Source of the DNA: Prochlorococcus sp. AG-436-C14
GTDB lineage: Bacteria; Cyanobacteriota; Cyanobacteriia; PCC-6307; Cyanobiaceae
Reading direction: 5' to 3'
NCBI GenBank assembly: GCA_003209755.1
Contig: QCPD01000011.1
Coordinates: 1-63,649, forward strand
DNA: 63,649 nucleotides
Positions 1 to 63,649 of the stretch are shown here, piece by piece (the stretch's first letter is position 1; each line of letters opens with the position of its first letter). The notes under the pieces were generated by a model that made no database searches, was not told the origin of the DNA, and saw nothing but the letters and a program-made list of their open reading frames with translations. The translations under genes and the position numbers were made by a program.

Positions 1-441
1 TGCGAAATCTGGATTATGTTCAATTGCTTTGCCGTATGACAATTTTGCGTCTTGTAACTTACCAAGATCACTCAAGATGTTTCCCAGATTGTAATGCGCC
101 TCTGCGAAATCAGGTTTAATTGCAATTGATTTGCGATATGACGACTCTGCTTCTTGTAAATTTCCAAGTTTCTTCAATATGATTCCATAATTAGTAAAAA
201 CTCTGTGATCAATAAATCCTTGATCAATAAAATATTGATAATATTTTGCTGCTTCTGAAATGTTTCCTTGTGAATGAAACTTAAATGCTTGATTGATGAT
301 TTCTGCTTTAGACGGTTTGGTAGGAGTGTTAGTAGTAATAGTTATATTTTCTTTTATTTCTCCTAAAGCAAAAGAAACTGGGAATGTTTTTACCTTAGTA
401 ATTTCCTTCTTCTTTTCTCCTTCTTGACTGGAACTATCCAT
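1..441 (-). CDS. TPR-repeat protein, N-terminal part only
   Basis: The reading frame starts at 441 and runs off the left edge without a stop. It has the same leader as the complete paralogues in this window (acidic/lysine-rich start, then TFPVSF in place of TFPVPF, then a TNTPTKPSK stretch), followed by at least three 34-residue TPR units of the type NLGNILSDLGKLQDA. The C-terminal enzyme domain, if any, lies outside the window, so the activity cannot be named. By analogy with its neighbours it could end in a sulfotransferase, glycosyltransferase or methyltransferase. Confidence 0.85.
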   Translation of the reverse strand, partial: MDSSSQEGEKKKEITKVKTFPVSFALGEIKENITITTNTPTKPSKAEIINQAFKFHSQGNISEAAKYYQYFIDQGFIDHRVFTNYGIILKKLGNLQEAESSYRKSIAIKPDFAEAHYNLGNILSDLGKLQDAKLSYGKAIEHNPDFA

Positions 442-564
442 CTTCTCTTCTCTTTTATCTCTTTTACTTTTTCCGATTTTACTACTAATTTCATCTTTTT
501 AAATTCTTTCTGAAATCATTTACCACTTTTAGAGCGACAATAAAAAGTAGATCTATATAGTATT

Positions 565-840
565 TCTCTACAAAAGCATCATTGAGTATATTTTTCCTTG
601 TAATCCATTGGCATGACTGGGTTTTACGTGCTATGTGTAAAGATGAAACCTGTTGGTATGACTGGGGTTTAAGAGCGCTCTTTTGCAAAGGACTATTGAG
701 TGGGAATGATTTGTCTACAAAATGGTAGATATAGTCTAAAAAATAGGGTTTGTCACAAGTTCACCTCCTGATATTAGGTGACGAAATAACTGGGATTTAA
801 ACCCCCTTGTTTGTCACGGGTTTGTTTTGTGACCTTGTTA
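565..840. repeat. Cluster of att-like core copies and TTTGTCAC repeats
   Basis: The 564-base gap 442-1005 contains no convincing gene. It holds three copies of the dispersed core ATCnATTGnTATrACT (603-625, 649-672 and a shortened copy at 783-800). TTTGTCAC motifs flank the third copy (749-756 and 810-817). The last two lie about 20 bases on either side of the core, as in the better-preserved sites at 2846-2896 and 4824-4874. Confidence 0.7.
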
Positions 841-859
841 CCGTCTTCATGAAGAAATC

Positions 860-881
860 GTAGAAAGATGTTTTTCTCTAC
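860..881 (-). terminator. Repeated GTAGAAA/TTTCTCTAC hairpin
   Basis: An inverted repeat with arms GTAGA and TCTAC and an AT-rich loop lies just 3' (minus sense) of the decayed methyltransferase tail at 912. Similar hairpins occur at 4991-5012, 9711-9733 and 12455-12475; those at 4991 and 9711 lie 3' of minus-strand genes. Position suggests a terminator or mRNA 3' end; there is no classical T-run. Confidence 0.4.
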
Positions 882-911
882 ACAATCAAATGTTTTTTGC
901 TCTGGAAGTTG

Positions 912-1004
912 TCAATTCTCCTTTTTAGATACCCAGAATTGATACATTACTTGGAAAGCATTGGGATGTTTTTCTTCAAACCTTGCCCAGTTTTGTAAGT
1001 TCGT
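912..1004 (-). pseudogene. Remnant of a TPR-methyltransferase C-terminus
   Basis: Read on the minus strand, this stretch encodes NLQNWARFEEKHPNAF, then VMYQFWVSKKEN and a stop. It matches the last ~30 codons of the TPR-methyltransferase gene at 9766 (NLQNWEKFEKKHPNTF...MYQFWV). It sits immediately behind the stop of the sulfotransferase gene in another frame, so it is a stranded tail, not part of that protein. A second, more decayed copy is at 15658. Confidence 0.75.
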
Positions 1005-1005
1005 T

Positions 1006-2655
1006 TTAGGAGTTTATGTCGTGATATTTATCCGTTTGAGTAAGGATTTCAATAGCAGGTTTCAGCATATCTTTGTAATTCTTCCATCCACCAATTGATT
1101 TTGAATTGATTGGGGAACGAACCTCAACATTGCTCCTTGTTTTGACTGATCGAGCATTTAGATGTGGTGATAGATATGACTCTTGCCAATCCCAACCTAT
1201 CCAATTGATTAAAGATTTAATTTCTTTCTCAGGATTGTTAACTAATGAGTCATAATTTAAGTCATATATTTTTGATCGAAACCTATTCTTATACTTACTC
1301 ATTACTTCTTCATGGTTTAAATAAACATTTGCGCAATCAACTAAGGAAGAAGAATATTCATTTCCTTGATCAAAATGTGCTCGATAAATTGATAAAATAT
1401 TATCTAGCGGATTTCTATAGCAGTGAATAATTTTTGCGTTTGGTATATTCCCGGCAATAATACCTGCATATTGGTAGTTGTATAACCATTTATTAGTTGT
1501 GATATTCAATTCAGTCTTATGATTTAATTTTTCCCAATATAATTTAGAGAGATTTATCTCTTGTTTAGATTTCTTACACTCAAGCAATGATTCCTCAAGA
1601 ATATTAACCTCACCTAGATCATGTACATCATTACGCAGACTAAGAATTGATTCCAATAAGGTAGAACCACTTCTAGGCATCCCTACAATAAATATACTTT
1701 CAGGATATTTTCTAAGTTCTTTTCTATGTATTTCTTCTTTATCAGATTCCATTAGTAATACTTTAGATTTATTGATTAAAAGATTCGCATTCGATGGTTG
1801 AAGATAAAGTTTTAATTTATTCGCCAATTTAAGGTATTTAGAACTATCTTCGTATTTTTTTTCCTTATGAAGAAAATTTGCTCTTGCGAAGTAAATATTA
1901 ACTTGATCTTTTTGTGATTTTTTATTTAAAAAACTTTCTGAAAAGAGTTTATCTTTCCATACCTTATTTTCATCAGAAAATTTTAGTAATGATAGTGAAT
2001 AGTATGCTTTTGCTAAATCTGGATTCACTTTAATTGCTTTTATTATTGATAGTTCTGCTTCTTCTAATTTACCAATATATCTCAATATTTTTCCCAGATA
2101 TAGATAAGCATCTGCGAAATTAGGATTGATTTCAATTGCTTTGCGAGTGTATAATTCTGCTTTTTTAAATTTACCAATATATCTAAATAATTCTCCTAGA
2201 TCTAGATAAGCATCTGCGAAATTAGGATTGATTTTAATTACTTTTAGTAGTGATAACTCTGCTTCTTTCATTTTTCCAAGGTCTATCAATATGTATGCAA
2301 GATTGTAATATGCTTTTGCGTCGTTAGGATTCAGTTTAATTGCTTTGCATAATGAGATTTCTGCTTCTTGTAATTTGCCAAGATCTCTCAATATGACTCC
2401 ATAATTAGAAAAAACTCTGTGATCTTTAAAACCTTGATTTATAAAATGTTGATAATATTTTGCTGCTTCTGAAATGTTGCCTTCCGACTGAAATTTAAAT
2501 GCTTGATTGATTATTTGGTCTTTAGAAGGTTTAGAAGGAGTATTTGTATTAATCGTAATATTGCTTTTGATTTCACATAAAGCAAATGGAACTGGGAATG
2601 TTTTAATTTCATTCACTTTCTTCTTTCCTTCACCTTTTTGATCCGAACCATTCAT
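1006..2655 (-). CDS. TPR-repeat protein with C-terminal sulfotransferase domain
   Basis: A 549-residue protein. Residues 1-60 are the family leader (KTFPVPF, TNTPSKPSK). About six TPR units follow (roughly 60-230), then a linker, then a sulfotransferase domain from about residue 310. The PAPS 5'-phosphosulfate loop reads FIVGMPRSGSTLLESIL, and the later HCYRNPLDNILSIY segment matches the 3'-phosphate-binding region. The expected reaction is transfer of sulfate from PAPS to a hydroxyl or amine; the substrate cannot be read from sequence, but surface glycans or proteins are plausible. Neighbouring paralogues carry other enzyme domains behind the same TPR block. The start at 2655 fits the paralogue starts. 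Confidence 0.88.
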   Translation of the reverse strand: MNGSDQKGEGKKKVNEIKTFPVPFALCEIKSNITINTNTPSKPSKDQIINQAFKFQSEGNISEAAKYYQHFINQGFKDHRVFSNYGVILRDLGKLQEAEISLCKAIKLNPNDAKAYYNLAYILIDLGKMKEAELSLLKVIKINPNFADAYLDLGELFRYIGKFKKAELYTRKAIEINPNFADAYLYLGKILRYIGKLEEAELSIIKAIKVNPDLAKAYYSLSLLKFSDENKVWKDKLFSESFLNKKSQKDQVNIYFARANFLHKEKKYEDSSKYLKLANKLKLYLQPSNANLLINKSKVLLMESDKEEIHRKELRKYPESIFIVGMPRSGSTLLESILSLRNDVHDLGEVNILEESLLECKKSKQEINLSKLYWEKLNHKTELNITTNKWLYNYQYAGIIAGNIPNAKIIHCYRNPLDNILSIYRAHFDQGNEYSSSLVDCANVYLNHEEVMSKYKNRFRSKIYDLNYDSLVNNPEKEIKSLINWIGWDWQESYLSPHLNARSVKTRSNVEVRSPINSKSIGGWKNYKDMLKPAIEILTQTDKYHDINS

Positions 2656-2710
2656 CTTCTATTATCTGTTCTCTCTTTTGGTTTTTCCGATCTTACTGCG
2701 AAACTGATCC

Positions 2711-2919
2711 CTTATGAATTCTTTCTAAAATCATTTACTACTTATAGAGGAAGATTAATAAAAATTTTCAATGAACTTTATACGATTATTCAGAAAATCA
2801 ACTCATAGACTAGAACTCATTCTGTTCATTTCTGAACTTTGTCAGTTTGTCACGGGTTTGTCACGATCAAATAATCCTTGAGATTCCAGTTATATCTTTA
2901 TTCTTTTTGGTAGGGACTA
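2711..2919 (-). repeat. 209-bp upstream repeat, copy 1
   Basis: This non-coding block upstream of the sulfotransferase gene recurs almost unchanged at 4690-4898, upstream of the next TPR gene. Only a few positions differ by eye. It contains the TTTGTCACGGG tandem motif and one att-like core. Because it covers the 5' side of two paralogues, it marks a unit of duplication of gene plus upstream region and may carry their promoter. Confidence 0.85.
2846..2896 (-). other. att-like site: two TTTGTCACG motifs plus core
   Basis: TTTGTCACGGG is directly followed by TTTGTCACG (2846-2865). Fifteen bases later comes a core copy in reverse orientation (2880-2896, minus-strand GATATAACTGGAATCTC). The arrangement of iterated short motif plus core is the same as in the argJ island, with a different iterated motif. 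The site recurs at 4824-4874. Confidence 0.55.
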
Positions 2920-3040
2920 ATGAGTGGGCGTGATCGACTACAAAATATAGGCATATTTTAAATTAATAATTTTATATTATAGAAATTTATCTGATCTCAG
3001 ATTCTTGAATTAAAATCAATAATTGATTCATACAGAAATC

Positions 3041-4633
3041 CTAAATTTCTATGTTTATTTGACTTGATACTCTCTTCATAACTTCTTGCCAATTATGTCG
3101 CTCTTTTTGACGAAATAACTTCATCGAGGGATACCAAAATGTACTTTCCCTTTCAAGTCCCCAAGTCCAATAAGAGATATCTCTTAGCAGTAACCAAACT
3201 TTCTTGCTCATCCCTCCTGCTAAATGAGCAATAGAAGTGTCACAAGTAATAATTAAATCACAGTTCTCAATTATGGCGGCAGTTTCTAGGAAATCCCAAG
3301 TTACCTCAATTTCTGGTTGGCATTCAACAAACTTATTTTTAAATGAGCATTTTTCTAATTGCTCTGAACCAAATCCTTTTTGTAGTGATAGTAATGCGAT
3401 TTCATTTTGATAAGTAAGTATTGAAAACTCTTCTAGAGGGATTGAGCGTCCTTGATAAGTCTTTTCCATTTCTGGATTACCTTGCCAATTAATACCAACA
3501 ATTGGTCTTTTTTCTTGAGAAAAGATTTCTTTCCATTTCTGAGTTAATTCAACTGTTGAATTAATATATGTTTCTGTAATGAGTGGTTTTTTTGGACTTA
3601 TTTGAAGATGTCTAGGTAAAGATAATAATGGAATCCATTTACCTTCTGAAACTTGATTAACTTGCTCTGTAGTTAATGGATTTGGATCAATGCCTGACGC
3701 TTTGATCAATGAATGTAGTTTTTCATCCGCAGAAAATGAAACATCTAGACCTTGACTTCTAAGATAAGGAATATATCGCATATATTGAAGACTATCGCCT
3801 AAACCTTGTTCACTAATGACTAGAAGTTTTTCTCCTTTTTTTATTTTTTTATGCTCAATTCGTTTGAGTTGTGTCTCTCCGTAAAAAAAAGGAGTCTTCT
3901 TTTTCTTTAATCTAAATTCATAGTGTTCTAAACCATTTTGATAGTCACCTTGAAGTAGTTCAAGTAATGAAAGATTCCAAAATGCTTCTGCGAAATCCGG
4001 ATTAATTTTAATTGCTTTGCGGTATGACAATTCTGCTTCTTTTAATTTACCAAGATCTCTCAAGATATTTCCAAGATTTGAATGAGCAACTGCGAAATCA
4101 GGATTGAGTTCAATTGCTTTGCGAGTGGATAATTCTGCTTCTTTTAATTTGCCCATATCCTTCAATAAATTTCCCAGGTTGGAATGTGCATCTGCGAAAT
4201 CAGGATTAATTTTAATTGCTTTGCGGTATGACAATTCTGCTTCTTGAAACTTACCAAGATCTTTCAATATATTTCCCAGATTGGAATGCGCCGTTGCGAA
4301 ATCAGGTTTCAGTTCAATTGCTTTGCGAGTGGATAATTCTGCTTCTTTTAATTTGCTAAGGCTTTGTAAGATGACTCCATAATTAGAAAAAACTCTGTGA
4401 TCTTTAAAACCTTGATTAATAAAAAGTTGATAATATTTTGTTGCTTCAGGAATATTTCCTTTTAGATGAAACTGAATTGCTTGATTACTTATTAGTTCTT
4501 TAGATGGTTTAGAAGGAGTATTTGTATTGATAGTATGATTTCCTTGATTTTTATTTAAAGGAAATGGAACGGGGAATGTTTTAACCTCTGTCATTTTCTT
4601 CTTTCCTTCTTCTTCTTGACTAGAACTATTCAT
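3041..4633 (-). CDS. TPR-repeat protein with family-9-like glycosyltransferase domain
   Basis: A 530-residue protein with the family leader (KTFPVPF near residue 19), four to five TPR units, and a C-terminal domain from about residue 205 that begins GDYQNGLEHYEFRLKKK. Signatures include SEQGLGDSLQYMRYIPYL, GINWQGNP and CDLIITCDTSIAHLAGG. These resemble ADP-heptose/O-linked-GlcNAc-type transferases fused to TPRs. It probably transfers a sugar to a protein or surface polymer; donor and acceptor are unknown. A decayed copy of the C-terminal half lies at 16236-16523. Upstream is the second copy of the 209-bp repeat. Confidence 0.85.
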   Translation of the reverse strand: MNSSSQEEEGKKKMTEVKTFPVPFPLNKNQGNHTINTNTPSKPSKELISNQAIQFHLKGNIPEATKYYQLFINQGFKDHRVFSNYGVILQSLSKLKEAELSTRKAIELKPDFATAHSNLGNILKDLGKFQEAELSYRKAIKINPDFADAHSNLGNLLKDMGKLKEAELSTRKAIELNPDFAVAHSNLGNILRDLGKLKEAELSYRKAIKINPDFAEAFWNLSLLELLQGDYQNGLEHYEFRLKKKKTPFFYGETQLKRIEHKKIKKGEKLLVISEQGLGDSLQYMRYIPYLRSQGLDVSFSADEKLHSLIKASGIDPNPLTTEQVNQVSEGKWIPLLSLPRHLQISPKKPLITETYINSTVELTQKWKEIFSQEKRPIVGINWQGNPEMEKTYQGRSIPLEEFSILTYQNEIALLSLQKGFGSEQLEKCSFKNKFVECQPEIEVTWDFLETAAIIENCDLIITCDTSIAHLAGGMSKKVWLLLRDISYWTWGLERESTFWYPSMKLFRQKERHNWQEVMKRVSSQINIEI

Positions 4634-4689
4634 CTTCTCTTATCTTTTTTCTCTTTTGCTTTTTCCGATTTTACTACTAATTTCAACCC

Positions 4690-4898
4690 TTATGAATTCT
4701 TTCTAAAATCATTTACTACTTATAGAGGAAGATTAATAAAAATTTTCAATGAACTTTATACGATTATTCAGAAAATCAACTCATAGACTAGAACTAATTC
4801 TGTTCATTTCTGAACTTTGTCAGTTTGTCACGGGTTTGTCACGATCAAATAATCCTTGAGATTCCAGTTATATCTTCATCCTTTTTGGTAGGGACTAT
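4690..4898 (-). repeat. 209-bp upstream repeat, copy 2
   Basis: Near-identical to 2711-2919, including the TTTGTCACGGG motifs (4824-4843) and the reverse core (4858-4874). It lies upstream of the glycosyltransferase gene. The rest of the 4634-5051 gap contains only a GTAGAA/TTCTCTAC hairpin at 4991-5012, 3' of the metzincin gene. Confidence 0.85.
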
Positions 4899-5051
4899 TG
4901 AATGGGAGTACAATACCAGCATAAAACTCAGTCATAGACATAATACTTGAGTTTCATAAGTCACCCTGTCATCTTCTCTATAGAAAAGTTGTAGAAGGAT
5001 TGATTTCTCTACACTGCTGATTTCTTTCTACTAAAAAATCAACTTTTGAAA

Positions 5052-6299
5052 TTAAGTAATTAAGGCAACCGTATCTGCAAATCCATGACTAGTGAGGTAG
5101 TTAGTCATTTGGTCTAAATTCTGATAGTTGGCATATTGAATATTGCCATCTGCATGCATCACTGCTCTGAGATATGCAGTATTGTCTACTTTGCTCCAGT
5201 AGATCTCTTGGAAACCATCAGAATCAAAATCTCCAACAACCTTTAATTGCAAGTTGTCTATTTTGAGGTCATTAATAAAAGTCCTAGATCCGTCAAAGAC
5301 ACTGTCTTTTTGGACTATACCTGCATTAACAAGAGGGTCTTCATAGATGCCGACAATTCTTGTGGTGCCTCCTTGCCCATGCTTGGAATAATCAAAGACT
5401 CCAGTTATTGGATCAATAGATGCAGTCACCCAACGACCACTAATTTGGTTCGTATAGACTGCTTCTTTGGTTCCGTCATTATTCACATCTAAGGTGCCTT
5501 GATATTTATAACTACTTATTACATCTATTGGAGTATTACCCAAGTATCCATGTGAATTGCCGTCATAATCTTTAATTCCATTCAAGGTATATTTTGTTCC
5601 TTTCATGAAACCATTGGTTTCAGTTGCAACGACTGGCGATTGTTTTTCTTCTGCTCCCCAAATTGTTTGTAATGCTTTAATATCTAATGATGAAAAAGAT
5701 GGTGTATTTAGATGACCAGCATCATAGTTATATGACATTCGGGTGTCCTCTGTTGTATATCTTGAATCATTAGGATCCATATAGGGAGATCCATGTGTTA
5801 GTCCAAAAAAGTGAGCAATTTCATGCACAATTGTTTGTGCAAGTCTTTCAAGTAAGGTGGGGTAATTATCTAAATAACCTGGTGTACTTTTATCCTCAAT
5901 AAGAATTTCAGATCGATAATAATATTCTCCTCCACTGCTGCCTCCTATCCAAGCCGCATATCCTCCCGCGTTGTAGACATTTGTCTTGTAAATATCTACT
6001 GTTGCCAAATCTGCTGAATAAACTCTCTCGCAATCAAGGTCAATTAATTGATCTATTACGTTAAATGTATCTACAATATATTTTTCTTCATCTTCTGATA
6101 ATGAATAAGAATATTGTTCGCATTCTGTTTCATCGAATAATTCATAATCAACATTCCCAGTTTGATCATGAATATAGTATTTTATCGTTGTTGTAAATGT
6201 AGTTCCATCGTATCCAGCGATATTACTAAACGCACGATATCTGAGATCAGTTTGATCTAATAATCCTTGACTAGCAATGTCTGTGATACCTAGAGTCAT
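5052..6299 (-). CDS. Secreted metzincin-type metalloprotease with shared C-terminal domain
   Basis: A 415-residue protein. The zinc site HEIAHFFGLTH is at residues 159-169, in the full HExxHxxGxxH metzincin form. A methionine (TRMSYNY) follows about 18 residues later and could be the Met-turn. Residues 240-415 are a domain shared with four other proteins in this window; it contains two acidic DxNxDG/DxDGDG-like loops that could bind calcium and ends in ADTVALI. There is no N-terminal signal peptide, so export, if any, is more likely by a type I route using the C-terminus (inference). It lies between the TPR gene family and a small secreted protein. Confidence 0.82.
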   Translation of the reverse strand: MTLGITDIASQGLLDQTDLRYRAFSNIAGYDGTTFTTTIKYYIHDQTGNVDYELFDETECEQYSYSLSEDEEKYIVDTFNVIDQLIDLDCERVYSADLATVDIYKTNVYNAGGYAAWIGGSSGGEYYYRSEILIEDKSTPGYLDNYPTLLERLAQTIVHEIAHFFGLTHGSPYMDPNDSRYTTEDTRMSYNYDAGHLNTPSFSSLDIKALQTIWGAEEKQSPVVATETNGFMKGTKYTLNGIKDYDGNSHGYLGNTPIDVISSYKYQGTLDVNNDGTKEAVYTNQISGRWVTASIDPITGVFDYSKHGQGGTTRIVGIYEDPLVNAGIVQKDSVFDGSRTFINDLKIDNLQLKVVGDFDSDGFQEIYWSKVDNTAYLRAVMHADGNIQYANYQNLDQMTNYLTSHGFADTVALIT

Positions 6300-6578
6300 T
6301 TGCTAGTTGATATATTTTATTTAGTCTATCTTAAGCTAAAGTTGATGGTTTATTGATTACTCTACAAAAGTATTATTGAGTGTGTTTTCCTTTCTAATGG
6401 CCTATCAATACTAAAATTATTTGAGAGTATTTTAGTCGCAATTTTCAAATTAGGTCTTGAACTCACTCCACCAATCTAATCATGCAAAGGGATATCAAGC
6501 GATAAGACAAAGTGCGTATTAGTTATTTCCTCCGAATATGATCGCAATTTATTAGACATTTGCAGTCTTTTTTTGCAT

Positions 6579-6971
6579 CTAATTTCCAAAAGTACAAACC
6601 TGATCGATAACACCCAAAATCAATTTATCTCCATTGGGATCTTTCCATTCTGAATCTTGATTCTTGAACTCATTAAATTCCTTTGCTCCTACTGCAACAT
6701 CTCTAAAAGAATTTTCTGAACAGTTGACATCCATTGTGTACAAAATGTCTTGAGTAATGTTAGTAGTATTTTTAGGAATAAATTTGCTGAATACTCGTAT
6801 GGATCCATCTTGATTTTTTTGAACGCTGTTCTTATCCCATAACTGCTTTCCATACTGACTCTTTGGAACTGCAACCCACTCATGGGACAGAGCATCTATT
6901 TTTGAAGGGTAGAAAATAAGTAGAAGTGCGAAACAACTAAGACAAATTCCTTTAATAGTTTTGAAGATCAT
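6579..6971 (-). CDS. Small exported protein, surface-adhesin-E-like
   Basis: A 130-residue protein with a clear signal peptide (KTIKGICLSCFALLLIFYP, cut near residue 27). The mature part starts HEWVAVPKSQYGKQLWDKNS and has two cysteines near the end. The W..V..S..G...WD..S pattern resembles the surface-adhesin protein E family. Function is not known. It is a single gene, divergent from the small membrane genes at 7030. Confidence 0.7.
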   Translation of the reverse strand: MIFKTIKGICLSCFALLLIFYPSKIDALSHEWVAVPKSQYGKQLWDKNSVQKNQDGSIRVFSKFIPKNTTNITQDILYTMDVNCSENSFRDVAVGAKEFNEFKNQDSEWKDPNGDKLILGVIDQVCTFGN

Positions 6972-7029
6972 TGGATAAGAAACATTATTGTTATCGTTGA
7001 CGGAAACTTCACATCAGTACATCAATTTT

Positions 7030-7170
7030 ATGAACAGACTGCTCTTTGGTGAGAGATCTAAATGGATCTTTGTAATTGGATTAGTTGCGATAGGCGTAGG
7101 TTTTACAGCAAAGAATGTGATTTCATATTCAACTGAATGCACTATCCCGGAAATGATCACTTTGAGATGA
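7030..7170 (+). CDS. Small membrane protein
   Basis: A 46-residue ORF (MNRLLFGERSKW...) with one hydrophobic helix (IFVIGLVAIGVGF). I chose the ATG at 7030; an in-frame TTG at 6988 would add 14 residues. Its stop overlaps the next ATG (ATGA at 7167), so the pair is probably translationally coupled and followed by one terminator. No family recognised. Confidence 0.5.
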   Translation: MNRLLFGERSKWIFVIGLVAIGVGFTAKNVISYSTECTIPEMITLR

Positions 7171-7292
7171 AATACAACTGGAAAGACCTTTTGGTAGATA
7201 AAGCAATCGTGGCGGTTGTTGTTGGAGCAGTGACATTAATTGTTGGATCGTTTCCAGCAACCTTCAGCCAGTTGCTTCCATTTCTCAAATAA
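7167..7292 (+). CDS. Small membrane protein, coupled to the preceding ORF
   Basis: A 41-residue ORF: MKYNWKDLLVDKAIV, then a hydrophobic stretch (VAVVVGAVTLIVGSF) and LPFLK. The ATGA overlap with the upstream stop and the strong terminator 30 bases after its stop support expression as a two-gene unit. Function unknown. Confidence 0.5.
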   Translation: MKYNWKDLLVDKAIVAVVVGAVTLIVGSFPATFSQLLPFLK

Positions 7293-7323
7293 GTATTAGT
7301 CAACCTAAAAGTTTGCATTAAAT

Positions 7324-7353
7324 AAGGGAGCGAGATTTAGGTCGCTCCCTTTG
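7324..7353 (+). terminator. Rho-independent terminator
   Basis: The 10-base arms AAGGGAGCGA and TCGCTCCCTT surround an 8-base loop, 31 bases behind the small membrane gene pair. A decayed relative is at about 14516-14553. Confidence 0.75.
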
Positions 7354-7551
7354 AGTCAAGCACTCAACTGACTGAACTAAATTTCACCCTTTATTTAACT
7401 TTGACCCACAGAAGGTGCTGTGACTCCTAATTCATTTCTAACAAATCTAGATCAGGTGAGCATGAGAAAAAACACCTGTTTAACCAACGACCTAATAATC
7501 TTTATCCTTTCTGAGGATTAGTTTGAGAAGATCGAGAATCATTCTTTTTCC

Positions 7552-7686
7552 TCAATATTTCAATTGAAAGTAATAAGGAATTAGGCGCGGAAGCATTCCA
7601 AAGGAAATTAATAGGACTGAAAACCAAAGAAAGATTGATGAAAGAGTATTCGACCCATTGGATCTGAAACTACGAGTTGCTTGCAT
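7552..7686 (-). CDS. Small single-helix membrane protein
   Basis: A 44-residue ORF (MQATRSFRSNGSN...QLKY) with a helix LSSIFLWFSVLLISFGML followed by PRLIPYY. An AGAGG ribosome site lies 8 bases before the ATG. The length and composition resemble the many short membrane proteins of Prochlorococcus. Function unknown. Confidence 0.55.
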   Translation of the reverse strand: MQATRSFRSNGSNTLSSIFLWFSVLLISFGMLPRLIPYYFQLKY

Positions 7687-7715
7687 AGTTAAACCTCTTG
7701 TTAGTTTAATGTTTT

Positions 7716-7901
7716 TTAGTAGTCCATTGAGCAGTTACCAAACTGCAAGCATTCATTCTCGTAATAGACCTCATCAAAATCAGTTTCATAATTAGAAGCC
7801 AGATCGCACCAATCGTTTCCTTGGATAGGAATCCCACAAGATTTCGAGAATGTTTCCTTTACGTCTTCGATTGCATGTTTAAAACGAGTACCGCATGTCA
7901 T
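7716..7901 (-). CDS. Small cysteine-containing hypothetical protein
   Basis: A 61-residue soluble protein with five cysteines (C3, C22, C32, C51 and C57) and an acidic C-terminal half. A good AGGAG site precedes the ATG by nine bases. No family recognised. Confidence 0.6.
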   Translation of the reverse strand: MTCGTRFKHAIEDVKETFSKSCGIPIQGNDWCDLASNYETDFDEVYYENECLQFGNCSMDY

Positions 7902-8121
7902 GGTTTGAGCTCCTAATAATGCCTTGATTTATATCTACTTCCACTAATCAAAAATATCTATGCAGAGAACCCAAATGTAGAAATTCTTTGGTGTTTTCAC
8001 TCCTATGAATTTCCATTTAAGAGGAGTAAAATCAGATCAGGAGTCAAAGCACTTTAATTTTTGGGGTGATGGACTCGAACAGGGTAATCACATACCCCCT
8101 TACTTTATTGCAGGCATCTCT

Positions 8122-8292
8122 ATGACTAGAAAAAGAGACAAGATTTGGACAGCAATCATTGCAACTAAACAATGGTTTTCTAAACTTTTTACTAGTGAGG
8201 CAGATGCTTTAGTTGATGACTTCGGAAATAATTCACCACCAGAGATAGGAACTCAATCTTATTCAGGAGATACTCATGATAAAGGAGACTGA
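8122..8292 (+). CDS. Hypothetical small protein
   Basis: A 56-residue ORF (MTRKRDKIWTAIIATKQWF...), basic at the start and acidic at the end. I prefer the ATG at 8122, which has GCAGG seven bases upstream, over the in-frame ATG at 8005, because residues before it show no protein-like character. Function unknown. Confidence 0.45.
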   Translation: MTRKRDKIWTAIIATKQWFSKLFTSEADALVDDFGNNSPPEIGTQSYSGDTHDKGD

Positions 8293-8308
8293 TTTGATTC
8301 ATTTATAT

Positions 8309-8400
8309 TGCATTAAGAAAGGGACCCTGCTGTTTCAGCGACCTTGAGTCCCTCTCTTCATTTACAGAACGAATTTTGGTAAGGAGTTGTTCTGCTTTTC
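8309..8400 (-). ncRNA. Small RNA candidate with ACUCCUUACC loop (copy A4)
   Basis: On the minus strand, stem arms CAGAAC (8389-8394 strand partner) and GTTCTG (8365-8370) enclose AACTCCTTACC. A GGGAC...GTCCC terminator with an inner GCTG/CAGC stem and TTTCTT follows (8355 down to 8317). The segment upstream (GATTAGAAAAGGAAAAGC) is shared with the copy at 14572-14655. The loop is a variant of the Yfr1-like motif seen in the copies at 8766 and 20045. Confidence 0.5.
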
Positions 8401-8581
8401 CTTTTCTAATCAATTCCAAATGGGTCTGCATCCGAAAAAATTCCTAATTAGATATCGTCCTCACTGTTTCCGAATGGGTTGTATCTGATATCAAAATCAA
8501 AACCACTGCTGTCCTTAAATCAGTAATCTAAAAACAAATTGTGGAGGTGAAAATATCTTAGACCACTTTAGAAAAGGTACA

Positions 8582-8673
8582 AAAAAACCGCCCAGTTCTG
8601 TTAGGGCGGTTTCTTTGTGAGATCAGGCGCAAGTGTTTCCTTGTTTCCACTGCGGAGTATCTCAACTCCTCAC
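8582..8673 (-). ncRNA. Yfr2-family-like small RNA (copy B1)
   Basis: Minus-strand transcript, 5' end near 8673 (GTGAGGAGTTG). The hairpin at 8628-8654 has outer stem CGCA/TGCG and a loop containing GGAAACAAGGAAACA, the doubled GGAAACA element described for the cyanobacterial Yfr2 family. It ends in a strong terminator (ACCGCCC/GGGCGGT, 8587-8610) with a T-run. The second copy at 19863 has CACA/TGTG in the same outer stem, so the pairing is kept by matched base changes. No protein is apparent in the interval. Confidence 0.75.
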
Positions 8674-8765
8674 GAATTTAATTTAATCAATGTCACGAAA
8701 AGAGAAATGCTGAGTATTTGAGTTCTTTAACTGTCACATGTGCCAATTCTTTAAAATCAACCATT

Positions 8766-8840
8766 AAAAAAGCACCCTACTTACACGCAGTCGAGTGCCT
8801 CTTTAAACAGAACTATTGTGTGAGGAGTTCTTCTGTTATT
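8766..8840 (-). ncRNA. Small RNA with Yfr1-like ACUCCUCACAC loop (copy A1)
   Basis: The minus-strand stem AACAGAA/TTCTGTT (8831-8837 with 8806-8812) presents ACTCCTCACAC in its loop, the invariant motif of the cyanobacterial sRNA Yfr1. A GCACTC/GGGTGC terminator (8798-8772) with T-run follows. In classical Yfr1 the motif lies between two stem-loops, not in a loop, so this is a relative or an analogue. A promoter fits upstream (8844-8872). The Yfr2-like gene B1 lies ~90 bases downstream on the same strand. Confidence 0.65.
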
Positions 8841-8843
8841 TCT

Positions 8844-8872
8844 TATCTACTCCTGTCTGCACCTTTTGTCAC
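8844..8872 (-). promoter_or_regulatory. Promoter of small RNA A1
   Basis: Minus strand: GTGACA (8872-8867), a 17-base spacer, then TAGATA (8849-8844), six bases before the RNA stem. The copy at 20122-20150 has GTGACA, 17 bases, TAGAAA, so both boxes and spacing are kept. Confidence 0.6.
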
Positions 8873-8937
8873 TACTAAAAAGACAAACAGATGAGATCTT
8901 GCAGAATAGATAAAAGTAAAAGGTTGAAAAATAAAAA

Positions 8938-9015
8938 GTGGCGACCTTTGACGAGTTCTATCAATCATTAGATCTTGAATCAAATAAACTCTCTGAGTGG
9001 ATTGAAGAAAAATAG
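8938..9015 (+). CDS. Very short ORF resembling the start of a helicase/restriction protein
   Basis: A 25-residue ORF from GTG: MATFDEFYQSLDLESNKLSEW and so on, stopping six bases before the next gene. The opening MATFxxFYxSLD recalls the N-terminus of large predicted helicases of restriction systems. It may be a leftover fragment or a short leader peptide of the following gene. Confidence 0.25.
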   Translation: MATFDEFYQSLDLESNKLSEWIEEK

Positions 9016-9021
9016 AAGATT

Positions 9022-9384
9022 ATGGATGAAACTTGGTTAAAACAACTCAATCAAAGAAATCTTGAGTTGGAAGGAGAAGATAGTTCGAAATGGGATTGTG
9101 CAACCGTCTCTGTTTCGTCTTCAGTTTTAAACAAATTAAGTCAGGTAGAACAAGGGAAATTTGAGATTACTGAATTTAAAAGAGCAACGAATGAAATTGA
9201 GCATTGGGCAAGAGTAGAAGAAATATGCGATTTCTTTGGAGTTGATGATCCCGATCTGGCAGGAGATGTCTATGTCAGAAAGTTCAAAAACTTAACTGTA
9301 GATGAGGAGAGTAGATGGATGGATTTAAAAGATATCAATGACGAGATGCCTGAGGGTTTTGGCGTAAAAATCCATCGGAGTTAA
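9022..9384 (+). CDS. Hypothetical protein
   Basis: A 120-residue soluble, acidic protein with no signal peptide or helix. Segments such as HWARVEEICDFFGVDDPDLAG read like a folded protein. The ATG at 9022 follows the 25-residue ORF by six bases. No family recognised. Confidence 0.6.
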   Translation: MDETWLKQLNQRNLELEGEDSSKWDCATVSVSSSVLNKLSQVEQGKFEITEFKRATNEIEHWARVEEICDFFGVDDPDLAGDVYVRKFKNLTVDEESRWMDLKDINDEMPEGFGVKIHRS

Positions 9385-9471
9385 GGAAAGGCAAATAATT
9401 GTTTGCTTCCTTGCAAATGGAAATATTTGCTAATGCAACGCTTCCACGACTGAATACTTGAGTTTCAGACG

Positions 9472-9572
9472 AGTTTCACAGAGGATTTCAACATTATCAA
9501 ATGCTATGATTTCTTCAGTTTTAATAGGGGATTCTGAACTTAGTATTTTTAGAGGTTCTATAGAGTGGAAAT
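9472..9572 (-). repeat. ~100-bp dispersed repeat, copy 1
   Basis: The block beginning TTTCACAGAGGATTTCAAC recurs at 12220-12321 with few changes. The two copies bracket the TPR-methyltransferase gene as direct repeats. Both end in the phrase GAGTGGRAAT that also occurs at 697, 2922, 4899 and, altered, 15455. The remaining gap 9385-9765 has only the hairpin at 9711-9733 beside a TCTCTACAAAATCAAA block. Confidence 0.65.
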
Positions 9573-9710
9573 AATGGATAAGTCTACTTCTAAGTGATAG
9601 GTTGATTCTTGGTGTTTCACAGGGCATTTACTCGCCAAGCAATGGTTTTGATGACAAGGGGTTTGAGGAGTGCGTTTCATAAAACCTTTTTCCTGTCTCT
9701 ACAAAAAAGT

Positions 9711-9733
9711 GTAGTGAATTGTCTTTTCTCTAC
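9711..9733 (-). terminator. GTAG/CTAC hairpin 3' of the TPR-methyltransferase gene
   Basis: A member of the repeated hairpin group also seen at 860-881, 4991-5012 and 12455-12475; it lies 33 bases beyond the stop codon in the minus direction. Confidence 0.35.
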
Positions 9734-9765
9734 AAAATCAAAATATTTTTAAGGTTATTAAGTAG

Positions 9766-12054
9766 TCAAATTTTTGTTTTACAAACCCAGAACTGATACA
9801 TACCTGCGAAGGTATTGGGATGTTTTTTTTCAAACTTTTCCCAGTTTTGTAAGTTTGTTTGCTTCCTATCTTCTGGGAAATATTGCTCATAGACAGCTTT
9901 AACTGGTTTTGGAAGCATGAATCCAAGAAATTCTAATTCATTAGATTTGAGAGTTTCTTGTAGTTCGTTAATTGTAAATCTATGTTCTTGTGTATGAAAA
10001 CAAAGATCACGGCAGGAAGAGAGTGTAAAAAAATCAGGACTATCTGTTAGAAAGTTTAATGATGGTGTTTCACCTGACAAGATAGTTTTTCTAAAATCAC
10101 GAATATCATTTTCGTTTGGTTGAAGTTTTTTGTTGGCAATATAATTTCTGGCTTTAAGAATATCTTTTCTTGCTAGGTAGCTATATAAACCTAGTTTAAG
10201 AAAACCATTATTTTTTAATACACCTACTAATGCTTTCAATCCTTGTGATGGATTATTCATATGGTGTAAAACACCTCCACATTCAATAACATCAAATTGT
10301 TCATTTAGTAAACTAACTTCTAATATATCCATCTCAATCAGTTCAACATTATCAATCCCAAGTTCATCGATTTTCCTTTGAGAATAAGCAAGACTAGATA
10401 AACTTAAATCTATAGCAGTTATTTGAGCATTCTTATACATTTGTGTCTGTAAGATTTGATTACCTGTTCCACATCCAGCAACCAGAACTTGTAATTGATC
10501 ATCTCCTAAATTTTGACTTATATAATTAGGGTTGATTTCTTTATTAATTCTTTGCACAATAGATTTTTTCTGACTTTCTGAATGATTTCCATATCTCCAT
10601 CTAGGATAGGGATTTTCTTCATATTGAGATTTTACTTTTTGAGAAATATCATCATTAATTGACCCTAGTCTTTTTATATTTTGTGATAATTTAATTTCTT
10701 TTATAGGTTCTATTATTTGTAATTCTATGAGTTCTTTGAAACTTTGATTAGAAGAATTAAAAGACTTTAAAGATGGTATCTGATCAAGAAGTTTATATAG
10801 TGGGAAATAACAAGACAAAATTGAAATTCTTATTTCATTTATTCCTCCATTTCTACATTTCTTAATAATGCTATCAACAGTTATATTTTCTTCTTGAGTC
10901 AATGAATAAACATATTCATTCAAGAAGCATTGTTCTCCTAATGCAATAATAAATTGTAATTCCGAGTGATTAATAGTCTCTATATCTTGAGAGATACGAT
11001 AGGATATATTGCTTCTTACTTTGGTTAGCAATTTCTCCAATTTAGCATCACAAAATGTAATCTTTTTAAGAGCATTAATTATTACTTGATCTTTGATAAG
11101 TAATCCTATTTTTGAAAAGTCAGAAACAATCTTTTCTAGATTAATAATTATGTCATTGCTATATATAAAGTGAAATGCTCTTATTAATTCTTTATGAGGA
11201 ACGTCATTTCTTTCTAGTAGAAGATTTAATATTTTTTTTAATTTTGATTCATTTAATATAGATGGATTTGTATCTTGTAAAAATCTAATTATAGATGGAT
11301 AAATATTAGAAAATTCTGGATTAATTTCGATTGATTTTAAATAAGAGTCAAATGCGTCTTGTGATTGTCCGAGATCTTTCAATATAATTCCTAGATTGGA
11401 ATGCGCATCTGCGTAATTTGGATTGAGTTCAATTGCTTTTCGAAGTGATAATTCTGCTTCATTTAATCTGCCAAGATCTTTCAATATAATTCCCAGATTG
11501 TAATGCGCCTCTCCGAAATCAGGTTTAATTTGAATTGCTTTTCGAAGTGATAATTCTGCTTCATTTAATTTGCCAAGATCACTCAATATGTTTCCCAGAT
11601 TGGAATGTGCCTCTACGAAATCAGGATTGAGTTCAATTGCTTTGCGATATGACAATTCTGCATATTTTAATTTGCCAAGATCACTCAATATATTTCCCAG
11701 ATTGGAATGTGCCTCTGCGAAATCAGGATTGAGTTCAATTGCTTTGCGATATGACAATTCTGCATCTTTTAAGTTACCAATATCTTTTAATATGACTCCA
11801 TAATTAGAAAAAATCCTGTGATCATTAAAACCTTGATCAATAAACAATTGATAATATTTTACCGCTTCTGGAATATTTCCTTGTGAATGAAACTTAAATG
11901 CTTGATTAATTATTTGTTCTTTAGAATATTTAGAAGAAGTATTAGTATTAATAGTAATATTTCCTTGATTTTCTTTTAAAGGAAATGGAACTGGGAATGT
12001 AGTTACTTCATAGACTTTTTTCTTCTCTAGATCTTTCTCACTAGATTGCTCCAT
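9766..12054 (-). CDS. TPR-repeat protein with C-terminal methyltransferase domain
   Basis: A 762-residue protein. It opens with the family leader (TTFPVPF, NITINTNTSSKYSKEQII), then about six TPR units to residue 255. A helical middle part (255-480) lacks clear motifs. From about residue 500 there is a class I SAM methyltransferase: the YEENPYPRW lead-in, motif I VLVAGCGTGNQ, the acidic end ITAIDLS, then EMDILE and ECGGVLHHMNNP. The tail (NLQNWEKFEKKHP...) is present twice more in the window as decayed remnants. The substrate is unknown. Direct ~100-bp repeats flank the gene. Confidence 0.85.
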   Translation of the reverse strand: MEQSSEKDLEKKKVYEVTTFPVPFPLKENQGNITINTNTSSKYSKEQIINQAFKFHSQGNIPEAVKYYQLFIDQGFNDHRIFSNYGVILKDIGNLKDAELSYRKAIELNPDFAEAHSNLGNILSDLGKLKYAELSYRKAIELNPDFVEAHSNLGNILSDLGKLNEAELSLRKAIQIKPDFGEAHYNLGIILKDLGRLNEAELSLRKAIELNPNYADAHSNLGIILKDLGQSQDAFDSYLKSIEINPEFSNIYPSIIRFLQDTNPSILNESKLKKILNLLLERNDVPHKELIRAFHFIYSNDIIINLEKIVSDFSKIGLLIKDQVIINALKKITFCDAKLEKLLTKVRSNISYRISQDIETINHSELQFIIALGEQCFLNEYVYSLTQEENITVDSIIKKCRNGGINEIRISILSCYFPLYKLLDQIPSLKSFNSSNQSFKELIELQIIEPIKEIKLSQNIKRLGSINDDISQKVKSQYEENPYPRWRYGNHSESQKKSIVQRINKEINPNYISQNLGDDQLQVLVAGCGTGNQILQTQMYKNAQITAIDLSLSSLAYSQRKIDELGIDNVELIEMDILEVSLLNEQFDVIECGGVLHHMNNPSQGLKALVGVLKNNGFLKLGLYSYLARKDILKARNYIANKKLQPNENDIRDFRKTILSGETPSLNFLTDSPDFFTLSSCRDLCFHTQEHRFTINELQETLKSNELEFLGFMLPKPVKAVYEQYFPEDRKQTNLQNWEKFEKKHPNTFAGMYQFWVCKTKI

Positions 12055-12219
12055 TTATACTTTTCTATTTTTTGATACCATTCATTTTACTACTAATGTG
12101 CCAATCATTCTTGTTTCATTTTCAGGGCCATAAATTAGCAGTTTCTTTGAATAATTGCTTAAGATATATCAAGTTTATGTCGTCTTTGAGAAGTTTTTAA
12201 TTCATTATCGTCTCTCATT

Positions 12220-12321
12220 AGTTTCACACAGGAGTTCAACATTATCAAATGCTATGATTTCTTCATTTTTAATAGCTGATCCTGAACTTAGTATTTTTAG
12301 AGGTTCAATTGAGTGGGAATA
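12220..12321 (-). repeat. ~100-bp dispersed repeat, copy 2
   Basis: Direct repeat of 9472-9572, on the other side of the TPR-methyltransferase gene. A GTAGAAAACG/TTTTCTCTAC hairpin follows at 12455-12475. Nothing else is visible in 12055-12601. Confidence 0.65.
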
Positions 12322-12601
12322 GTTTAGGGCAGTAAAAACCAGTTCAAAACTCAAAAATCCTTTTTTAGACTGCTTCCATACGAAGTAATAAATGGCGGAA
12401 TGACAAGGATCTTTCGTACCTACTTCCACATGTCACCGTCTCCATCCAGAAACCGTAGAAAACGTTTTTCTCTACATCTACTATTTTTAGTCAAATTTTA
12501 AGGATCTGAAATTTGAAAATCAATAGACGATTTCTTTATGAATAGGTAGTTAAGAAAAGTTAGGATGCTTGTTTAGATGTAGCGATAGTGAATTTCTTAT
12601 A

Positions 12602-13228
12602 ATGAAAAAGAGCAAAGTTGCTATTACTGCCTTCTTTTTGTTTTTAATCCAATTAGGAGAACTAATATTACCCTTATCTCAATCTATGTTTGCAAAAAAT
12701 ATAGTAGTAATTACAAAAAAAGAAAGAATTACTCGATCCGCTAATTCATATGTAAAAGAAGGAATAAAAAAAGGCAAATATGGTAATTATAGAGAGGCAA
12801 TTATTGCTTTTAGTGAGGCAATATTAATTGATAAATTTCATTCAATTGCTTTTTATAATAGGGGGTTTGCCAGGATGAATTTGAATGATTATAAAGGTGC
12901 AATTTCTGATTATGATAAGGCAATAGAGATTAATCCTAAGTATGCACTTGCATACTTTAATCGTGGCGTTGCAAAATTTTATTTAGATGATTTTAATGGA
13001 GCAATTTCTGATTACACTAAATCAATAGAAAATAATGTTAATGATGCTGAGGGATATCTAAATAGGGGTTTAATTTATTATGAGATTGGAAATGATAAAT
13101 TTGCTTGTGAGGATTTAAAAAAAGCAGCATCTCTAGGCAATCAATTTGCTTCAAATTGGTTACATAGTAAGAAAGGTAAGTGGTGTAGAGACTCAATCTC
13201 AGATGTGAATACTGTATTGCTTTTTTAA
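12602..13228 (+). CDS. Exported TPR-repeat protein
   Basis: A 208-residue protein. Starting at the ATG at 12602 gives a typical signal peptide (MKKSKVAITAFFLFLIQLGE); an in-frame ATG at 12569 would bury it behind 11 residues. Three TPR units follow (AIIAFSEAILIDKF, AISDYDKAIEINPKYA, AISDYTKSIENN), then a short CEDLKKAASLG unit. It probably acts as a protein-interaction scaffold outside the inner membrane. It is unrelated in leader to the TPR-enzyme family and convergent with the FKBP gene. Confidence 0.75.
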   Translation: MKKSKVAITAFFLFLIQLGELILPLSQSMFAKNIVVITKKERITRSANSYVKEGIKKGKYGNYREAIIAFSEAILIDKFHSIAFYNRGFARMNLNDYKGAISDYDKAIEINPKYALAYFNRGVAKFYLDDFNGAISDYTKSIENNVNDAEGYLNRGLIYYEIGNDKFACEDLKKAASLGNQFASNWLHSKKGKWCRDSISDVNTVLLF

Positions 13229-13318
13229 TTATTATATTGTTTCTCAATTTATTCATATCTCCAGAGTGTATTTAATAGATTTATAAATTCTGGAGATTTA
13301 GATAAAAAGTGCTAATTA

Positions 13319-14038
13319 TTAATTTACTTTTAATAAGTGAACTAAAAAAACTAATGTTGAATTAGGTGGAATCTTTTCACCTTTGTTTTGACTACCATAT
13401 GCAAGTTCAGGTGGAATAATTAATTTCCTGATCCCTCCTTCTTTCATATTTTTGACTCCTTTATCCCAACCTTTTATAACTTTACCCTCACCAATAGTGA
13501 ATGGAAAAAAAGATGATCTTCCATAACTAGTATCAAATTCTATGCCGTTTAGATTTTCACCAATGTACTCAACAAAAACATAATCACTCTCAGAGGCAGT
13601 AAGACCCTTACCAATAACCAAGTCACATACAAAGAAACCAGGAGATAATTCTTTTTTTGTTTCTGTACACTTTGATTTCTTTTCAGATGAGATATTTAAT
13701 AGTTTATTTTTCATCTCTTTTCTCTCAATAGGTGATAACTCTCCCCTTTCTTTTTCATATAATAATTTCACTATTTGTTTTTTTACTTCTTTCATACAAT
13801 AGTTATAAACAATGTCGTAATTTTTTAGGTAATCAGGATCATTAAAAGGTATATGGGAACTAGCGTGGTTTTCGCAAAAAGCAATTTGTTCTGAAATAGA
13901 ATAACTTTTTACTGGGTATTTATTGATAATATTTATTGGAATCAAACCTAACATGATTAAACACATTTTAGATTTCCATCTTGAATGTATAGTAATATTT
14001 TTTTTTGAGAAAAAACTAATATTTTTTAATAAATTCAT
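13319..14038 (-). CDS. FKBP-type peptidyl-prolyl cis-trans isomerase
   Basis: A 239-residue protein. The N-terminus has a hydrophobic stretch (MCLIMLGLIPINII) that may be a membrane anchor or poor signal. A charged helical middle follows. The C-terminal ~100 residues are an FKBP domain: VFVEYIGENLNGIEFDTSYGR, FTIGEGKVIKGWDKGVKNMKEGG, IIPPELAYGS and TLVFLVHLLKV. It catalyses proline isomerisation, here probably in the periplasm or thylakoid lumen. The long, lysine-rich spacer is unusual for the family. Confidence 0.85.
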   Translation of the reverse strand: MNLLKNISFFSKKNITIHSRWKSKMCLIMLGLIPINIINKYPVKSYSISEQIAFCENHASSHIPFNDPDYLKNYDIVYNYCMKEVKKQIVKLLYEKERGELSPIERKEMKNKLLNISSEKKSKCTETKKELSPGFFVCDLVIGKGLTASESDYVFVEYIGENLNGIEFDTSYGRSSFFPFTIGEGKVIKGWDKGVKNMKEGGIRKLIIPPELAYGSQNKGEKIPPNSTLVFLVHLLKVN

Positions 14039-14099
14039 ATCGAAAATTATCCTCTTAAAAACAATTATAATATAATAGAGATTTATTTGAAATTTAATT

Positions 14100-14560
14100 A
14101 CCCTTTTAAATATAGATTCAATCTACGCTTGGAAAAACGAAATGTTAACTTAATAATGGTTTAGTGATTTGGTTTTAAATAATCAAGATATAGCTTACAA
14201 AGCTTTGTGAGATGTTCACCTTGATGAATTAGACGTTGATGAAAAGGACAAGTCAAAAGTGTTACGCATGGCTTATCAACATGTAGGTTAAGTTTTCACA
14301 CCTCAGACAAGCTGCACTTCTTCTTGACTTCATTAGTTCCAGATTAGTTAAATAACTCCACTTTTCAGAATTCTTAAGTGCTTTAACTGGAGCAACAACT
14401 TATGCTGGTGGACTCATCTTGGTTCTCCTTTTTTGGCTTAGCGACGGGGAATGTACTAATACAAATGTATTTTATTTGTCTGTTAGGTCAAGTTAATTAT
14501 TTTTTTTCATTAAAAAAGGGGGCGAGATTTTGGCCGTTCTCTTTGAGTTCAGCACCTGTT
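14100..14560. other. Gene-free stretch with decayed coding fragments
   Basis: In 14039-14571 I see no intact gene. A stop-bounded fragment at about 14213-14292 reads DVHLDELDVDEKDKSKVLRM and AYQHVG. Another at about 14360 reads FSEFLSALTGATTYAGGLIL, a membrane-like piece. A poor copy of the 7324 terminator lies at 14516-14553. These look like leftovers of deleted genes. Confidence 0.35.
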
Positions 14561-14571
14561 TATCTACCAAA

Positions 14572-14655
14572 AAGAAAAACCCTTTGCCGAATAGTGGCAG
14601 TAAGGGTCTTTTTCTATTGCAGAACTTAGTTTGTTGAGGAGTCGTTCTGCTTTTT
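14572..14655 (-). ncRNA. Small RNA candidate with ACUCCUCAACA loop (copy A3)
   Basis: The minus-strand stem GCAGAAC/GTTCTGC (14644-14650 with 14619-14625) encloses GACTCCTCAACA. A terminator follows (ACCCTT...AAGGGT with an inner TGCC/GGCA stem, 14607-14579) with a T-run. The upstream block (TTATTAGAAAAGAAAAAGC) matches the copy at 8309-8400. No Yfr2-like gene lies beside it. Confidence 0.55.
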
Positions 14656-14726
14656 CTTTTCTAATAAATTTCTAAAAAGTTCAACAACAGAAAAATTTCT
14701 AATTAGCAATTTGCATAACCTACTCT

Positions 14727-15215
14727 CTAGCAATCTGCATTAGCAATACCCATCCCAAGTACAGCACCTAAAGGAATAGACCACGCATAAGCATCTTTTT
14801 TGGAGATTGCAGCAGCAAGTCCACCTCCTAGTAATCCTCCTGTGGTTGCAGTAGTTGAACTACAACTTCCCCCACTGGTTCTATAACTACGAGAAACTAA
14901 AACTTGCTTGTGAGTTGGTCTGTCATCTCTGCGATAAGTATGAGGAAAATAATGAAGGTGATTATGGTGATGACGATATTTGCGACCTGGTGGATTCCAA
15001 CTCAATGAAGAACAAGCAACTTCAACCGTATCTATATAGGAATTTACATATCCTTTAGATGATCTTGTCCCAGCGACATATTCCTCTTTATAGATTTCTT
15101 TGTAGCAAGTTCGTTGAGTTGTATATCCTCTCAGGTGATGATGATGATATCCATCTGCCATTGCTCCTATTGGAGACAGAAGCATTGCAGTTAGGACGAA
15201 TGGGTGGATTCTCAT
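14727..15215 (-). CDS. Exported histidine-rich protein with glycine-zipper-like C-terminus
   Basis: A 162-residue protein. The ATG at 15215 has AAAGG six bases upstream; a GTG three bases earlier is possible. A signal peptide (HPFVLTAMLLSPIGAMADG) is followed by histidine clusters (HHHH near 24, HHHNHLHYF near 84), a serine/cysteine stretch, and GGLLGGGLAAAISKK...GAVLGMGIANADC, a glycine-rich hydrophobic pair like the 17-kDa antigen/glycine-zipper type. It may sit in the outer membrane; the histidines could bind metal (inference). Confidence 0.7.
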   Translation of the reverse strand: MRIHPFVLTAMLLSPIGAMADGYHHHHLRGYTTQRTCYKEIYKEEYVAGTRSSKGYVNSYIDTVEVACSSLSWNPPGRKYRHHHNHLHYFPHTYRRDDRPTHKQVLVSRSYRTSGGSCSSTTATTGGLLGGGLAAAISKKDAYAWSIPLGAVLGMGIANADC

Positions 15216-15292
15216 CACTCACCTTTACTATTTATGTAAAGATAGGATTTTTTTGATCTAATGACCAGCAATTAAGACAGTATTAGAAGTGA

Positions 15293-15324
15293 TTTGGGTA
15301 CATTAAAGTTTGGGTACATTAAAG
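15293..15324. repeat. Perfect 16-bp tandem duplication
   Basis: TTTGGGTACATTAAAG occurs twice in a row upstream of the histidine-rich protein gene. It could be slippage or a doubled regulator site. Confidence 0.6.
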
Positions 15325-15657
15325 CAAGATATTTCTATTCCTGAGGTAATCAGAACCTTCTGTCTGAAATCACTTCCATACGGTTATTCTGTGAGTCAAT
15401 AGCACAAATATCTCTGTTTTTGCTAAGATTTTTACACTATATATAGTAGGAACTATTAAGTGAGGGTGAAGGAAAAGTCTACTTTCCAATGATAACTTTA
15501 TTTGGGCATGCTAATCGGGTTTTTTTGGAAGATTGATTTCGATATAACTACATTTTGAAGGTTATGTTTCCCATAAATTCTTTTTACTATCTCTACAAAA
15601 GAAGAGTGATAGATACTGTTCTTTACAAAATCAAATGATTTTCTGCTCTTTAATTTT

Positions 15658-15745
15658 TCAGATTTTTGTTGTATAAACTTATAATTTATACATACCTGCG
15701 CAGGTATGTAGATGTTTTTTCAAACTTTGCCCAGTTTTGTAAGTT
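15658..15745 (-). pseudogene. Second remnant of a TPR-methyltransferase C-terminus
   Basis: The minus strand reads NLQNWAKFEK, then a frameshift; after it the A-G-M-Y...T-K-I-stop pattern of the intact gene at 9766 can still be followed, with the tryptophan codon changed to a stop. It is preceded on the 3' side by the same TTTACAAAATCAAATGA block as the other copies. Confidence 0.65.
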
Positions 15746-15813
15746 ATTTTTAATTAGAATTCTAAAGGCAGGTTTAATTATAATTTAAATCTTAGAAGCG
15801 ATTATGACTTCGT

Positions 15814-16215
15814 TTAATAGTTATTATATGATTTTTCTTCAACCAACTCTGAATTATACTTCTGGTTAATTTCTTTTTTTATAGAAGCTCTCTTATCATT
15901 TTCTTTGTAAACTGATCTAGCAAGTTGAATAAATTTTTTGTCAAATATTTGATTGCTTTCTTTTACCCTAATATTATCTTCTATTTGCCAAAGGTTCTTG
16001 TTTACTTCTTTGAGATTATTAATTAAATCGATATCAATTTCTAGATTTTTATCTTGAAGTATATTTTTTAATAGTTTTAGCTCTTTATCTACATTTTTTA
16101 GTTTTTTTCCAGTCATATATTTTTGTTTGATTTCTAGAATCGTGATTTTATCGATTAGTTCTCCTAGAGAGACTGGAGCGAGGATAGAAGATAAGTGTTT
16201 AACTTTTGAATTCAT
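15814..16215 (-). CDS. DUF6165 family protein
   Basis: A 133-residue protein with VSLGELIDKITILEIKQKYM near residue 16, then a lysine-rich coiled-coil-like region (KLKNVDKELKLLKNIL) and LWQIEDNIRVKESNQIFDKK. This pattern fits the DUF6165 family, which is often found beside TPR-glycosyltransferase genes. Function unknown; its place next to the TPR-enzyme genes suggests a role with them. Confidence 0.7.
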   Translation of the reverse strand: MNSKVKHLSSILAPVSLGELIDKITILEIKQKYMTGKKLKNVDKELKLLKNILQDKNLEIDIDLINNLKEVNKNLWQIEDNIRVKESNQIFDKKFIQLARSVYKENDKRASIKKEINQKYNSELVEEKSYNNY

Positions 16216-16235
16216 ATTTTGCCTCTTTTTTTAAG

Positions 16236-16523
16236 TACGCTTGATACTCTCTCTATAACCTCTTCCTAATTATTTCGCACTTTTTGTCGGCATAATCTCA
16301 TAGATTGATACCAAAATGTTTTTTCCCTTCCAGTCCCCATATTAATTGAGGGTGGTTCTTCAGGAGTATCTAAGTCGATTTACCTATCCCGCCATCTAAA
16401 TGAGCTATGAATGTATAAGAGGTAATAATCAAACCACAGTTTTTAATAATGGAAGCATTTTCAAGAAAATCCCACGTAGTATCGACGTGAGGTTGGCATT
16501 TTACAAATTGAACTTGAATGAGC
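16236..16523 (-). pseudogene. Remnant of the TPR-glycosyltransferase C-terminus
   Basis: About 290 bases align with 3060-3350, the last ~100 codons of the intact glycosyltransferase gene. They include the segments for the WDFLETAAIIENCDLIIT and SIAHLAGG motifs, interrupted by small deletions and stops. It lies between the DUF6165 gene and the next TPR-sulfotransferase. Confidence 0.8.
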
Positions 16524-16549
16524 ATGACTAATATTCATAAGATAGTTAA

Positions 16550-18331
16550 TTAATAATCAAAATATCGAACCCATTTATCCAGATATTGATGACAATCTTC
16601 AAAATATTTCTCATAATTCTTCCATTTCTCAATGGATGACTTATATAAAGGTTCTATAACTTGAGAAGATGAAGGGGTATTAATTTTATTTCTGTCTATT
16701 GCTGTTTTTCTATAGTTTTTTATATTTTCATCCCATCTAATATCTAAAAATTTTAATATTTTTAATGTATGCTTGTCAAAGTCTTCGATAAGATGTTCAT
16801 ATTTAGAGGTTATAAAATCAAGAGGAATATTTGTCTTATATATATCCCAAGATTCCATAACTTTATCATATAGTTTTGAAGATGATCTAAGACTTACTAA
16901 GTTTACCATGGCTGAGTTTGGTTTGAAAGATTGTTGGAAACAAGATAGAACTGTGTCGTATGGATGCCTATGAGTGAAGATTATTTTTGTATTAGGGAAA
17001 AGAAGATTAATTAATGGAAGTGTTATTGTATTTAATGGTAATTTATCTATAATTAGATTTGTTTTTTTATTTGTATATTTTCTGGCTAATTCATAATACT
17101 TCTTCCTGAGAATCATTATATTATTTTTTGAAATAGTATAAATATTATCAAGTTTTATATTAAACTCTTCTTTAATTAATTTCTCAATTGATGAAATTAT
17201 AGGTTTCTCTTCTATTACTTCTATGTCTGGATGACTTCTTAGGATAGTGTCTAATAGAGTCGTTCCAGATCTAGGAAATCCTATTAGGAAGGCAAAATTA
17301 GAATCATTAATCCCATCATTAAAACTATTAATCTTTGGTGTTTTTTTAAGGATGCTTTTTTTATAGGAACTAATGTAATTAAAGAATACATTTTTTCTGA
17401 ATTGTATATAAGATGAGTTTTCTTGACTTTTTTCAAAGCAAAAGTAGGCAATATCATAATTGCCTACTTTTTCTTCAATAAATCCTTTGTAACTCCAAAA
17501 TAATATTTTTTTTGTGTTATTACTTTTTTCTACCCATTGATTTGAGATACTATTTATTAATTTGTAAGCAGTATTATTTTGTTTATTTCTAAATGATAAT
17601 CTTGCACGAAAAAGTATTAGCTCATTTTTTATATTGTCTACATCTTTAAACTCTTGTAAAGATTCTCTCAGCTTTTTTAAATTATTTATTTGTTCATAAT
17701 GTTGAAAAAGATTAAAATAAGCATCAGTCAAATCAGGTTTGAGTTCAATTACTTTACGAGTTGATAATTGTGCTTCTTTTAATTTGCCAAGATCTTTTAA
17801 TATAACACCAAGATTTAAATGTGCTTCAGCTAAATTAGGTTCGAGTTTAATCGCTTTGCGGGTAAATAATTCTGCTTCTCGTAATTCCCCAAGATCTTTC
17901 AATGTATTTCCTAGATTTAGATAAGCATGGGTGAAATTAGGTTTAAGTTCAATCGCTTTACGTTGTAAATATTCTGCTTCTTTTAATTTGCCAAGATCTC
18001 TCATTATATTGCCTAGATTGGAATGAGCATTAGCGTAATTAGGATTAAGTTGAATTGCTTTGCGTTGTGAATACTCTGCTTCTTTTAATTTACCAAAACT
18101 TCTTAAAATTATTCCATAATTACAAAAAATTCGATAATTATTAAAGTTTTGTTTAACACAGTATTGATAATATTTTATTGCTTTTGTAATATTTCCTTGT
18201 GAATGAAACTTTAATGCTTGATCAATTATTTCTTCTTTTGAAGCTGTAGAAAGGGTATTAATTGAAATAATACTTTCCTTTTTGAGATCTCCCAAATCTG
18301 ATGGAATTGTGAATGTTTTTATTTTAGACAC
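16550..18331 (-). CDS. TPR-repeat protein with C-terminal sulfotransferase domain
   Basis: A 593-residue protein. Its leader is shorter and diverged (KTFTIPSDLGDLKKES...NTLSTASKEEII) compared with the paralogues. Four to five TPR units cover residues 30-210, and a helical region follows. The sulfotransferase domain begins near residue 335 with FAFLIGFPRSGTTLLDTILR (PAPS loop) and later has IIFTHRHPYDTVLSCFQQSF. It is of a different sulfotransferase subtype from the one at 1006, so the enzyme domains were acquired separately. Substrate unknown. Confidence 0.87.
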   Translation of the reverse strand: MSKIKTFTIPSDLGDLKKESIISINTLSTASKEEIIDQALKFHSQGNITKAIKYYQYCVKQNFNNYRIFCNYGIILRSFGKLKEAEYSQRKAIQLNPNYANAHSNLGNIMRDLGKLKEAEYLQRKAIELKPNFTHAYLNLGNTLKDLGELREAELFTRKAIKLEPNLAEAHLNLGVILKDLGKLKEAQLSTRKVIELKPDLTDAYFNLFQHYEQINNLKKLRESLQEFKDVDNIKNELILFRARLSFRNKQNNTAYKLINSISNQWVEKSNNTKKILFWSYKGFIEEKVGNYDIAYFCFEKSQENSSYIQFRKNVFFNYISSYKKSILKKTPKINSFNDGINDSNFAFLIGFPRSGTTLLDTILRSHPDIEVIEEKPIISSIEKLIKEEFNIKLDNIYTISKNNIMILRKKYYELARKYTNKKTNLIIDKLPLNTITLPLINLLFPNTKIIFTHRHPYDTVLSCFQQSFKPNSAMVNLVSLRSSSKLYDKVMESWDIYKTNIPLDFITSKYEHLIEDFDKHTLKILKFLDIRWDENIKNYRKTAIDRNKINTPSSSQVIEPLYKSSIEKWKNYEKYFEDCHQYLDKWVRYFDY

Positions 18332-18534
18332 TTTTTTTTTTAGATATCTCCATCTTTTTTAACCTTTGATTGAAGATATTTTACTACTAACTCTTAATTT
18401 TTCTTCAATCCTTCTGTAATTATTCACTAATTATATTGTGAGAACTTAAAAGTAGATCTTCACTTCACTTCTCTATGTATACAGATTAAGGACAATGGTA
18501 CAAAATCATCAAACCTAAATAGGTTCTGACGTTC

Positions 18535-18721
18535 TTGACACAATCTCCAAAGCAAATTGAATTTGGAAATATAAAAGGGCAAAAAATTTTTCCTGACTTG
18601 TTCCCAGAAGAATTAAGGAATAATTTTTTCCTAAAGAGCAGGGATTAGAGAAATATTCTGGGGTAGAACTATTGATGACCCAGAAATGATACGTCTACTA
18701 TTTTCTGATATTTGTTATTGA
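18535..18721 (+). pseudogene. Possible frameshifted fragment
   Basis: Two adjoining frames read TQSPKQIEFGNIKGQKIFPD...ELRNNFFLKSRD-stop and then EIFWGRTIDDPEMIRLLFSD. Together they look like one short protein broken by a shift near 18645. No family recognised. Nothing else is visible in the gap 18332-18953 apart from a GCGAGGGCTCGC palindrome near 18896. Confidence 0.3.
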
Positions 18722-18953
18722 AATTTTTTAAGTGAATTTTGTCAACTTAAAATATCTATGGGATAAGCTTCATAGTATAAAATTCTGATGAATTTAATGC
18801 TTTGAAAAGTCATTCTCTGATAAAAGCTCTTTCGTTTATTTGAGTAATTGTTCGACTTCTTTTTTCTATTTACTCAAATTATTTAAATTATTATGGCGAG
18901 GGCTCGCAAAAGGCGTGATCATTTCAATTAGAGATAATTTTATTTAGCATCTA

Positions 18954-19682
18954 ATGTCATTTGAAGTTACTTACAATGGGGATATTCAATTCATTAAGGT
19001 TTTCTACTCAACTGAAAAAACGAGAGCTGGAAAATATTATGGAGAGTTTTATAAAAAAATGGATGCACTTGCTAGTGATTTAAAACGTTTTAAACAGGAA
19101 CTTTATGAAGATAGTGAAAAGGCAGCGAAGATTGCTAAAGATGCAGCCAATAATGCACTTTCCGAAAGATTTGGTCCTCTAAGATACATTATTGATGAGC
19201 ATCATTGGGACGAAGACATGATTATCAGCAAGATGCTTGATGACAGAAAAGAGGAGATGTTGGCACTAGCACAGAAGACTTTTAATTATGAAGTTCTTAT
19301 TGAAGAGGAAGGTGCAGAGGAATATAAAATTCACTTGGAAGAAGGAGGTATAGAAGTCGATGGTCAGGGTGTAGAGACGTCCATAATGGATTTTTTTGAT
19401 TCTGACGAATACCATGAATTGAATGAGGCAAAACTTGAAAAATTGGAAAAGCTTGATTGGTTTATTATCTGGTCGAGAACAGAGGCAGGCGAATTTAAGA
19501 CAGAGGGTTGTCAACATGAGGGGAATTATTCTTCGCAGGAATTAAATATGGAAAATTGTTTGCTCACTTATAGAGGGTTACCCCTTGTTATTCCATCTAA
19601 TGGCACGGATATATTTAGTAATGAACTTGAAATACATTTTGTAGATGAAACTAGGGCATCACTTGAGATGACTGACGCTTAA
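18954..19682 (+). CDS. Hypothetical protein
   Basis: A 242-residue soluble, acidic protein. Residues 25-65 form a predicted helix rich in Lys, Asp and Ala (KKMDALASDLKRFKQELYED). The rest is mixed, with no signal peptide, membrane helix or known motif. No ribosome site is obvious. It is followed by the Yfr2-like gene on the other strand, whose terminator may also end this transcript. Confidence 0.6.
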   Translation: MSFEVTYNGDIQFIKVFYSTEKTRAGKYYGEFYKKMDALASDLKRFKQELYEDSEKAAKIAKDAANNALSERFGPLRYIIDEHHWDEDMIISKMLDDRKEEMLALAQKTFNYEVLIEEEGAEEYKIHLEEGGIEVDGQGVETSIMDFFDSDEYHELNEAKLEKLEKLDWFIIWSRTEAGEFKTEGCQHEGNYSSQELNMENCLLTYRGLPLVIPSNGTDIFSNELEIHFVDETRASLEMTDA

Positions 19683-19862
19683 GCCATAACCTCATGAATT
19701 TGATGTTTAACTAATTCCCAACCATGGACATTTGGTACCTCCAAGTTTCAAATGCATTATATAAATCTATTTAATTTATTTTTAATTTACGTTATTCCAA
19801 AAATTGTAGAGAATACCGATTTCATTATTTGTTTGGTAGTTTGATTTTTCAAATTACCAAAC

Positions 19863-19955
19863 AAAAAAACCACCCCGTATCTAACAAGGTGGTTTTTTGG
19901 AGATCAGACACAAGTGTTTCCTTGTTTCCACTGTGGAGGATCCCAACTCCTCACA
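19863..19955 (-). ncRNA. Yfr2-family-like small RNA (copy B2)
   Basis: Minus strand, 5' end GTGAGGAGTTGGG near 19955. The hairpin 19909-19935 has stem CACA/TGTG and the doubled GGAAACA loop. The terminator ACCACC/GGTGGT (19869-19893) has T-runs on both sides and could serve both strands. A -10-like TAGAATAAT lies just upstream. The whole ~300-base A+B block is a diverged duplicate of 8580-8880. Confidence 0.75.
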
Positions 19956-20044
19956 AAAATTATTCTACGTATCTGATGAGGAACTCAAATATGAGGAGGT
20001 TAGTTTATTGACTGTCACATGTGACAATTCGAAGAATTAAATTA

Positions 20045-20118
20045 AAAAAACACCCTGCTTGCAAGAAGTTGGGTGCTTTTTTTAACAGAACGATTGTGTG
20101 AGGAGTTGTCCTGTTACT
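20045..20118 (-). ncRNA. Small RNA with Yfr1-like ACUCCUCACAC loop (copy A2)
   Basis: The minus-strand stem AACAGGAC/GTTCTGTT, with one G-T pair, keeps the fold of copy A1 despite base changes. The loop is AACTCCTCACACAATC. A CACCC/GGGTG terminator (20051-20075) with a seven-base T-run follows. The loop is perfectly complementary over 11 bases to the 5' end of the neighbouring Yfr2-like RNA (GTGAGGAGTTG). Confidence 0.65.
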
Positions 20119-20121
20119 TTA

Positions 20122-20150
20122 TTTCTACTCCTATGAGGACTTTTTGTCAC
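20122..20150 (-). promoter_or_regulatory. Promoter of small RNA A2
   Basis: GTGACA (20150-20145), a 17-base spacer, then TAGAAA (20127-20122) on the minus strand, matching the layout upstream of A1. Confidence 0.55.
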
Positions 20151-20212
20151 TACTAAAAAACAAAATGACTTAGATCATGAGGCTGTAAATGTAATTCAGC
20201 CTCATAATTAAT

Positions 20213-20530
20213 TTAGTCTTCTGCGTTCTCAAACTGTTTTGCTAATCTAAAACCTTTTCTTAGAATTAAATATATTCCATATAAACCAGCAATTAACGGA
20301 AGAATTATTAGAGGGTTTGGACTGTAGTTGGAATAATCTTTTACACCATTAACATATTCGATACCAGAGCATTTCAAATATAGAAAACTTGTGAAGATAA
20401 TTCCCCAGCCAATTATTGAGAGAATTCCTCCTTTTTTGTCACCTTCATAAAATCTATCTAAACCCCATCCCCAACCTATAGCAAGGATCACTCCTCTTGC
20501 GATAGCATTTTTCTCTTGCTTACGTAGCAT
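20213..20530 (-). CDS. TM2-domain-like small membrane protein
   Basis: A 105-residue protein with three hydrophobic helices (VILAIGWGWGL, ILSIIGWGIIFTSFLYL, LIILPLIAGLYGIYLIL). The segment GLDRFYEGDKKGGILSIIGW matches the TM2 pattern (G-x-H/D-R-F-Y-x-G...G). Function unknown. A perfect palindrome lies 10-30 bases upstream of its start. Confidence 0.65.
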   Translation of the reverse strand: MLRKQEKNAIARGVILAIGWGWGLDRFYEGDKKGGILSIIGWGIIFTSFLYLKCSGIEYVNGVKDYSNYSPNPLIILPLIAGLYGIYLILRKGFRLAKQFENAED

Positions 20531-20539
20531 GTTTTTTGA

Positions 20540-20560
20540 GTATGTTCAGTATGAACATAC
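20540..20560. promoter_or_regulatory. Palindromic operator candidate
   Basis: The 9-base arms GTATGTTCA and TGAACATAC are perfect inverted repeats around GTA, placed 10-30 bases before the TM2 gene start, where a repressor would block expression. It does not fit the cyanobacterial LexA box as I know it. Confidence 0.5.
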
Positions 20561-20827
20561 CTGAATAATTGTTGTTTTGCATGATTGATTAAAGAAGATA
20601 TTAGTTCCTGTAAAAATTTGGATATCGTTTGTATTGAAAATTGGTATGAAATCTTGCGAAATAGCATCCCCAGTCAAATCGAAAAATAGTTAGAAATTTA
20701 TCAAAATCAAAAACTATATATATGTTTTCAAGTTTGAGCAATTTGGATATTAATAAGTTGAGTAATCTTCTTGGGGGGTGGTTTATTGTAAGAAAAAAAG
20801 ATAACTTAGTATAATAGCTAATTACTT

Positions 20828-21439
20828 TTGACAGTTGCACAACAGCCTGACTTGCAGTTAAGCCGAAGGCTTCAGAATGATAGTATTACTTTCTCAGGAA
20901 AGGTTGTTTATATTAATCCTTTTCTATATTGGCGACGTTTTGATAGTAATACTGACAGATGGTTGAGAGAGCCTGGCCAGTTAGGAGAGGAGCAGATCAA
21001 TTTAAATAGAGCTCGTTTTTATCCGGAAGTTGATTGGACTTTTCTTGGAGAGGAAGAACGGATTATTAAAGAGGCTGCAGTAGAAATGTTTTTAAAAACG
21101 CTTGAATTAATAGGTACTTTTCACCCTCATCTTACTGCAGGCCAATTGTTAGAAGTAGAGAGAAAAATGGCAGTAACGAAAAAAAAGTCTTTTGAGCGTT
21201 GGGTAGAAAAATCTTTTAGAAAAAAAATTAATGAAGCTTCAAAAGAGCGTAATAGGTTCGCTAGAGAACGTTTTATTAGAGGTTGGAGAGAATGGTTAAC
21301 TCTTGAAACTACTCATCAAGCTTTTCTTCCATTCGTAGCAATAATTGTGATGTCAATCTTTGCTGGTTGGTCAATAGGCATTTCAAACAATAGTTGTACC
21401 CCTTACTTTCCAACGTCAGAAAAAGGTATTCTTAAGTAG
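20828..21439 (+). CDS. Conserved cyanobacterial protein of unknown function
   Basis: A 203-residue protein from a TTG start (MTVAQQPDLQLSRRLQNDS). A charged, tryptophan-rich body (YWRRFDSNTDRWLREPGQLG) is followed by one membrane helix near the end (AFLPFVAIIVMSIFAGWSIGI). It is the first gene of a plus-strand run with the next small gene and the penicillin-binding protein (gaps of 16 and 18 bases), so it may assist envelope growth. Confidence 0.75.
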   Translation: MTVAQQPDLQLSRRLQNDSITFSGKVVYINPFLYWRRFDSNTDRWLREPGQLGEEQINLNRARFYPEVDWTFLGEEERIIKEAAVEMFLKTLELIGTFHPHLTAGQLLEVERKMAVTKKKSFERWVEKSFRKKINEASKERNRFARERFIRGWREWLTLETTHQAFLPFVAIIVMSIFAGWSIGISNNSCTPYFPTSEKGILK

Positions 21440-21455
21440 AATTAGTAAAGCCATC

Positions 21456-21833
21456 ATGGCTAAAGATCAATTAAGGGAATTCCATTTATTTGCCTTGGAG
21501 TCTGCTTTGCCTTTTGGTATTGGTATTATTAAAAATGCTAAAACCGGTGGAATTCAAAAAATAATGGATGTATTCAAATCAAAAGATCCATTTTCAGAAT
21601 TCCAGGTTGATGGAGAAACCTCTGCAAAATCAGTGAGGGATAAGATTGATCAATTGATTCCTGGCTTAGGTTATCCAGTCGTTTCAGTTGATGTAACTGT
21701 TGAGGAGAATTATCCTGATCATGAGAGCAATGATCAAGATTCTTTAGTTGCAACTTTAAATAGAATTGATACTGAAATAGATCAATTGAGACGTTTGATC
21801 AGTGATGACTCATTAAATAGAGATAGTAAATAA
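21456..21833 (+). CDS. Conserved hypothetical protein
   Basis: A 125-residue soluble protein (MAKDQLREFHLFALESALPF...) ending in an acidic tail with a likely short coiled coil (LVATLNRIDTEIDQLRRLI). It sits tightly between the preceding membrane protein and the penicillin-binding protein, probably one operon. Function unknown. Confidence 0.7.
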   Translation: MAKDQLREFHLFALESALPFGIGIIKNAKTGGIQKIMDVFKSKDPFSEFQVDGETSAKSVRDKIDQLIPGLGYPVVSVDVTVEENYPDHESNDQDSLVATLNRIDTEIDQLRRLISDDSLNRDSK

Positions 21834-21851
21834 ATAGTCTTTATTGTAGAG

Positions 21852-23687
21852 ATGAAGAAAAAAGAAAAATTACATCTTAGTTCTAAAAAGCATGTAGGTG
21901 CTTTTAATCAACCTTTGATTTTCTTTTTGTTTATTTGTTTGATTTTTTTAGTAAGTGGTGCGCGTCTTTTTTGGATACAAATAATTAATGGATCATATTA
22001 TAAAAGACTTTCAGAAGAAAATAGAATCAAGCTTATTGCTAATCCACCAATAAGAGGAAGATTATTAGATAGGAATGGTGTTGTTCTTGCCGATAATAAA
22101 CTGTTTTATTCATTATCCGTTCAACCTAGACTTTTAAGTAATAGTCAATGGATTGATCTTAGAAAGTCTTTATCTGATTTATTAAATGTTTCTAATGATC
22201 AATTAGAGATTGCATTTAATAGAAATCATGCGGAAAGTCCTTTTAAAAAACTACTATTAACTGATTTATCTGTGGAGCAAGTTATTAGGTTTAAAGAGCA
22301 AGAGAAGAACTTGTATGGTGCTCAAATTGATATTGGTTTAGTTAGAAATTATCCTTATAAGTCTTTAGCTGCTCATGCTTTGGGTTATACACAGTTGATA
22401 ACTCAAAATGAGTTTTCTAAGCTTTCAGAAAGAGGCTATAAATTATCCGATCGAATTGGACGGAAAGGTATAGAAGCTGCTTTTGAATCTGAATTGAGAG
22501 GAAAATGGGGAGGCGAAATGCTTGAGATTGATTCAATAGGTACAGTGCAACGCAGTCTGGGATTAAAGTTGCCAGAAGCTGGTAAGGATATCCAATTAAC
22601 TCTTGATCTAGACCTACAACTTACTGCAGAAAAAGTTTTGTCTGACAAAATTGCTGGAGCAATAGTAGCGATTGATCCACGTACAGGTGCAATTAGAGCA
22701 ATTGCGAGTCAACCTACTTTCGACCTTAATTTTTTTTCAAAGTCTTTTACAAATAAACAGTATGACAATCTTTTTTTGTCATCTAATCTTCCTCTTTTGA
22801 GTAGAGCATTTAATGCCTATGATCCAGGAAGCACATGGAAGCCTGTAACTGCTATAGCTGGTATGGAAAGTGGTAAATTTCCAGCTAGTCAAAAATTGAA
22901 TACGGTTTCTTGTATTACATATGGGAGTCATTGTTTTCCAGAATATAATAAGAGAGGTTTTGGTTGGATTGGATATGAAGATGCATTCAGAGTCTCTAGT
23001 AATACTTTCTTTTACCAAGTTGGCGTTGGTTCTGGTTCGAAGGCTTTATATGATGCCGCAATCAAACTTGGCTTCGACAATTATACTGGTATAGAAACTT
23101 TTCTTGATGAAAATAAAGGTTTGGTAGGGAACAAGAAATGGGCTGATGAGGGTCGCGGATGGGGGAAGTCTGGAGAAACTCCTTGGATTGTAGAGGATAT
23201 GGCTAGTGCATCTATTGGTCAATCTGTTGTTCTAGTTACTCCATTGCAATTAGCACGAGCATATGCAGTTTTTGCAAATGGTGGTTATTTGATTACTCCT
23301 CATTTAGTTGATGGCAATATAAACTGGAGATCTAAAAAATATTTTCAAAAAGTAGATATTAAAGATACGACACTCGATACAATCCGTCGTGGCCTTCGAA
23401 AAGTCGTAACTAGTGGTACTGGTATGGGATTAAACTTAGATACCTCTATTTTTCCTCCAGTCGCTGGTAAAACTGGAACGGCTGAAGATAGTAGTGGAGG
23501 TGCTGACCATGCATGGTTTGTTGGGTTTGCACCTTATGACTCTGGAGAAATAGTTATTGTTGCATTTGCTCAGAATACTCCTGGTGGTGGTTCAGTGCAT
23601 GCTCTACCTATGGCAAAAAAAATGTTGCAGACATGGTATAAAATAAATTCTCATGAGCAATTAACTGGCGGTAAAGATGGGCCATAG
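21852..23687 (+). CDS. mrdA: Penicillin-binding protein 2 (peptidoglycan transpeptidase)
   Basis: A 611-residue protein. One N-terminal membrane helix (about 18-42) is followed by the class B dimerisation domain with NPPIRGRLLDRNGVVLADN, then the transpeptidase domain: SxxK at S327-TWK330, SSN in the segment RVSSNTFFYQVG, and KTG at 540-542. It crosslinks peptidoglycan during lateral wall growth and normally works with a RodA partner, which is not in this window. The length fits the family. Confidence 0.92.
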   Translation: MKKKEKLHLSSKKHVGAFNQPLIFFLFICLIFLVSGARLFWIQIINGSYYKRLSEENRIKLIANPPIRGRLLDRNGVVLADNKLFYSLSVQPRLLSNSQWIDLRKSLSDLLNVSNDQLEIAFNRNHAESPFKKLLLTDLSVEQVIRFKEQEKNLYGAQIDIGLVRNYPYKSLAAHALGYTQLITQNEFSKLSERGYKLSDRIGRKGIEAAFESELRGKWGGEMLEIDSIGTVQRSLGLKLPEAGKDIQLTLDLDLQLTAEKVLSDKIAGAIVAIDPRTGAIRAIASQPTFDLNFFSKSFTNKQYDNLFLSSNLPLLSRAFNAYDPGSTWKPVTAIAGMESGKFPASQKLNTVSCITYGSHCFPEYNKRGFGWIGYEDAFRVSSNTFFYQVGVGSGSKALYDAAIKLGFDNYTGIETFLDENKGLVGNKKWADEGRGWGKSGETPWIVEDMASASIGQSVVLVTPLQLARAYAVFANGGYLITPHLVDGNINWRSKKYFQKVDIKDTTLDTIRRGLRKVVTSGTGMGLNLDTSIFPPVAGKTGTAEDSSGGADHAWFVGFAPYDSGEIVIVAFAQNTPGGGSVHALPMAKKMLQTWYKINSHEQLTGGKDGP

Positions 23688-23689
23688 AT

Positions 23690-24214
23690 TTAATTTGAGT
23701 GATTTAGTTGTAGTAGTTGATTTAGAATGGCATTGATTGATTTATCCTCAGCAACTTTTGATTTATTTGTAGCTAATTGACGACCTAAGACTAAAGCTCC
23801 AAGATGGGTTAATTGAATTCGCATCGAAAGTAATAACTCCATACATCCTCCGCCTGAAAAACTTGCAATTGCAATTGGACGTTCGTTGAATAAACTTCGA
23901 AAATCTGTTTCTTGCACAGATAGCCAAGCTATTGCATTTGTAAGAATTGGAGGAATTGAGCCGTTATATTCAGGCGCACAAATGACCCAGTGTGAGTGGC
24001 TCTCCATTTGAGTATTGATCGACTTAAGATTTTCTGGTGCTTCATTTTTTGAATTATGACGTGGATTAAATAGAGGTAAATCATTTTTTGATTCTGTCAA
24101 ATCAAGTAATTCGCATGAGTAATTTAGTTCCTTGCCTGCGACTAGAAATCTTTTGGCTAGTTTGAGATTTTCACCATTACTAGCAGCTATAACTAGAAGC
24201 TTTTTATTAGACAT
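23690..24214 (-). CDS. NADPH-dependent FMN reductase
   Basis: A 174-residue flavodoxin-fold protein. The FMN phosphate loop is LVIAASNGENLKLAKRF at the start; CAPEYNGSIPPILTNAIAWL is the typical second motif; then ASFSGGG. It reduces FMN or quinones using NAD(P)H. It stands two bases from the end of the convergent mrdA and 51 bases after the flavodiiron genes, on the same strand, and might supply reduced flavin to them (inference). Confidence 0.85.
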   Translation of the reverse strand: MSNKKLLVIAASNGENLKLAKRFLVAGKELNYSCELLDLTESKNDLPLFNPRHNSKNEAPENLKSINTQMESHSHWVICAPEYNGSIPPILTNAIAWLSVQETDFRSLFNERPIAIASFSGGGCMELLLSMRIQLTHLGALVLGRQLATNKSKVAEDKSINAILNQLLQLNHSN

Positions 24215-24264
24215 TGTGAATCAAGAGGGAAGTGTAAATGGATGATGTCGTTTTTGTAATGGAT

Positions 24265-26115
24265 CTAGTAGTTCGCTCCGGTTTTTCGATGATGAACTGC
24301 TGTTACTCCATCTTTTTTAATGACTTTTCCATGTTTAATCTCAGCATATATCAGCCAATGATCCCCACACTCCATTCGTTGACTAACTGTACCCTCCAGC
24401 CAAGCTAAAGCTTCGTTTAATAATGGCTGATTGCTTGGACTTAATTTGATCTCAAGATCGGTAAATCTATTATCTCCAGGTTTGAATGATTGAAGAAATT
24501 GTTTAAGGAGGCTTTGGTGATTGTTTTCCTCTAAAATATTTAAAGCAAAGTTATCTCCTGTATGAAGTAAGTTTTCTACAGCTCTTTCTTTAGCGACTGC
24601 AATCGTAATACCAGGAGGCGAAAAGCTTGCTTGACTAACCCAACTTGCAACCATAGCTCCGCTAATTAGATTATCCTCAACTCCTTTTTGAGCAGTTAAT
24701 ATACATAGTGACCCGACGACTCTTCCTAGTGCATTAATTGTTGGATCACTTTTACTTGTATTTAAACCAACATTAGCCTTTCTTTGTTGACGTAATTTTG
24801 CACTAATTAATTGCTTACCAAATTGGATACCTGTTTCTTCAAGTTTTTTAATCATTAAAGGATCAGGGCTGAATTTGATTTTTATAGGTTCGAATCCAAA
24901 TTTAAAGCCTCCATCTTTTAATTTTTTTTCAAGTAAATCAAGAGCTTCCCCACTCCATCCATAACTTCCAAATACTCCAGCCGGCTTTCCTCTATCTCCC
25001 TCAGACAAAAGCGAGCCAAGTGCTGAAACAATCGGGGTGGGTGCATGTCCTCCTAATGTGGGCGATCCAATTAAATATCCATCTGCTTTACGAATTTCAG
25101 TGACTAAGCTATCTGATGCGGTGAATTCACAATTAATAATCTTAACTTTGACCCCTGTTTTATTAATTCCTCTAGCAATGGCATCAGCAATAGCAGCAGT
25201 ATTTCCATATGCACTAGCAAATAATAGAGCAACTCTTAAATTGCTGTGTTTTTGGCTTTCTCCCCAGCTTTGATAGTTGTTTAATAAACTCCTCCAACTT
25301 CCGCTGATTGCAGGTCCATGTCCAGGCACTATCGTATCAATCTCAAAGTCTTCAAATTTTTCGATAATACTATTCACTTGAGTAGACATTGGTGCCATTA
25401 GACAATCGAAGTAATGTCTTCTTTCTTCTTCCGTGCTAACACTGTTTAATTCAGCCCAATTTTCTTCATAAACATGCGCACCAAACAATTTATCACTCAT
25501 CAAAAAACCAGTTTGCTTTTCAAAAACAATTAGTCCACCAGGCCAGCGAGCTGTAGGCGCGGGAATGAATGTAATCTCAAAATTACTGTCGAGTGACAGA
25601 GTTTCTAATTGCTTAATTATTTGTATATTCGGAAGAACTTCAACTTTCTCCAATGCTTCTTTTGGATTTGTATTGTTTGAGGGTTTTCGTAAATTCCAAA
25701 TCTCCTTGAATAATTTTGCACCTGGATTAGAACAAATAATCGTTATATTTTTATATTTCACATTCATTTTTTTCACAAAAGCAACTTTATTGGGATTGAT
25801 ATGACCCATGACTAATTTTATTGCAGACGAATCTCTGCTAATTAATGTCTCAAACTCTTCTAAAAATTCTTTTTCAAATGTTAAACCAGGAGGATGAATT
25901 AAAATATAATCATTTGATTTAGAATGTTTATCTTGAGAAGACTTAAATAAAAAAGAATTAGTACAACTACCTTTTTCAAGAGAATATTCAACTTCAAATC
26001 TTGTTCTTTTTGGGTTTAGGCTTCTTAAGCAAATGAAGTTCTCCTCAATAGGAATCTGAATGGTTTTTTTTATCAAACCATCTAAATTTAATGAAGAAAT
26101 ATTCTTTACTATCAT
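24265..26115 (-). CDS. flv1: Flavodiiron protein, non-canonical metal site (Flv1 type)
   Basis: A 616-residue protein in the three-domain cyanobacterial form: lactamase-like domain (1-270), flavodoxin domain from LRVALLFASAYGNTAAIADA, and flavin reductase domain from about 455. The diiron ligand motif HxExDH is replaced by H105-I-N107-P-N109-K110, as in Flv1/Flv2-type subunits. With its neighbour Flv3 it forms the dimer that passes photosystem I electrons to oxygen to make water. Two bases separate the genes. Confidence 0.88.
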   Translation of the reverse strand: MIVKNISSLNLDGLIKKTIQIPIEENFICLRSLNPKRTRFEVEYSLEKGSCTNSFLFKSSQDKHSKSNDYILIHPPGLTFEKEFLEEFETLISRDSSAIKLVMGHINPNKVAFVKKMNVKYKNITIICSNPGAKLFKEIWNLRKPSNNTNPKEALEKVEVLPNIQIIKQLETLSLDSNFEITFIPAPTARWPGGLIVFEKQTGFLMSDKLFGAHVYEENWAELNSVSTEEERRHYFDCLMAPMSTQVNSIIEKFEDFEIDTIVPGHGPAISGSWRSLLNNYQSWGESQKHSNLRVALLFASAYGNTAAIADAIARGINKTGVKVKIINCEFTASDSLVTEIRKADGYLIGSPTLGGHAPTPIVSALGSLLSEGDRGKPAGVFGSYGWSGEALDLLEKKLKDGGFKFGFEPIKIKFSPDPLMIKKLEETGIQFGKQLISAKLRQQRKANVGLNTSKSDPTINALGRVVGSLCILTAQKGVEDNLISGAMVASWVSQASFSPPGITIAVAKERAVENLLHTGDNFALNILEENNHQSLLKQFLQSFKPGDNRFTDLEIKLSPSNQPLLNEALAWLEGTVSQRMECGDHWLIYAEIKHGKVIKKDGVTAVHHRKTGANY

Positions 26116-26117
26116 TG

Positions 26118-27893
26118 TTAATAATTACTACCAACTCTTCTGTGATGAACTGCTGTTTTACTTTGGGTATTAGATAAATTACCTTTTTCAACTGATGAAT
26201 AAATGATCCAATGATCTGTTGTCTCCATTCTTTGAATAACTTTACATGAAAGGAACGCTAGCGCATCAGATAGAACTGGTCCCCCCGCTGCAAGATCATT
26301 CATTAATTCAACTCCTTCAAATCGATTAGCACCTGGTGGGAAACGTTTTAAAAAGTGTCTGAAGAGGTGCAAATAGTTATTTTCTTGAAGGATATTCAGA
26401 ACAAAACGATCATTGACTTGTAATAGTGATTCAATGGCTCTGTCTTTAGCTACCGCTACAGTAATTCCAGGGGGTTCAAAACTTGCTTGACTAACCCAAC
26501 TTGCAACCATCGCGCCGTCTCGACTGTCCGCACCTTCACTGTCTTTTGCTGTAACAATGTAGAGTCCACCGCTTAAGCAACCAAGTGCTTTATTTAAGTC
26601 TCCATCAAGGCTTTTAGTAGTAGCTAAATTTTTCTTTCTAGTAAGAATTTGACCTAAGTCTGTACCAGCTTCTTCAAATTTTTGGTACACACTTTTGTTT
26701 GGCTCGTCACGAACTCGAAGTGGTTTAAAAGCTTCTTTTTGTCCGAGCTTTCTTAATTGGTTGGTAATAAAGTCAATAGGCTCTTCATTTCCGCCATAGG
26801 AGTCATAAGTCGCTATCCACTGCTTTTGTTTTAAGGATGCAAGAAGTGTTCCAATATTGCTTTGTAATTCTGAATCAGATTTGATAGGCCAAGTTGGTAC
26901 CACGACTGCACTTGCGTCACTAATTAAAGCACTTAACTCTTGAGTGTCTGAAGCAATAAGATCAACTAATTGGACTTGAGCATTTGCCTTGCCTATGCCA
27001 TGAGCAATTGCTTGACTAAGTCGATCACAAAAACCATATTGGCTGAGATAGCAAACCACAGCGTAATTTTCTCCTGTACTTCTTTCCTTACTCCACTCTC
27101 TGTAATGATTCAGCCATAACTGCGTATTAAAATTAAGAATTGGTCCATGTCCAACACCAATAGTCTTGATAGTGGGCAATGCATCAATTTTTTTTAATGC
27201 CTGAACTACGCTGCGGGCATTAGGACCCATGAGGCAGTCGTAATAAAATCGAAAATCTTCATTTAATAAACTTGGATTTTCGTCATACAATTTTTTTGAG
27301 CAGTAATGCAAACCAAACGCGTCACAAGTATATAAAACTTGTGTACCATGATCAAAAGAAAAAATAGTATCGGGCCAATGTAGATTTGGTGCACTAATAA
27401 ATTCAATTTTATGCTTGATTCCGCTGATTGAATTAATTTCTAAATTGAGTTCCTCTCCACTTTTGACTGCTCTTGACCTAAAAGGTTGATGAATTTGGTC
27501 TTCTAGGAATTTTATAGCTACTTTAGATGCGACGATTTCAATATTTGGATTTAATTCAATTAAATATTTAATGAGTCCTGAATGATCTGGCTCAGTGTGA
27601 CTGACTATCAAATAATCAATTTCTGTTGGATTGATTTCTTGCTTTAGTTTTTCAAACCAAAAATCTTTAAACTTTAAATGGCTTGTATCTATGAGCGCAT
27701 TTTTTTTGCCTCTAATTAAAAAGCTGTTGTACGTAGTTCCATTTCGAAGACCAAATTCAATATCAAACCTGCTTCTATCCCAATCCAATGACCTTAAAGT
27801 GTATGTATCTGCAGCAATTTGTTCATATTGCAGTGAAAGCTTAGGAGTATCACTTTTCTGATTTTCTAAAGCTGTTGATTCCGTAAAAATCAT
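26118..27893 (-). CDS. flv3: Flavodiiron protein, canonical metal site (Flv3 type)
   Basis: A 591-residue protein with the same three domains. The diiron ligands are intact: H99-T-E101-P-D103-H104, a later CDAFGLHYC aspartate and the GVGHGPIL histidine. The flavodoxin domain starts AVVCYLSQYGFCDRLSQA and a flavin-reductase domain ends the protein. It protects photosystem I by reducing oxygen to water as a partner of Flv1. It is probably the first gene of the flv3-flv1 unit; the 293-base gap to alaS holds divergent promoters but no other feature I can see. Confidence 0.9.
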   Translation of the reverse strand: MIFTESTALENQKSDTPKLSLQYEQIAADTYTLRSLDWDRSRFDIEFGLRNGTTYNSFLIRGKKNALIDTSHLKFKDFWFEKLKQEINPTEIDYLIVSHTEPDHSGLIKYLIELNPNIEIVASKVAIKFLEDQIHQPFRSRAVKSGEELNLEINSISGIKHKIEFISAPNLHWPDTIFSFDHGTQVLYTCDAFGLHYCSKKLYDENPSLLNEDFRFYYDCLMGPNARSVVQALKKIDALPTIKTIGVGHGPILNFNTQLWLNHYREWSKERSTGENYAVVCYLSQYGFCDRLSQAIAHGIGKANAQVQLVDLIASDTQELSALISDASAVVVPTWPIKSDSELQSNIGTLLASLKQKQWIATYDSYGGNEEPIDFITNQLRKLGQKEAFKPLRVRDEPNKSVYQKFEEAGTDLGQILTRKKNLATTKSLDGDLNKALGCLSGGLYIVTAKDSEGADSRDGAMVASWVSQASFEPPGITVAVAKDRAIESLLQVNDRFVLNILQENNYLHLFRHFLKRFPPGANRFEGVELMNDLAAGGPVLSDALAFLSCKVIQRMETTDHWIIYSSVEKGNLSNTQSKTAVHHRRVGSNY

Positions 27894-28186
27894 GTTCCTA
27901 AAGCCATTAATTTAGAAGAAGCCTGAAGGTTGCAATAAATCAGGCTGCTAAGTGAAAATACCTAGTTAGTTTTTAACTATAATAGGATATTGAGGTTTGT
28001 AAGTGTGATACTGCTTCCCGTAAATAGTATTTGTTTGCAATAAGTAAGCTTCTCGAATGATTTTTTTGAATATTTTGTCTTTCGAAGTTTCACGGGTTTC
28101 TATTTTGTTATTGTTTAGGGTGAGTTGAGCACATTTGACGTTTTTGTGATTATTTTTAAAAACCTTTTTAGAGATAATTTTTAGTT

Positions 28187-30847
28187 ATGCAAAAAAATTC
28201 TTCCTCCTCAACGAATCCGCCATTCCTTTCTGGAGATGAGATAAGAGAAGCATTTATCAATTTTTTTACTAAATATAATCACAAGAAACTCGCAAGTTCT
28301 TCTTTGATTCCAGATGATCCAACAGTTTTATTGACAATTGCGGGGATGTTACCTTTTAAACCTATCTTCTTAGGATTAAAAGAGTCTTCTACTCCGAGAG
28401 CAACATCCAGTCAAAAATGTATAAGAACAAATGATATTGAAAATGTAGGGAGAACTGCGAGGCATCATACTTTTTTTGAGATGCTAGGTAATTTTTCTTT
28501 TGGTGACTATTTTAAAAAAGAGGCAATTCAATGGGCTTGGGAATTAACTACTGAGGTTTTTCGACTAAATCCACAGAATATAGTCATTAGTGTTTTTGAA
28601 GAAGACTCAGAAGCAGAGCAAATATGGAAAGAGGTTGTAGGGGTTGATGCAAAAAGAATCATAAGAATGGGTGCTGCTGATAATTTTTGGTCATCTGGAG
28701 CCACAGGACCTTGTGGTCCATGTTCGGAACTTTATTTTGATTTTAAACCGGAGTTAGGAAGTGGTGGAATAGATCTTGAAGACGATAGTCGATTTATAGA
28801 ATTTTATAATTTGGTTTTTATGCAATACAACCGAGATTTAAAGGGCAATCTTCAACCATTGGCGAATTGTCATATTGATACAGGAATGGGCTTAGAAAGA
28901 ATGGCTCAAATTTTGCAAAAAAAATCTAATAATTATGAAACGGATCTTATTTTTCCTCTCATTGAAGCAGCGGCTTTATTAGCTCAAATCAATTATGAAA
29001 GTACAGATAACAAAAATAAAACATCATTAAAAATTATTGGAGATCATTGTAGAGCTGTCACGCATTTAATTTGTGATGGTGTAACTGCTAGTAATCTAGG
29101 GCGAGGTTATGTTCTACGTCGTCTAATACGGCGTATGATTCGACATGGTCGACTGATAGGCATTAATCAGCCATTTTTACCTCGGCTGGCTGAAGTTGCT
29201 ATTGAGTTGATGAAAAATGCTTATCCTCAATTACTTGAGAAAAAGAAAATTATTCTTAATGAGTTAAAAATAGAAGAATCTCGTTTCCTTGAAACTCTTG
29301 AACGGGGAGAGAAACTTTTAGCAGAGTTAACAGCTCATGAATGTAATGTTATCTCTGGTGCTCAGGCATTTGAACTTTATGACACGTATGGTTTTCCTTT
29401 GGAATTAACAGAAGAGATCGCGAATGAAAAAGGTATTTCTGTTGATATTACTGGTTTTGAGAACGAGATGGCAAAGCAACGTAAACGTGCAAAAGATGCC
29501 TCTGTTAGTATTGATTTAACTGAAGAAGGTTCAATTGAAAGAGAAATTTCTTTATTTGATGCAACAATATTTGATGGCTATGAATTATTAGAAAGTACTT
29601 CAAAAGTGATAGGCATTTTTAAAAATAATGAATTAGTGAAACAAGCTGTTGAGGGTGATTCAGTCAAGATTATTGTTAATAGAACGCCTTTTTATGCTGA
29701 GTCGGGTGGCCAAATTGGAGATAAAGGATTAATAACGTCTAATAATCTTGAGGTGTCTGTGGAAAATGTTAGAAAAAAGAAGAATATTTTTATTCATTCT
29801 GGAATCGTTAACACTGGAGTTCTGACAGTTAACTCATCTGTTCAGATGAATGTTACTCCATCTTTTCGTCAACGAACTAAATCAAATCATACCGCTACAC
29901 ATCTATTGCAATCAGCCTTAAAGTTGTTGATTGACTCAAGTGTAAGTCAAAGAGGCTCCTTAGTTTCAAATGATCGATTGAGATTTGATTTTAATGCTCC
30001 AAAGCCTTTGACAATACAAGAACTTCAGGATATGGAAGCACGAATAAATCAATGGATTAATGAAGATCATCCAATTCAAATTAAAACAATGCCAATTAAG
30101 GAAGCTATGGCAGCTGGTGCTTTAGCAATGTTTGGTGAGAAATATGGCGATGTGGTACGTGTTGTAGATGTTCCAGGCGTTTCTATGGAGTTATGTGGTG
30201 GAACCCATGTAACTCGCACGTCACAACTAGGTACGTTTAAGATTATTAATGAGACAGGTATTGCTTCAGGTATTAGACGAATAGAGGCCATAGCAGGTCC
30301 ATCAGTTTTAGATTATTTTAATGAACGTGATTCGGTAGTTAAGGAGTTAAGTAAATCCTTCAAGGTTCAATCATATGAAATTGTTGAGAGAGTTTCATCT
30401 CTTCAACTTGAATTGAAAGATAAAACAAAAGAACTTATCAAAGTTAAAAATGAACTCGCATTGGCGAAGGCATTGGGTTTAGCGAGTTATGCAAAATGTG
30501 TTGGTTACAGCAAAATATTAATCAGACGTTTAGATGGAGTTGACGGATCGGGATTACAATCTGCGGCTATAAGTTTGATCGATCATTTAGGTAAGTACTC
30601 TGCTGTTATTTTGGGAGGTATTCCAAATCATGAGATCGATAATAAATTAGTTTTGGTCGCTGCATTTTCTCCTGATTTAGTCTCAGATGGTTTACATGCA
30701 GGCAAATTTATAAGCGGGGTTGCAAAAATTTGTGGTGGTGGTGGTGGTGGTCGTCCAAATCTTGCCCAAGCTGGAGGTAGTCAACCTCAATCGTTGGATC
30801 TAGCTTTAGAAAAAGCTAATGAGGAATTGACTCAACAATTGTCTTAA
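28187..30847 (+). CDS. alaS: Alanyl-tRNA synthetase
   Basis: An 886-residue protein of full family length. The class II catalytic core contains [20 protein letters not shown] and [18 protein letters not shown]. The editing domain has HTATH at residues 568-572 and CGGTH at 670-674, the zinc/editing residues. A C-terminal DHHA1-like domain contains the [15 protein letters not shown] loop. It charges tRNA-Ala and clears serine and glycine mischarging. Its stop directly abuts the convergent speA. Confidence 0.97.
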
Positions 30848-32791
30848 TTAACTCTGTAGGTAAGTACTTTGACGGAGGCTTGCTTCTACATGCTCAATTA
30901 GTTTTTGTGCATCTTGGATTTTTAGATGACCGCGTTGAATAGCTGATTCGCTTGATTTTCGTAATCGTTCTAATAATATTTCTGGATCATGTTCCAAATA
31001 TTCAAGAACATTTGATTTTGTATTCCCACGAATGACATGCTCCACTTTATATTTTCCTTTTTCTGTAAATCTTATATGGACTGCATTAGTACTCCCAAAT
31101 AAATTATGTAGATTTCCCATTACTTCTTGATAAGCTCCACCTAAGAAAAGACCTATTAGATATTTTTCGTCTTGATTAAATTCATGAAGAGGTAGTAAAT
31201 TTTTAACTTTTCCATTATCAATGAATTGATCAAGCTTTCCATCTGAATCGCATGTTAAATCTGCAAAGTGACCAAGTTTGTTCGGCTCTTTGCTAAGCCG
31301 ATGGATTGGCATAATTGGAAAAACTTGATCAATGGCCCAAGTGTCTGGAGCCGATCTAAATACGGAAAGATTTGCGTAATAGGTTTCGGCTAAACTTTCA
31401 CTTAATTTCTTTAGTTCTTTAGGTAGAAGTATATTTTTTGGTAATTGATTAACTATTGTTTTTGCACAGGCCCATGTCAACTGTTCAGCTTTTGCACGTT
31501 CAACTAAATCTATATAGCCGAGACGAAAAGCGGCTAGTGCATCTGCTTTAAATTTAAGAGAATCATTCCATGCTTCTTGTAGTTTGGCTAAATCTTCTTC
31601 TTGCTTAAGTTCTAGAGAATTTATATGGACTAATGTTTCACGTAAATTTCTGACAGAAAGACATTCTTTTTCGTCTTTTTTAGGAATGTCAGAAGGTAAC
31701 GAATTTTTGCCTAAAATATTGAAGATTAAAATTGAAAAGTGACTAGCAATAGCTCTCCCACTCTCCGTAATCAAAGTTGGTAGTGGTATCTTTTTTGATT
31801 CACAACACTCTTTAATTGTTGCTACTACATCATTTGCATAATTTTGAAGTGAGTAGTTAGTAGATGCTATTGAGGCGGTTTGACTTCCATCGTAATCAAT
31901 TCCTAAACCACCTCCAACATCTAAGTATCCCATAGGTGCTCCAAGATTAATTAACTCTGCATAAATTTGTCCTGCTTCTTGTAAGGCATCTTTTAAAATA
32001 CCTATATCGTTAATTTGACTTCCTAGATGAAAATGTAAAAGCTTTAATTCATTGAAAAGATTTGCTTCTTTTAATCTTTTGGTTGCTTTCAATATTTCTG
32101 GAATTGAAAGTCCAAATTTCGACTTATCACCAATCGAGCTACTCCATCTTCCACTGCTTTGACTTGATAGTTTGGCTCTTATCCCTATGAGTGGTGATGC
32201 TCCCAATAAATTACTAGATTTGATTATAAGATCAACATCACTTGCTTGTTCTATAACTACTATAGGTTGACGTCCAAGCTGACGTGCTAAAATAGCTGTC
32301 TCAATATAACGTTGATCTTTATAGCCATTACATATGAGTAAAGCTTTAGGATCTTCTAGGATTGATAAAGCAATTAGTAGCTCTGGCTTGCTTCCAGCTT
32401 CTAAGCCAAAATGCCATTTGGAACCACAGGTGATTAATTCTTCAACTACGTGACGCTGTTGATTACATTTGATTGGAAATACACCTTGGTATTTCCCTAG
32501 ATATTGATAGTCATTAATAGCTTTTTCGAAAGCTTTATGTAAGTTTTTTAAGCAATCTTCGAGAATATCATCAAATCTTATTAACAGAGGAAATTTTAGT
32601 TTTCGACTTTCTAGCTCATCTAATAGTTCCATTAAATCATGAGATTTGCTTTTGGAACCGTTAGGCCAAATAGCAATATTGCCTTTTTGATTGATAGTGA
32701 AATAACCCTTTCCCCATCGATCAATCCCATAGAGGTCTGAGCTATTTTGGATAGTCCAAGAGAGAGATTGATTGGTATTTTTCAAAGCCAT
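30848..32791 (-). CDS. speA: Biosynthetic arginine decarboxylase
   Basis: A 647-residue PLP enzyme of the alanine-racemase-fold type. The cofactor lysine is expected at K108 (GVFPIKCNQQR), with the glycine-rich YLDVGGGLGIDYDGS phosphate loop and the SESGRA-like TESGRAIASHF. It makes agmatine from arginine, the first step of polyamine synthesis. Length and motifs are normal. It is divergent from ndk with 142 bases between. Confidence 0.95.
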   Translation of the reverse strand: MALKNTNQSLSWTIQNSSDLYGIDRWGKGYFTINQKGNIAIWPNGSKSKSHDLMELLDELESRKLKFPLLIRFDDILEDCLKNLHKAFEKAINDYQYLGKYQGVFPIKCNQQRHVVEELITCGSKWHFGLEAGSKPELLIALSILEDPKALLICNGYKDQRYIETAILARQLGRQPIVVIEQASDVDLIIKSSNLLGASPLIGIRAKLSSQSSGRWSSSIGDKSKFGLSIPEILKATKRLKEANLFNELKLLHFHLGSQINDIGILKDALQEAGQIYAELINLGAPMGYLDVGGGLGIDYDGSQTASIASTNYSLQNYANDVVATIKECCESKKIPLPTLITESGRAIASHFSILIFNILGKNSLPSDIPKKDEKECLSVRNLRETLVHINSLELKQEEDLAKLQEAWNDSLKFKADALAAFRLGYIDLVERAKAEQLTWACAKTIVNQLPKNILLPKELKKLSESLAETYYANLSVFRSAPDTWAIDQVFPIMPIHRLSKEPNKLGHFADLTCDSDGKLDQFIDNGKVKNLLPLHEFNQDEKYLIGLFLGGAYQEVMGNLHNLFGSTNAVHIRFTEKGKYKVEHVIRGNTKSNVLEYLEHDPEILLERLRKSSESAIQRGHLKIQDAQKLIEHVEASLRQSTYLQS

Positions 32792-32933
32792 TTATGCGAT
32801 AACAAAGTTGCCAAGTTTTGATCATTCACGATTAATACAATTAAATCTAAGAACAGTTTTATTAAGTGTCATGTTTTACTTGCCAAGAGGGCAGTTTTAG
32901 GAAGACTATGGCTTCATATTATTAAATATCGCA

Positions 32934-33389
32934 ATGACTTTGGAAAGAACCTTTGTTGCTATCAAGCCAGATGGTGTGCAAAGAGGTTTAATCGCTGAGA
33001 TACTTGGTCGTTTTGAAACTAAAGGTTTCAAATTAGTTGGCCTAAAGCAACTAACACCAAGCAAAGCACTTGCTGAAAAACACTATGGTGTTCACAAAGA
33101 CCGTCCTTTCTTTTCAGGTTTAGTTGATTTCATCACTAGTGGACCTGTTGTAGCGATGGTTTGGGAAGGTGAAGGTGTTATTGCAAGTGCGAGAAAATTG
33201 ATTGGAGCAACAAAACCTCTTGAGGCAGAACCTGGAACTATTAGAGGTGATTTGGCGGTGAATATTGGACGTAATGTCATTCATGGTTCTGATGGTTCTG
33301 ATACAGCAGTGTTTGAAATTAACTTATGGTTCCAGGAAAATGAACTTGTTAATTGGACTCCATCAGATCAAGAATGGAGAGTTGAATAA
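32934..33389 (+). CDS. ndk: Nucleoside diphosphate kinase
   Basis: A 151-residue enzyme of standard length. The phospho-accepting histidine is H117 in [10 protein letters not shown], preceded by the conserved RGDLAVNIG, and the N-terminal KPDGVQRGL is present. It moves the terminal phosphate between nucleoside di- and triphosphates. It is convergent with thiO, with one base between the genes. Confidence 0.97.
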
Positions 33390-33390
33390 T

Positions 33391-34527
33391 TTATTCAACT
33401 TCAAAATCATTTTGAGAATGTTTTTTAAATCTGTCCCATCTGAATTGGGACAATAAACTACATTCCTCATTACTTAAAGGGGTCGAGCAAATTGATTTTC
33501 CAATTAATTCTGCAGTTATCGCCGCCAATAAAACTCCATTGCGATGATGCCCAGTGGCAAGCCAGAGTCCATTAATTGATGACATTCCAAGTAATGGTCC
33601 TTCGTCGGGTGTGCATGGACGAAAACCCCACCATCTCTCCATATGAGGTAGTTGATTAAGTTCAGGCATAAGAGATTGAATTCCTTTTTGTAGCTCTCTT
33701 TGCCCTTTTGGAGTGAGTCCTTTCTGGAAGCCTGCTTCACGCTCACTAGTTGCCCCTACGATTATCAGACCATCATCTCTTGGAACTAAGTAAATGCCTG
33801 GTCCAAAAATAATTCTTTTAAGAATCTGTTTTGGGCCCTGAATAGATAACATCTGGCCTTTAACAGGAAAAATAGGCAGTGTTTTAAAAATTTGTTTGCT
33901 CCAGGCTCCGCAGCAGAGAACAGCCTCGTCACTTTTTAAATGATTGATATTTCCATTAATGTCTTTAATTTTGACCCCATTGAACTTGTGTAAATCTTTA
34001 ATTATTTCAATTACTTCAACTCCTTCTTGAAAGTGAACACCTAATTCAACACAAGCTTTTTCAAGTGCTCTCATTAAAAGTCTTCGATTATCGATTTGAC
34101 CGTCTTGCTTAAAAAGTAAACCTAATTTCCATTTTTCTGAGATTCCCGGAACTTCTTTAAGGAGCTCATTCCTTTTTAGCTTTTTACCAAATTTATAAGT
34201 TGGATAGGATTCGCAATCTTGGTGGCTTTCAAATGGGACAACAATCCCGCAAGTTTTAAGACCACATGACATTTTGCTATTTGTCTCAATGCTTTTTATC
34301 CATGTCGGGTGTCTTTGAAGACTACTTTGACCAAGATTTAAAAGATCACCTTGAAGCCCTTCTGCGTGAGGGGCGAGCATTCCTGCAGCAACAAAGCCTG
34401 CTGCTTCACTTCTGCTTCTACTTAAAACTTCTACGCGTTTGCCTCTTTGAGCAAGTTCATGGGCTATTGCAAGACCCATTAATCCTCCTCCGAGGATTAA
34501 CAATGGTTTTTCATTTAAGACACCCAT
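33391..34527 (-). CDS. thiO: Glycine oxidase / FAD-dependent D-amino-acid oxidase family
   Basis: A 378-residue protein with the FAD-binding LLILGGGLMGLAIAHELAQ at the start, the substrate-domain segment GWRPCTPDEGP-like (WWGFRPCTPDEGPLLG) and GLWLATGHHRNGVLLAA near the end. It probably oxidises glycine to the imine used for the thiazole of thiamine, as ThiO does in cyanobacteria. Sarcosine or another small amine remains possible. Confidence 0.85.
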   Translation of the reverse strand: MGVLNEKPLLILGGGLMGLAIAHELAQRGKRVEVLSRSRSEAAGFVAAGMLAPHAEGLQGDLLNLGQSSLQRHPTWIKSIETNSKMSCGLKTCGIVVPFESHQDCESYPTYKFGKKLKRNELLKEVPGISEKWKLGLLFKQDGQIDNRRLLMRALEKACVELGVHFQEGVEVIEIIKDLHKFNGVKIKDINGNINHLKSDEAVLCCGAWSKQIFKTLPIFPVKGQMLSIQGPKQILKRIIFGPGIYLVPRDDGLIIVGATSEREAGFQKGLTPKGQRELQKGIQSLMPELNQLPHMERWWGFRPCTPDEGPLLGMSSINGLWLATGHHRNGVLLAAITAELIGKSICSTPLSNEECSLLSQFRWDRFKKHSQNDFEVE

Positions 34528-34626
34528 TGCTTGGATTTGGAAAATGTTATTTTCAATGTTTTAGGTTACGCTAGCTTCCATGACTGAGCTTTTCTTTCAT
34601 AGGATTCATATATCTAGGTCAAATTA

Positions 34627-36102
34627 ATGTCAGAATCAAATGTTTCTTGGGAAGTTGTAATCGGATTAGAGACGCATGTGCAGTTGGGGACTAAGAGCAA
34701 AATATTTACTACCGCATCAACAAACTTTGGTGATGAGCCAAATACTCATATCGACCCAGTGGTTTGTGGATTACCAGGCACTTTACCGGTCCTAAATAAA
34801 AAGGTTCTGGAATATGCAGTAAAAGCAGCGATGGCTTTGAATTTAAATATTGCATCTCATAGTAAATTTGATAGAAAGCAATATTTTTATCCAGACTTAC
34901 CAAAAAATTATCAAATCTCTCAGTTTGATGAACCTATTGCAGAAGATGGTTGGATAGAAGTAGAAGTAGCTGAAAAAGGTAAAGCAACTTATGTCAAAAA
35001 AATAGGTATTGAAAGACTACATATGGAGGAGGATGCTGGAAAACTTGTGCACGCAGGTAGTGACCAATTGTCAGGTTCCACGCATTCTTTGGTTGATTAC
35101 AATAGAGCAGGCGTGGCACTTGCTGAAATAGTTAGTAAACCTGATTTAAGAACAGGTAGAGAGGCTGCTGAGTATGCAGCTGAAATTAGAAGAATCATGC
35201 GTTATTTAGGAGTATCTGATGGGAATATGCAAGAAGGTTCTTTGCGATGTGATGTGAATATTTCCGTCAGACCAACTGTTAATGACCCATTTGGCACAAA
35301 AGTAGAAATAAAAAATATGAATTCATTTTCAGCTATTCAGAAAGCTTGTGAATATGAAATTAAGCGGCAAATTAAAGCTTATGAATCTGGAGACGAAGTA
35401 AAACAAGAAACGAGGTTATGGGATGAAGGTAAGCAACTGACTAAAAGTATGAGATCCAAAGAAGGCAGCAGTGATTATCGTTATTTCCCCGACCCTGATC
35501 TAGGTCCTATAGAAGTAAGTAATGATTTAAAAGAAAAATGGCGTGCAGAATTACCAGAATTGCCAGCTGCAAAAAGAAATAGATATTCAGCAGAGTTTGG
35601 TCTTTCTATTTATGATGCACGAGTTTTGACTGATGAATCTTCAATGGCTATATATTTTGAAAAAGTTGTTAACGAAGGAGGTGCAGCTAAATCTTCAGCC
35701 AATTGGATAACCGGAGATATAGCAGCCTATATAAAATCTAATAGATTATCATTTGATCAATTATCTTTTAAGCCGAATGAATTAGCAGAAATGTTAAATA
35801 TGATTGATGCTGGAGAAATAAGTGGAAAAATCGCCAAAGAAATTTTACCTGAATTATTAAGTAAAGGTGGTTCTCCAAAGCAATTAGTCCAAGAACGTGG
35901 TTTAGGGATGATTGGAGATCCTAAAGTTATTGAAGAAATTATTGATCAATTAATCATTAAGCATCCTAATGAGGTTGAATCTTTTAGGTCTGGGAAGAAG
36001 AAATTGCTAGGCTTTTTTGTTGGTCAATTAATGAAGGAAACAAAAGGGAAAGCAGATCCAAAACTCGCTAATCAAATATTAAATAAAAAATTACAAGGTT
36101 AG
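34627..36102 (+). CDS. gatB: Asp/Glu-tRNA amidotransferase subunit B
   Basis: A 491-residue protein with WEVVIGLETHVQL at the start, the GLPGTLPVLN and RLHMEEDAGKL motifs, YNRAGVALAEIVSKPD and a helical C-terminal YqeY-like domain. With GatA and GatC, encoded elsewhere, it turns Glu-tRNA-Gln into Gln-tRNA-Gln. Its stop overlaps the convergent coaE stop by four bases. Confidence 0.97.
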   Translation: MSESNVSWEVVIGLETHVQLGTKSKIFTTASTNFGDEPNTHIDPVVCGLPGTLPVLNKKVLEYAVKAAMALNLNIASHSKFDRKQYFYPDLPKNYQISQFDEPIAEDGWIEVEVAEKGKATYVKKIGIERLHMEEDAGKLVHAGSDQLSGSTHSLVDYNRAGVALAEIVSKPDLRTGREAAEYAAEIRRIMRYLGVSDGNMQEGSLRCDVNISVRPTVNDPFGTKVEIKNMNSFSAIQKACEYEIKRQIKAYESGDEVKQETRLWDEGKQLTKSMRSKEGSSDYRYFPDPDLGPIEVSNDLKEKWRAELPELPAAKRNRYSAEFGLSIYDARVLTDESSMAIYFEKVVNEGGAAKSSANWITGDIAAYIKSNRLSFDQLSFKPNELAEMLNMIDAGEISGKIAKEILPELLSKGGSPKQLVQERGLGMIGDPKVIEEIIDQLIIKHPNEVESFRSGKKKLLGFFVGQLMKETKGKADPKLANQILNKKLQG

Positions 36103-36743
36103 AAATTATATAATTTTTTTAATTGCAGTTTCCATGTCTCATCATCATTAGAATTATTAATTATGTGATCTGCAAATTGTTTTTTAAAAGAGTTTGCCCA
36201 TTGAGCATCAATTCTTTGATTAGCTTCTTCAGGACTTAAGTTATCTCTTTCTTTCAGACGACTTAATTGCCTATCTTTGTGGCAATCAATATAACAAATT
36301 TCACTACATATATTTGTATAATTTTTTTCAAATAGTAGTGGAATAATCAAAATCACTACTGAATTTGATTTTAATTTTTCTAAATCTTCTTCAATTCTTT
36401 TGTTGACAAATGGATGTATCAGTTCTTCCAGCCATTTTTTTTCAACATCATTTCTAAAAACTAATTTGGCTAATTCTTTGCGATTAATAATTTTTTCATT
36501 CTCCCGTGATTTTTGAAGTATTTTATTTCCATATTTTAATAAGACTTGCTTTGATATGGTGCTTTCAGCGCTAAGTGCTTCATGAGCATATGAGTCAGCG
36601 TCTAAAATAGGCCATTGCTTGGCTTGAAAAAGAAAATTTCCAATGATCGTTTTCCCACTGGCAATACCTCCTGTGATACCTATTCTTCTTTGCTTGCCTT
36701 TCCATCTAAGGCAAAGATTGTTTGTTTGTTGTTGGTCAATCAT
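36099..36743 (-). CDS. coaE: Dephospho-CoA kinase
   Basis: Starting at the ATG at 36743 gives 214 residues, the normal size, with P-loop RIGITGGIASGKT, the ILDADSYAHE substrate motif and the LIHPFV segment. A longer frame to 36794 would overlap the divergent argJ start. It phosphorylates dephospho-CoA in the last step of CoA synthesis. The N-terminal KGKQRRI tract is typical of picocyanobacterial forms. Confidence 0.93.
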   Translation of the reverse strand: MIDQQQTNNLCLRWKGKQRRIGITGGIASGKTIIGNFLFQAKQWPILDADSYAHEALSAESTISKQVLLKYGNKILQKSRENEKIINRKELAKLVFRNDVEKKWLEELIHPFVNKRIEEDLEKLKSNSVVILIIPLLFEKNYTNICSEICYIDCHKDRQLSRLKERDNLSPEEANQRIDAQWANSFKKQFADHIINNSNDDETWKLQLKKLYNF

Positions 36744-36787
36744 TAATATTGATAGTAATTGAAAATGCTCTTCTGAATTTGGGTCTT

Positions 36788-38020
36788 TTGACATCTTCTA
36801 TATGGTCTCCAATTTCTGGTGGAATTACTACCCCTAATGGTTTTTTAGCAGCTGGCATTTCTGCAGGATTGAAACCCTCAGGCAAGAAAGATCTTGCTTT
36901 GCTTTATGCACCAGATGGTGCATGTTGTAGTGGGACATTTACTCAATCAGTCACTCGTGCTTATTGCGTAGATTTATGCATTGATCGGCTTAAGGCGTCT
37001 AAGGGCAAAATACGTGCTGTAGTTATTAACTCTGGACAGGCAAATGCTTGTACAGGTAGTAGAGGCAAAATTGATAGTGAAATTATTACACATGAGCTTG
37101 CTCATCGCTTGGGATTATCTAATGAAGAAGTGTTGATATGTTCTACTGGTGTGATTGGTGAGCCAATACCTGTCGAAAGAGTAAATAGTCATTTGGATTA
37201 TCTTATAAAAAGTTTAGATAAGGAAGCTTATCTGGATGCAGCAAATGCAATTCTTACAACAGATCTTCAGGTAAAGCAAATTGCATATCAAGCAGTTTTA
37301 GGAGGGAGAGTAATATCTATTGGAGGAATGGCTAAAGGTTCAGGGATGATTCATCCTTCAATGGCAACAATGTTGAGTTATATCACGTGTGATGTAGGTA
37401 TAGATTACTTTGTATGGTCGGATATGATTAAGCGAGTTGCAGAATCATCTTTTAATGCCATTACAGTTGATGGAGATACGAGTACAAATGATACTTTTTT
37501 GGCTTTCTCTTCTGGACCAAAATTAGATCCAAAATATTTTTCAACTCTTGAAGAGGGACTACACTTAACAGCTCAATACCTGGCTAAATCAATTGCAAGG
37601 GATGGAGAAGGTGCTAATTGTTTGATTGAGATAAAAGTAGAGGGCGCTCAAAGTGACTTAGATGCTCATCTAGTAGCGCGCACAATTGCAGCATCATCTT
37701 TAGTTAAAACTGCAGTACATGGTTCCGATCCTAATTGGGGAAGAATTATTGCTGCACTTGGTTATGCAGGTACTTCTTTTAATTTCAATGATGTCCAATT
37801 ATGGATTGGACCATATGAAATCTTTTCGAATGGAAGACCCCTGGACTTTGATAGACATATAGTGAGTAACTTTATGAAAGCAAGATTAAAAGGGAAATAT
37901 TTGATCGATGATACTATAAGTATTAGATTAAGGATAGGGATGGGGAAAGGTTCGGCTACTGCTTGGGGATGTGATTTGTCTGATCAATATGTTCGTATTA
38001 ATGCCGACTACACAACTTAA
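36788..38020 (+). CDS. argJ: Bifunctional glutamate N-acetyltransferase / ornithine acetyltransferase
   Basis: A 410-residue protein from a TTG start (MTSSIWSPISGGITTPNGF), 44 bases from the divergent coaE start; longer upstream starts would run into coaE. It has the self-cleavage site HPSMATMLSY, whose threonine becomes the nucleophile, and DPNWGRIIAALGY. It cycles the acetyl group in arginine synthesis. Its last codons, for RINADYTT and the stop, are the sequence found six more times downstream, so the gene's 3' end seems to be an insertion target whose reading frame is restored at each event. Confidence 0.95.
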   Translation: MTSSIWSPISGGITTPNGFLAAGISAGLKPSGKKDLALLYAPDGACCSGTFTQSVTRAYCVDLCIDRLKASKGKIRAVVINSGQANACTGSRGKIDSEIITHELAHRLGLSNEEVLICSTGVIGEPIPVERVNSHLDYLIKSLDKEAYLDAANAILTTDLQVKQIAYQAVLGGRVISIGGMAKGSGMIHPSMATMLSYITCDVGIDYFVWSDMIKRVAESSFNAITVDGDTSTNDTFLAFSSGPKLDPKYFSTLEEGLHLTAQYLAKSIARDGEGANCLIEIKVEGAQSDLDAHLVARTIAASSLVKTAVHGSDPNWGRIIAALGYAGTSFNFNDVQLWIGPYEIFSNGRPLDFDRHIVSNFMKARLKGKYLIDDTISIRLRIGMGKGSATAWGCDLSDQYVRINADYTT

Positions 38021-38115
38021 AGTGTGATTCAACAAGATAGAAGTTATAGCAATGGATTACAAGAGTGCTTTATACACACATATTTTAAGTGCGACCATTG
38101 TGTGATTATTATTTT
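38021..38115 (+). other. Left end of cassette 1: GTGTGATT motifs and core
   Basis: Directly behind the argJ stop: AGTGTGATT (38022), a reverse core (38042-38060, GTTATAGCAATGGATTAC) and GTGTGATTATT at 38100-38110. The same motif recurs three times at the right end of the cassette (39597-39640). Confidence 0.6.
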
Positions 38116-38142
38116 TATAGAGGGAAGTAAGTTGAATTAATT

Positions 38143-39558
38143 ATGCCAAGTAAGCATACAAAGGTTCAAAAAGAAGAGATATGTAATCTATTTCCAGAAA
38201 AAAGTGTTAAGGAATTATCTGCCATTTATGACTGTGCCGAAACAACAATCAGAAAATGCTTAAGAGATAATGGGATATCTCCTGCTGAGGTTCAAAAAAA
38301 GAATGCAGAAGATCTATCTGGACAACAGTTTGGGAAATTAACTGTTATCAAGAGAGGACCTCCATATATTCAGAAAAGAGGAGATAAAGAGGTTCGACTG
38401 ACTCAATATTGGTGTAAGTGTTCTTGCGGGAATCCTAATCTCAAGTTACTTAAAGCAAATACTCTTAAAACAGGTAGTACTAAATCCTGTGGTTGCGGGA
38501 AGGGAAATCAAAAGGATCTTATAGGTCTTGAATTTGGAAAATTTAAAGTTATAAAAAGAGGTCCTAATGGACGAAAATCAAATAGTAGATGGTGGGTGAA
38601 ATGTTCCTGTGGTAACCCTACCCTTCTTCTGAGATATGCCGAATTCTTAAAAACAGGAGAGCATTGGCATTGTGGATGCGAAAACAGTATTGAAGTTAGG
38701 AGAAATGAACACATCAAGAAGTTAAAGTTGTTAGGTAAGGTTGAATTAGTTGGCGATTACTTAAATGAATCAACATCTACTACTTATAGATGTTTAGAAC
38801 ACAATGAAATTCATCCGAGTTTGCCAAGTAATGTAGTAACAGGTCATGGACTTAAATGTTGTCATTCATCTGCGGTAAATAAAACTGCCCAAAGACTGAG
38901 GGATGAAGGTTTAAATAAACTAATTTCTTTCTGTAAAAGGAAAGGATCGCAAATTGAATATGTAGATGGATACGTCAATACTGATACTCTTGCGAATTTT
39001 CGTTGCAGAATTCATGATCAAATTCATCCTGCAAATCCTTATACAATTCGCACGAGAAATTCACGTTTAAAATGCTGCAATAGAGGTGGTTATGACACGT
39101 TAGAGCAAGCAATTCAAGGTAATCTTCGCTCTCAGGATGTACTTGAATGGTTGTATTTATATGAACTCTCAAGATTTGAAGGATATATTAAATTTGGGAT
39201 TGCACAGGATATTAGTGATAATGCCGATGATACTGAGAGAGTTATATCTCGTTCAGATGACGAAGAATATGGAGAGGAGATTTGCTCTTGGTTATTTGAT
39301 ACAAGATTAGATGCTTTTCTTGTAGAGGAGGCACTCTTTCATAAAACCATTAAGTATCAATCACATCCTATTGAACTGACAGGTTGGGCGGGATATTTAG
39401 AGATTAGGAAATGCCCTCAAGACTGGATAGTAGATCAATCACAATTCTTGGTTGATCATTTTTATAAAGTAGGCAGATGGCAGTTTGTATTAGATCAAAT
39501 ACCTTTGAATTCAGAGCAATCATCTAAAGTGCAGTCTTTGTTGCTATCTGAAAATTAG
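38143..39558 (+). CDS. GIY-YIG-like nuclease with HTH and zinc-ribbon repeats
   Basis: A 471-residue protein. Residues 1-45 look like a helix-turn-helix (KSVKELSAIYDCAETTIRKC). Two zinc-ribbon units follow, each of the form GLEFGKFKVIKRG...WxKCSCGNP...SCGC (about 65-125 and 127-185), like those of phage homing-type endonucleases. Two shorter Cys/His units follow (RCLEHNEIHP, RCRIHDQIHP). The C-terminal part (WLYLYELSRFEGYIKFGIAQ ... VEEALFHKT) fits a GIY-YIG/T5orf172-type nuclease fold. It is the only gene in the cassette next to argJ. It may be a homing or defence nuclease, or take part in mobility. Confidence 0.65.
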   Translation: MPSKHTKVQKEEICNLFPEKSVKELSAIYDCAETTIRKCLRDNGISPAEVQKKNAEDLSGQQFGKLTVIKRGPPYIQKRGDKEVRLTQYWCKCSCGNPNLKLLKANTLKTGSTKSCGCGKGNQKDLIGLEFGKFKVIKRGPNGRKSNSRWWVKCSCGNPTLLLRYAEFLKTGEHWHCGCENSIEVRRNEHIKKLKLLGKVELVGDYLNESTSTTYRCLEHNEIHPSLPSNVVTGHGLKCCHSSAVNKTAQRLRDEGLNKLISFCKRKGSQIEYVDGYVNTDTLANFRCRIHDQIHPANPYTIRTRNSRLKCCNRGGYDTLEQAIQGNLRSQDVLEWLYLYELSRFEGYIKFGIAQDISDNADDTERVISRSDDEEYGEEICSWLFDTRLDAFLVEEALFHKTIKYQSHPIELTGWAGYLEIRKCPQDWIVDQSQFLVDHFYKVGRWQFVLDQIPLNSEQSSKVQSLLLSEN

Positions 39559-39561
39559 TGA

Positions 39562-39593
39562 TTATAGGGGTGAATATGTATTCACCCCTATAA
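39562..39593 (+). terminator. Long perfect hairpin behind the nuclease gene
   Basis: The 14-base arms TTATAGGGGTGAAT and ATTCACCCCTATAA surround ATGT, three bases after the stop. There is no T-run, so it could be a factor-dependent end or an mRNA-stabilising structure. Confidence 0.6.
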
Positions 39594-39596
39594 GAA

Positions 39597-39700
39597 AGTG
39601 TGATTATTTTGTGAGGCAGTGTGATTATTGTGTGATTATTTTTTATTTAAATAGATGTAGTGATACCAGTTGAAGTTGAGATAGGTGCGTATATAAAACT
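39597..39700 (+). other. Right end of cassette 1: three GTGTGATTATT motifs and core
   Basis: GTGTGATTATT at 39598, 39619 and 39630, then a reverse core (39655-39676, TAGTGATACCAGTTGAAG) and GTGCGTATA, directly before the displaced argJ tail. The block 39620-39735 resembles 47010-47123 in order and spacing. Confidence 0.6.
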
Positions 39701-39708
39701 CTGTTTGT

Positions 39709-39736
39709 GCGTATCAATGCCGACTATACAACGTAA
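39709..39736 (+). repeat. argJ: Displaced argJ tail R1
   Basis: It reads GTGCGTATCAATGCCGAC, then TATACAACGTAA. In frame this is VRINADYTT-stop, identical to the ArgJ C-terminus with four synonymous third-position changes. Confidence 0.85.
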
Positions 39737-39780
39737 TTGAGATCCATTGCAGCACAGTTGATCTTAGCGAGAAGTAAAGT

Positions 39781-39860
39781 AAATAAAACACTAATAAAAC
39801 AGTGATGTCGCTATAACTGGGATTTCGAGGTTTTTATTTAAAAAATAAAACACTAAAAAA
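39781..39860 (+). other. Left end of the restriction cassette: AATAAAACACTA motifs and core
   Basis: AATAAAACACTAATAAAAC (39782), a core copy (39805-39826, CGCTATAACTGGGATTT) and AATAAAACACTAAAAAAA (39844). The same two motifs around a core mark the right end of this cassette at 42203-42283. The remainder of the 39559-39963 gap shows no gene. Confidence 0.65.
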
Positions 39861-39963
39861 ATAACTTTAAAACGTCTTGAACGTAGTCATAATACGAATA
39901 ATTGGTATGTATTTTATGCAATTAAAATTATTGATGATAAAATAGGAAGAACTATTTTGAAGA

Positions 39964-41232
39964 ATGAAAGATTGCGATTTAAAAAAAAATAAGTTTAATG
40001 CGATTTCTTTATTTTCTGGTTGCGGCGGATTAGATATTGGTGCTTCTAATGCAGGTTTTGATATATCTTTTGCAAACGAGGTTGACCCTTCAGCAGTTGA
40101 AACTTTAAAAATTAATACTCCTGATTATCATATTGATAATAGGTCTATCGTGGAAATTAGTGCTGAAAGCATATTTAATTCTACAGGTCTAAAAGATATA
40201 GATCTCCTACTAGGTGGTCCGCCTTGTCAAGCATTTAGTGTCTTTGGAAAAAGGAAAGGTGTTAAAGATAGAAGAGGTATGATGACTTTTGAATTTCTTC
40301 GTTTAACTAAGGAATTAGAACCTAAAGTTTTTTTGATGGAAAATGTAAGAGGTTTATTATCTATGCCTTTTGCAAGTAAAAATGATAATGAAAATTGCGA
40401 TAAGACTTTTCAGGAGAAAGGATCACTCTTGAAACTTCTCATTGAGGAATTTCATGATATTGGTTATAGCGTAGATCTATATGTAACTAATTCAGCGAAC
40501 TATGGTAGTCCTCAAATTAGAGAACGTATTTTCTTAATTGGTAATAGATATGGGGTTAAATCAGATTTTTTAAAACCTACTCATAGTAATAGGTCGGAAG
40601 ATAACTTATTACCATTTAAAACTCTTGGTGATGCAATAGGAAAAAATTTTGTAGATTCAGATACAAGTTGTATGAATTTCAGTAAAAGGAAGTTGCATTA
40701 CTTGTCGATGATTCCAGCAGGAGGTAATTGGAGATCACTTCCAGTTGAAATCCAGAAAGAATCTATGGGTAAAGCTTGGTATTTAAAAGGAGGCAGGAGT
40801 GCATATTGGAGAAAACTATCTATGGATTTCCCCTCTCCAACAGTTGTAACTATGCCTAATCATGCAGGAACAAGCATGTGCCATCCTGATGAATTAAGAG
40901 CAATAACTGTAGGTGAGGCAGCAGCGATTCAAGAGTTTCCGAGAGACTATAAGTTTTTTGGTTCGACAACTGAGAAGATGAGACAAATAGGGAATGCTGT
41001 TCCAGTTGGTTTGGCGAAGGTTGCTGCTAGTAGTGCATTTAATTTATTGACTACAATTAATAGTGGAAATTATGAGTCATCACGTCAACCATTTTTTAAT
41101 GAACAACATTTGAGACCACATGTAAGAACTAGGTCTTTTTATAGAAAGGGAATTGTTTTTGATGGTCACTCTCCTTATAAAACTACACTTGTAGATTCTG
41201 ATCAGATGGATTTATTTATTGATGCTTCGTAA
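39964..41232 (+). CDS. DNA (cytosine-5-)-methyltransferase
   Basis: A 422-residue protein with the motifs in order: ISLFSGCGGLDIGASNAGF (SAM binding), LLLGGPPCQAFSVFGKR with catalytic C88, FLMENVRGLL (ENV), SANYGSPQIRERIFLIG (QxRxR), and GNAVPVGLAKVAA near the end. The target-recognition part is about residues 220-320. It methylates cytosine and should protect against the restriction enzyme encoded convergently, with which it overlaps by 21 bases. The recognition sequence cannot be read from the protein. Confidence 0.93.
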   Translation: MKDCDLKKNKFNAISLFSGCGGLDIGASNAGFDISFANEVDPSAVETLKINTPDYHIDNRSIVEISAESIFNSTGLKDIDLLLGGPPCQAFSVFGKRKGVKDRRGMMTFEFLRLTKELEPKVFLMENVRGLLSMPFASKNDNENCDKTFQEKGSLLKLLIEEFHDIGYSVDLYVTNSANYGSPQIRERIFLIGNRYGVKSDFLKPTHSNRSEDNLLPFKTLGDAIGKNFVDSDTSCMNFSKRKLHYLSMIPAGGNWRSLPVEIQKESMGKAWYLKGGRSAYWRKLSMDFPSPTVVTMPNHAGTSMCHPDELRAITVGEAAAIQEFPRDYKFFGSTTEKMRQIGNAVPVGLAKVAASSAFNLLTTINSGNYESSRQPFFNEQHLRPHVRTRSFYRKGIVFDGHSPYKTTLVDSDQMDLFIDAS

Positions 41233-42027
41233 TAGTTGTAACCAATCATTTAACTCATTAGGATTTTTATTTAGGTTGTAATTTTGTAAAGTTTCTTGTT
41301 CAAATAAGTTTAACTTTTCCTTTATCCTTTCTTTTATTTTGCTTTCATTAATTCCTTTGTAAATACCCTCAAGAATATATTCTTGAGTCTCTTCACAATT
41401 ATTTAACCAACTCCAGAATTCTTTTCCTGCAAGAACATCTACTTTTTGTGTTAAGTCTTTCACATCATGATTTTTACCTCGATTTATACCTCTTAAAATA
41501 TCGTATTTATCTGTTAGATCAAACTTTGAACCATAAAATATTCCTACTTTAATTGTATTGATATTGTCAGAATGATTTTCTATAATTTCTTGAAATGATC
41601 TATTAAGTTGAACTGCCATCGTTAATTGAATAGTCCATTTCCCTGCTTTTAGCGATAGTAAATGTGTTTTATCTTCTTTATAAACAATATGATCAATTTC
41701 ATCGAAGCATGATTCATAATATGGATAATTTTCTCTTCTAAATTTAGTATCTAATTTTTTTGTATTAAAAACATTAGGTAATATTTTCTCATCTATCAAT
41801 TTTCCAAAACCAGTATTATGACCAATCATTAAATGAGAAGAAACTAGAATATTAATGAGATCTTTATTCTCCTTACAGTCATGGAAATTATAGATAATTG
41901 GTATTAAAAATGGATTGAGTGACATTGTCTCTATTGATATTGAGTCTAATTTTGCTTCTCTTTGCTTTATCCACCATTTAGTCCAATACTTTGTTTTTTC
42001 TATAACTTGAGATTTACTAACTTGCAT
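41212..42027 (-). CDS. PmeII-family type II restriction endonuclease
   Basis: A 271-residue protein whose segments LIGHNTGFGKLIDEKILPNVFN (spaced), FDEIDHIVYKEDKTHLLSLK, KWTIQLTMAVQLNRSF and LTDKYDILRGINRG match the PmeII-type family. The D-E-I-D-H ... LSLKAGKW layout fits a PD-(D/E)xK core (E/D plus xLK). It cuts DNA unmodified by the neighbouring methyltransferase. The convergent, tail-overlapping layout ties the two genes into one addiction-type unit inside a single cassette. Confidence 0.8.
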   Translation of the reverse strand: MQVSKSQVIEKTKYWTKWWIKQREAKLDSISIETMSLNPFLIPIIYNFHDCKENKDLINILVSSHLMIGHNTGFGKLIDEKILPNVFNTKKLDTKFRRENYPYYESCFDEIDHIVYKEDKTHLLSLKAGKWTIQLTMAVQLNRSFQEIIENHSDNINTIKVGIFYGSKFDLTDKYDILRGINRGKNHDVKDLTQKVDVLAGKEFWSWLNNCEETQEYILEGIYKGINESKIKERIKEKLNLFEQETLQNYNLNKNPNELNDWLQLLRSINK

Positions 42028-42202
42028 TTATTTTTATATTTCCATTGTTTACTAATTTGTCAATTCATAAATTGTCTTGATGTGGTTATTGTTTCATTAG
42101 AAGATTACATACTATTTTTCAATAATTTGCGAGAAAAATTTCTCAATGAATAACCTTCTAATGCAATAATCGCTTTTTTTAATTATTATCTACATTAAGT
42201 AG

Positions 42203-42325
42203 AAATAAAACACTAAAAAAACGGTGGATAGGGTATGACTGCGTTTTGGGCGATTCTATGCGAAATAAAACACTAATAAAACAGTAACTGCTTCCTTGAG
42301 ATCAATTGCTATGACTAAGTTTTAA
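42203..42325 (+). other. Right end of the restriction cassette
   Basis: AATAAAACACTAAAAAAA (42204), core (42229-42249, GGGTATGACTGCGTTTT), AATAAAACACTAATAAAAC (42264) and a second core (42297-42319, ATCAATTGCTATGACT), then the displaced tail R2. No gene is visible in 42028-42449. Confidence 0.65.
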
Positions 42326-42335
42326 CTCTTATATT

Positions 42336-42362
42336 TGTATCAATGCCGATTATACGACGTAG
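42336..42362 (+). repeat. argJ: Displaced argJ tail R2
   Basis: ATCAATGCCGATTATACGAC then GTAG: INADYTT-stop, with every difference from argJ synonymous and a TAG stop instead of TAA. The arginine codon before it is lost, which places the crossover near that point. Confidence 0.85.
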
Positions 42363-42368
42363 CGTGAG

Positions 42369-42428
42369 ATCCTTTGCTATGACTTCTGTTTGAGAGACGC
42401 GTATCCTTCAGGCACGGTTTAGGCACGC
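42369..42428 (+). other. Left end of cassette 3: core and GGCACG motifs
   Basis: Core at 42369-42390 (ATCCTTTGCTATGACTTC), then GGCACGGTTTAGGCACGC at 42411-42428. Matching GGCACG motifs stand at the right end (43067 and 43118-43135). Confidence 0.6.
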
Positions 42429-42449
42429 TTGATTTACACCTGTTTTGAT

Positions 42450-42896
42450 TTAGGTGTTGTTATTTTCTCTTTTTTTTCGGAGTTTCTCCCTTTCCTCATG
42501 TTTGTCGAAATAACATATTCTTTTTTCTTTGTAATAAACTGAATAACCGCCAGTATGTTGCCACATGTCTATATTTTTACTTTCAAAACTACTCGGGTTG
42601 CCCCATCCTGCGAATAATCCCATTTCTCTAATTGTTTTATCATTTGGGAATGTCAACAATGCTTCTGCAGGCGTCAAATGTAAGGGTGAGTATGGGGTTA
42701 GAATAAATTGAGGTGAATCTGAAATGAGTTTTACTTGTATACCATTACAAGTTTTTTTTGAAGGTTTTATAAATCGAGGTGCAGAATCTTTTCTCGTAAA
42801 ACCTCCAATAGTGGCAGTAGCAGGTGTAGGACAGAATGGTGCTCCAATAGCAACTATCGACAAAAGAAATTTGATTACATGGTTTTTTGACTTCAT
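42450..42896 (-). CDS. Small exported protein of unknown function
   Basis: A 148-residue protein with a signal peptide (KFLLSIVAIGAPFCPTPATA, cut near residue 29). The mature protein has two cysteines and ends in a highly charged tail (KHEEREKLRKKRENNNT). It is the only cargo of the third argJ cassette. Function unknown. Confidence 0.65.
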   Translation of the reverse strand: MKSKNHVIKFLLSIVAIGAPFCPTPATATIGGFTRKDSAPRFIKPSKKTCNGIQVKLISDSPQFILTPYSPLHLTPAEALLTFPNDKTIREMGLFAGWGNPSSFESKNIDMWQHTGGYSVYYKEKRICYFDKHEEREKLRKKRENNNT

Positions 42897-43066
42897 TTTT
42901 ATGTCTCCTTTATATCTTTTATTTTATCTTGGTTTTGATTTAGATCTAATAAGAATCAAAAATCTATAATTTATATCAATTATTTGTAGTCATAGTAGTT
43001 ATTAGTTTTACGAAGTAATAGTGTGGTGTTTGATTGATTTTTGCTGGTCTCTTATAAGGCATTGAA

Positions 43067-43181
43067 GGCACGGTTTAGTGGAAGATGCTACCGCTCTGAC
43101 TAGGATTTGAAGAGTTAGGCACGATTTTGGCACGCATAGCATCTGCAGTATAAAATCAGTTATTGCAATCGTTTCAAGAGA
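43067..43181 (+). other. Right end of cassette 3: GGCACG motifs and two cores
   Basis: GGCACGGTTTA (43067), core (43088-43111, ACCGCTCTGACTAGGATTT), GGCACGATTTTGGCACGC (43118-43135) and a reverse core (43157-43176), then tail R3. Apart from this, the 42897-43505 gap holds only the ends of cassettes. Confidence 0.6.
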
Positions 43182-43195
43182 ATATCTACCGTAGG

Positions 43196-43223
43196 TTTAG
43201 ATCAATGCCGACTATACGACCTA
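43196..43223 (+). repeat. argJ: Displaced argJ tail R3
   Basis: ATCAATGCCGACTATACGAC then CTAA: INADYTT-stop, synonymous to argJ. The following ~100 bases (AAAGTGTGAT, GTTATATCAATCGATTT, AATACGCAC) align with the 100 bases behind the real argJ stop. Confidence 0.85.
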
Positions 43224-43344
43224 AAGTGTGATGTTAGAGACACAAGTTATATCAATCGATTTGGAGGGTGTTTAATACGCACCTTTGAAAGTGTGACCTA
43301 AGTGTGATGTAGATTTTTAAAAGTGTGATGTTACTTTTTTAAAC

Positions 43345-43391
43345 TTCTAGAGGTGAACCGTGGTTCATGTCTAGATTAGAAAAATATATTT
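43345..43391 (+). repeat. 47-bp direct repeat left of the methyltransferase gene
   Basis: The block TTCTAGAGGTGAACCGTGGT and onwards to AATATATTT recurs at 44293-44339 with four differences. It contains the inverted pair TGAACC/GGTTCA. The two copies bracket the methyltransferase gene, and each is preceded by AAGTGTGAT motifs. Confidence 0.75.
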
Positions 43392-43505
43392 TTCACCATT
43401 TTTGTAGCTGCTTATAAATTTAATTTCTAATGATTTTGAGATCTTTATTGTTATGCTAATCCTATCATTCTTTCACAAGATTAATAGTTAATTTTTTTGA
43501 TGGAA

Positions 43506-44096
43506 TTAGGTATCTTTAATTACTTCCAGGATCATATCATATTGTTCAATTAAATTATTATATATCGAAGATTCCTGTTGAAGTAAATTAAGATCTACAT
43601 TTTGTTCAGGATGTAATCTAAACCAGTCTTGACTAGGTTTAATTCCTACTTGTTTTAATTCAAAATCTATATTTAGATATAATCCAAGAGGACTATTAGC
43701 TCCTCCTTTCTGAGCCCACATTTGATTTTTTTTCTTGGAGAATAATTCTAAACCTAGAGGAGTAATGACTCTGACATGAGTGGGATCATCGTAGAAAAAT
43801 TGATGCCTAAAATGAGGAACTACGATATGAATTTTAGATCCATGTTTACATACCCGATAAATCTCTTTGAAGATACCAAAGTATACTTCTGTTTCTTTTC
43901 CAAGATGTTCTAGTACATGTATTAGTGCAATTTCTGATACAGAATTTGTTTCCCATGGCCATGGGAAAGATTCTAGATCATGCTTAATGTCTGGTGTTCC
44001 AAATTTATCTACATTTAAATAACCTGGAAATCTCTTTTCACCACAGCCTAAATTGAGTTTGATATCGCTCATCACAATATTTATTTTTTCTATCAT
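43506..44096 (-). CDS. SAM-dependent methyltransferase
   Basis: About 196 residues. Motif I is IKLNLGCGEKRFPGYLNVD, then DIKHDLESFPWPWETNSV, IHVLEHLGKETEVYF and VVPHFRHQFFYDDPTHVR. This is the small class I methyltransferase type often seen in polysaccharide clusters; substrate unknown. Start is uncertain: ATGs at 44072 (MSDIKLNLGCG) and 44096, with a longer frame to 44132; none has a clear ribosome site. It is bracketed by 47-bp direct repeats. Confidence 0.8.
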   Translation of the reverse strand: MIEKINIVMSDIKLNLGCGEKRFPGYLNVDKFGTPDIKHDLESFPWPWETNSVSEIALIHVLEHLGKETEVYFGIFKEIYRVCKHGSKIHIVVPHFRHQFFYDDPTHVRVITPLGLELFSKKKNQMWAQKGGANSPLGLYLNIDFELKQVGIKPSQDWFRLHPEQNVDLNLLQQESSIYNNLIEQYDMILEVIKDT

Positions 44097-44292
44097 ACAT
44101 TGACTTCCCATATAAAATGTTACGCAATCCAATATTATTAATCTGTTTTATTAGAAGTGTATGGAGAGTATGATGATTTGCTTTATTCGAATCAAAGAAC
44201 ACTAGTAGACATCTACTTTTTATCGACTCATTTTTTGTGTGTGATTTAAATGTAGGGCAAGTGTGATCTTATTACGAACCTTGTTTTGATCT

Positions 44293-44339
44293 TTCTAGAG
44301 GTGAACCGTGGTTCCTGTCTGGATTGTAAAAATATATTT
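44293..44339 (+). repeat. 47-bp direct repeat right of the methyltransferase gene
   Basis: Second copy of 43345-43391; GTGTGAT motifs stand just before it at 44240 and 44270. Confidence 0.75.
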
Positions 44340-44401
44340 ATCTATCGCTATGTGTGAGCAGTTAGTTAATCAAATATTGAGTGATTTGGATATATTAAGT
44401 A

Positions 44402-44485
44402 TTAACCAAAACCAGTCATTTCAGTAAACAGAGCATTATTGCTTGCTGAATTTGTAAATCCTAAAAGAATTTTGTTTCTAGACTA
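44402..44485 (-). pseudogene. Remnant of a DUF4214-protein C-terminus
   Basis: The minus strand reads RNKILLGFTNSASNNALF, then TEMTGFG and a stop, matching the end of the exoprotein at 62763 (ELLLGFAESAENKALFTEMTGFA). Nothing in frame continues upstream. It is another stranded gene tail next to an intact exoprotein gene. Confidence 0.7.
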
Positions 44486-44572
44486 GTTAGTATGATTGAG
44501 ATTTTTTGGAAGAATCCCTTAGAAAGAATTATCTATTCAACCATGATTTAGTGAATATACTTGTATTTAGAA

Positions 44573-46816
44573 TTAAGCAATTAAAGTAACAGTATCAGCA
44601 AAGCCATTGTTCGTTAAGTAATCCGTCATCTGATCTAAATTTTGATAGTTGGCATATTGGATATTGCCATCTGCATGCATAACGGCTCTTAGGTATGCGG
44701 TGTTATCGACTTTGCTCCAATAGACTTCTTGGAATCCGTCACCGTCATAGTCCCCAACGGTTTTGAGAATCAGATTATCTAACTTCAGATCATTAATGAA
44801 TGTTCTGGATCCGTCAAAGTCACTATCTTTTTCTACTAGTCCTGCTTTAACCAATGGGTCTTCATAGATACCTACAACCCTTGTTGTGCCTCCTTGTCCA
44901 TGCTTGGTGTAATCAATTGCTCCAGTGATCGGATCAATAGAGGCCGTGACCCATCTTCCACTTTCTTTATTAGTAAAGATTTCTTCTGTTACCCCATCAT
45001 CATTAACATCTAATTTACCTTGGTATTTGTATGCAGATTTAACAATTGAAGGTGCTTCTCCTAAAAATCCATGTAAGTTTCCATCATAATCTTTAATATT
45101 ATTCAACTGATAATTTTCCCCTACTACTTTATAGGTGGTATTGGTTGATGAGTTCGACGTGTCTTTAACTGTGACAGAAGCAGTACTGCCGACTTGAGTC
45201 GATCGAGATGAGTCAGAAAAGAGTTTGATATTTAAGGTCTCGTTTCCTTCTGTGTTGAGATCATTGGCAAGGGTATGAGAGAAGGAAAGAGAACCATCAA
45301 CGCCAACGTTGCCTGAACCAGTTAAGGAACCACTAGAGAAATCAGAAGAATTGATATTGCTTCCACTTAAAGACCAGTAGAGGGTTGTGCCAGCATCGAC
45401 GTTTGTTGTGGAGATTGAAGTGGTTAGGGTGCTGCCCTCATTGATGGAGGTGCTAGAGGGACTGATGGTGTAGGCAGGAGAAGGAGAAACTGAAGTATCA
45501 CCAATAGAAACAGAAGCAGTACTGCCGACTTGAGTCGATCGAGATGAGTCAGAAAAGAGTTTGATATTTAAGGTCTCGTTTCCTTCTGTGTTGAGATCAT
45601 TGGCAAGGGTATGAGAGAAGGAAAGAGAACCATCAACGCCAACGTTGCCTGAACCAGTTAAGGAACCACTAGAGAAATCAGAAGAATTGATATTGCTTCC
45701 ACTTAAAGACCAGTAGAGGGTTGTGCCAGCATCGACGTTTGTTGTGGAGATTGAAGTGGTTAGGGTGCTGCCCTCATTGATGGAGGTGCTAGAGGGACTG
45801 ATGGTGTAGGCAGGAGAAGGAGAAATTGTTGTGAATGAAATCGAAGTGGTATCTGTTATCTCTGAAAAAGAATTACTGGAAGAATCATCAAATGCAGTAC
45901 CAGGTATTTGAAGGTAATACTGAGTGGAGGAATCGAAATCAGAACTTGGATTGATCGTGATTTGAGTCGAACCAGATCCAGTGACTTGAGTACTCGTGAC
46001 GTCAATGGATTCGACTGTTGAATTGTCAGATGTTTTTTTAATGAGGATGTTGCCACTTTCAACATCAACTACTTCTGAGAAGGTCAGAATAATATTGCTA
46101 TCCAGGGCAACAGAAGTTGCATTATTGGCAGGAGATGAATTACTTAAGGTTGGAAAACTATTATCAATTACTACCGATGCACTTGTAATTGAATACTCAT
46201 TTAATTCACCATCAAAGTACGTAACAATAGCCTTATAACTTGCATCAATAGTTGAATCAATTATTAATGAATTTAATCCATTTTTTTCATCTATTGGAAT
46301 ATTGTCTTTTAACCATTGTGTATTTGAATAGCTGTGGATATTCTCACTATCGCCAGTAATACTGGGTGATAACTCAATTTGATTACTAGATAAATCTTCT
46401 TTTATTTGTGTGAGGCTTATCGAAGCAATAGAATCATTGATGTCATTGTCTTCTATTTCAGTAACTGTTCCAGGAGGGTGATTTGATGTACCTGTTGAAT
46501 AGGAAAACTCTAAAGGACCATTTATAACGGTAGATCTTAAAATTACTGTTGTTGGATCATCTAATGAAATTGATGCAGATACGCCAGTGAGATTCGGATC
46601 TAATGCTTGAGAATTTCCAGGTCCGACTCCCGAAGTTGATCCATTGATGATATTACAAATACCTGTAGCAGCCTCAGCTGCAGTCCAAATGTCTTTCCCA
46701 TTTTGGTAGTAGCCAGCATGTCCAGAATAATTATTGATATTGACGTGTAATTGACTGCTACTTCCCCATGTTCCACTTAAGTTAATTCGAGTTGATTTAA
46801 GATGGTCGTTACTCAT
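44573..46816 (-). CDS. Large exoprotein with Ig-like, Calx-beta-like repeats and shared C-terminal domain
   Basis: A 747-residue protein without a signal peptide. An SbsA-type Ig-like domain lies near residues 220-330 (SPANNATSVALDSNIILTF). Two 112-residue units with YTISPSSTSINEGSTLTTS and NTEGNETLNIKLFSDSSRS follow, with a layout like Calx-beta repeats; most of each unit is identical even at DNA level. The shared domain of about 176 residues (572-747) ends the protein. It is probably a surface or secreted adhesin-like protein. It lies in the fourth argJ cassette, together with the methyltransferase. Confidence 0.75.
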   Translation of the reverse strand: MSNDHLKSTRINLSGTWGSSSQLHVNINNYSGHAGYYQNGKDIWTAAEAATGICNIINGSTSGVGPGNSQALDPNLTGVSASISLDDPTTVILRSTVINGPLEFSYSTGTSNHPPGTVTEIEDNDINDSIASISLTQIKEDLSSNQIELSPSITGDSENIHSYSNTQWLKDNIPIDEKNGLNSLIIDSTIDASYKAIVTYFDGELNEYSITSASVVIDNSFPTLSNSSPANNATSVALDSNIILTFSEVVDVESGNILIKKTSDNSTVESIDVTSTQVTGSGSTQITINPSSDFDSSTQYYLQIPGTAFDDSSSNSFSEITDTTSISFTTISPSPAYTISPSSTSINEGSTLTTSISTTNVDAGTTLYWSLSGSNINSSDFSSGSLTGSGNVGVDGSLSFSHTLANDLNTEGNETLNIKLFSDSSRSTQVGSTASVSIGDTSVSPSPAYTISPSSTSINEGSTLTTSISTTNVDAGTTLYWSLSGSNINSSDFSSGSLTGSGNVGVDGSLSFSHTLANDLNTEGNETLNIKLFSDSSRSTQVGSTASVTVKDTSNSSTNTTYKVVGENYQLNNIKDYDGNLHGFLGEAPSIVKSAYKYQGKLDVNDDGVTEEIFTNKESGRWVTASIDPITGAIDYTKHGQGGTTRVVGIYEDPLVKAGLVEKDSDFDGSRTFINDLKLDNLILKTVGDYDGDGFQEVYWSKVDNTAYLRAVMHADGNIQYANYQNLDQMTDYLTNNGFADTVTLIA
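45174..45489 (-). repeat. 316-bp perfect direct repeat, copy 1
   Basis: Identical by eye to 45510-45825, period 336 bases, equal to 112 codons and in frame. It encodes one Calx-beta-like unit of the exoprotein. Complete identity at synonymous sites means a very recent duplication or ongoing conversion. Confidence 0.9.
45510..45825 (-). repeat. 316-bp perfect direct repeat, copy 2
   Basis: Second copy of the unit at 45174-45489, inside the same gene. Confidence 0.9.
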
Positions 46817-47012
46817 TCATGCAGAAGTCTTTACTTGGACGAATATCAGAACTGATAATACTTTACTAACTAGTTGATATAGAAAACTATAACAATAAAG
46901 ATGGCTGTTTCGATTTTGGAAGTTAAATTAACTGAATTTAAGCAAATCTAGTGATAATGAGAGGACTATATAGGTCGTAATGATTCTTTATTAACCTGTA
47001 TAATAAGTGTAA

Positions 47013-47123
47013 GGAGATTGTGATTATTTTTTGTATATAAATGTTAGTGGTGCCAATGGGTTAATTAATATGTGCGTATATGAAATGCTAAAGGTGCGTA
47101 TGAATGCCGACTACACAACTTGA
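47013..47123 (+). repeat. argJ: Right end of cassette 4 with displaced argJ tail R4
   Basis: TGTGATTATTTTTT (47015), a reverse core (47043-47064), GTGCGTATA, then R4 at 47095-47123: GTGCGTATGAATGCCGAC, TACACAACTTGA. This reads VRMNADYTT-stop, with one isoleucine-to-methionine change and a TGA stop. The rest of the 46817-47235 gap shows no gene. Confidence 0.75.
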
Positions 47124-47129
47124 AAGTGT

Positions 47130-47222
47130 GACAACCAAAATCCATTGGTATGACTAAATTATTTTGGATATGCGTAATCATATTTTTATTATGTGAGAAT
47201 AATGTGATTATATTACGCATCT
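47130..47222 (+). other. Left end of cassette 5: core and GTGTGA-like motifs
   Basis: Core at 47138-47160 (AATCCATTGGTATGACT), then ATATGCGTAATCATA and TATTACGCAT in opposite orientation around TGTGAGAATAATGTGATTA. Confidence 0.5.
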
Positions 47223-47235
47223 TTCTTTTTGTTTT

Positions 47236-47262
47236 AGGGGGTAAAAATGTTTCCACCCCCAA
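47236..47262 (+). terminator. Hairpin terminator
   Basis: AGGGGGT and ACCCCC arms, followed by AATTTTTT on the plus strand. It stands 3' of the minus-strand gene at 47324, and the A/T tracts on both sides would allow use in either direction. Confidence 0.6.
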
Positions 47263-47323
47263 TTTTTTCGTTAATATTTTTAGTGATTATCTAATTCAAT
47301 CTTTTATCAAAAACTAGTACGTC

Positions 47324-47914
47324 TTAGAAAGAGAAAAAATCTTCTGTTTGTCTTTGCTGAACCCGTAAAAAATTATTATTTTTGGAACTATTATTATTTG
47401 ATAATAAAGGATCAATATAATTGATCTTTTTTATTTTAGTTTGAGATTGATTTGATGATTTTATTTTAGTTACTGATAATAAAGATTTTGTCGATTGATT
47501 TTCTGTCTTGATATTGAATTGACTAGTGTTTACTCTTTTATATGAGTTTTGGATAGATTGGATCCTTAAAAGACTTGATCCTCCTATGGCTACAACAGCC
47601 AAACTACCAATCCCCCAAAATTTTGAAGGTGGTAAGAAATTTAGTTTTTTAATATTTGGCTTTTCTAGTATTTCGTGATTATCTGTTGCTGAGTCAAGAG
47701 TTAATTGATCTTCTAGCTTTTCTTTGACTAATTCAAGATCTGAATTATCGTCTATACGTTCAACAAATTGATTTGTTTGATTGTCTAGGATGTTATGAAA
47801 GAAATAACCTATTAATGCAAAGACAATTAATAGAAAGAGTACCAATATTGCATCTATAGGAATTGAAATAGTACTAGCGTCGGTCAACTCAATCTCAGTG
47901 ATTCCAGGAGGCAT
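47324..47914 (-). CDS. Two-helix membrane protein of unknown function
   Basis: A 196-residue protein with helices at about 21-43 (AILVLFLLIVFALIGYFFHN) and 104-118 (FWGIGSLAVVAIGGSSLL), an acidic loop between them, and a Ser/Asn/Lys-rich tail ending NFLRVQQRQTEDFFSF. A stranded copy of its 3' end lies at 60648-60745. It is the sole cargo of the fifth argJ segment. Confidence 0.6.
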   Translation of the reverse strand: MPPGITEIELTDASTISIPIDAILVLFLLIVFALIGYFFHNILDNQTNQFVERIDDNSDLELVKEKLEDQLTLDSATDNHEILEKPNIKKLNFLPPSKFWGIGSLAVVAIGGSSLLRIQSIQNSYKRVNTSQFNIKTENQSTKSLLSVTKIKSSNQSQTKIKKINYIDPLLSNNNSSKNNNFLRVQQRQTEDFFSF

Positions 47915-47994
47915 TTACAATCTATAACTCTATATATTAAAACCACCTCTAAAAAATATGGCTAGACTTCTTTACTTATCTATTTAATCTCAAT

Positions 47995-48022
47995 GCGTAT
48001 TAATACTGGCTATACAATTTGA
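47995..48022 (+). repeat. argJ: Displaced argJ tail R5 (decayed)
   Basis: CGTATTAATACTGGCTATAC, AATTTGA: R-I-N-T-G-Y-T-I-stop. Three residue changes from RINADYTT, the most altered copy. AAAGTGTGA motifs follow at 48023 and 48041, then a reverse core at 48068-48088. No cargo lies between R5 and R6. Confidence 0.7.
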
Positions 48023-48120
48023 AAGTGTGAGAATTTTGAGAAAGTGTGATATTGTCTACTCTTCAAAAAGTTAGTTATAGCAGTGACTCTGAATTGTGCA
48101 GACTACTAACATACTCAAAG

Positions 48121-48150
48121 ATTAATATTAATGCCGATTACACGATTTAG
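48121..48150 (+). repeat. argJ: Displaced argJ tail R6 (outermost)
   Basis: ATTAATGCCGATTACACG, ATTTAG: I-N-A-D-Y-T-I-stop, one residue change. A reverse core follows at 48160-48180. This is the last copy seen and would mark the oldest displaced gene end. Nothing else is visible up to 48374. Confidence 0.7.
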
Positions 48151-48374
48151 CTCAAAAATGTAGTCATATCAATTGATTTTAATTGTAAATATTTGTTGGT
48201 AATACTTTGGTCACAGTAATCTGATCGCTCTTTAGAGTGTAAATATGAGAAACAAACTAAATAGAATCAATTAAATATATTTATAAATATATATCTCCTT
48301 TTTCTTTAAGGCAGCACTCTAAGAAGAAAGGATAATTTTGATATTTAGATCACTACATATTTAAGACAACCATT

Positions 48375-48479
48375 ATGCAACTCACAAATACAAAAGAAAA
48401 AGAAGAACAAAAACAGGTCAAATCACATATCTCATACAGAAGAAAAGAAGAAAAAAAGATCTTAAGAATGGAAGATTAA
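48375..48479 (+). CDS. Very short charged ORF
   Basis: 34 residues (MQLTNTKEKEEQKQVKSHIS...), nearly all charged or polar. No ribosome site is clear. It leads a run of tiny plus-strand ORFs that ends in the TPR gene at 48846. Confidence 0.3.
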   Translation: MQLTNTKEKEEQKQVKSHISYRRKEEKKILRMED

Positions 48480-48489
48480 CTGATGGATT

Positions 48490-48666
48490 ATGTTGGCTAC
48501 AACAGAAGTCACTTACATAAGAATCTGGTTAGAGACGGTTATTCAAAAATTAGTTTGTTATGAGTATTTAATTGAATCATTCATTAATCGAGAAGAAGAT
48601 AGAGAAGGCAATGAAGCAACTTCCTTATATCCAGTCAAAACAGGAGTTTCTGATGACTGCTATTGA
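48490..48666 (+). CDS. Short hypothetical ORF
   Basis: 58 residues (MLATTEVTYIRIWLETVIQK...), mixed composition. A shorter overlapping frame inside it (MKQLPYIQSKQEFLMTAIDH, 28 residues) reads at least as protein-like. Two further micro-ORFs follow before the TPR gene, the last (MQVINDVLPESTFSLKLEEL and so on) overlapping its start codon. Confidence 0.3.
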   Translation: MLATTEVTYIRIWLETVIQKLVCYEYLIESFINREEDREGNEATSLYPVKTGVSDDCY

Positions 48667-48845
48667 TCATTATGTTCGTCGTTTGATTAAGAATTAAACG
48701 ATCAAACCTTAGCAAAGATCTCTTCAATGGAGAAAGTCATCCTTAATGAATTACCAGTAGAGGGTGCCTTTTGTAATGCAAGTAATAAATGATGTGTTGC
48801 CCGAATCAACCTTCTCTCTAAAGTTAGAAGAACTAGTAGGATTAG

Positions 48846-49463
48846 ATGAAACTTAGAAATACTGCGGTTGTTTTAGGAATAGGTGCTGCGACTGCGACTG
48901 GTTTATCTCTTCTAAAAGTTAATAAGGATCTTGTTGTTGGATCGACTGCTGTTGTTATTGGTGCAGGGTTGATGGTTGCCTTAAGAGACAAGAACGATCT
49001 AAATACAAAAGCACAAGATTATGAATATTTTTTTAATAGAGCACAAGATAAATTTGAATTTGCAGATTATGAAGAGGCAATACTCGACTACAACAAAGCA
49101 TTAGAACTTTCACCTAATGAGATTTGCCTTGTCTACTCAATGCGTGGCAATGCGAAACGTAATTTAGGTGATTTTGATGGAGCAATCTCTGATCAAAACA
49201 AGGCATTAGATTTTGATCCTTTATATGCAGATGGATATTTCAATAGAGGTAGTGCCAAATATAAAATGGGAGATTTTGCTGGTGCAATTGAAGACTATAC
49301 GCAAGTCATAAAGATCAACTCAAAAGACTCAGATGCATTTTTTAATCGTGCCAATATCAAAAAAGAAATTGGAGATATGAGAGGTGCATGCGAAGACTGG
49401 AAAAAAGGAGTAGAACTAGGTGATGAAGATGCTGTGAAATTAGTTCAGGAGCATTGCGAATGA
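48846..49463 (+). CDS. Membrane-anchored TPR-repeat protein
   Basis: A 205-residue protein. Two hydrophobic segments at the start (TAVVLGIGAATATGLSL, LVVGSTAVVIGAGLMVAL) precede four TPR units of the plant/bacterial kind (AILDYNKALELSPNE, AISDQNKALDFDPLYA, AIEDYTQVIKINSKD, ACEDWKKGVELGDEDA). It is probably a membrane-bound assembly or interaction factor. Its stop overlaps the next ATG (ATGA at 49460). It resembles the exported TPR protein at 12602 in its repeat type. Confidence 0.75.
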   Translation: MKLRNTAVVLGIGAATATGLSLLKVNKDLVVGSTAVVIGAGLMVALRDKNDLNTKAQDYEYFFNRAQDKFEFADYEEAILDYNKALELSPNEICLVYSMRGNAKRNLGDFDGAISDQNKALDFDPLYADGYFNRGSAKYKMGDFAGAIEDYTQVIKINSKDSDAFFNRANIKKEIGDMRGACEDWKKGVELGDEDAVKLVQEHCE

Positions 49464-49645
49464 GTTTCTTTTATGCGCTAGTAATACCAATCTTGATTCT
49501 TGGATTGATCTACATCCTGATCATCGAGAACAAAGGAATGCCTTTGTGGATGGAAAGGATCTCAGACAATAGTAGTGCTATTTGGACTTTTGGAGTTATT
49601 ACCATCACATCGCTTTCGATCCTTAAGTACTTGAGTGGTAGATGA
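49460..49645 (+). CDS. Small two-helix membrane protein
   Basis: 61 residues: an N-terminal helix (FFYALVIPILILGLIYILII), a short loop (ENKGMPLWMERISDNSS) and a second helix (IWTFGVITITSLSIL). The start was chosen from the ATGA overlap with the TPR gene, which implies coupled translation and a joint function in the membrane. Confidence 0.6.
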   Translation: MSFFYALVIPILILGLIYILIIENKGMPLWMERISDNSSAIWTFGVITITSLSILKYLSGR

Positions 49646-49800
49646 AGATGAAAGATTCACATGCTTGACGACCCACACAAGTTTTAATAGTATATCTGTA
49701 CTAGGATATTCCTCGCCCAAGCGGTCCTAGCTCATAAAGCACCTGCGTAATACCAGTGAGTAAGGTGCTTTTTTGATGTTTTGAATTATCCCAAAGACTC

Positions 49801-50076
49801 ATGACTGAACCAGTAAGAGAATCATTAGCGACACCAACAGGATGGTTGGTCTCTCCCACAAGAGAGTTTTGTATGTTCTTCATTCGTGACCCTAAATCTG
49901 CGATAGCATTCCCAACTATTTTCACCCAACTTTGGTACTGCCTTGAAGATGGAACTCCTACAAAATTAAAGAACACTAGAAGACTTGATTATGAATCTGC
50001 TCATGAAACATGGAATGAACTTTTATCTCAAGATTGGGAATTAGTGGAGCATCAGATAAATGAATACGCTGCATGA
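49801..50076 (+). CDS. DUF1651-domain protein
   Basis: 91 residues. GWLVSPTREFCMFFIRDP near the start and TPTKLKNTRRLDYESAHETW near the end match the DUF1651 pattern found almost only in marine picocyanobacteria. Function unknown. It is convergent with the small ORF at 50078, one base apart. Confidence 0.65.
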   Translation: MTEPVRESLATPTGWLVSPTREFCMFFIRDPKSAIAFPTIFTQLWYCLEDGTPTKLKNTRRLDYESAHETWNELLSQDWELVEHQINEYAA

Positions 50077-50077
50077 G

Positions 50078-50248
50078 TCAAGACTTCCAATACTCGTTCC
50101 ACTCAATTTGTAATTCACTTTGAGATAAGGAGTTGTAGAAACCTCTCCACTTCTTTTCTGAATTAGCATCAGTCGCATTCAATGACACCATTAGATCTAT
50201 TGCTTCCTCTTTGCTAAAAGATTTTCCGCTATTTGATTCAAAGATCAA
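50078..50248 (-). CDS. Small hypothetical protein
   Basis: 56 residues from a TTG start (LIFESNSGKSFSKEEAIDLM...IEWNEYWKS). The frame is open 39 bases further upstream without a better start. Composition is protein-like and Trp/Ser-rich. No family recognised. Confidence 0.4.
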   Translation of the reverse strand: MIFESNSGKSFSKEEAIDLMVSLNATDANSEKKWRGFYNSLSQSELQIEWNEYWKS

Positions 50249-50378
50249 TCTTGATGCCTCGTATCTAAAACGACTAACTTGCGACTAAAATCTTCTCAAA
50301 AGATTTTAGTATTAATAGGTAATTAGAAGAATATTAATAGTCTAAATTCAGAAGATGCGTATCAAAACTATATGGACC

Positions 50379-50570
50379 CTAAATATTAATTTCGTATTGT
50401 CCAGCGATACCTTCTAGATCATCCATTGAAAGATCAGAGAAATAACTACGAATACATTGAAAGGCGTGAAAACTTTCTAGCTTTCCTTTTCCTATATAGA
50501 TTTCTCTAGCAATCTTGAGAGCAAGCTTTTCTTTTGTTATTTGATCAAGCAGCCTCTGGACACCATCCAA
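50379..50570 (-). CDS. Small hypothetical protein
   Basis: 63 residues (MDGVQRLLDQITKEKLALKI...), mostly helical and acidic toward the end. Its start lies inside the last 26 bases of the cysteine-rich gene upstream, so translation is likely coupled. Function unknown. Confidence 0.5.
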   Translation of the reverse strand: MDGVQRLLDQITKEKLALKIAREIYIGKGKLESFHAFQCIRSYFSDLSMDDLEGIAGQYEINI

Positions 50571-50826
50571 TCTTTCTCTCTGGTCGCTGCATCCAACACT
50601 GACACTTTGAAGTTAGGTGTTCTCCATGAGGAATAAGACGTTGGTGTAGATGGCAGGTAAGAATCGTTTTGCAATGCCTGTCGCAGCAATAATTGAAATA
50701 TTGACATGTCATGCAAACGCTAGCTGAACGTGACTGTTTAAGAGTGTCTTCTTCGAGATAGTCCCACTCCTCTGCTGGTTCGTAAGGCTTCTGGGGTAAA
50801 ACTTTTTGGGTGCGGTACGAAGACAT
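50545..50826 (-). CDS. Cysteine-rich hypothetical protein
   Basis: 93 residues from the ATG at 50826; a TTG at 50865 would add 13. The centre has a metal-binding look: CMTCQYFNYCCDRHCKTILT, then CHLHQRLIPHGEHLTSKC and CQCWMQRP, with about ten cysteines and several histidines. A zinc-binding role is likely; the function is unknown. Confidence 0.6.
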   Translation of the reverse strand: MSSYRTQKVLPQKPYEPAEEWDYLEEDTLKQSRSASVCMTCQYFNYCCDRHCKTILTCHLHQRLIPHGEHLTSKCQCWMQRPERKIGWCPEAA

Positions 50827-50869
50827 TGCTTTAATCCAATAGGTTCTGCTACCACTGAATTCCAATCTG

Positions 50870-51175
50870 GTGCACGAAAAACGGCATAGGGTGAGGACGC
50901 TGGAGGCATGTATCTATAGCAGTACATCTGTACTAGCAATGATAAGGAGATGTTGTCAAGTAATTCTGAAGAAAGTTACTTCTCTTTCTTCTTCAATTGC
51001 TCTTCTAAAAAGCTTTTGTTTTCTCTCTTTCTTCAGCGTCAAAGGTATCTCACTATCGCCCAGATCTCATTCGAAGACTCCTCCTGCACCAAAGTGTGAG
51101 TGGGATGCATGTGATTGTGATACATTAAAAGCTAAGAGAGAGAAGAGAAAAGCTAGGAAGAACTGCCTTATCTAA
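50870..51175 (+). CDS. Doubtful basic ORF
   Basis: 101 residues from a GTG. Only the last ~40 (KTPPAPKCEWDACDCDTLKA and a basic tail) look like protein. An alternative frame starts at about 50950 after GGAG and covers much of the same DNA. It is open to the stop at 51175, touching the end of the next minus-strand gene. Confidence 0.25.
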   Translation: MHEKRHRVRTLEACIYSSTSVLAMIRRCCQVILKKVTSLSSSIALLKSFCFLSFFSVKGISLSPRSHSKTPPAPKCEWDACDCDTLKAKREKRKARKNCLI

Positions 51176-52887
51176 GCAATCAAAGCAATAGTATTAGCAA
51201 AGCCATGACTGGTTAAGTAATCCGTCATCTGATCTAGATTTTGATAATTAGCATATTGAATATTGCCATCTGCATGCATCACGGCTCTGAGGTATGCGGT
51301 GTTATCAACTTTACTCCAGTAGACCTCTTGGAAGCCGTCACCATCATAGTCACCAACAGTTTTAAGAATTAGGTTGTCAATTTTCAGGTCATTAATAAAA
51401 GTCCTAGATCCATCAAAATCACTGTCTTTTTCAACAAGTCCTGCTTTTACTAAAGGATCTTCATAGATGCCAACAATTCTAGTACTACCACCTTGCCCAT
51501 GGTTGGTATAGTCAATGATTCCTGTAATTGGATCAATAGTAGTAGTTGCCCATCGCCCACTAACCTTATTGGTATAAATTGCTTCTAAGCTACCGTCCCC
51601 ATTTACATCTAATAGGCCTTGATGCTTATAAGAAATAATTGCATCTTCGGGAGTATCGCCAAGAAAACCATGAAGATTACCATCATAATCACATAAATAA
51701 GAAATTTGATATTCACTTCCTTTTGTATGGGATAAATCATCCCATTTATTGGCTTGAAGAATAGCATTTTCTATTTTTGTTGCATAATCCTCATAATAAT
51801 TTAAATGAACAATGTTATCGCTATTAGCAAAAATCAAACCCTGAGATTCATTACCAGCAGAAATTACATTAGATTCGCATATTTTCTCAATTTCTTCATT
51901 ATATTGAACAGAAATATTGATAGGAGCAGAAACATCTAAATTTAAAGATTCATTCAACTCGTATGCACTATAAACAACATCTTCTAACGTACCATGATCA
52001 ATAGTTTCCATTTTCACAAGCCAAAGATCATCTCCACTATCAGTCCAAAGAAAATAATAGTATTCTAAATTAGGAGAATATGTTTCAATTTCTTGGCTGA
52101 GATAAGTTGTATCTGTTTCTCCACTTGGTTTGACTTTAGATAATGAAAATTCTTTTGTCTGTCCTAAAGAGTTTTCAGAGATTTGTGTTTCAATTATGAG
52201 ATACGTATTGCCATATTTATCATCTGCTATTGAGGTACAAGATCCCTGTGTTTCTAATACTATTGATTGACTATTAGTATTACTATCACTATTTGCAACT
52301 ACGAAAGTTTTATAGTCATTAATCTCATTTATATACTTATCAACAGCAACTATTTTACCAAAATTTTGGCTTTGATAAATTGTATCTATACTAAAATCAT
52401 TTGAGATATTTAATAAACTAATATTATTTTCAATTTGTTCATCATTATGCATTATACCACTAATTAAATCTAAATATCCGATTCTATCCTCTTCGCCTAA
52501 ATAATTATTATAATAAAACCTTAAATCAGGAGTAAGTGACACATAATCATACATAAAATTATTTCTTTCATAAGAAAACGAACCATTTGCTACTGAGAAA
52601 GCATCATAAGAATTATCTTCTTCATTATAGATTAAATCTATTAAATAGTAATCCTGTGCGCAAGACTGAAGTAAATTATCTGAACTCTTAAAATCAAATT
52701 TTAGAACAAGTTGAAGGTTAGTTGAATTATCAATTTTGGGTAATAAATAGCCACCAAGATGTGATACTTCACCATGACTTATTATATTACTTGCCTTAAT
52801 ATTTGATTCATCTAATAGATTTTTTAAAAATATAGTTGCTTGCTCTGAAAACCTTCTAGATTCACCTCCAACAATAATCCCCCACAT
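51172..52887 (-). CDS. Exoprotein of unknown fold with shared C-terminal domain
   Basis: A 571-residue protein without signal peptide. Residues 1-395 are acidic and rich in Asn, Tyr and Ser, and in places beta-propeller-like (SVANGSFSY, ADDKYGNTYLIIET), but no family is clear. Residues 396-571 are the shared domain (CDYDGNLHGFLGDTPEDAII ... FANTIALIA). A TATAAT box lies about 25 bases before the start. It is the first of three consecutive genes with the same C-terminus. Confidence 0.72.
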   Translation of the reverse strand: MWGIIVGGESRRFSEQATIFLKNLLDESNIKASNIISHGEVSHLGGYLLPKIDNSTNLQLVLKFDFKSSDNLLQSCAQDYYLIDLIYNEEDNSYDAFSVANGSFSYERNNFMYDYVSLTPDLRFYYNNYLGEEDRIGYLDLISGIMHNDEQIENNISLLNISNDFSIDTIYQSQNFGKIVAVDKYINEINDYKTFVVANSDSNTNSQSIVLETQGSCTSIADDKYGNTYLIIETQISENSLGQTKEFSLSKVKPSGETDTTYLSQEIETYSPNLEYYYFLWTDSGDDLWLVKMETIDHGTLEDVVYSAYELNESLNLDVSAPINISVQYNEEIEKICESNVISAGNESQGLIFANSDNIVHLNYYEDYATKIENAILQANKWDDLSHTKGSEYQISYLCDYDGNLHGFLGDTPEDAIISYKHQGLLDVNGDGSLEAIYTNKVSGRWATTTIDPITGIIDYTNHGQGGSTRIVGIYEDPLVKAGLVEKDSDFDGSRTFINDLKIDNLILKTVGDYDGDGFQEVYWSKVDNTAYLRAVMHADGNIQYANYQNLDQMTDYLTSHGFANTIALIA

Positions 52888-53039
52888 TCTTAATACCAGG
52901 AAATTTCTGAATTATACTATATCAACTAGAAATGCTATCCTGTTAGCCTCTATTTAAAGGAAGGTTTTTAGTGATGTTTTCTTGTCAAAAGTATCAAGAA
53001 ATTATTACTAGGTAAATCATTAAATTTCTGTAAATAAAA

Positions 53040-54296
53040 TCAGCAAATCAAGGCAACCGTATCAGCAAAGCCATTAGAGGTTAAGTAATCAGTCATCTGA
53101 TCTAGATTCTGATAATTAGCATATTGAATATTGCCATCTGAATGCATAACAGCTCTAAGGTATGCAGTGTTATCTACTTTACTCCAGTAGACTTCTTGGA
53201 AGTTATCACCGTCATAATCACCAACGGTTTTAAGAATCAGGTTGTCCAGTTTGAGGTCATTGATAAAGGTGTGAGAACTATCTAAATCACTATTTTTTTC
53301 GACTAAACCTGCAGCTACTAGTGGGTCTTCATAAATGCCGACGATTCTAGTTGTTCCTCCTTGTCCATGTTTCCCATAATGAAATCCTCCAGTAATAGCA
53401 TCAATTGATGCGGTCACCCAACGACCACTTTCTTTATTTGTATAGATTGCTTCTGTTATTCCATCATTATTCACATCTAATTTACCTTGATATTTATAAG
53501 ATGACTTCACGATAGAAGGTGCTTCTCCGAGAAATCCATGTAAATTTCCGTCATAATCTTTAATTCCTGTTAAAACATCCATCTCTCCCACAGTCATATT
53601 CAATTGACAACCACAAATAGAATCATTACTTTCAAGTTCAATGTCATCAGTTTCTGTAATTAGATAATCGTTGACTGCCTTCTTCATTAATGATTCTTCT
53701 TCACTATAAATAGCAATCTGCTGAACATAAGGATCTTCACTAGGACAAGGCCAATAGATGCAGTCTCTTCTGAGTGGTGGTGGTGGATCTGCTGATAGAT
53801 CACAATTAGCTAAAAACTCTTTTACTTCAATGAATAAATCACTATCTACCCATGGATCAGTTGATATAGGCTGATAGCTAGCTATAGAAGTTGTAGACAT
53901 ATTTACAGTATTTGTGTATTCATTACACCAATCAACTCTTTCTTGTAGAGTTTTTTTATCATTTTCAGAACCAATATTATTTCTTGCAGCCCAAACTAAA
54001 TCAATAGCTATATTACATAACAATAACTCACCAAGATAAACTTTGTTAGTCCAATAAAGAAGACCTTGAATATCTGCGTCTCTGCAAAAAAGATTTTTAT
54101 ATAAGTGATTTACTTGCTCAGCAATTGATTTATTTTCGAAAATATATTGATACTCATATTGCTCATAAATTCCACATGCAAAGTTTCTTTGTGTTATACC
54201 CACCCCAACCCAATAATCTAAACCCATAGGATCACCAGGACGTCCGAAATAGGCTAAATACAGTTCCTGTAATTGTGTTTTAGTAGCGTTGGCCAT
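53040..54296 (-). CDS. DUF4214-type exoprotein with shared C-terminal domain
   Basis: A 418-residue protein. Residues 1-130 are DUF4214-like (LQELYLAYFGRPGDPMGLDY, then NLFCRDADIQGLLYWTNKV). A cysteine-containing linker (PPPPLRRDCIYWPC) follows, and the shared domain covers 243-418. Its start codon overlaps the stop of the upstream gene (TAATG), so both are probably translated from one mRNA. Secreted or surface role inferred from DUF4214, common in surface-layer and RTX proteins. Confidence 0.75.
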   Translation of the reverse strand: MANATKTQLQELYLAYFGRPGDPMGLDYWVGVGITQRNFACGIYEQYEYQYIFENKSIAEQVNHLYKNLFCRDADIQGLLYWTNKVYLGELLLCNIAIDLVWAARNNIGSENDKKTLQERVDWCNEYTNTVNMSTTSIASYQPISTDPWVDSDLFIEVKEFLANCDLSADPPPPLRRDCIYWPCPSEDPYVQQIAIYSEEESLMKKAVNDYLITETDDIELESNDSICGCQLNMTVGEMDVLTGIKDYDGNLHGFLGEAPSIVKSSYKYQGKLDVNNDGITEAIYTNKESGRWVTASIDAITGGFHYGKHGQGGTTRIVGIYEDPLVAAGLVEKNSDLDSSHTFINDLKLDNLILKTVGDYDGDNFQEVYWSKVDNTAYLRAVMHSDGNIQYANYQNLDQMTDYLTSNGFADTVALIC

Positions 54297-55615
54297 TAAG
54301 CAATCAAAGCAACAGTATCAGCAAAGCCATTAGAGGTTAAGTAATCAGTCATCTGATCTAGATTCTGATAATTAGCATATTGGATATTGCCATCAGCATG
54401 CATAACGGCTCTTAAGTATGCGGTATTATCGACTTTACTCCAATAGACTTCTTGGAAGCCGTCACTATCGTAGTCACATACTGTTTTTAAGATCAAATTA
54501 TCAAGCCTCAGATCATTGATAAATGTTCTTGAACTATCAAAATCACTATCTTTTTCTACTACTCCTGCTGCAACAAGTGGGTCTTCATAGACACCTACGA
54601 TACGCGTAGTACCACCTTCTCCATGCTTCGAATAATCAAATGCCCCTGTGATGGGATCGATTGAGGCTGTGACCCAACGACCACTGACTTTATTTGTGAA
54701 AATAGCTTCTGTTATACCGTTACTATTGACATCTAAATCACCCTGATATTTATAGGCTGTTTTAGCACTGTCTGGTGCAGAGCCTAGGTAGCCATGAAGG
54801 TTACCATCGTAGTCTTTAATATTTGGTAAAAAATATGTCGAGTTTATTGTGTAATTTATTAATGGTTCACTCACGTCTAGAATCGAAACGGTAACTGTAT
54901 GATTTGATGTATTACCTGTAGTATCTTTCGCTGTGATTTCAACTATATAGGCGTTATCCTTATTACTATCAACTGGTGATTCATAGTCTTTGGTACAACA
55001 GAAACTTAATTTACCACTTGTTTCGTTAATTGAAAAACTAGAAGCATCTGCACCGCCATTAATTGACCATGTTACATTCTCATTAGCAGTAAATGTATGA
55101 ACGTCTTTTTGATTCTCACTAATGTATTTATTACTAGATATTGATCCAGACTCGCCTGATACTCCATTGATTAGAGGAGCTGTTGAATCTATTTGATTGG
55201 CATTATCTATCTCTACTTTTAAAAACTCTTCTAGAGAATTTACCAACTCTATGAGCGTATCAAATCGTAAATCACCATTACCTTGTCCATCAGGTAGCCA
55301 TGCTACAAAGCTATCGTAAACATCATAATCAATTAATATTCCAGCAGTAGCTCCACCTGTCCATGTGTCATTAGGATTATAGCTTTCTAAACCTAGTTTT
55401 TTCGCACCAACAGCCCATGTGATTTGATTTGAATCATGGGTTACTCCAACATTAAATCCAGAAAGTTCTCCTTCTGGAGTTCCATTTATTCCAAAACGCC
55501 AAACTTTGTCTTGATGTCTTTCACCAAAGCTTCCGCTATTTACAATATAATTACTCGGAACAGTTCCTTCCCAATACCAAATTGTGTCCGGTATGATATG
55601 GCTATACTCTCTCAC
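54296..55615 (-). CDS. Cadherin-like exoprotein with shared C-terminal domain
   Basis: A 439-residue protein. The start (residues 1-150) is Gly/Trp-rich with no clear family. A cadherin-type repeat covers about 160-250 (FTANENVTWSINGGADASSF, TAKDTTGNTSNHTVTVSIL). The shared domain covers 264-439; its second acidic loop reads DYDSDGFQE. Translationally coupled to the DUF4214 gene by TAATG. Confidence 0.75.
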   Translation of the reverse strand: MREYSHIIPDTIWYWEGTVPSNYIVNSGSFGERHQDKVWRFGINGTPEGELSGFNVGVTHDSNQITWAVGAKKLGLESYNPNDTWTGGATAGILIDYDVYDSFVAWLPDGQGNGDLRFDTLIELVNSLEEFLKVEIDNANQIDSTAPLINGVSGESGSISSNKYISENQKDVHTFTANENVTWSINGGADASSFSINETSGKLSFCCTKDYESPVDSNKDNAYIVEITAKDTTGNTSNHTVTVSILDVSEPLINYTINSTYFLPNIKDYDGNLHGYLGSAPDSAKTAYKYQGDLDVNSNGITEAIFTNKVSGRWVTASIDPITGAFDYSKHGEGGTTRIVGVYEDPLVAAGVVEKDSDFDSSRTFINDLRLDNLILKTVCDYDSDGFQEVYWSKVDNTAYLRAVMHADGNIQYANYQNLDQMTDYLTSNGFADTVALIA

Positions 55616-55709
55616 TATAATATATTTATAAAAGAAAATATTAAACTAGATTGGCTATCTAACTAGTTAATATTAAGTTAACTCAATATCTTTTTTTAGT
55701 TCTTGCTAC

Positions 55710-55862
55710 TCAAATATCAGTTGTAATTACTTTAGGCATTTTGACTATCTCACTATTGGGACAGCTAGTCTGCTCTTGCAGGAGTTTGCATTGGGAGTTG
55801 ATATCTCTCCAGATCTCTCTGATTTCTACAAATTGTTCATCAGTAAATTGGAATTCACTCAT
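55710..55862 (-). CDS. Short hypothetical protein
   Basis: 50 residues (MSEFQFTDEQFVEIREIWRD...), helical, with two cysteines. AAGAGG stands one base before the ATG, closer than ideal. It lies between the DnaB-like gene and the exoprotein group on the same strand. No family recognised. Confidence 0.45.
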   Translation of the reverse strand: MSEFQFTDEQFVEIREIWRDINSQCKLLQEQTSCPNSEIVKMPKVITTDI

Positions 55863-55952
55863 TCCTCTTGAGCTTTCTAGCTATCAAGACAAAGGATAGT
55901 GCTACTGAAAAAAGAAGAACATCAATTAACAAGTGATAGTTAATCTCCATTC

Positions 55953-56864
55953 TTAAGCAGCTAAGTTTCTAAACCTTGTGAACTGTGGTTCATAAAGAAG
56001 TTTTACAGTGCCGAGTGGACCATTCCTGTGCTTACAAGTAATGAGTTCAGTAATACCACGATCTTCTGTTTCAGGGACGTAGTACTCATCTCGATAAATC
56101 ATGGTGACGACATCAGCATGACTTTCCAGTGATTGTGTTTCTCTGATATCACTAAGCATTGGACGCTTATCCTGGCGATGTTCGATTGTACGATCGAGTT
56201 GAGATAAAACAATGACTGGAACTTGTAGGACTTTTGCCATTTCTTTTAATTGAACGACTACCTTTGAGAGCTCTTCATCTCTTGATTCAGATTTAGGTCC
56301 ATCCATTAATTGAAGATAATCAATCACAACTAAGCCCAATTCATTTTTGTGTTGCTCTTTGATTTCTTGGCACCTGTCCATCATTTCATCGACAGTGATC
56401 TTGCTCTTATCAGTAATGAAGATTGGAAGTTGTCTAAGACTTTCTATCCCTTCTGTTAGGTATGGCCATTCATCTTTTTCTAATCGTCCAGTTCTTAATC
56501 TTGATGTTTCAATACCTACTTCCATTGAGAGAAGTCGAAAACTTAGTTGCTCTTTACTCATCTCTAAGCCAAAAAAGCAAACAGGAAGATTCTGGAACTG
56601 AGCAACATTCTTGGCCATGCTCAATGCTAAAGATGTTTTGCCCATCGATGGCCTACCTCCTAGAACAATTAAATCTCCACGCTGTAGACCTTGAGTCATT
56701 GCATCAAAGTCATAGAAGTCGACTGGTATCCCTGCAACGGAAACTCCACGTGATCGATCTTCTATTTCGTTAAAGGTTCTTTTGAGGATATTGGTGATTG
56801 CTGTGAGCTTTTCTCCTGGCTTGCTTTGGCTTGTTTCATTGATCTCAGATGGGCTCTCTTTCAT
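55953..56864 (-). CDS. Shortened DnaB-type replicative helicase
   Basis: 303 residues, against about 450-470 for a chromosomal DnaB. Only the RecA-like motor domain is present: Walker A GGRPSMGKT (69-77), Walker B LGLVVIDYLQLM, then VIVLSQLDRTIEHR and DADVV-like SHADVVTMIYR. The N-terminal domain that contacts primase is missing, and the leader (MKESPSEINETSQSKPG) is unrelated to DnaB. It is likely an accessory-element helicase, possibly phage- or satellite-derived, rather than the main one. Confidence 0.85.
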   Translation of the reverse strand: MKESPSEINETSQSKPGEKLTAITNILKRTFNEIEDRSRGVSVAGIPVDFYDFDAMTQGLQRGDLIVLGGRPSMGKTSLALSMAKNVAQFQNLPVCFFGLEMSKEQLSFRLLSMEVGIETSRLRTGRLEKDEWPYLTEGIESLRQLPIFITDKSKITVDEMMDRCQEIKEQHKNELGLVVIDYLQLMDGPKSESRDEELSKVVVQLKEMAKVLQVPVIVLSQLDRTIEHRQDKRPMLSDIRETQSLESHADVVTMIYRDEYYVPETEDRGITELITCKHRNGPLGTVKLLYEPQFTRFRNLAA

Positions 56865-57036
56865 GAAATATTTTCATCGGGAAGGTCATCTAAACGGATG
56901 AATGAAGATTGTGCTACTGGAAGAAACTCTTAAATCTTCTTTGTGAATCTTTTTTCAGCTTGATTCCCTTCTTTAGCTTGAAGCAGTTTTTGTTTTAGTT
57001 CTAGGAGTGTCTTTTTTTGATCATTAGATAGTTTCT

Positions 57037-59682
57037 TTAGATTAGAATATTCATATCGTTAAAAAGCGATAGATTTTCTTCTGAAGCACAGAAACCTAGA
57101 AGAACTTCATATCTCGTCTCTAAATTTGCTTCTAATTGACCTACCCAATAATTGTAACCATAACTATCGGCTGCTCTCTCGAGTATGTCCTCATATACAT
57201 TGTGTATATATTCTTGATTAGTTAGATGATTTGATAACTCAATATAATTTTGTTTGTAGTTAATATTCTGAGCATTAGAAATATTTGAGTTGTTGATATT
57301 TGTAATCTCTGGTTGTCTGAGATTTTCTAAAAAATAATCTGATAAATTATTCAACGCCAGACCAGTAATACTATCTATTGAATTATTTGAATTACTACTA
57401 GGATTTAATTGAAGATTATTTATGCTACTACTGAATTTTGCAATACTATTTTGGATCTCTGAGAGTGTCGCAACTGTTGAATAGCCGATTTGATTCATAA
57501 ATGTTTTTGCCTCTGTGAGGTTGTTTCCTGTAACCCAAGGACTAGTTGAAGTTGGCTGATAAGCAAGGATATCGGAAGTACTTTTTCTTATTTCATATGT
57601 ATATTGAATAGCAGCATTTGTTTTATGAGTTAACGTTTTTTTGTCGACTTCGCTGCCATCATTATTTAGTGCAGCCCAAGTCAGATCGTTTGCAATAGAT
57701 GCAAGTTCAAGATTTCCTGAATTGATTTGACTAGACCAATAAGTTAATCCTGCGGCATCTCCATCTCTATTAAATAGGTTTAAATAGATTTGATTGACCT
57801 GAGCTGTTGTACTTAGATTTCCATTAACTGAATTAAATTCAGGCTGCAAATACATATTTGCAGCAAAAGCTCTTGTAGTTACTTTTTGAGCTAGCCAATA
57901 ATCTAATCCACTTGGATCACATGGTCTCCCAAAATAACCTATATATAATTGCTGTAGTTCAGTAGATGTTGCTGCGATAGGAGTAGTTATAGATTCATCT
58001 ATCACATTAGTAATTACTACTCGAAACCAATTTGAATTATTTACATTGCCTTCAGTATCGGTGGCATTAATACTTAGTATGTATAAATTATTGTTACCAC
58101 CTGCTTGTGGGTTTTCATAGTCGAGATTTCCAGTGATAGAAAGAGAACCTGTAATTGGGTCTATTGCGAAATAGGTATAATCATTAGTATTAAATAGTTG
58201 TGATATGGACCAAGTTACTGTTTCATTTGCAATGAATCTGTAAATCTCTTGGTTTGTACCTTCTTGAATATCTATGGATGTCGACGAAGCAAATACATCA
58301 GATGTCATGGAATAAAGTACATCATTATTTTCTCCATAGATAATCGGTTTTTCTGTATCAACTTCTTCTAAATCAATCACTGTAAATGTAATTGACTTTT
58401 CATAACTATTACCTCCACTATCTGTTGTTTTTAGTCGAATACTGTAAGAAGATTTTGTCTCATAATCAGGAGATGAATTGATTTTTATGGATGATCCATC
58501 AATCGTAAAAGCACTATTATCTGTATCTCCTACTCCACTTACTAGGGTGTAAGTAAAAGTATCATTGGTATCGAGATCATTAGTAGTTAAGGTTGCTATT
58601 GAGGTATTGGAATTAATATTTTCATTGAAACTTGTAGACGATAAAATAATATCTGTTGGTGAATGAATAGATTCAACAACATCAATCACTGTAAATGTAA
58701 TTGTAAAATCAGGTGAGGTTGCTCCCGAGTCATCTGTTGTTTTCAAGACGATTCCATAAGAGCTTTTTGTTTCATAATCTGGTGAATTTCGGATCTTAAT
58801 TTCATTACCATCAATATAAAAATATTGATTTCCTGAGCTTTCTATATATCCATCTACAAAAGAAAAGCTATGCGTGTCATTAATATTTTGATCAATAGCA
58901 GATAAAATTCCTACGGTTGTACCTGCTGCAATATTTTCGTCAAAAGAAAGAAAAGATGTTGATGAGATACTAGAACTTTGAGTAATATTCAAATTAGTTG
59001 GAGCAAAGTTTTCTCCCCATATTTCTTTTAGAGCTTCAATATCTAAAGATGTATACCAATCTGTATATGGATGATTATTTGTTTCGTATGCCAATAATGT
59101 CTCACTTATGTCAACAGCATTTTCTCCATATGTACTTCCATAAACATCACCATCGTCATCTTCAAATGGATGCTCTAAAGTTAATGAGTGTCCTATTTCA
59201 TGAAGAAGAACAAATTCTTGAAATAGATCTAAATTCCCCCAATTTCGATCAATATAAATATCTTTAACTATTATTTCTAGACTTAATTCATTCGCTCTCC
59301 ACATACCCAAATTCCAATCATAGTATTGATCAAAATATACGGATGAAGCTGCTCCATAAGAACTACCCATACCAGGTATCTGATTCATATCTGTATGAAC
59401 AATCTTTAGAGTGGCATCTTCTCTGTTATAAACTCTTTGAAAATTTATACCTAAGATTTGATCAAGCGATGTGAATGAGTCATCAATAAATGTAGCTAAA
59501 GAGTCAGGAATATATGTTGAAGAAATATTTAGGTTGCCATCAGTGCTATGATCCCAAGTAGTTGATATGCCTTCAGTATCTATAAAATAAGTTACTAGAT
59601 TATTCTTAACATTTTTTATTGTATCTATTGTTTGCCAGTAATAATCAAGATCACTTTTGATGTGGATTGTGCTTAGTGTCAT
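57037..59682 (-). CDS. Metzincin-like exoprotein with cadherin repeats and DUF4214
   Basis: An 881-residue protein. A zinc site at 161-171 reads HEIGHSLTLEH; the usual glycine of HExxHxxGxxH is threonine. Three cadherin-like repeats follow (about 235-545; NDTFTYTLVSGVGD, INSSPDYETKSSYSIRLKTT). DUF4214 segments (LQQLYIGYFGRPCDPSGLDY; AADSYGYNYWVGQLEANLET) end the protein. No signal peptide. It is likely a secreted, calcium-dependent protease or adhesin; the altered zinc motif makes activity uncertain. Confidence 0.75.
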   Translation of the reverse strand: MTLSTIHIKSDLDYYWQTIDTIKNVKNNLVTYFIDTEGISTTWDHSTDGNLNISSTYIPDSLATFIDDSFTSLDQILGINFQRVYNREDATLKIVHTDMNQIPGMGSSYGAASSVYFDQYYDWNLGMWRANELSLEIIVKDIYIDRNWGNLDLFQEFVLLHEIGHSLTLEHPFEDDDGDVYGSTYGENAVDISETLLAYETNNHPYTDWYTSLDIEALKEIWGENFAPTNLNITQSSSISSTSFLSFDENIAAGTTVGILSAIDQNINDTHSFSFVDGYIESSGNQYFYIDGNEIKIRNSPDYETKSSYGIVLKTTDDSGATSPDFTITFTVIDVVESIHSPTDIILSSTSFNENINSNTSIATLTTNDLDTNDTFTYTLVSGVGDTDNSAFTIDGSSIKINSSPDYETKSSYSIRLKTTDSGGNSYEKSITFTVIDLEEVDTEKPIIYGENNDVLYSMTSDVFASSTSIDIQEGTNQEIYRFIANETVTWSISQLFNTNDYTYFAIDPITGSLSITGNLDYENPQAGGNNNLYILSINATDTEGNVNNSNWFRVVITNVIDESITTPIAATSTELQQLYIGYFGRPCDPSGLDYWLAQKVTTRAFAANMYLQPEFNSVNGNLSTTAQVNQIYLNLFNRDGDAAGLTYWSSQINSGNLELASIANDLTWAALNNDGSEVDKKTLTHKTNAAIQYTYEIRKSTSDILAYQPTSTSPWVTGNNLTEAKTFMNQIGYSTVATLSEIQNSIAKFSSSINNLQLNPSSNSNNSIDSITGLALNNLSDYFLENLRQPEITNINNSNISNAQNINYKQNYIELSNHLTNQEYIHNVYEDILERAADSYGYNYWVGQLEANLETRYEVLLGFCASEENLSLFNDMNILI

Positions 59683-59907
59683 AGTAGCTATTTATCCGCA
59701 CTCTTGAATCTTGCAATACAGGAGATACTTTACTTTGATGTTTGACTAGTTAAACATCATTAATCTGTATGTATTGTATAGATTAACTAGTTTTTATGTT
59801 TTGATTGTTTTCAGATATGACTATTATGCGATAATTATTTGGTGCTATATAAGAGTAATGAAAGTAAATAGATCCTTTTCAACTAAAAATTTCAAAGAAA
59901 TCAAGAG

Positions 59908-60612
59908 ATGGTTTCAATAAATAAAAAGAGGAGAAGAATTCAAAGGATGATTCCTTTTTTATTAAATCCATTAATTGTGCTGTGGGGATTTTTAAGTTTT
60001 TCATCATTAATTTTTATTCTTTTTCCTCCAACACCTATATGGCAATACATAATTGGAATCCCTCTTGCCTCTCTTTCTTTATATTGGTTTCTCTCGATGA
60101 TTTGGGAGGAGTTTGTTGGTGAATATGAAAGAATTGTAATACGAACAAATACGACTATCTGTCCATCAAATTATTGGGATAGTTATGCAAAAGATATATT
60201 TAAATTTAAAGGAGAGACAATTATTAAGACTCATTTTTCAGCCGGTTTTTATTTGCTGGATAATATAGAAATAATAGAAATGATGCTTTCATTACAGGGT
60301 ATTCCTAGTTTACTATTCTTTTATGAAAAATCGAACAGTTCGACATGGTATAATTGTCTGGATTGTATTCGTATCTTGTCTGAGATAGAGAATTCGATTG
60401 CTACATTTATTGAGTTATCTATACCGAAAACTGCTAATAAAAAAATATCTCCTGAAGTTGTAGAAGGTATTCAAAAAGATTGTCAAGAATTCATTGATAT
60501 TCTGCAGAATTTAAGTGAAAAGGGATTACCATTTCAATTTGTTCTTCTTAGTCAACCAGCATGGAATTCTCAGATTGAATTTAATTATCGTGAGGAAGGA
60601 TATTGTATTTAG
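59908..60612 (+). CDS. Two-helix membrane protein of unknown function
   Basis: A 234-residue protein with a basic start (VSINKKRRRIQRM), two helices (LNPLIVLWGFLSFSSLIFIL; YIIGIPLASLSLYWFLSMIW) and a soluble C-terminal part of about 160 residues with several cysteines. No family recognised. It stands alone on the plus strand among minus-strand genes. Confidence 0.55.
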   Translation: MVSINKKRRRIQRMIPFLLNPLIVLWGFLSFSSLIFILFPPTPIWQYIIGIPLASLSLYWFLSMIWEEFVGEYERIVIRTNTTICPSNYWDSYAKDIFKFKGETIIKTHFSAGFYLLDNIEIIEMMLSLQGIPSLLFFYEKSNSSTWYNCLDCIRILSEIENSIATFIELSIPKTANKKISPEVVEGIQKDCQEFIDILQNLSEKGLPFQFVLLSQPAWNSQIEFNYREEGYCI

Positions 60613-60647
60613 TTGGTTCACTATCACCCCCTTAGCACGAAACAATC

Positions 60648-60745
60648 TTCTGTTTGTCTTTCATTAACCTGCAAAAAATTATTATTGTGGAACTATTAGT
60701 AGTTGATAAAAAAGAATCAACATACCTGATTTTTTTGTATTTTTT
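60648..60745 (-). pseudogene. Stranded 3' end of the gene at 47324
   Basis: About 100 bases align with 47337-47435 (TCTTCTGTTTGTCTTT, AAAAAATTATTATT, then GAACTATTA and GATAA), the last codons of the two-helix membrane protein. The rest of that gene is absent here. Confidence 0.65.
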
Positions 60746-60785
60746 TCATGCCTTAATCTTTCTACTTTTTGTAATAGAAGCCATT

Positions 60786-60926
60786 TCAAACTGAATCACT
60801 GCAATACTCAGAACCTACACAAGCCTTTCTACCATCTTGATGTTGATAGATTTGTTGATACGTAGCTTTCCCTTCCGTGTCAGCGGCATCAATCAACATG
60901 ACGATGTGCCAGTCACCTGTTCCCAT
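60786..60926 (-). CDS. Small hypothetical protein
   Basis: 46 residues (MGTGDWHIVMLIDAADTEGK...SEYCSDSV) with two cysteines near the end. It starts 24 bases behind the SIMPL gene stop on the same strand, so the two may be cotranscribed. No family recognised. Confidence 0.5.
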   Translation of the reverse strand: MGTGDWHIVMLIDAADTEGKATYQQIYQHQDGRKACVGSEYCSDSV

Positions 60927-60949
60927 GAACGATATTTATTAAACCTCTT

Positions 60950-61741
60950 TTAATTGACCTCGAATGTGACTCCCATTACGGCGGTGATATCTTTATCAAT
61001 TGTGCTTGTGTCGTATGAACCCCAGCTACTGACTCGTGTCGAATTCGGGACCGTGATTTGAAAGACACCAGTATCAACCTTTCTTACATTGCCTAGTTCT
61101 GAACCAGTTTGATAGACAATGGCTTCTGCTCTTGTATGTGCATCCTTAGTGGCTTTTGCAAGCATATCCACTCGTTTTGCTGCGAGTTGTGTATAAGTAA
61201 ATTCAGGTCTTCTGGGTCTTATAAGAACTCCTTTACCAAGTAAATCACTCGTCTTTCTGTATGTCTGATCAATATTGAAAACATCATTACTTTCAATTTC
61301 TATCCATTGAGATGTAACCCATTTCTTGGAAATTATTTCACCTGTTTTTGGGTTTTTATTGATTTCTTTTGATGTCGATGCAGGTAGTAAAGCTATTGAT
61401 TGGTAGTCATTATTTGTGATCCCATGACGATCAAGGAAAGCAATTGTCTTATCGATAGATAGTTTGTGTTTTTTATAAGAATCAACTTGTGAATTACCTT
61501 CTGTTTCAACTTTGACATCCCATTTTGCGATATCACTTTCTATACGTTCAGTACTCGCACCAGTGACTGTGATTGTGTTTGCAGCAGGTTTTAGCCCATC
61601 AACCAAAATCTTAGATGCACTTGTAAATCCAATAAGACCACCGATTGATAAAACTGTTGTAGCGAAAACAAGAGGTGGTGTACGACGAATAATTTGAACT
61701 GAATTGGCAGGTAAAGCCCTTAAAAGCGATAAAACTTTCAT
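60950..61741 (-). CDS. SIMPL-domain protein
   Basis: A 263-residue protein with one N-terminal helix (PLVFATTVLSIGGLIGFTSA), then the SIMPL (DUF541) domain: ITVTGASTERIESDIAKWDV, a central SQWIEIESNDVFNID segment, and AATKRV-like AAKRVDMLAKATKDAHTRAE. It is anchored in the membrane with the domain outside; the family has been linked to oxidative stress, but its chemistry is unknown. Its mRNA leader contains ACAACTCCTCACA, the Yfr1-like loop sequence. Confidence 0.85.
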   Translation of the reverse strand: MKVLSLLRALPANSVQIIRRTPPLVFATTVLSIGGLIGFTSASKILVDGLKPAANTITVTGASTERIESDIAKWDVKVETEGNSQVDSYKKHKLSIDKTIAFLDRHGITNNDYQSIALLPASTSKEINKNPKTGEIISKKWVTSQWIEIESNDVFNIDQTYRKTSDLLGKGVLIRPRRPEFTYTQLAAKRVDMLAKATKDAHTRAEAIVYQTGSELGNVRKVDTGVFQITVPNSTRVSSWGSYDTSTIDKDITAVMGVTFEVN

Positions 61742-62490
61742 TGGATTTAATTGTCGAAGTTGTGAGGAGTTGTATCTAGCGAAAAATCAATTCAATTCGA
61801 ATAAATGAATCTCTGGCTTTCGTTGATTGACCAGGGGACTGGTATTTCGCTTCCCATCAGCATACCTTTTATGAGTATGCCAATTTGTGAGTTGGTTCCT
61901 GATCATGCAATATCTTGATTGGGCACGCAAGAGTTTGAATGTACTATTTAGATATCTTTTAGCAAGATCTGCATAAAATAAAACTATTTTTGGAGATTCT
62001 TACCAAGGTAATAAAATTGATTTACTAATATTTTTTTATGTACTCATAAGCTTTTTCAAATCAATCCTTATCACCATGCCACTTGTATTTGAATAAGGTT
62101 CCGCGCAATACTTTTTTCATCTCTCTTTCACCAGATAGCTATGTACAAATGATGCTGCTAAAGTTTTTTTTATTTCTTTTAGTCAGGTCTCTTACCTTCG
62201 CCGATGCCAGAGGGTGCCTGAATTAACTGCTCACGCTTTGCTCATATGTAAGCGGAAACATTAGGAGATGAACTTATGAATTGATATTTCTTACCTCTAA
62301 TATTTCTTCCTTTGTTATTACTTTTTAGTAGTTTATATTAAGACGCTACCGCTTAATATCTACATACTTTAATGGGGGAGTGGGAGGAGCTAGGAGTCCT
62401 TGGTTGGTGTCGTCAACCCTCTTCTCAAATTCGTTTGATTTGCTATTAGTGTATTTAATAGCTAAAACAGGAGCCCACTCTTGAAGAGTT
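61742..62490. other. Gene-free stretch of about 750 bases
   Basis: I see no gene of credible length. It contains an inverted pair GCATAC/GTATGC around 61859-61880, one GGGCACGC motif near 61920, and an ORF of 19 codons on the minus strand (62061-62120) too short to judge. A GC-richer patch with TGGGGGAGTGGGAGGAG lies at about 62370. Confidence 0.5.
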
Positions 62491-62754
62491 ATGGATACAA
62501 AAGTTGCTTTTGAGACTGGTGCATTTGCTCTAACTCAAGAGATTTGGAATAAGGCTACTGATTTTTTAGGTCTCCAAAATAATGATGGTTCGACTCGTAT
62601 CAAAAGAATGGGAACCAATCAGATTCAGATTGTTAGATATTTAGATGTTGATCAAAAGAGTATTTTTGGGTGTAGCTCAAACCACAAGACAGAAGTAATA
62701 GCATCTTTTACAGGTCAGCTAAAAGGCAATAAGAAAATATGGATGAGTTCATAA
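62491..62754 (+). CDS. Hypothetical protein
   Basis: An 87-residue soluble protein (MDTKVAFETGAFALTQEIWN...). GAAGAG stands two bases before the ATG. No motif or family recognised. It converges on the RTX-type gene, eight bases apart. Confidence 0.5.
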   Translation: MDTKVAFETGAFALTQEIWNKATDFLGLQNNDGSTRIKRMGTNQIQIVRYLDVDQKSIFGCSSNHKTEVIASFTGQLKGNKKIWMSS

Positions 62755-62762
62755 TTGATAGG

Positions 62763-63649
62763 TTAAGCAAACCCAGTCATTTCAGTAAAGAGAGCTTTGT
62801 TCTCTGCTGATTCAGCAAAACCCAGAAGAAGCTCATATCTCGTTTCAATGCCTGCATCCAAGTTTCCTAGCCAATAGTTATACCCCTCTTGGTCATAGTC
62901 TCGACCCAGGACATTTACATAGAGAGTCTCAACGTACTTTGCATTAGAAACGTTTTCTCCATAACATTGTTGAAATTCCGCTGAGACAAGGAAAGAAGAT
63001 GCAACAACTCTTGAATCATTAACACCAGAGCTATACTGATTGATCCAATATTCCAGTCCAGAAGCATCAGGGAACCTTGCAAAAGCTGCGTTGTAAAGCC
63101 TAAACATTTCACCAGAGTCTGTATTTAAACCAGTGACCTGGTCAAAGACACCTTTGATATCAGCGATAGCACTCACGCTTTCATTTCCAGTTTTATCATC
63201 AAAAATGAGAGTGGGTATGCCAGTGATTTCATCAGTTGATCCGGTGGAACTGTTCCTGATTTCATAAGTTCCATCACCGTTATTGTAGAACGTGTAGTCT
63301 CGGAAGTTACCGCTATATGTTTGAACAACATCAACGTTCCCAGCTGCAACCAGTTGATCAGAGAACTGCAGATATTCAATGTTTTGAACTGTATCGACAC
63401 CATCAGGTGATGTGACTCTGATATCTTCAATTTGAATGGTTGTTGTGTCTCTTTTGATGGTGTAATCGTTGAAATTACCTGTCATATTAATAGTGTCAAC
63501 TCCTGCTCCACCATCTATCACATCACTACCACCACCACCTGTGATGTTGTCATTCCCAATTGTTCCGTTGATGATGTCGTTAGAACCTGTTCCTTGGATA
63601 TCATTATTTTTAATCGTTCCTGTCGTAATGACTTCACTGCTTAAGGCAG
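62763..63649 (-). CDS. RTX-type calcium-binding exoprotein with DUF4214, C-terminal part
   Basis: The frame is open to the right edge, so only the last 295 residues are seen. They begin with RTX-like repeats (GTGSNDIINGTIGNDNITGG, GGSDVIDGGAGVDTINMTG), then two beta segments of the FNDYTIKRDTT / FRDYTFYNNGDGTYEIRN kind found in these proteins, and a C-terminal DUF4214 region (FARFPDASGLEYWINQY; VLGRDYDQEGYNYWLGNLDA). It is probably secreted by a type I system and surface-bound. Its last residues are copied in the remnant at 44402. Confidence 0.85.
   Translation of the reverse strand, partial: ALSSEVITTGTIKNNDIQGTGSNDIINGTIGNDNITGGGGSDVIDGGAGVDTINMTGNFNDYTIKRDTTTIQIEDIRVTSPDGVDTVQNIEYLQFSDQLVAAGNVDVVQTYSGNFRDYTFYNNGDGTYEIRNSSTGSTDEITGIPTLIFDDKTGNESVSAIADIKGVFDQVTGLNTDSGEMFRLYNAAFARFPDASGLEYWINQYSSGVNDSRVVASSFLVSAEFQQCYGENVSNAKYVETLYVNVLGRDYDQEGYNYWLGNLDAGIETRYELLLGFAESAENKALFTEMTGFA

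Follow-up and report, generated by a model that had tools for sequence, protein, structure and literature searches.

The 3' end of argJ in Prochlorococcus as a probable landing site for integrase-less cassettes

The 63,649-nucleotide stretch of Prochlorococcus sp. AG-436-C14 analysed here (the window) carries behind argJ a stack of argJ tails, which probably represents cassettes that lack an integrase, have attP ends and are integrated in trans by integrases matched to their arm sites. Unit boundaries, arms, the linkage of integrases to the site, empty sites and the presence of the same units at different layers were shown by comparison of sequences between strains, and on this comparison the segments between successive tails are integrated units.

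In the proposed mechanism, the argJ 3' end would serve as attB for a family of integrative elements in picocyanobacteria, and the junctions place strand exchange inside an 8-bp core, AATGCCGA. In each element, the attP right half would recode the last ArgJ codons and the stop, and argJ would therefore stay whole. Full elements encode a lambda-type tyrosine integrase with a predicted arm-binding N-terminal domain; if another element brings in an integrase of matching arm class, this enzyme would move and integrate the integrase-less units in trans.

Tail copies and units in the window

As stated in the original prediction, the argJ end is present seven times, the true end and six copies, with the last 24 bp recurring six times within 10 kb (Table 1), and R1 to R3 encode the same peptide with differences at third bases and in the stop codon. 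A degenerate 24-mer run against both strands of the window found four sites with no mismatch, two with one, none with two or three, and three with four to five (R5 and two others). R5 is therefore recognisable only by its position, and there is no other argJ-tail site within three mismatches in the whole window. In the whole genome, a 17-bp core pattern gave six exact matches, all in the argJ array, as well as one match at one mismatch and one at two mismatches in contig C8, and the same pattern read backwards gave three matches at up to two mismatches. The core pattern (at most one mismatch) was found in 37 of the 41 genomes of the genus, as compared with two matches of the control across all 41.

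Table 1. Features of the argJ array, in positions of the window.
Feature	Position	Strand	Remarks
argJ	36722..38020	+	ORF; Pfam ArgJ 1.2e-132; start codon uncertain; last codons, putative attachment site
Live argJ tail, attL of unit 1	37997..38020	+	INADYTT-TAA
Unit 1	38008..39723	+	Class II ends; cargo one 471-aa protein (38143-39558)
R1 tail	39713..39736	+	INADYTT-TAA
Unit 2	39724..42349	+	Class I ends; type II restriction-modification pair
Unit 2 left arm pair	39781..39803	+	AAATAAAACACTAATAAAACAGT; second, weaker set at 39843-39861
Unit 2 C5-methylase	39964-41232	+	Restriction-modification pair
Unit 2 EcoO109I-type endonuclease	41212-42027	-	Restriction-modification pair
Unit 2 right arm pairs	42203..42285	+	At 42203 and 42263
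R2 tail	42339..42362	+	INADYTT-TAG
Unit 3	42350..43211	+	Class I ends; GGCACG arms at 42411, 42422; 43067, 43118, 43129
Unit 3 protein, 148 aa	42450-42896	-	Only protein of the unit
R3 tail	43201..43224	+	INADYTT-TAA
Units 4a and 4b, fused	43212..47110	+	R3-R4 segment
Units 4a/4b protein, 208 aa	43506-44132	-	
Units 4a/4b Ig-like surface protein, 747 aa	44573-46816	-	Pfam Big_5
R4 tail	47100..47123	+	MNADYTT-TGA
Unit 5	47111..48009	+	One 196-aa protein
Unit 5 protein, 196 aa	47324-47914	-	Shared with L011 and L102 units
R5 tail, degenerate	47999..48022	+	INTGYTI-TGA
Unit 6	48010..48137	+	128-bp remnant
R6 tail, outermost recognised	48127..48150	+	INADYTI-TAG

The window holds seven units, none with an integrase, in six tail-bounded segments of 0.13 to 3.9 kb, one of which is two fused units and another a 128-bp remnant. 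Arm sites are recognisable in segments 1 to 4. The right arms of unit 1 (GTGTGATTATT) lie at 39598, 39619 and 39630, and its left arm is exact at 38100 with a degenerate partner at 38089. An integrase-bearing element in L018 resembles the ends of this unit, best in the right arms; the 471-aa cargo protein matched no Pfam or PADLOC family. Unit 2 shares its ends with the first unit of L103, where the cargo is different. In the R3-R4 segment, the left arm GTGTGA occurs at 43291 and 43302, a repeat (43336-43394 and 44284-44342) lies inside the segment, and near 44267 the right-end sequence of related units stops and a second left end starts. As judged by these sequence features, the segment is two units fused through loss of a core.

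Units, empty sites and arm sequences in other strains

In eight high-light strains the site is empty, the native flank lying directly after argJ, while five other high-light relatives carry one to four units between argJ and this flank. Behind the outermost tail in five occupied strains, the native flank is 85-98% identical to that of the empty site. argJ was confirmed in 17 of the 18 regions, and the unit size is 0.8 to 4 kb in 34 of 44 units.

Near-identical cynS and hupE units recur in other strains, where they occupy different layers and their flanks are unrelated. The hupE units stand alone, core to core, in different layers and strains at 93-99.7% identity; that in layer 1 of L026 is 99.7% identical to that in layer 2 of L102, where argJ is 89% identical and both flanks are unrelated. 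The cynS unit, likewise alone and core to core, is 94-98% identical across five strains. The L096/L103 cynS pair (94.3%) is no more alike than the respective argJ genes (94.4%). In the L096 copy, 60-odd bases are gapped and the right core is degenerate.

Unit junctions in this genus fall at the 8-bp core, and most units have arm-type repeat pairs with 11-bp spacing at fixed distances from it. An arm pair (at least 6 of 7) with exactly this spacing was present at +55-64 or +76-85 in 29 of 33 argJ ends, whereas the count was 0 to 3 at spacings of 8-10 and 12-15 and 0 to 4 in windows placed inward; shuffles averaged 0.8, with a maximum of 4. Unit 1 of the window is below this threshold, its left pair having 5 of 7.

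The left and right ends of 44 units agreed with a score of 615 against 522.6 +/- 11.1 when permuted (0 of 20000 permutations), and those of 13 integrase-bearing elements, among which L018 and L111 are uninformative because the scoring windows applied to them were those of class I, with 216 against 172.9 +/- 6.8 (0 of 20000); the ends and units are related sequences, and these figures are therefore not independent-sample p values. The 44-unit test covered units of at least 400 bp, leaving aside unit 6 of the window, a 42-bp L013 piece and a 264-bp L096 piece. As L030 and L107 are, by length and match, the same contigs, and likewise L024 and L111, one of each pair was used in each of the 44-unit end-agreement, unit-comparison, arm-pair, tail-damage and integrase-alignment tests. 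Some arm-word and genome counts were made by eye. The agreement is an average: many units in the 44-unit test had an own score no higher than the median of the others, and some of the poorly agreeing ones are clearly fusions of different arm words. In L167, the arm words at the left and right ends of the integrase-bearing element differ.

The original prediction of repeated integration at the end of argJ, each newcomer bringing a replacement tail, is supported as a serial, site-specific process; in other strains, too, the unit borders fall at the tails. The synonymous tails had been read as proof of diverged argJ alleles, but they appear instead to be attP right halves of element classes, which probably remain coding since each becomes the live argJ end upon integration. 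By eye, and with the bases beyond the stop taken into account, four of the six copies resemble a live argJ end in another strain, namely R1 (L103), R3 (L034), R4 (L010) and R6 (L017, L026, L098), and none was seen for R2 or R5. R5 and R6 had been described as the most altered copies, which is correct for R5 (three amino acids changed) but not for R6, which has one change, the same as R4. The age gradient proposed on this basis was not recovered, as tail damage did not rise by layer over 21 arrays (rho 0.14, p 0.40). Intact tails were found in 20 of 39 displaced copies versus 19 of 21 live ends.

Integrases linked to argJ-type tails

Next to tails of this kind, 43 of 400 genomes in the taxonomic family of the host encode an integrase of a lambda-type family, and in all 19 loci from L113 to L131 the matched integrase starts about 200-300 bp from an argJ-type tail. 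Outside the genus, argJ was present in nine of the 12 regions fetched, its stop forming one border in all nine; no argJ was seen in L172 to L174, and some elements with such tails may therefore lie elsewhere.

The residues R, K, R and Y are invariant across 18 aligned integrases, and the closest solved sequences are those of lambda Int. A second-box His is usual in the tyrosine integrase family; this position is Tyr in 17 of the 18 rows, which counts against lambda-type membership. PF00589 scored just above cut-off in the L105 integrase, and a SAM-like domain above cut-off in those of L018 and L111. In the L018 integrase model, which is poor overall (mean pLDDT 48.5), residues 11-80 form strands and a helix (pLDDT 71-89); a fold search with this model returned nothing usable. 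Given the predicted N-domain, SAM-like domain, catalytic residues and arm sites, the relatives with an integrase fit lambda-type (arm-binding) tyrosine integrase elements. The correlation of arm words with the integrase N-terminus is only modestly higher than that with the rest of the protein (rho 0.43 versus 0.30). Among the integrase ends examined, only the arm word of unit 1 recurs (L018); those of units 2, 3 and 4 were found in none.

The profile of the argJ-linked family, run with a positive control, had no match in the genome of the window even at E 1. This genome is 94% complete in 52 contigs, and a helper integrase could therefore be missing. Viral contigs gave no match to the class I integrase or the tail pattern, and phage records none to the class I integrase; hence, no phage vehicle was found there. 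In L099, a search for a repeated rpsD tail next to another integrase found none.

Alternative explanations and related systems

The units might instead be dead CIMEs, i.e. full elements that have lost their integrase and are today either static or mobile only in cis, together with an adjacent element. Integrase fragments are indeed frequent in these genomes, fusions and lost cores occur, and tandem accretion of decayed elements is known (PMC5704250). This explanation is nevertheless rather unlikely, since hupE and cynS units stand alone at the identities given above in different layers and strains, and the exact arm-pair spacing is kept in integrase-less units. Movement by the host's own tyrosine recombinase, a 390-aa frame in contig C6, is improbable. 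Though this frame is the only PF00589 match in the genome of the window, and most genomes of the genus have a frame comparable in length and score (with neighbours examined in L001), the presence of about 20 different arm words, all at fixed positions, points to many arm-binding proteins. Moreover, the profile of the argJ-linked family finds nothing in this genome, and full elements bring their own integrase. Spread of the tails by homologous recombination or duplication, without a site-specific reaction, is disfavoured and very improbable: recombination at repeats could account for the core loss between 4a and 4b, but identity between strains begins and ends inside the 8-bp core, the flanks being unrelated, and it is at the tail that occupied sites depart from the empty one.

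CIMEs, and tandem accretion of ICEs and IMEs at 3' ends of housekeeping genes, are known (PMC5704250). CIMEs are like the argJ units in targeting a protein-gene 3' end, keeping the gene whole, having att sites without an integrase and stacking in tandem. Unlike CIMEs, the argJ units are mostly small, have one or two genes, occur alone, and display many arm words on one core, and no autonomous partner was seen in the genome of the window. A CIME keeps attL and attR and has no integration or transfer genes; the units of the window fit this, as tails lie at both borders, no integrase was found in the window or genome, and a Pfam scan of seven unit proteins of the window revealed no transfer genes. 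No conjugation gene was found among the proteins scanned. The Dehalococcoides ssrA islands form a multi-layer stack with a serine recombinase and include 15 islands without an integration module (PMC3146451). Like the argJ stack, they are layers behind one gene, each bounded by a gene-end copy, but they involve a serine recombinase and a tmRNA gene, whereas the argJ stack has a protein gene as its site and tyrosine integrases that use arm sites. Prochlorococcus tycheposons, described as 4-200 kb in size and linked to one of seven tRNA genes (PMC10872708, PMC10187409), resemble the argJ elements in being picocyanobacterial and cargo-carrying, with a tyrosine recombinase in full forms. The window units were rejected as tycheposons, as the window has no tRNA, the border is argJ, and the segments are below 4 kb and carry no recombinase.

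Integrons have an array of single-gene cassettes at one site, in an order that varies between strains, with a resident integron integrase next to attI and with attC hairpins. The argJ stack shares the array of single-gene cassettes at one site and the variable order between strains; unlike those of integrons, its cassettes have a two-armed attP and the site is in a coding gene end. Identity with an integron was rejected, as the window has no integrase.

The original prediction held a protein-gene 3' end as a multi-layer landing site to be undescribed in this lineage, which agrees with the open-licence papers, but such sites are known in other bacteria (PMC5704250). No report linking argJ with attB and an integrase was found in the open-licence literature, and none of the papers found there on argJ and Prochlorococcus is evidently about islands. 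To our knowledge, the argJ site, the arm words and the cassette size are apparently new.

Integrase-less cassettes at argJ may, with about even chances, amount to a decentralised integron with one core-gene attB and about 20 arm-word groups as compatibility codes, in which cassettes are recruited singly by a passing matching integrase. From Synechococcus to high-light Prochlorococcus, the argJ attB would be used by cassettes of one gene that have a complete attP but lack a recombinase. The core would co-diverge with the host ArgJ end (INADYTT versus INSEYTT) and arm words would be common to clades, the core thus acting as a clade lock and the arm words as a portable key.

Single-gene gain in streamlined ocean genomes is an open question, and the hosts are the commonest photosynthetic bacteria of the ocean. 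Small cassettes of one or two genes without a recombinase look like a compact route to single traits in these cells. The cargo of the units includes cynS, a hupE-type gene and restriction systems, and as the ends are defined, the site predictable and empty forms known, genome sequences allow the gain, loss and order of units to be followed and put to the test. In addition, the many arm words that accompany a single common core offer natural material for studying how the DNA specificity of integrases evolves.

Tails at argJ and the layout of units

The six additional copies of the argJ 3' tail (R1 to R6) were confirmed at the places in the window named by the original prediction, and R1 to R3, as it had stated, encode INADYTT with synonymous changes and the stop codons TAA, TAG and TAA. 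A pattern search of the whole genome returned six exact matches to the 17-bp core pattern, every one within the argJ array. A match to this pattern with one mismatch, close to the end of another contig (C8), is either due to chance or a broken array. The tail pattern, with at most one mismatch, was present in 37 of 41 Prochlorococcus genomes, and 31 of those 37 carried at least two copies by hand count; the backwards pattern, used as a control, gave 2 matches over all 41 genomes.

Comparison of the ends of units, the tail-to-tail pieces behind argJ, revealed that well-kept units share a single layout from one core, the 8-bp junction sequence, to the next. The left end consists of the remainder of the tail and its stop codon, followed by a direct repeat pair at 11-bp spacing that starts ~57-61 bp from the core in class I and 77-83 bp from it in class II. 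The class I right end includes two 11-bp-spaced pairs starting ~147 and 87 bp ahead of the next core, and in class II the pairs start ~126 and 105 bp ahead. The repeat word varies by class (AATAAAACACT, GGCACG, GGTAAC, GCTACC, GCTCAC, GGTCAC, ATACCACT, GTGTGATTATT, GTGACTAA and others), with a total of ~20 arm words counted by hand over the unit ends. Pairs with at least 6/7 agreement at spacing 11 were found in the expected places at 29 of 33 argJ ends, the exceptions being L010, L011, L093 and unit 1 of the window (5/7), as compared with 0 to 3 for other spacings, 0 to 4 for inward windows and a mean of 0.8 (maximum 4) for shuffles. Left and right arm words of units match better than permuted pairs; this agreement is absent in some units, and a good many are decayed or fusions. 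A lambda-type attP has a core with arm sites on both sides, and this is the layout of the units. By eye, many unit ends also show a motif resembling AATCnATTGnTATnACT, in one orientation or the other, at roughly +20-45 and -35-50 relative to the core; it may serve as an excisionase or host-factor site.

The array in the window is divided by tails into six segments. Segment 4 contains a repeat, as judged by self-comparison of the window, and opens with a match to the left end of unit 2 in region L031. Positions 923-1056 of the segment match the right end of that same unit, and a second left end is next, which shows that segment 4 is two units, a core having been lost near 44.25 kb. Beyond R6, further stretches are common to the window and argJ-island loci, so that the stack probably extends there into older layers whose tails can no longer be recognised.

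A cluster of large surface-type proteins occurs in 16/44 units, often beginning close to the left end. Several large proteins with unrelated N-termini have one common C-terminal region (GRWVTASID-PITG type, by eye), and a 747-aa surface protein gene includes a 300-bp repeat.

Tail peptides and coordinates of features
Feature	Location	Detail
R4 tail	window	MNADYTT-TGA
R5 tail	window	INTGYTI-TGA
R6 tail	window	INADYTI-TAG
Proteins with common C-terminal region	window 5052-6299, 44573-46816, 51172-52887, 53040-54296, 54296-55615	
Repeat in surface protein gene	window 45174-45473 and 45510-45809	100% identity
Core match, one mismatch	C8 75571-75587 (L008)	minus strand
Tyrosine recombinase	C6 (L001 1438-2598)	~390 aa
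Catalytic-domain-only recombinase and ParB-methylase fusion	L018 16191-16802 and 14381-15883	

Empty sites and movement of single units

The arm word seen in unit 2 of the window recurs, at 2 mismatches or fewer, in 13/400 genomes, including Prochlorococcus that we take to be high-light strains. The argJ of these strains is ~50% identical and ends in INSEYTT, and an INSEYTT-type tail was present in 79 of 87 high-light genomes, with two or more tails in 28 of the 87 (hand count). Hence, the core follows the argJ of the host, and at least one arm word is common to different clades.

An argJ ending in the tail was confirmed in 17 of the 18 high-light regions fetched. In eight, L208 to L215, argJ runs directly into a conserved flank with 82-98% identity to that of L208. 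One to four units separate argJ from this flank in L202, L204, L205, L206 and L217, where identity to the flank is 85-98% after the outermost tail and the sequence beside argJ bears no relation to it (42-53%). In L216 and L218 no outer tail was recognised and the flank is 0.15 and 1.7 kb more distant; it was not found within the L203 and L207 regions; only the outer tail and flank are visible in L219.

Single units were traced between strains. A 1.3-kb unit encoding cyanate lyase (cynS; Pfam) occupies layer 1, counted from argJ, in L014 and L025, layer 3 in L103 and layer 4 in L031, and lies in reverse orientation in L096. Its identity across strains is 94-98%, that of argJ in those strains 88-94%; between L096 and L103, unit and argJ give the same value, and the copy in L096 has gaps and a right core that is degenerate. 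In L096, four further tails are oriented against argJ, and thus this array is partly inverted. A 1.7-kb unit encoding HupE/UreJ (Pfam), found at layer 1 in L026 and at layer 2 in L102, is 99.7% identical between the two. Its flanks are unrelated (~46%), and the identity begins and ends inside AATGCCGA. Ends are also shared by units with other cargo: window unit 2, with a restriction-modification pair, and L103 unit 1, with a zinc-finger protein and a PD-(D/E)XK nuclease (Pfam), agree only over ~100-190 bp per end. The ends of window unit 1 match those of the integrase-bearing L018 element at 94/148 and 112/159 aligned positions, best in the right arms.

Integrases beside the tails

A tyrosine integrase family adjoins argJ-type tails. 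With one member as query, matches at 1e-20 were obtained in 43 of 400 genomes of the bacterial family, presumably Cyanobiaceae, and 30 integrase loci, a subset of the listed matches, were fetched. At all 19 loci from L113 to L131, including those of other genera, ~200-300 bp separate the beginning of the integrase match from an argJ-type tail, and such a tail is also present in the more distant members L141 and L142. Of 12 regions fetched outside the genus, 9 contain argJ, its stop codon forming one element border in all nine; L172, L173 and L174 have tails and no argJ in the fetched regions. Class II elements L018 and L111 carry the integrase at the argJ side, not the far side. The complete L018 element also encodes a recombinase of 203 aa that has only the catalytic domain, together with a fusion of ParB and a methylase.

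R295, K332, R419 and Y451 are kept across 18 aligned members, and the closest solved relative is lambda Int (E 0.0002, over a 45-residue stretch). Arm-word likeness followed integrase likeness at 0.43 for N-termini and 0.30 for the remainder (0.38 and 0.23 with near-identical pairs removed), which slightly favours an arm code.

A profile search that was positive in the genus found no family member in the window's genome, and none was found in the 18 high-light regions. A genus search at 1e-5 gave matches in 19/41 genomes, many only as fragments; ten long stop-free members, mostly from less complete assemblies, were counted by hand in 7 of the 41. Among genomes at least 90% complete, 1 of 17 had a long integrase and all 17 had tails, and an integrase-cluster ORF was present in 8/44 units analysed (6 of the 8 long). 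Cassettes are therefore common and helpers rare.

Other recombinases were also seen. The window's genome encodes one on contig C6, between genes that, from their sequences, we take to be cobO-like and hemH-like; most genomes of the genus have a frame comparable in length and score. In L099, L104 and L108 (genomes G004, G014 and G026), a gene presumed from its sequence to be rpsD is immediately followed by a different tyrosine integrase, and argJ-type tails are found at a distance of a few kb. The 3' end of this gene may be another hotspot of the protein-gene kind, with argJ units nested there; no repeat copy of its tail was found in L099.

Serial integration at argJ

The original prediction of serial integration at argJ with replacement tails was supported by the empty sites and junctions, and on this sequence evidence we consider site-specific integration there to be established. 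The component parts are each already known separately: published accounts describe elements that target the 3' ends of protein genes and accrete in tandem, and islands stacked behind ssrA of which some lack integration modules. What appears new to us is the use of argJ as the site, the extent of this use across picocyanobacteria, the range of arm words combined with a single core and the small size of the units, with a possible overlap with tycheposons. Given the retained arm sites, the single units at changing layers and the scarce helpers, we infer that the integrase-less units would be cassettes mobilised in trans.
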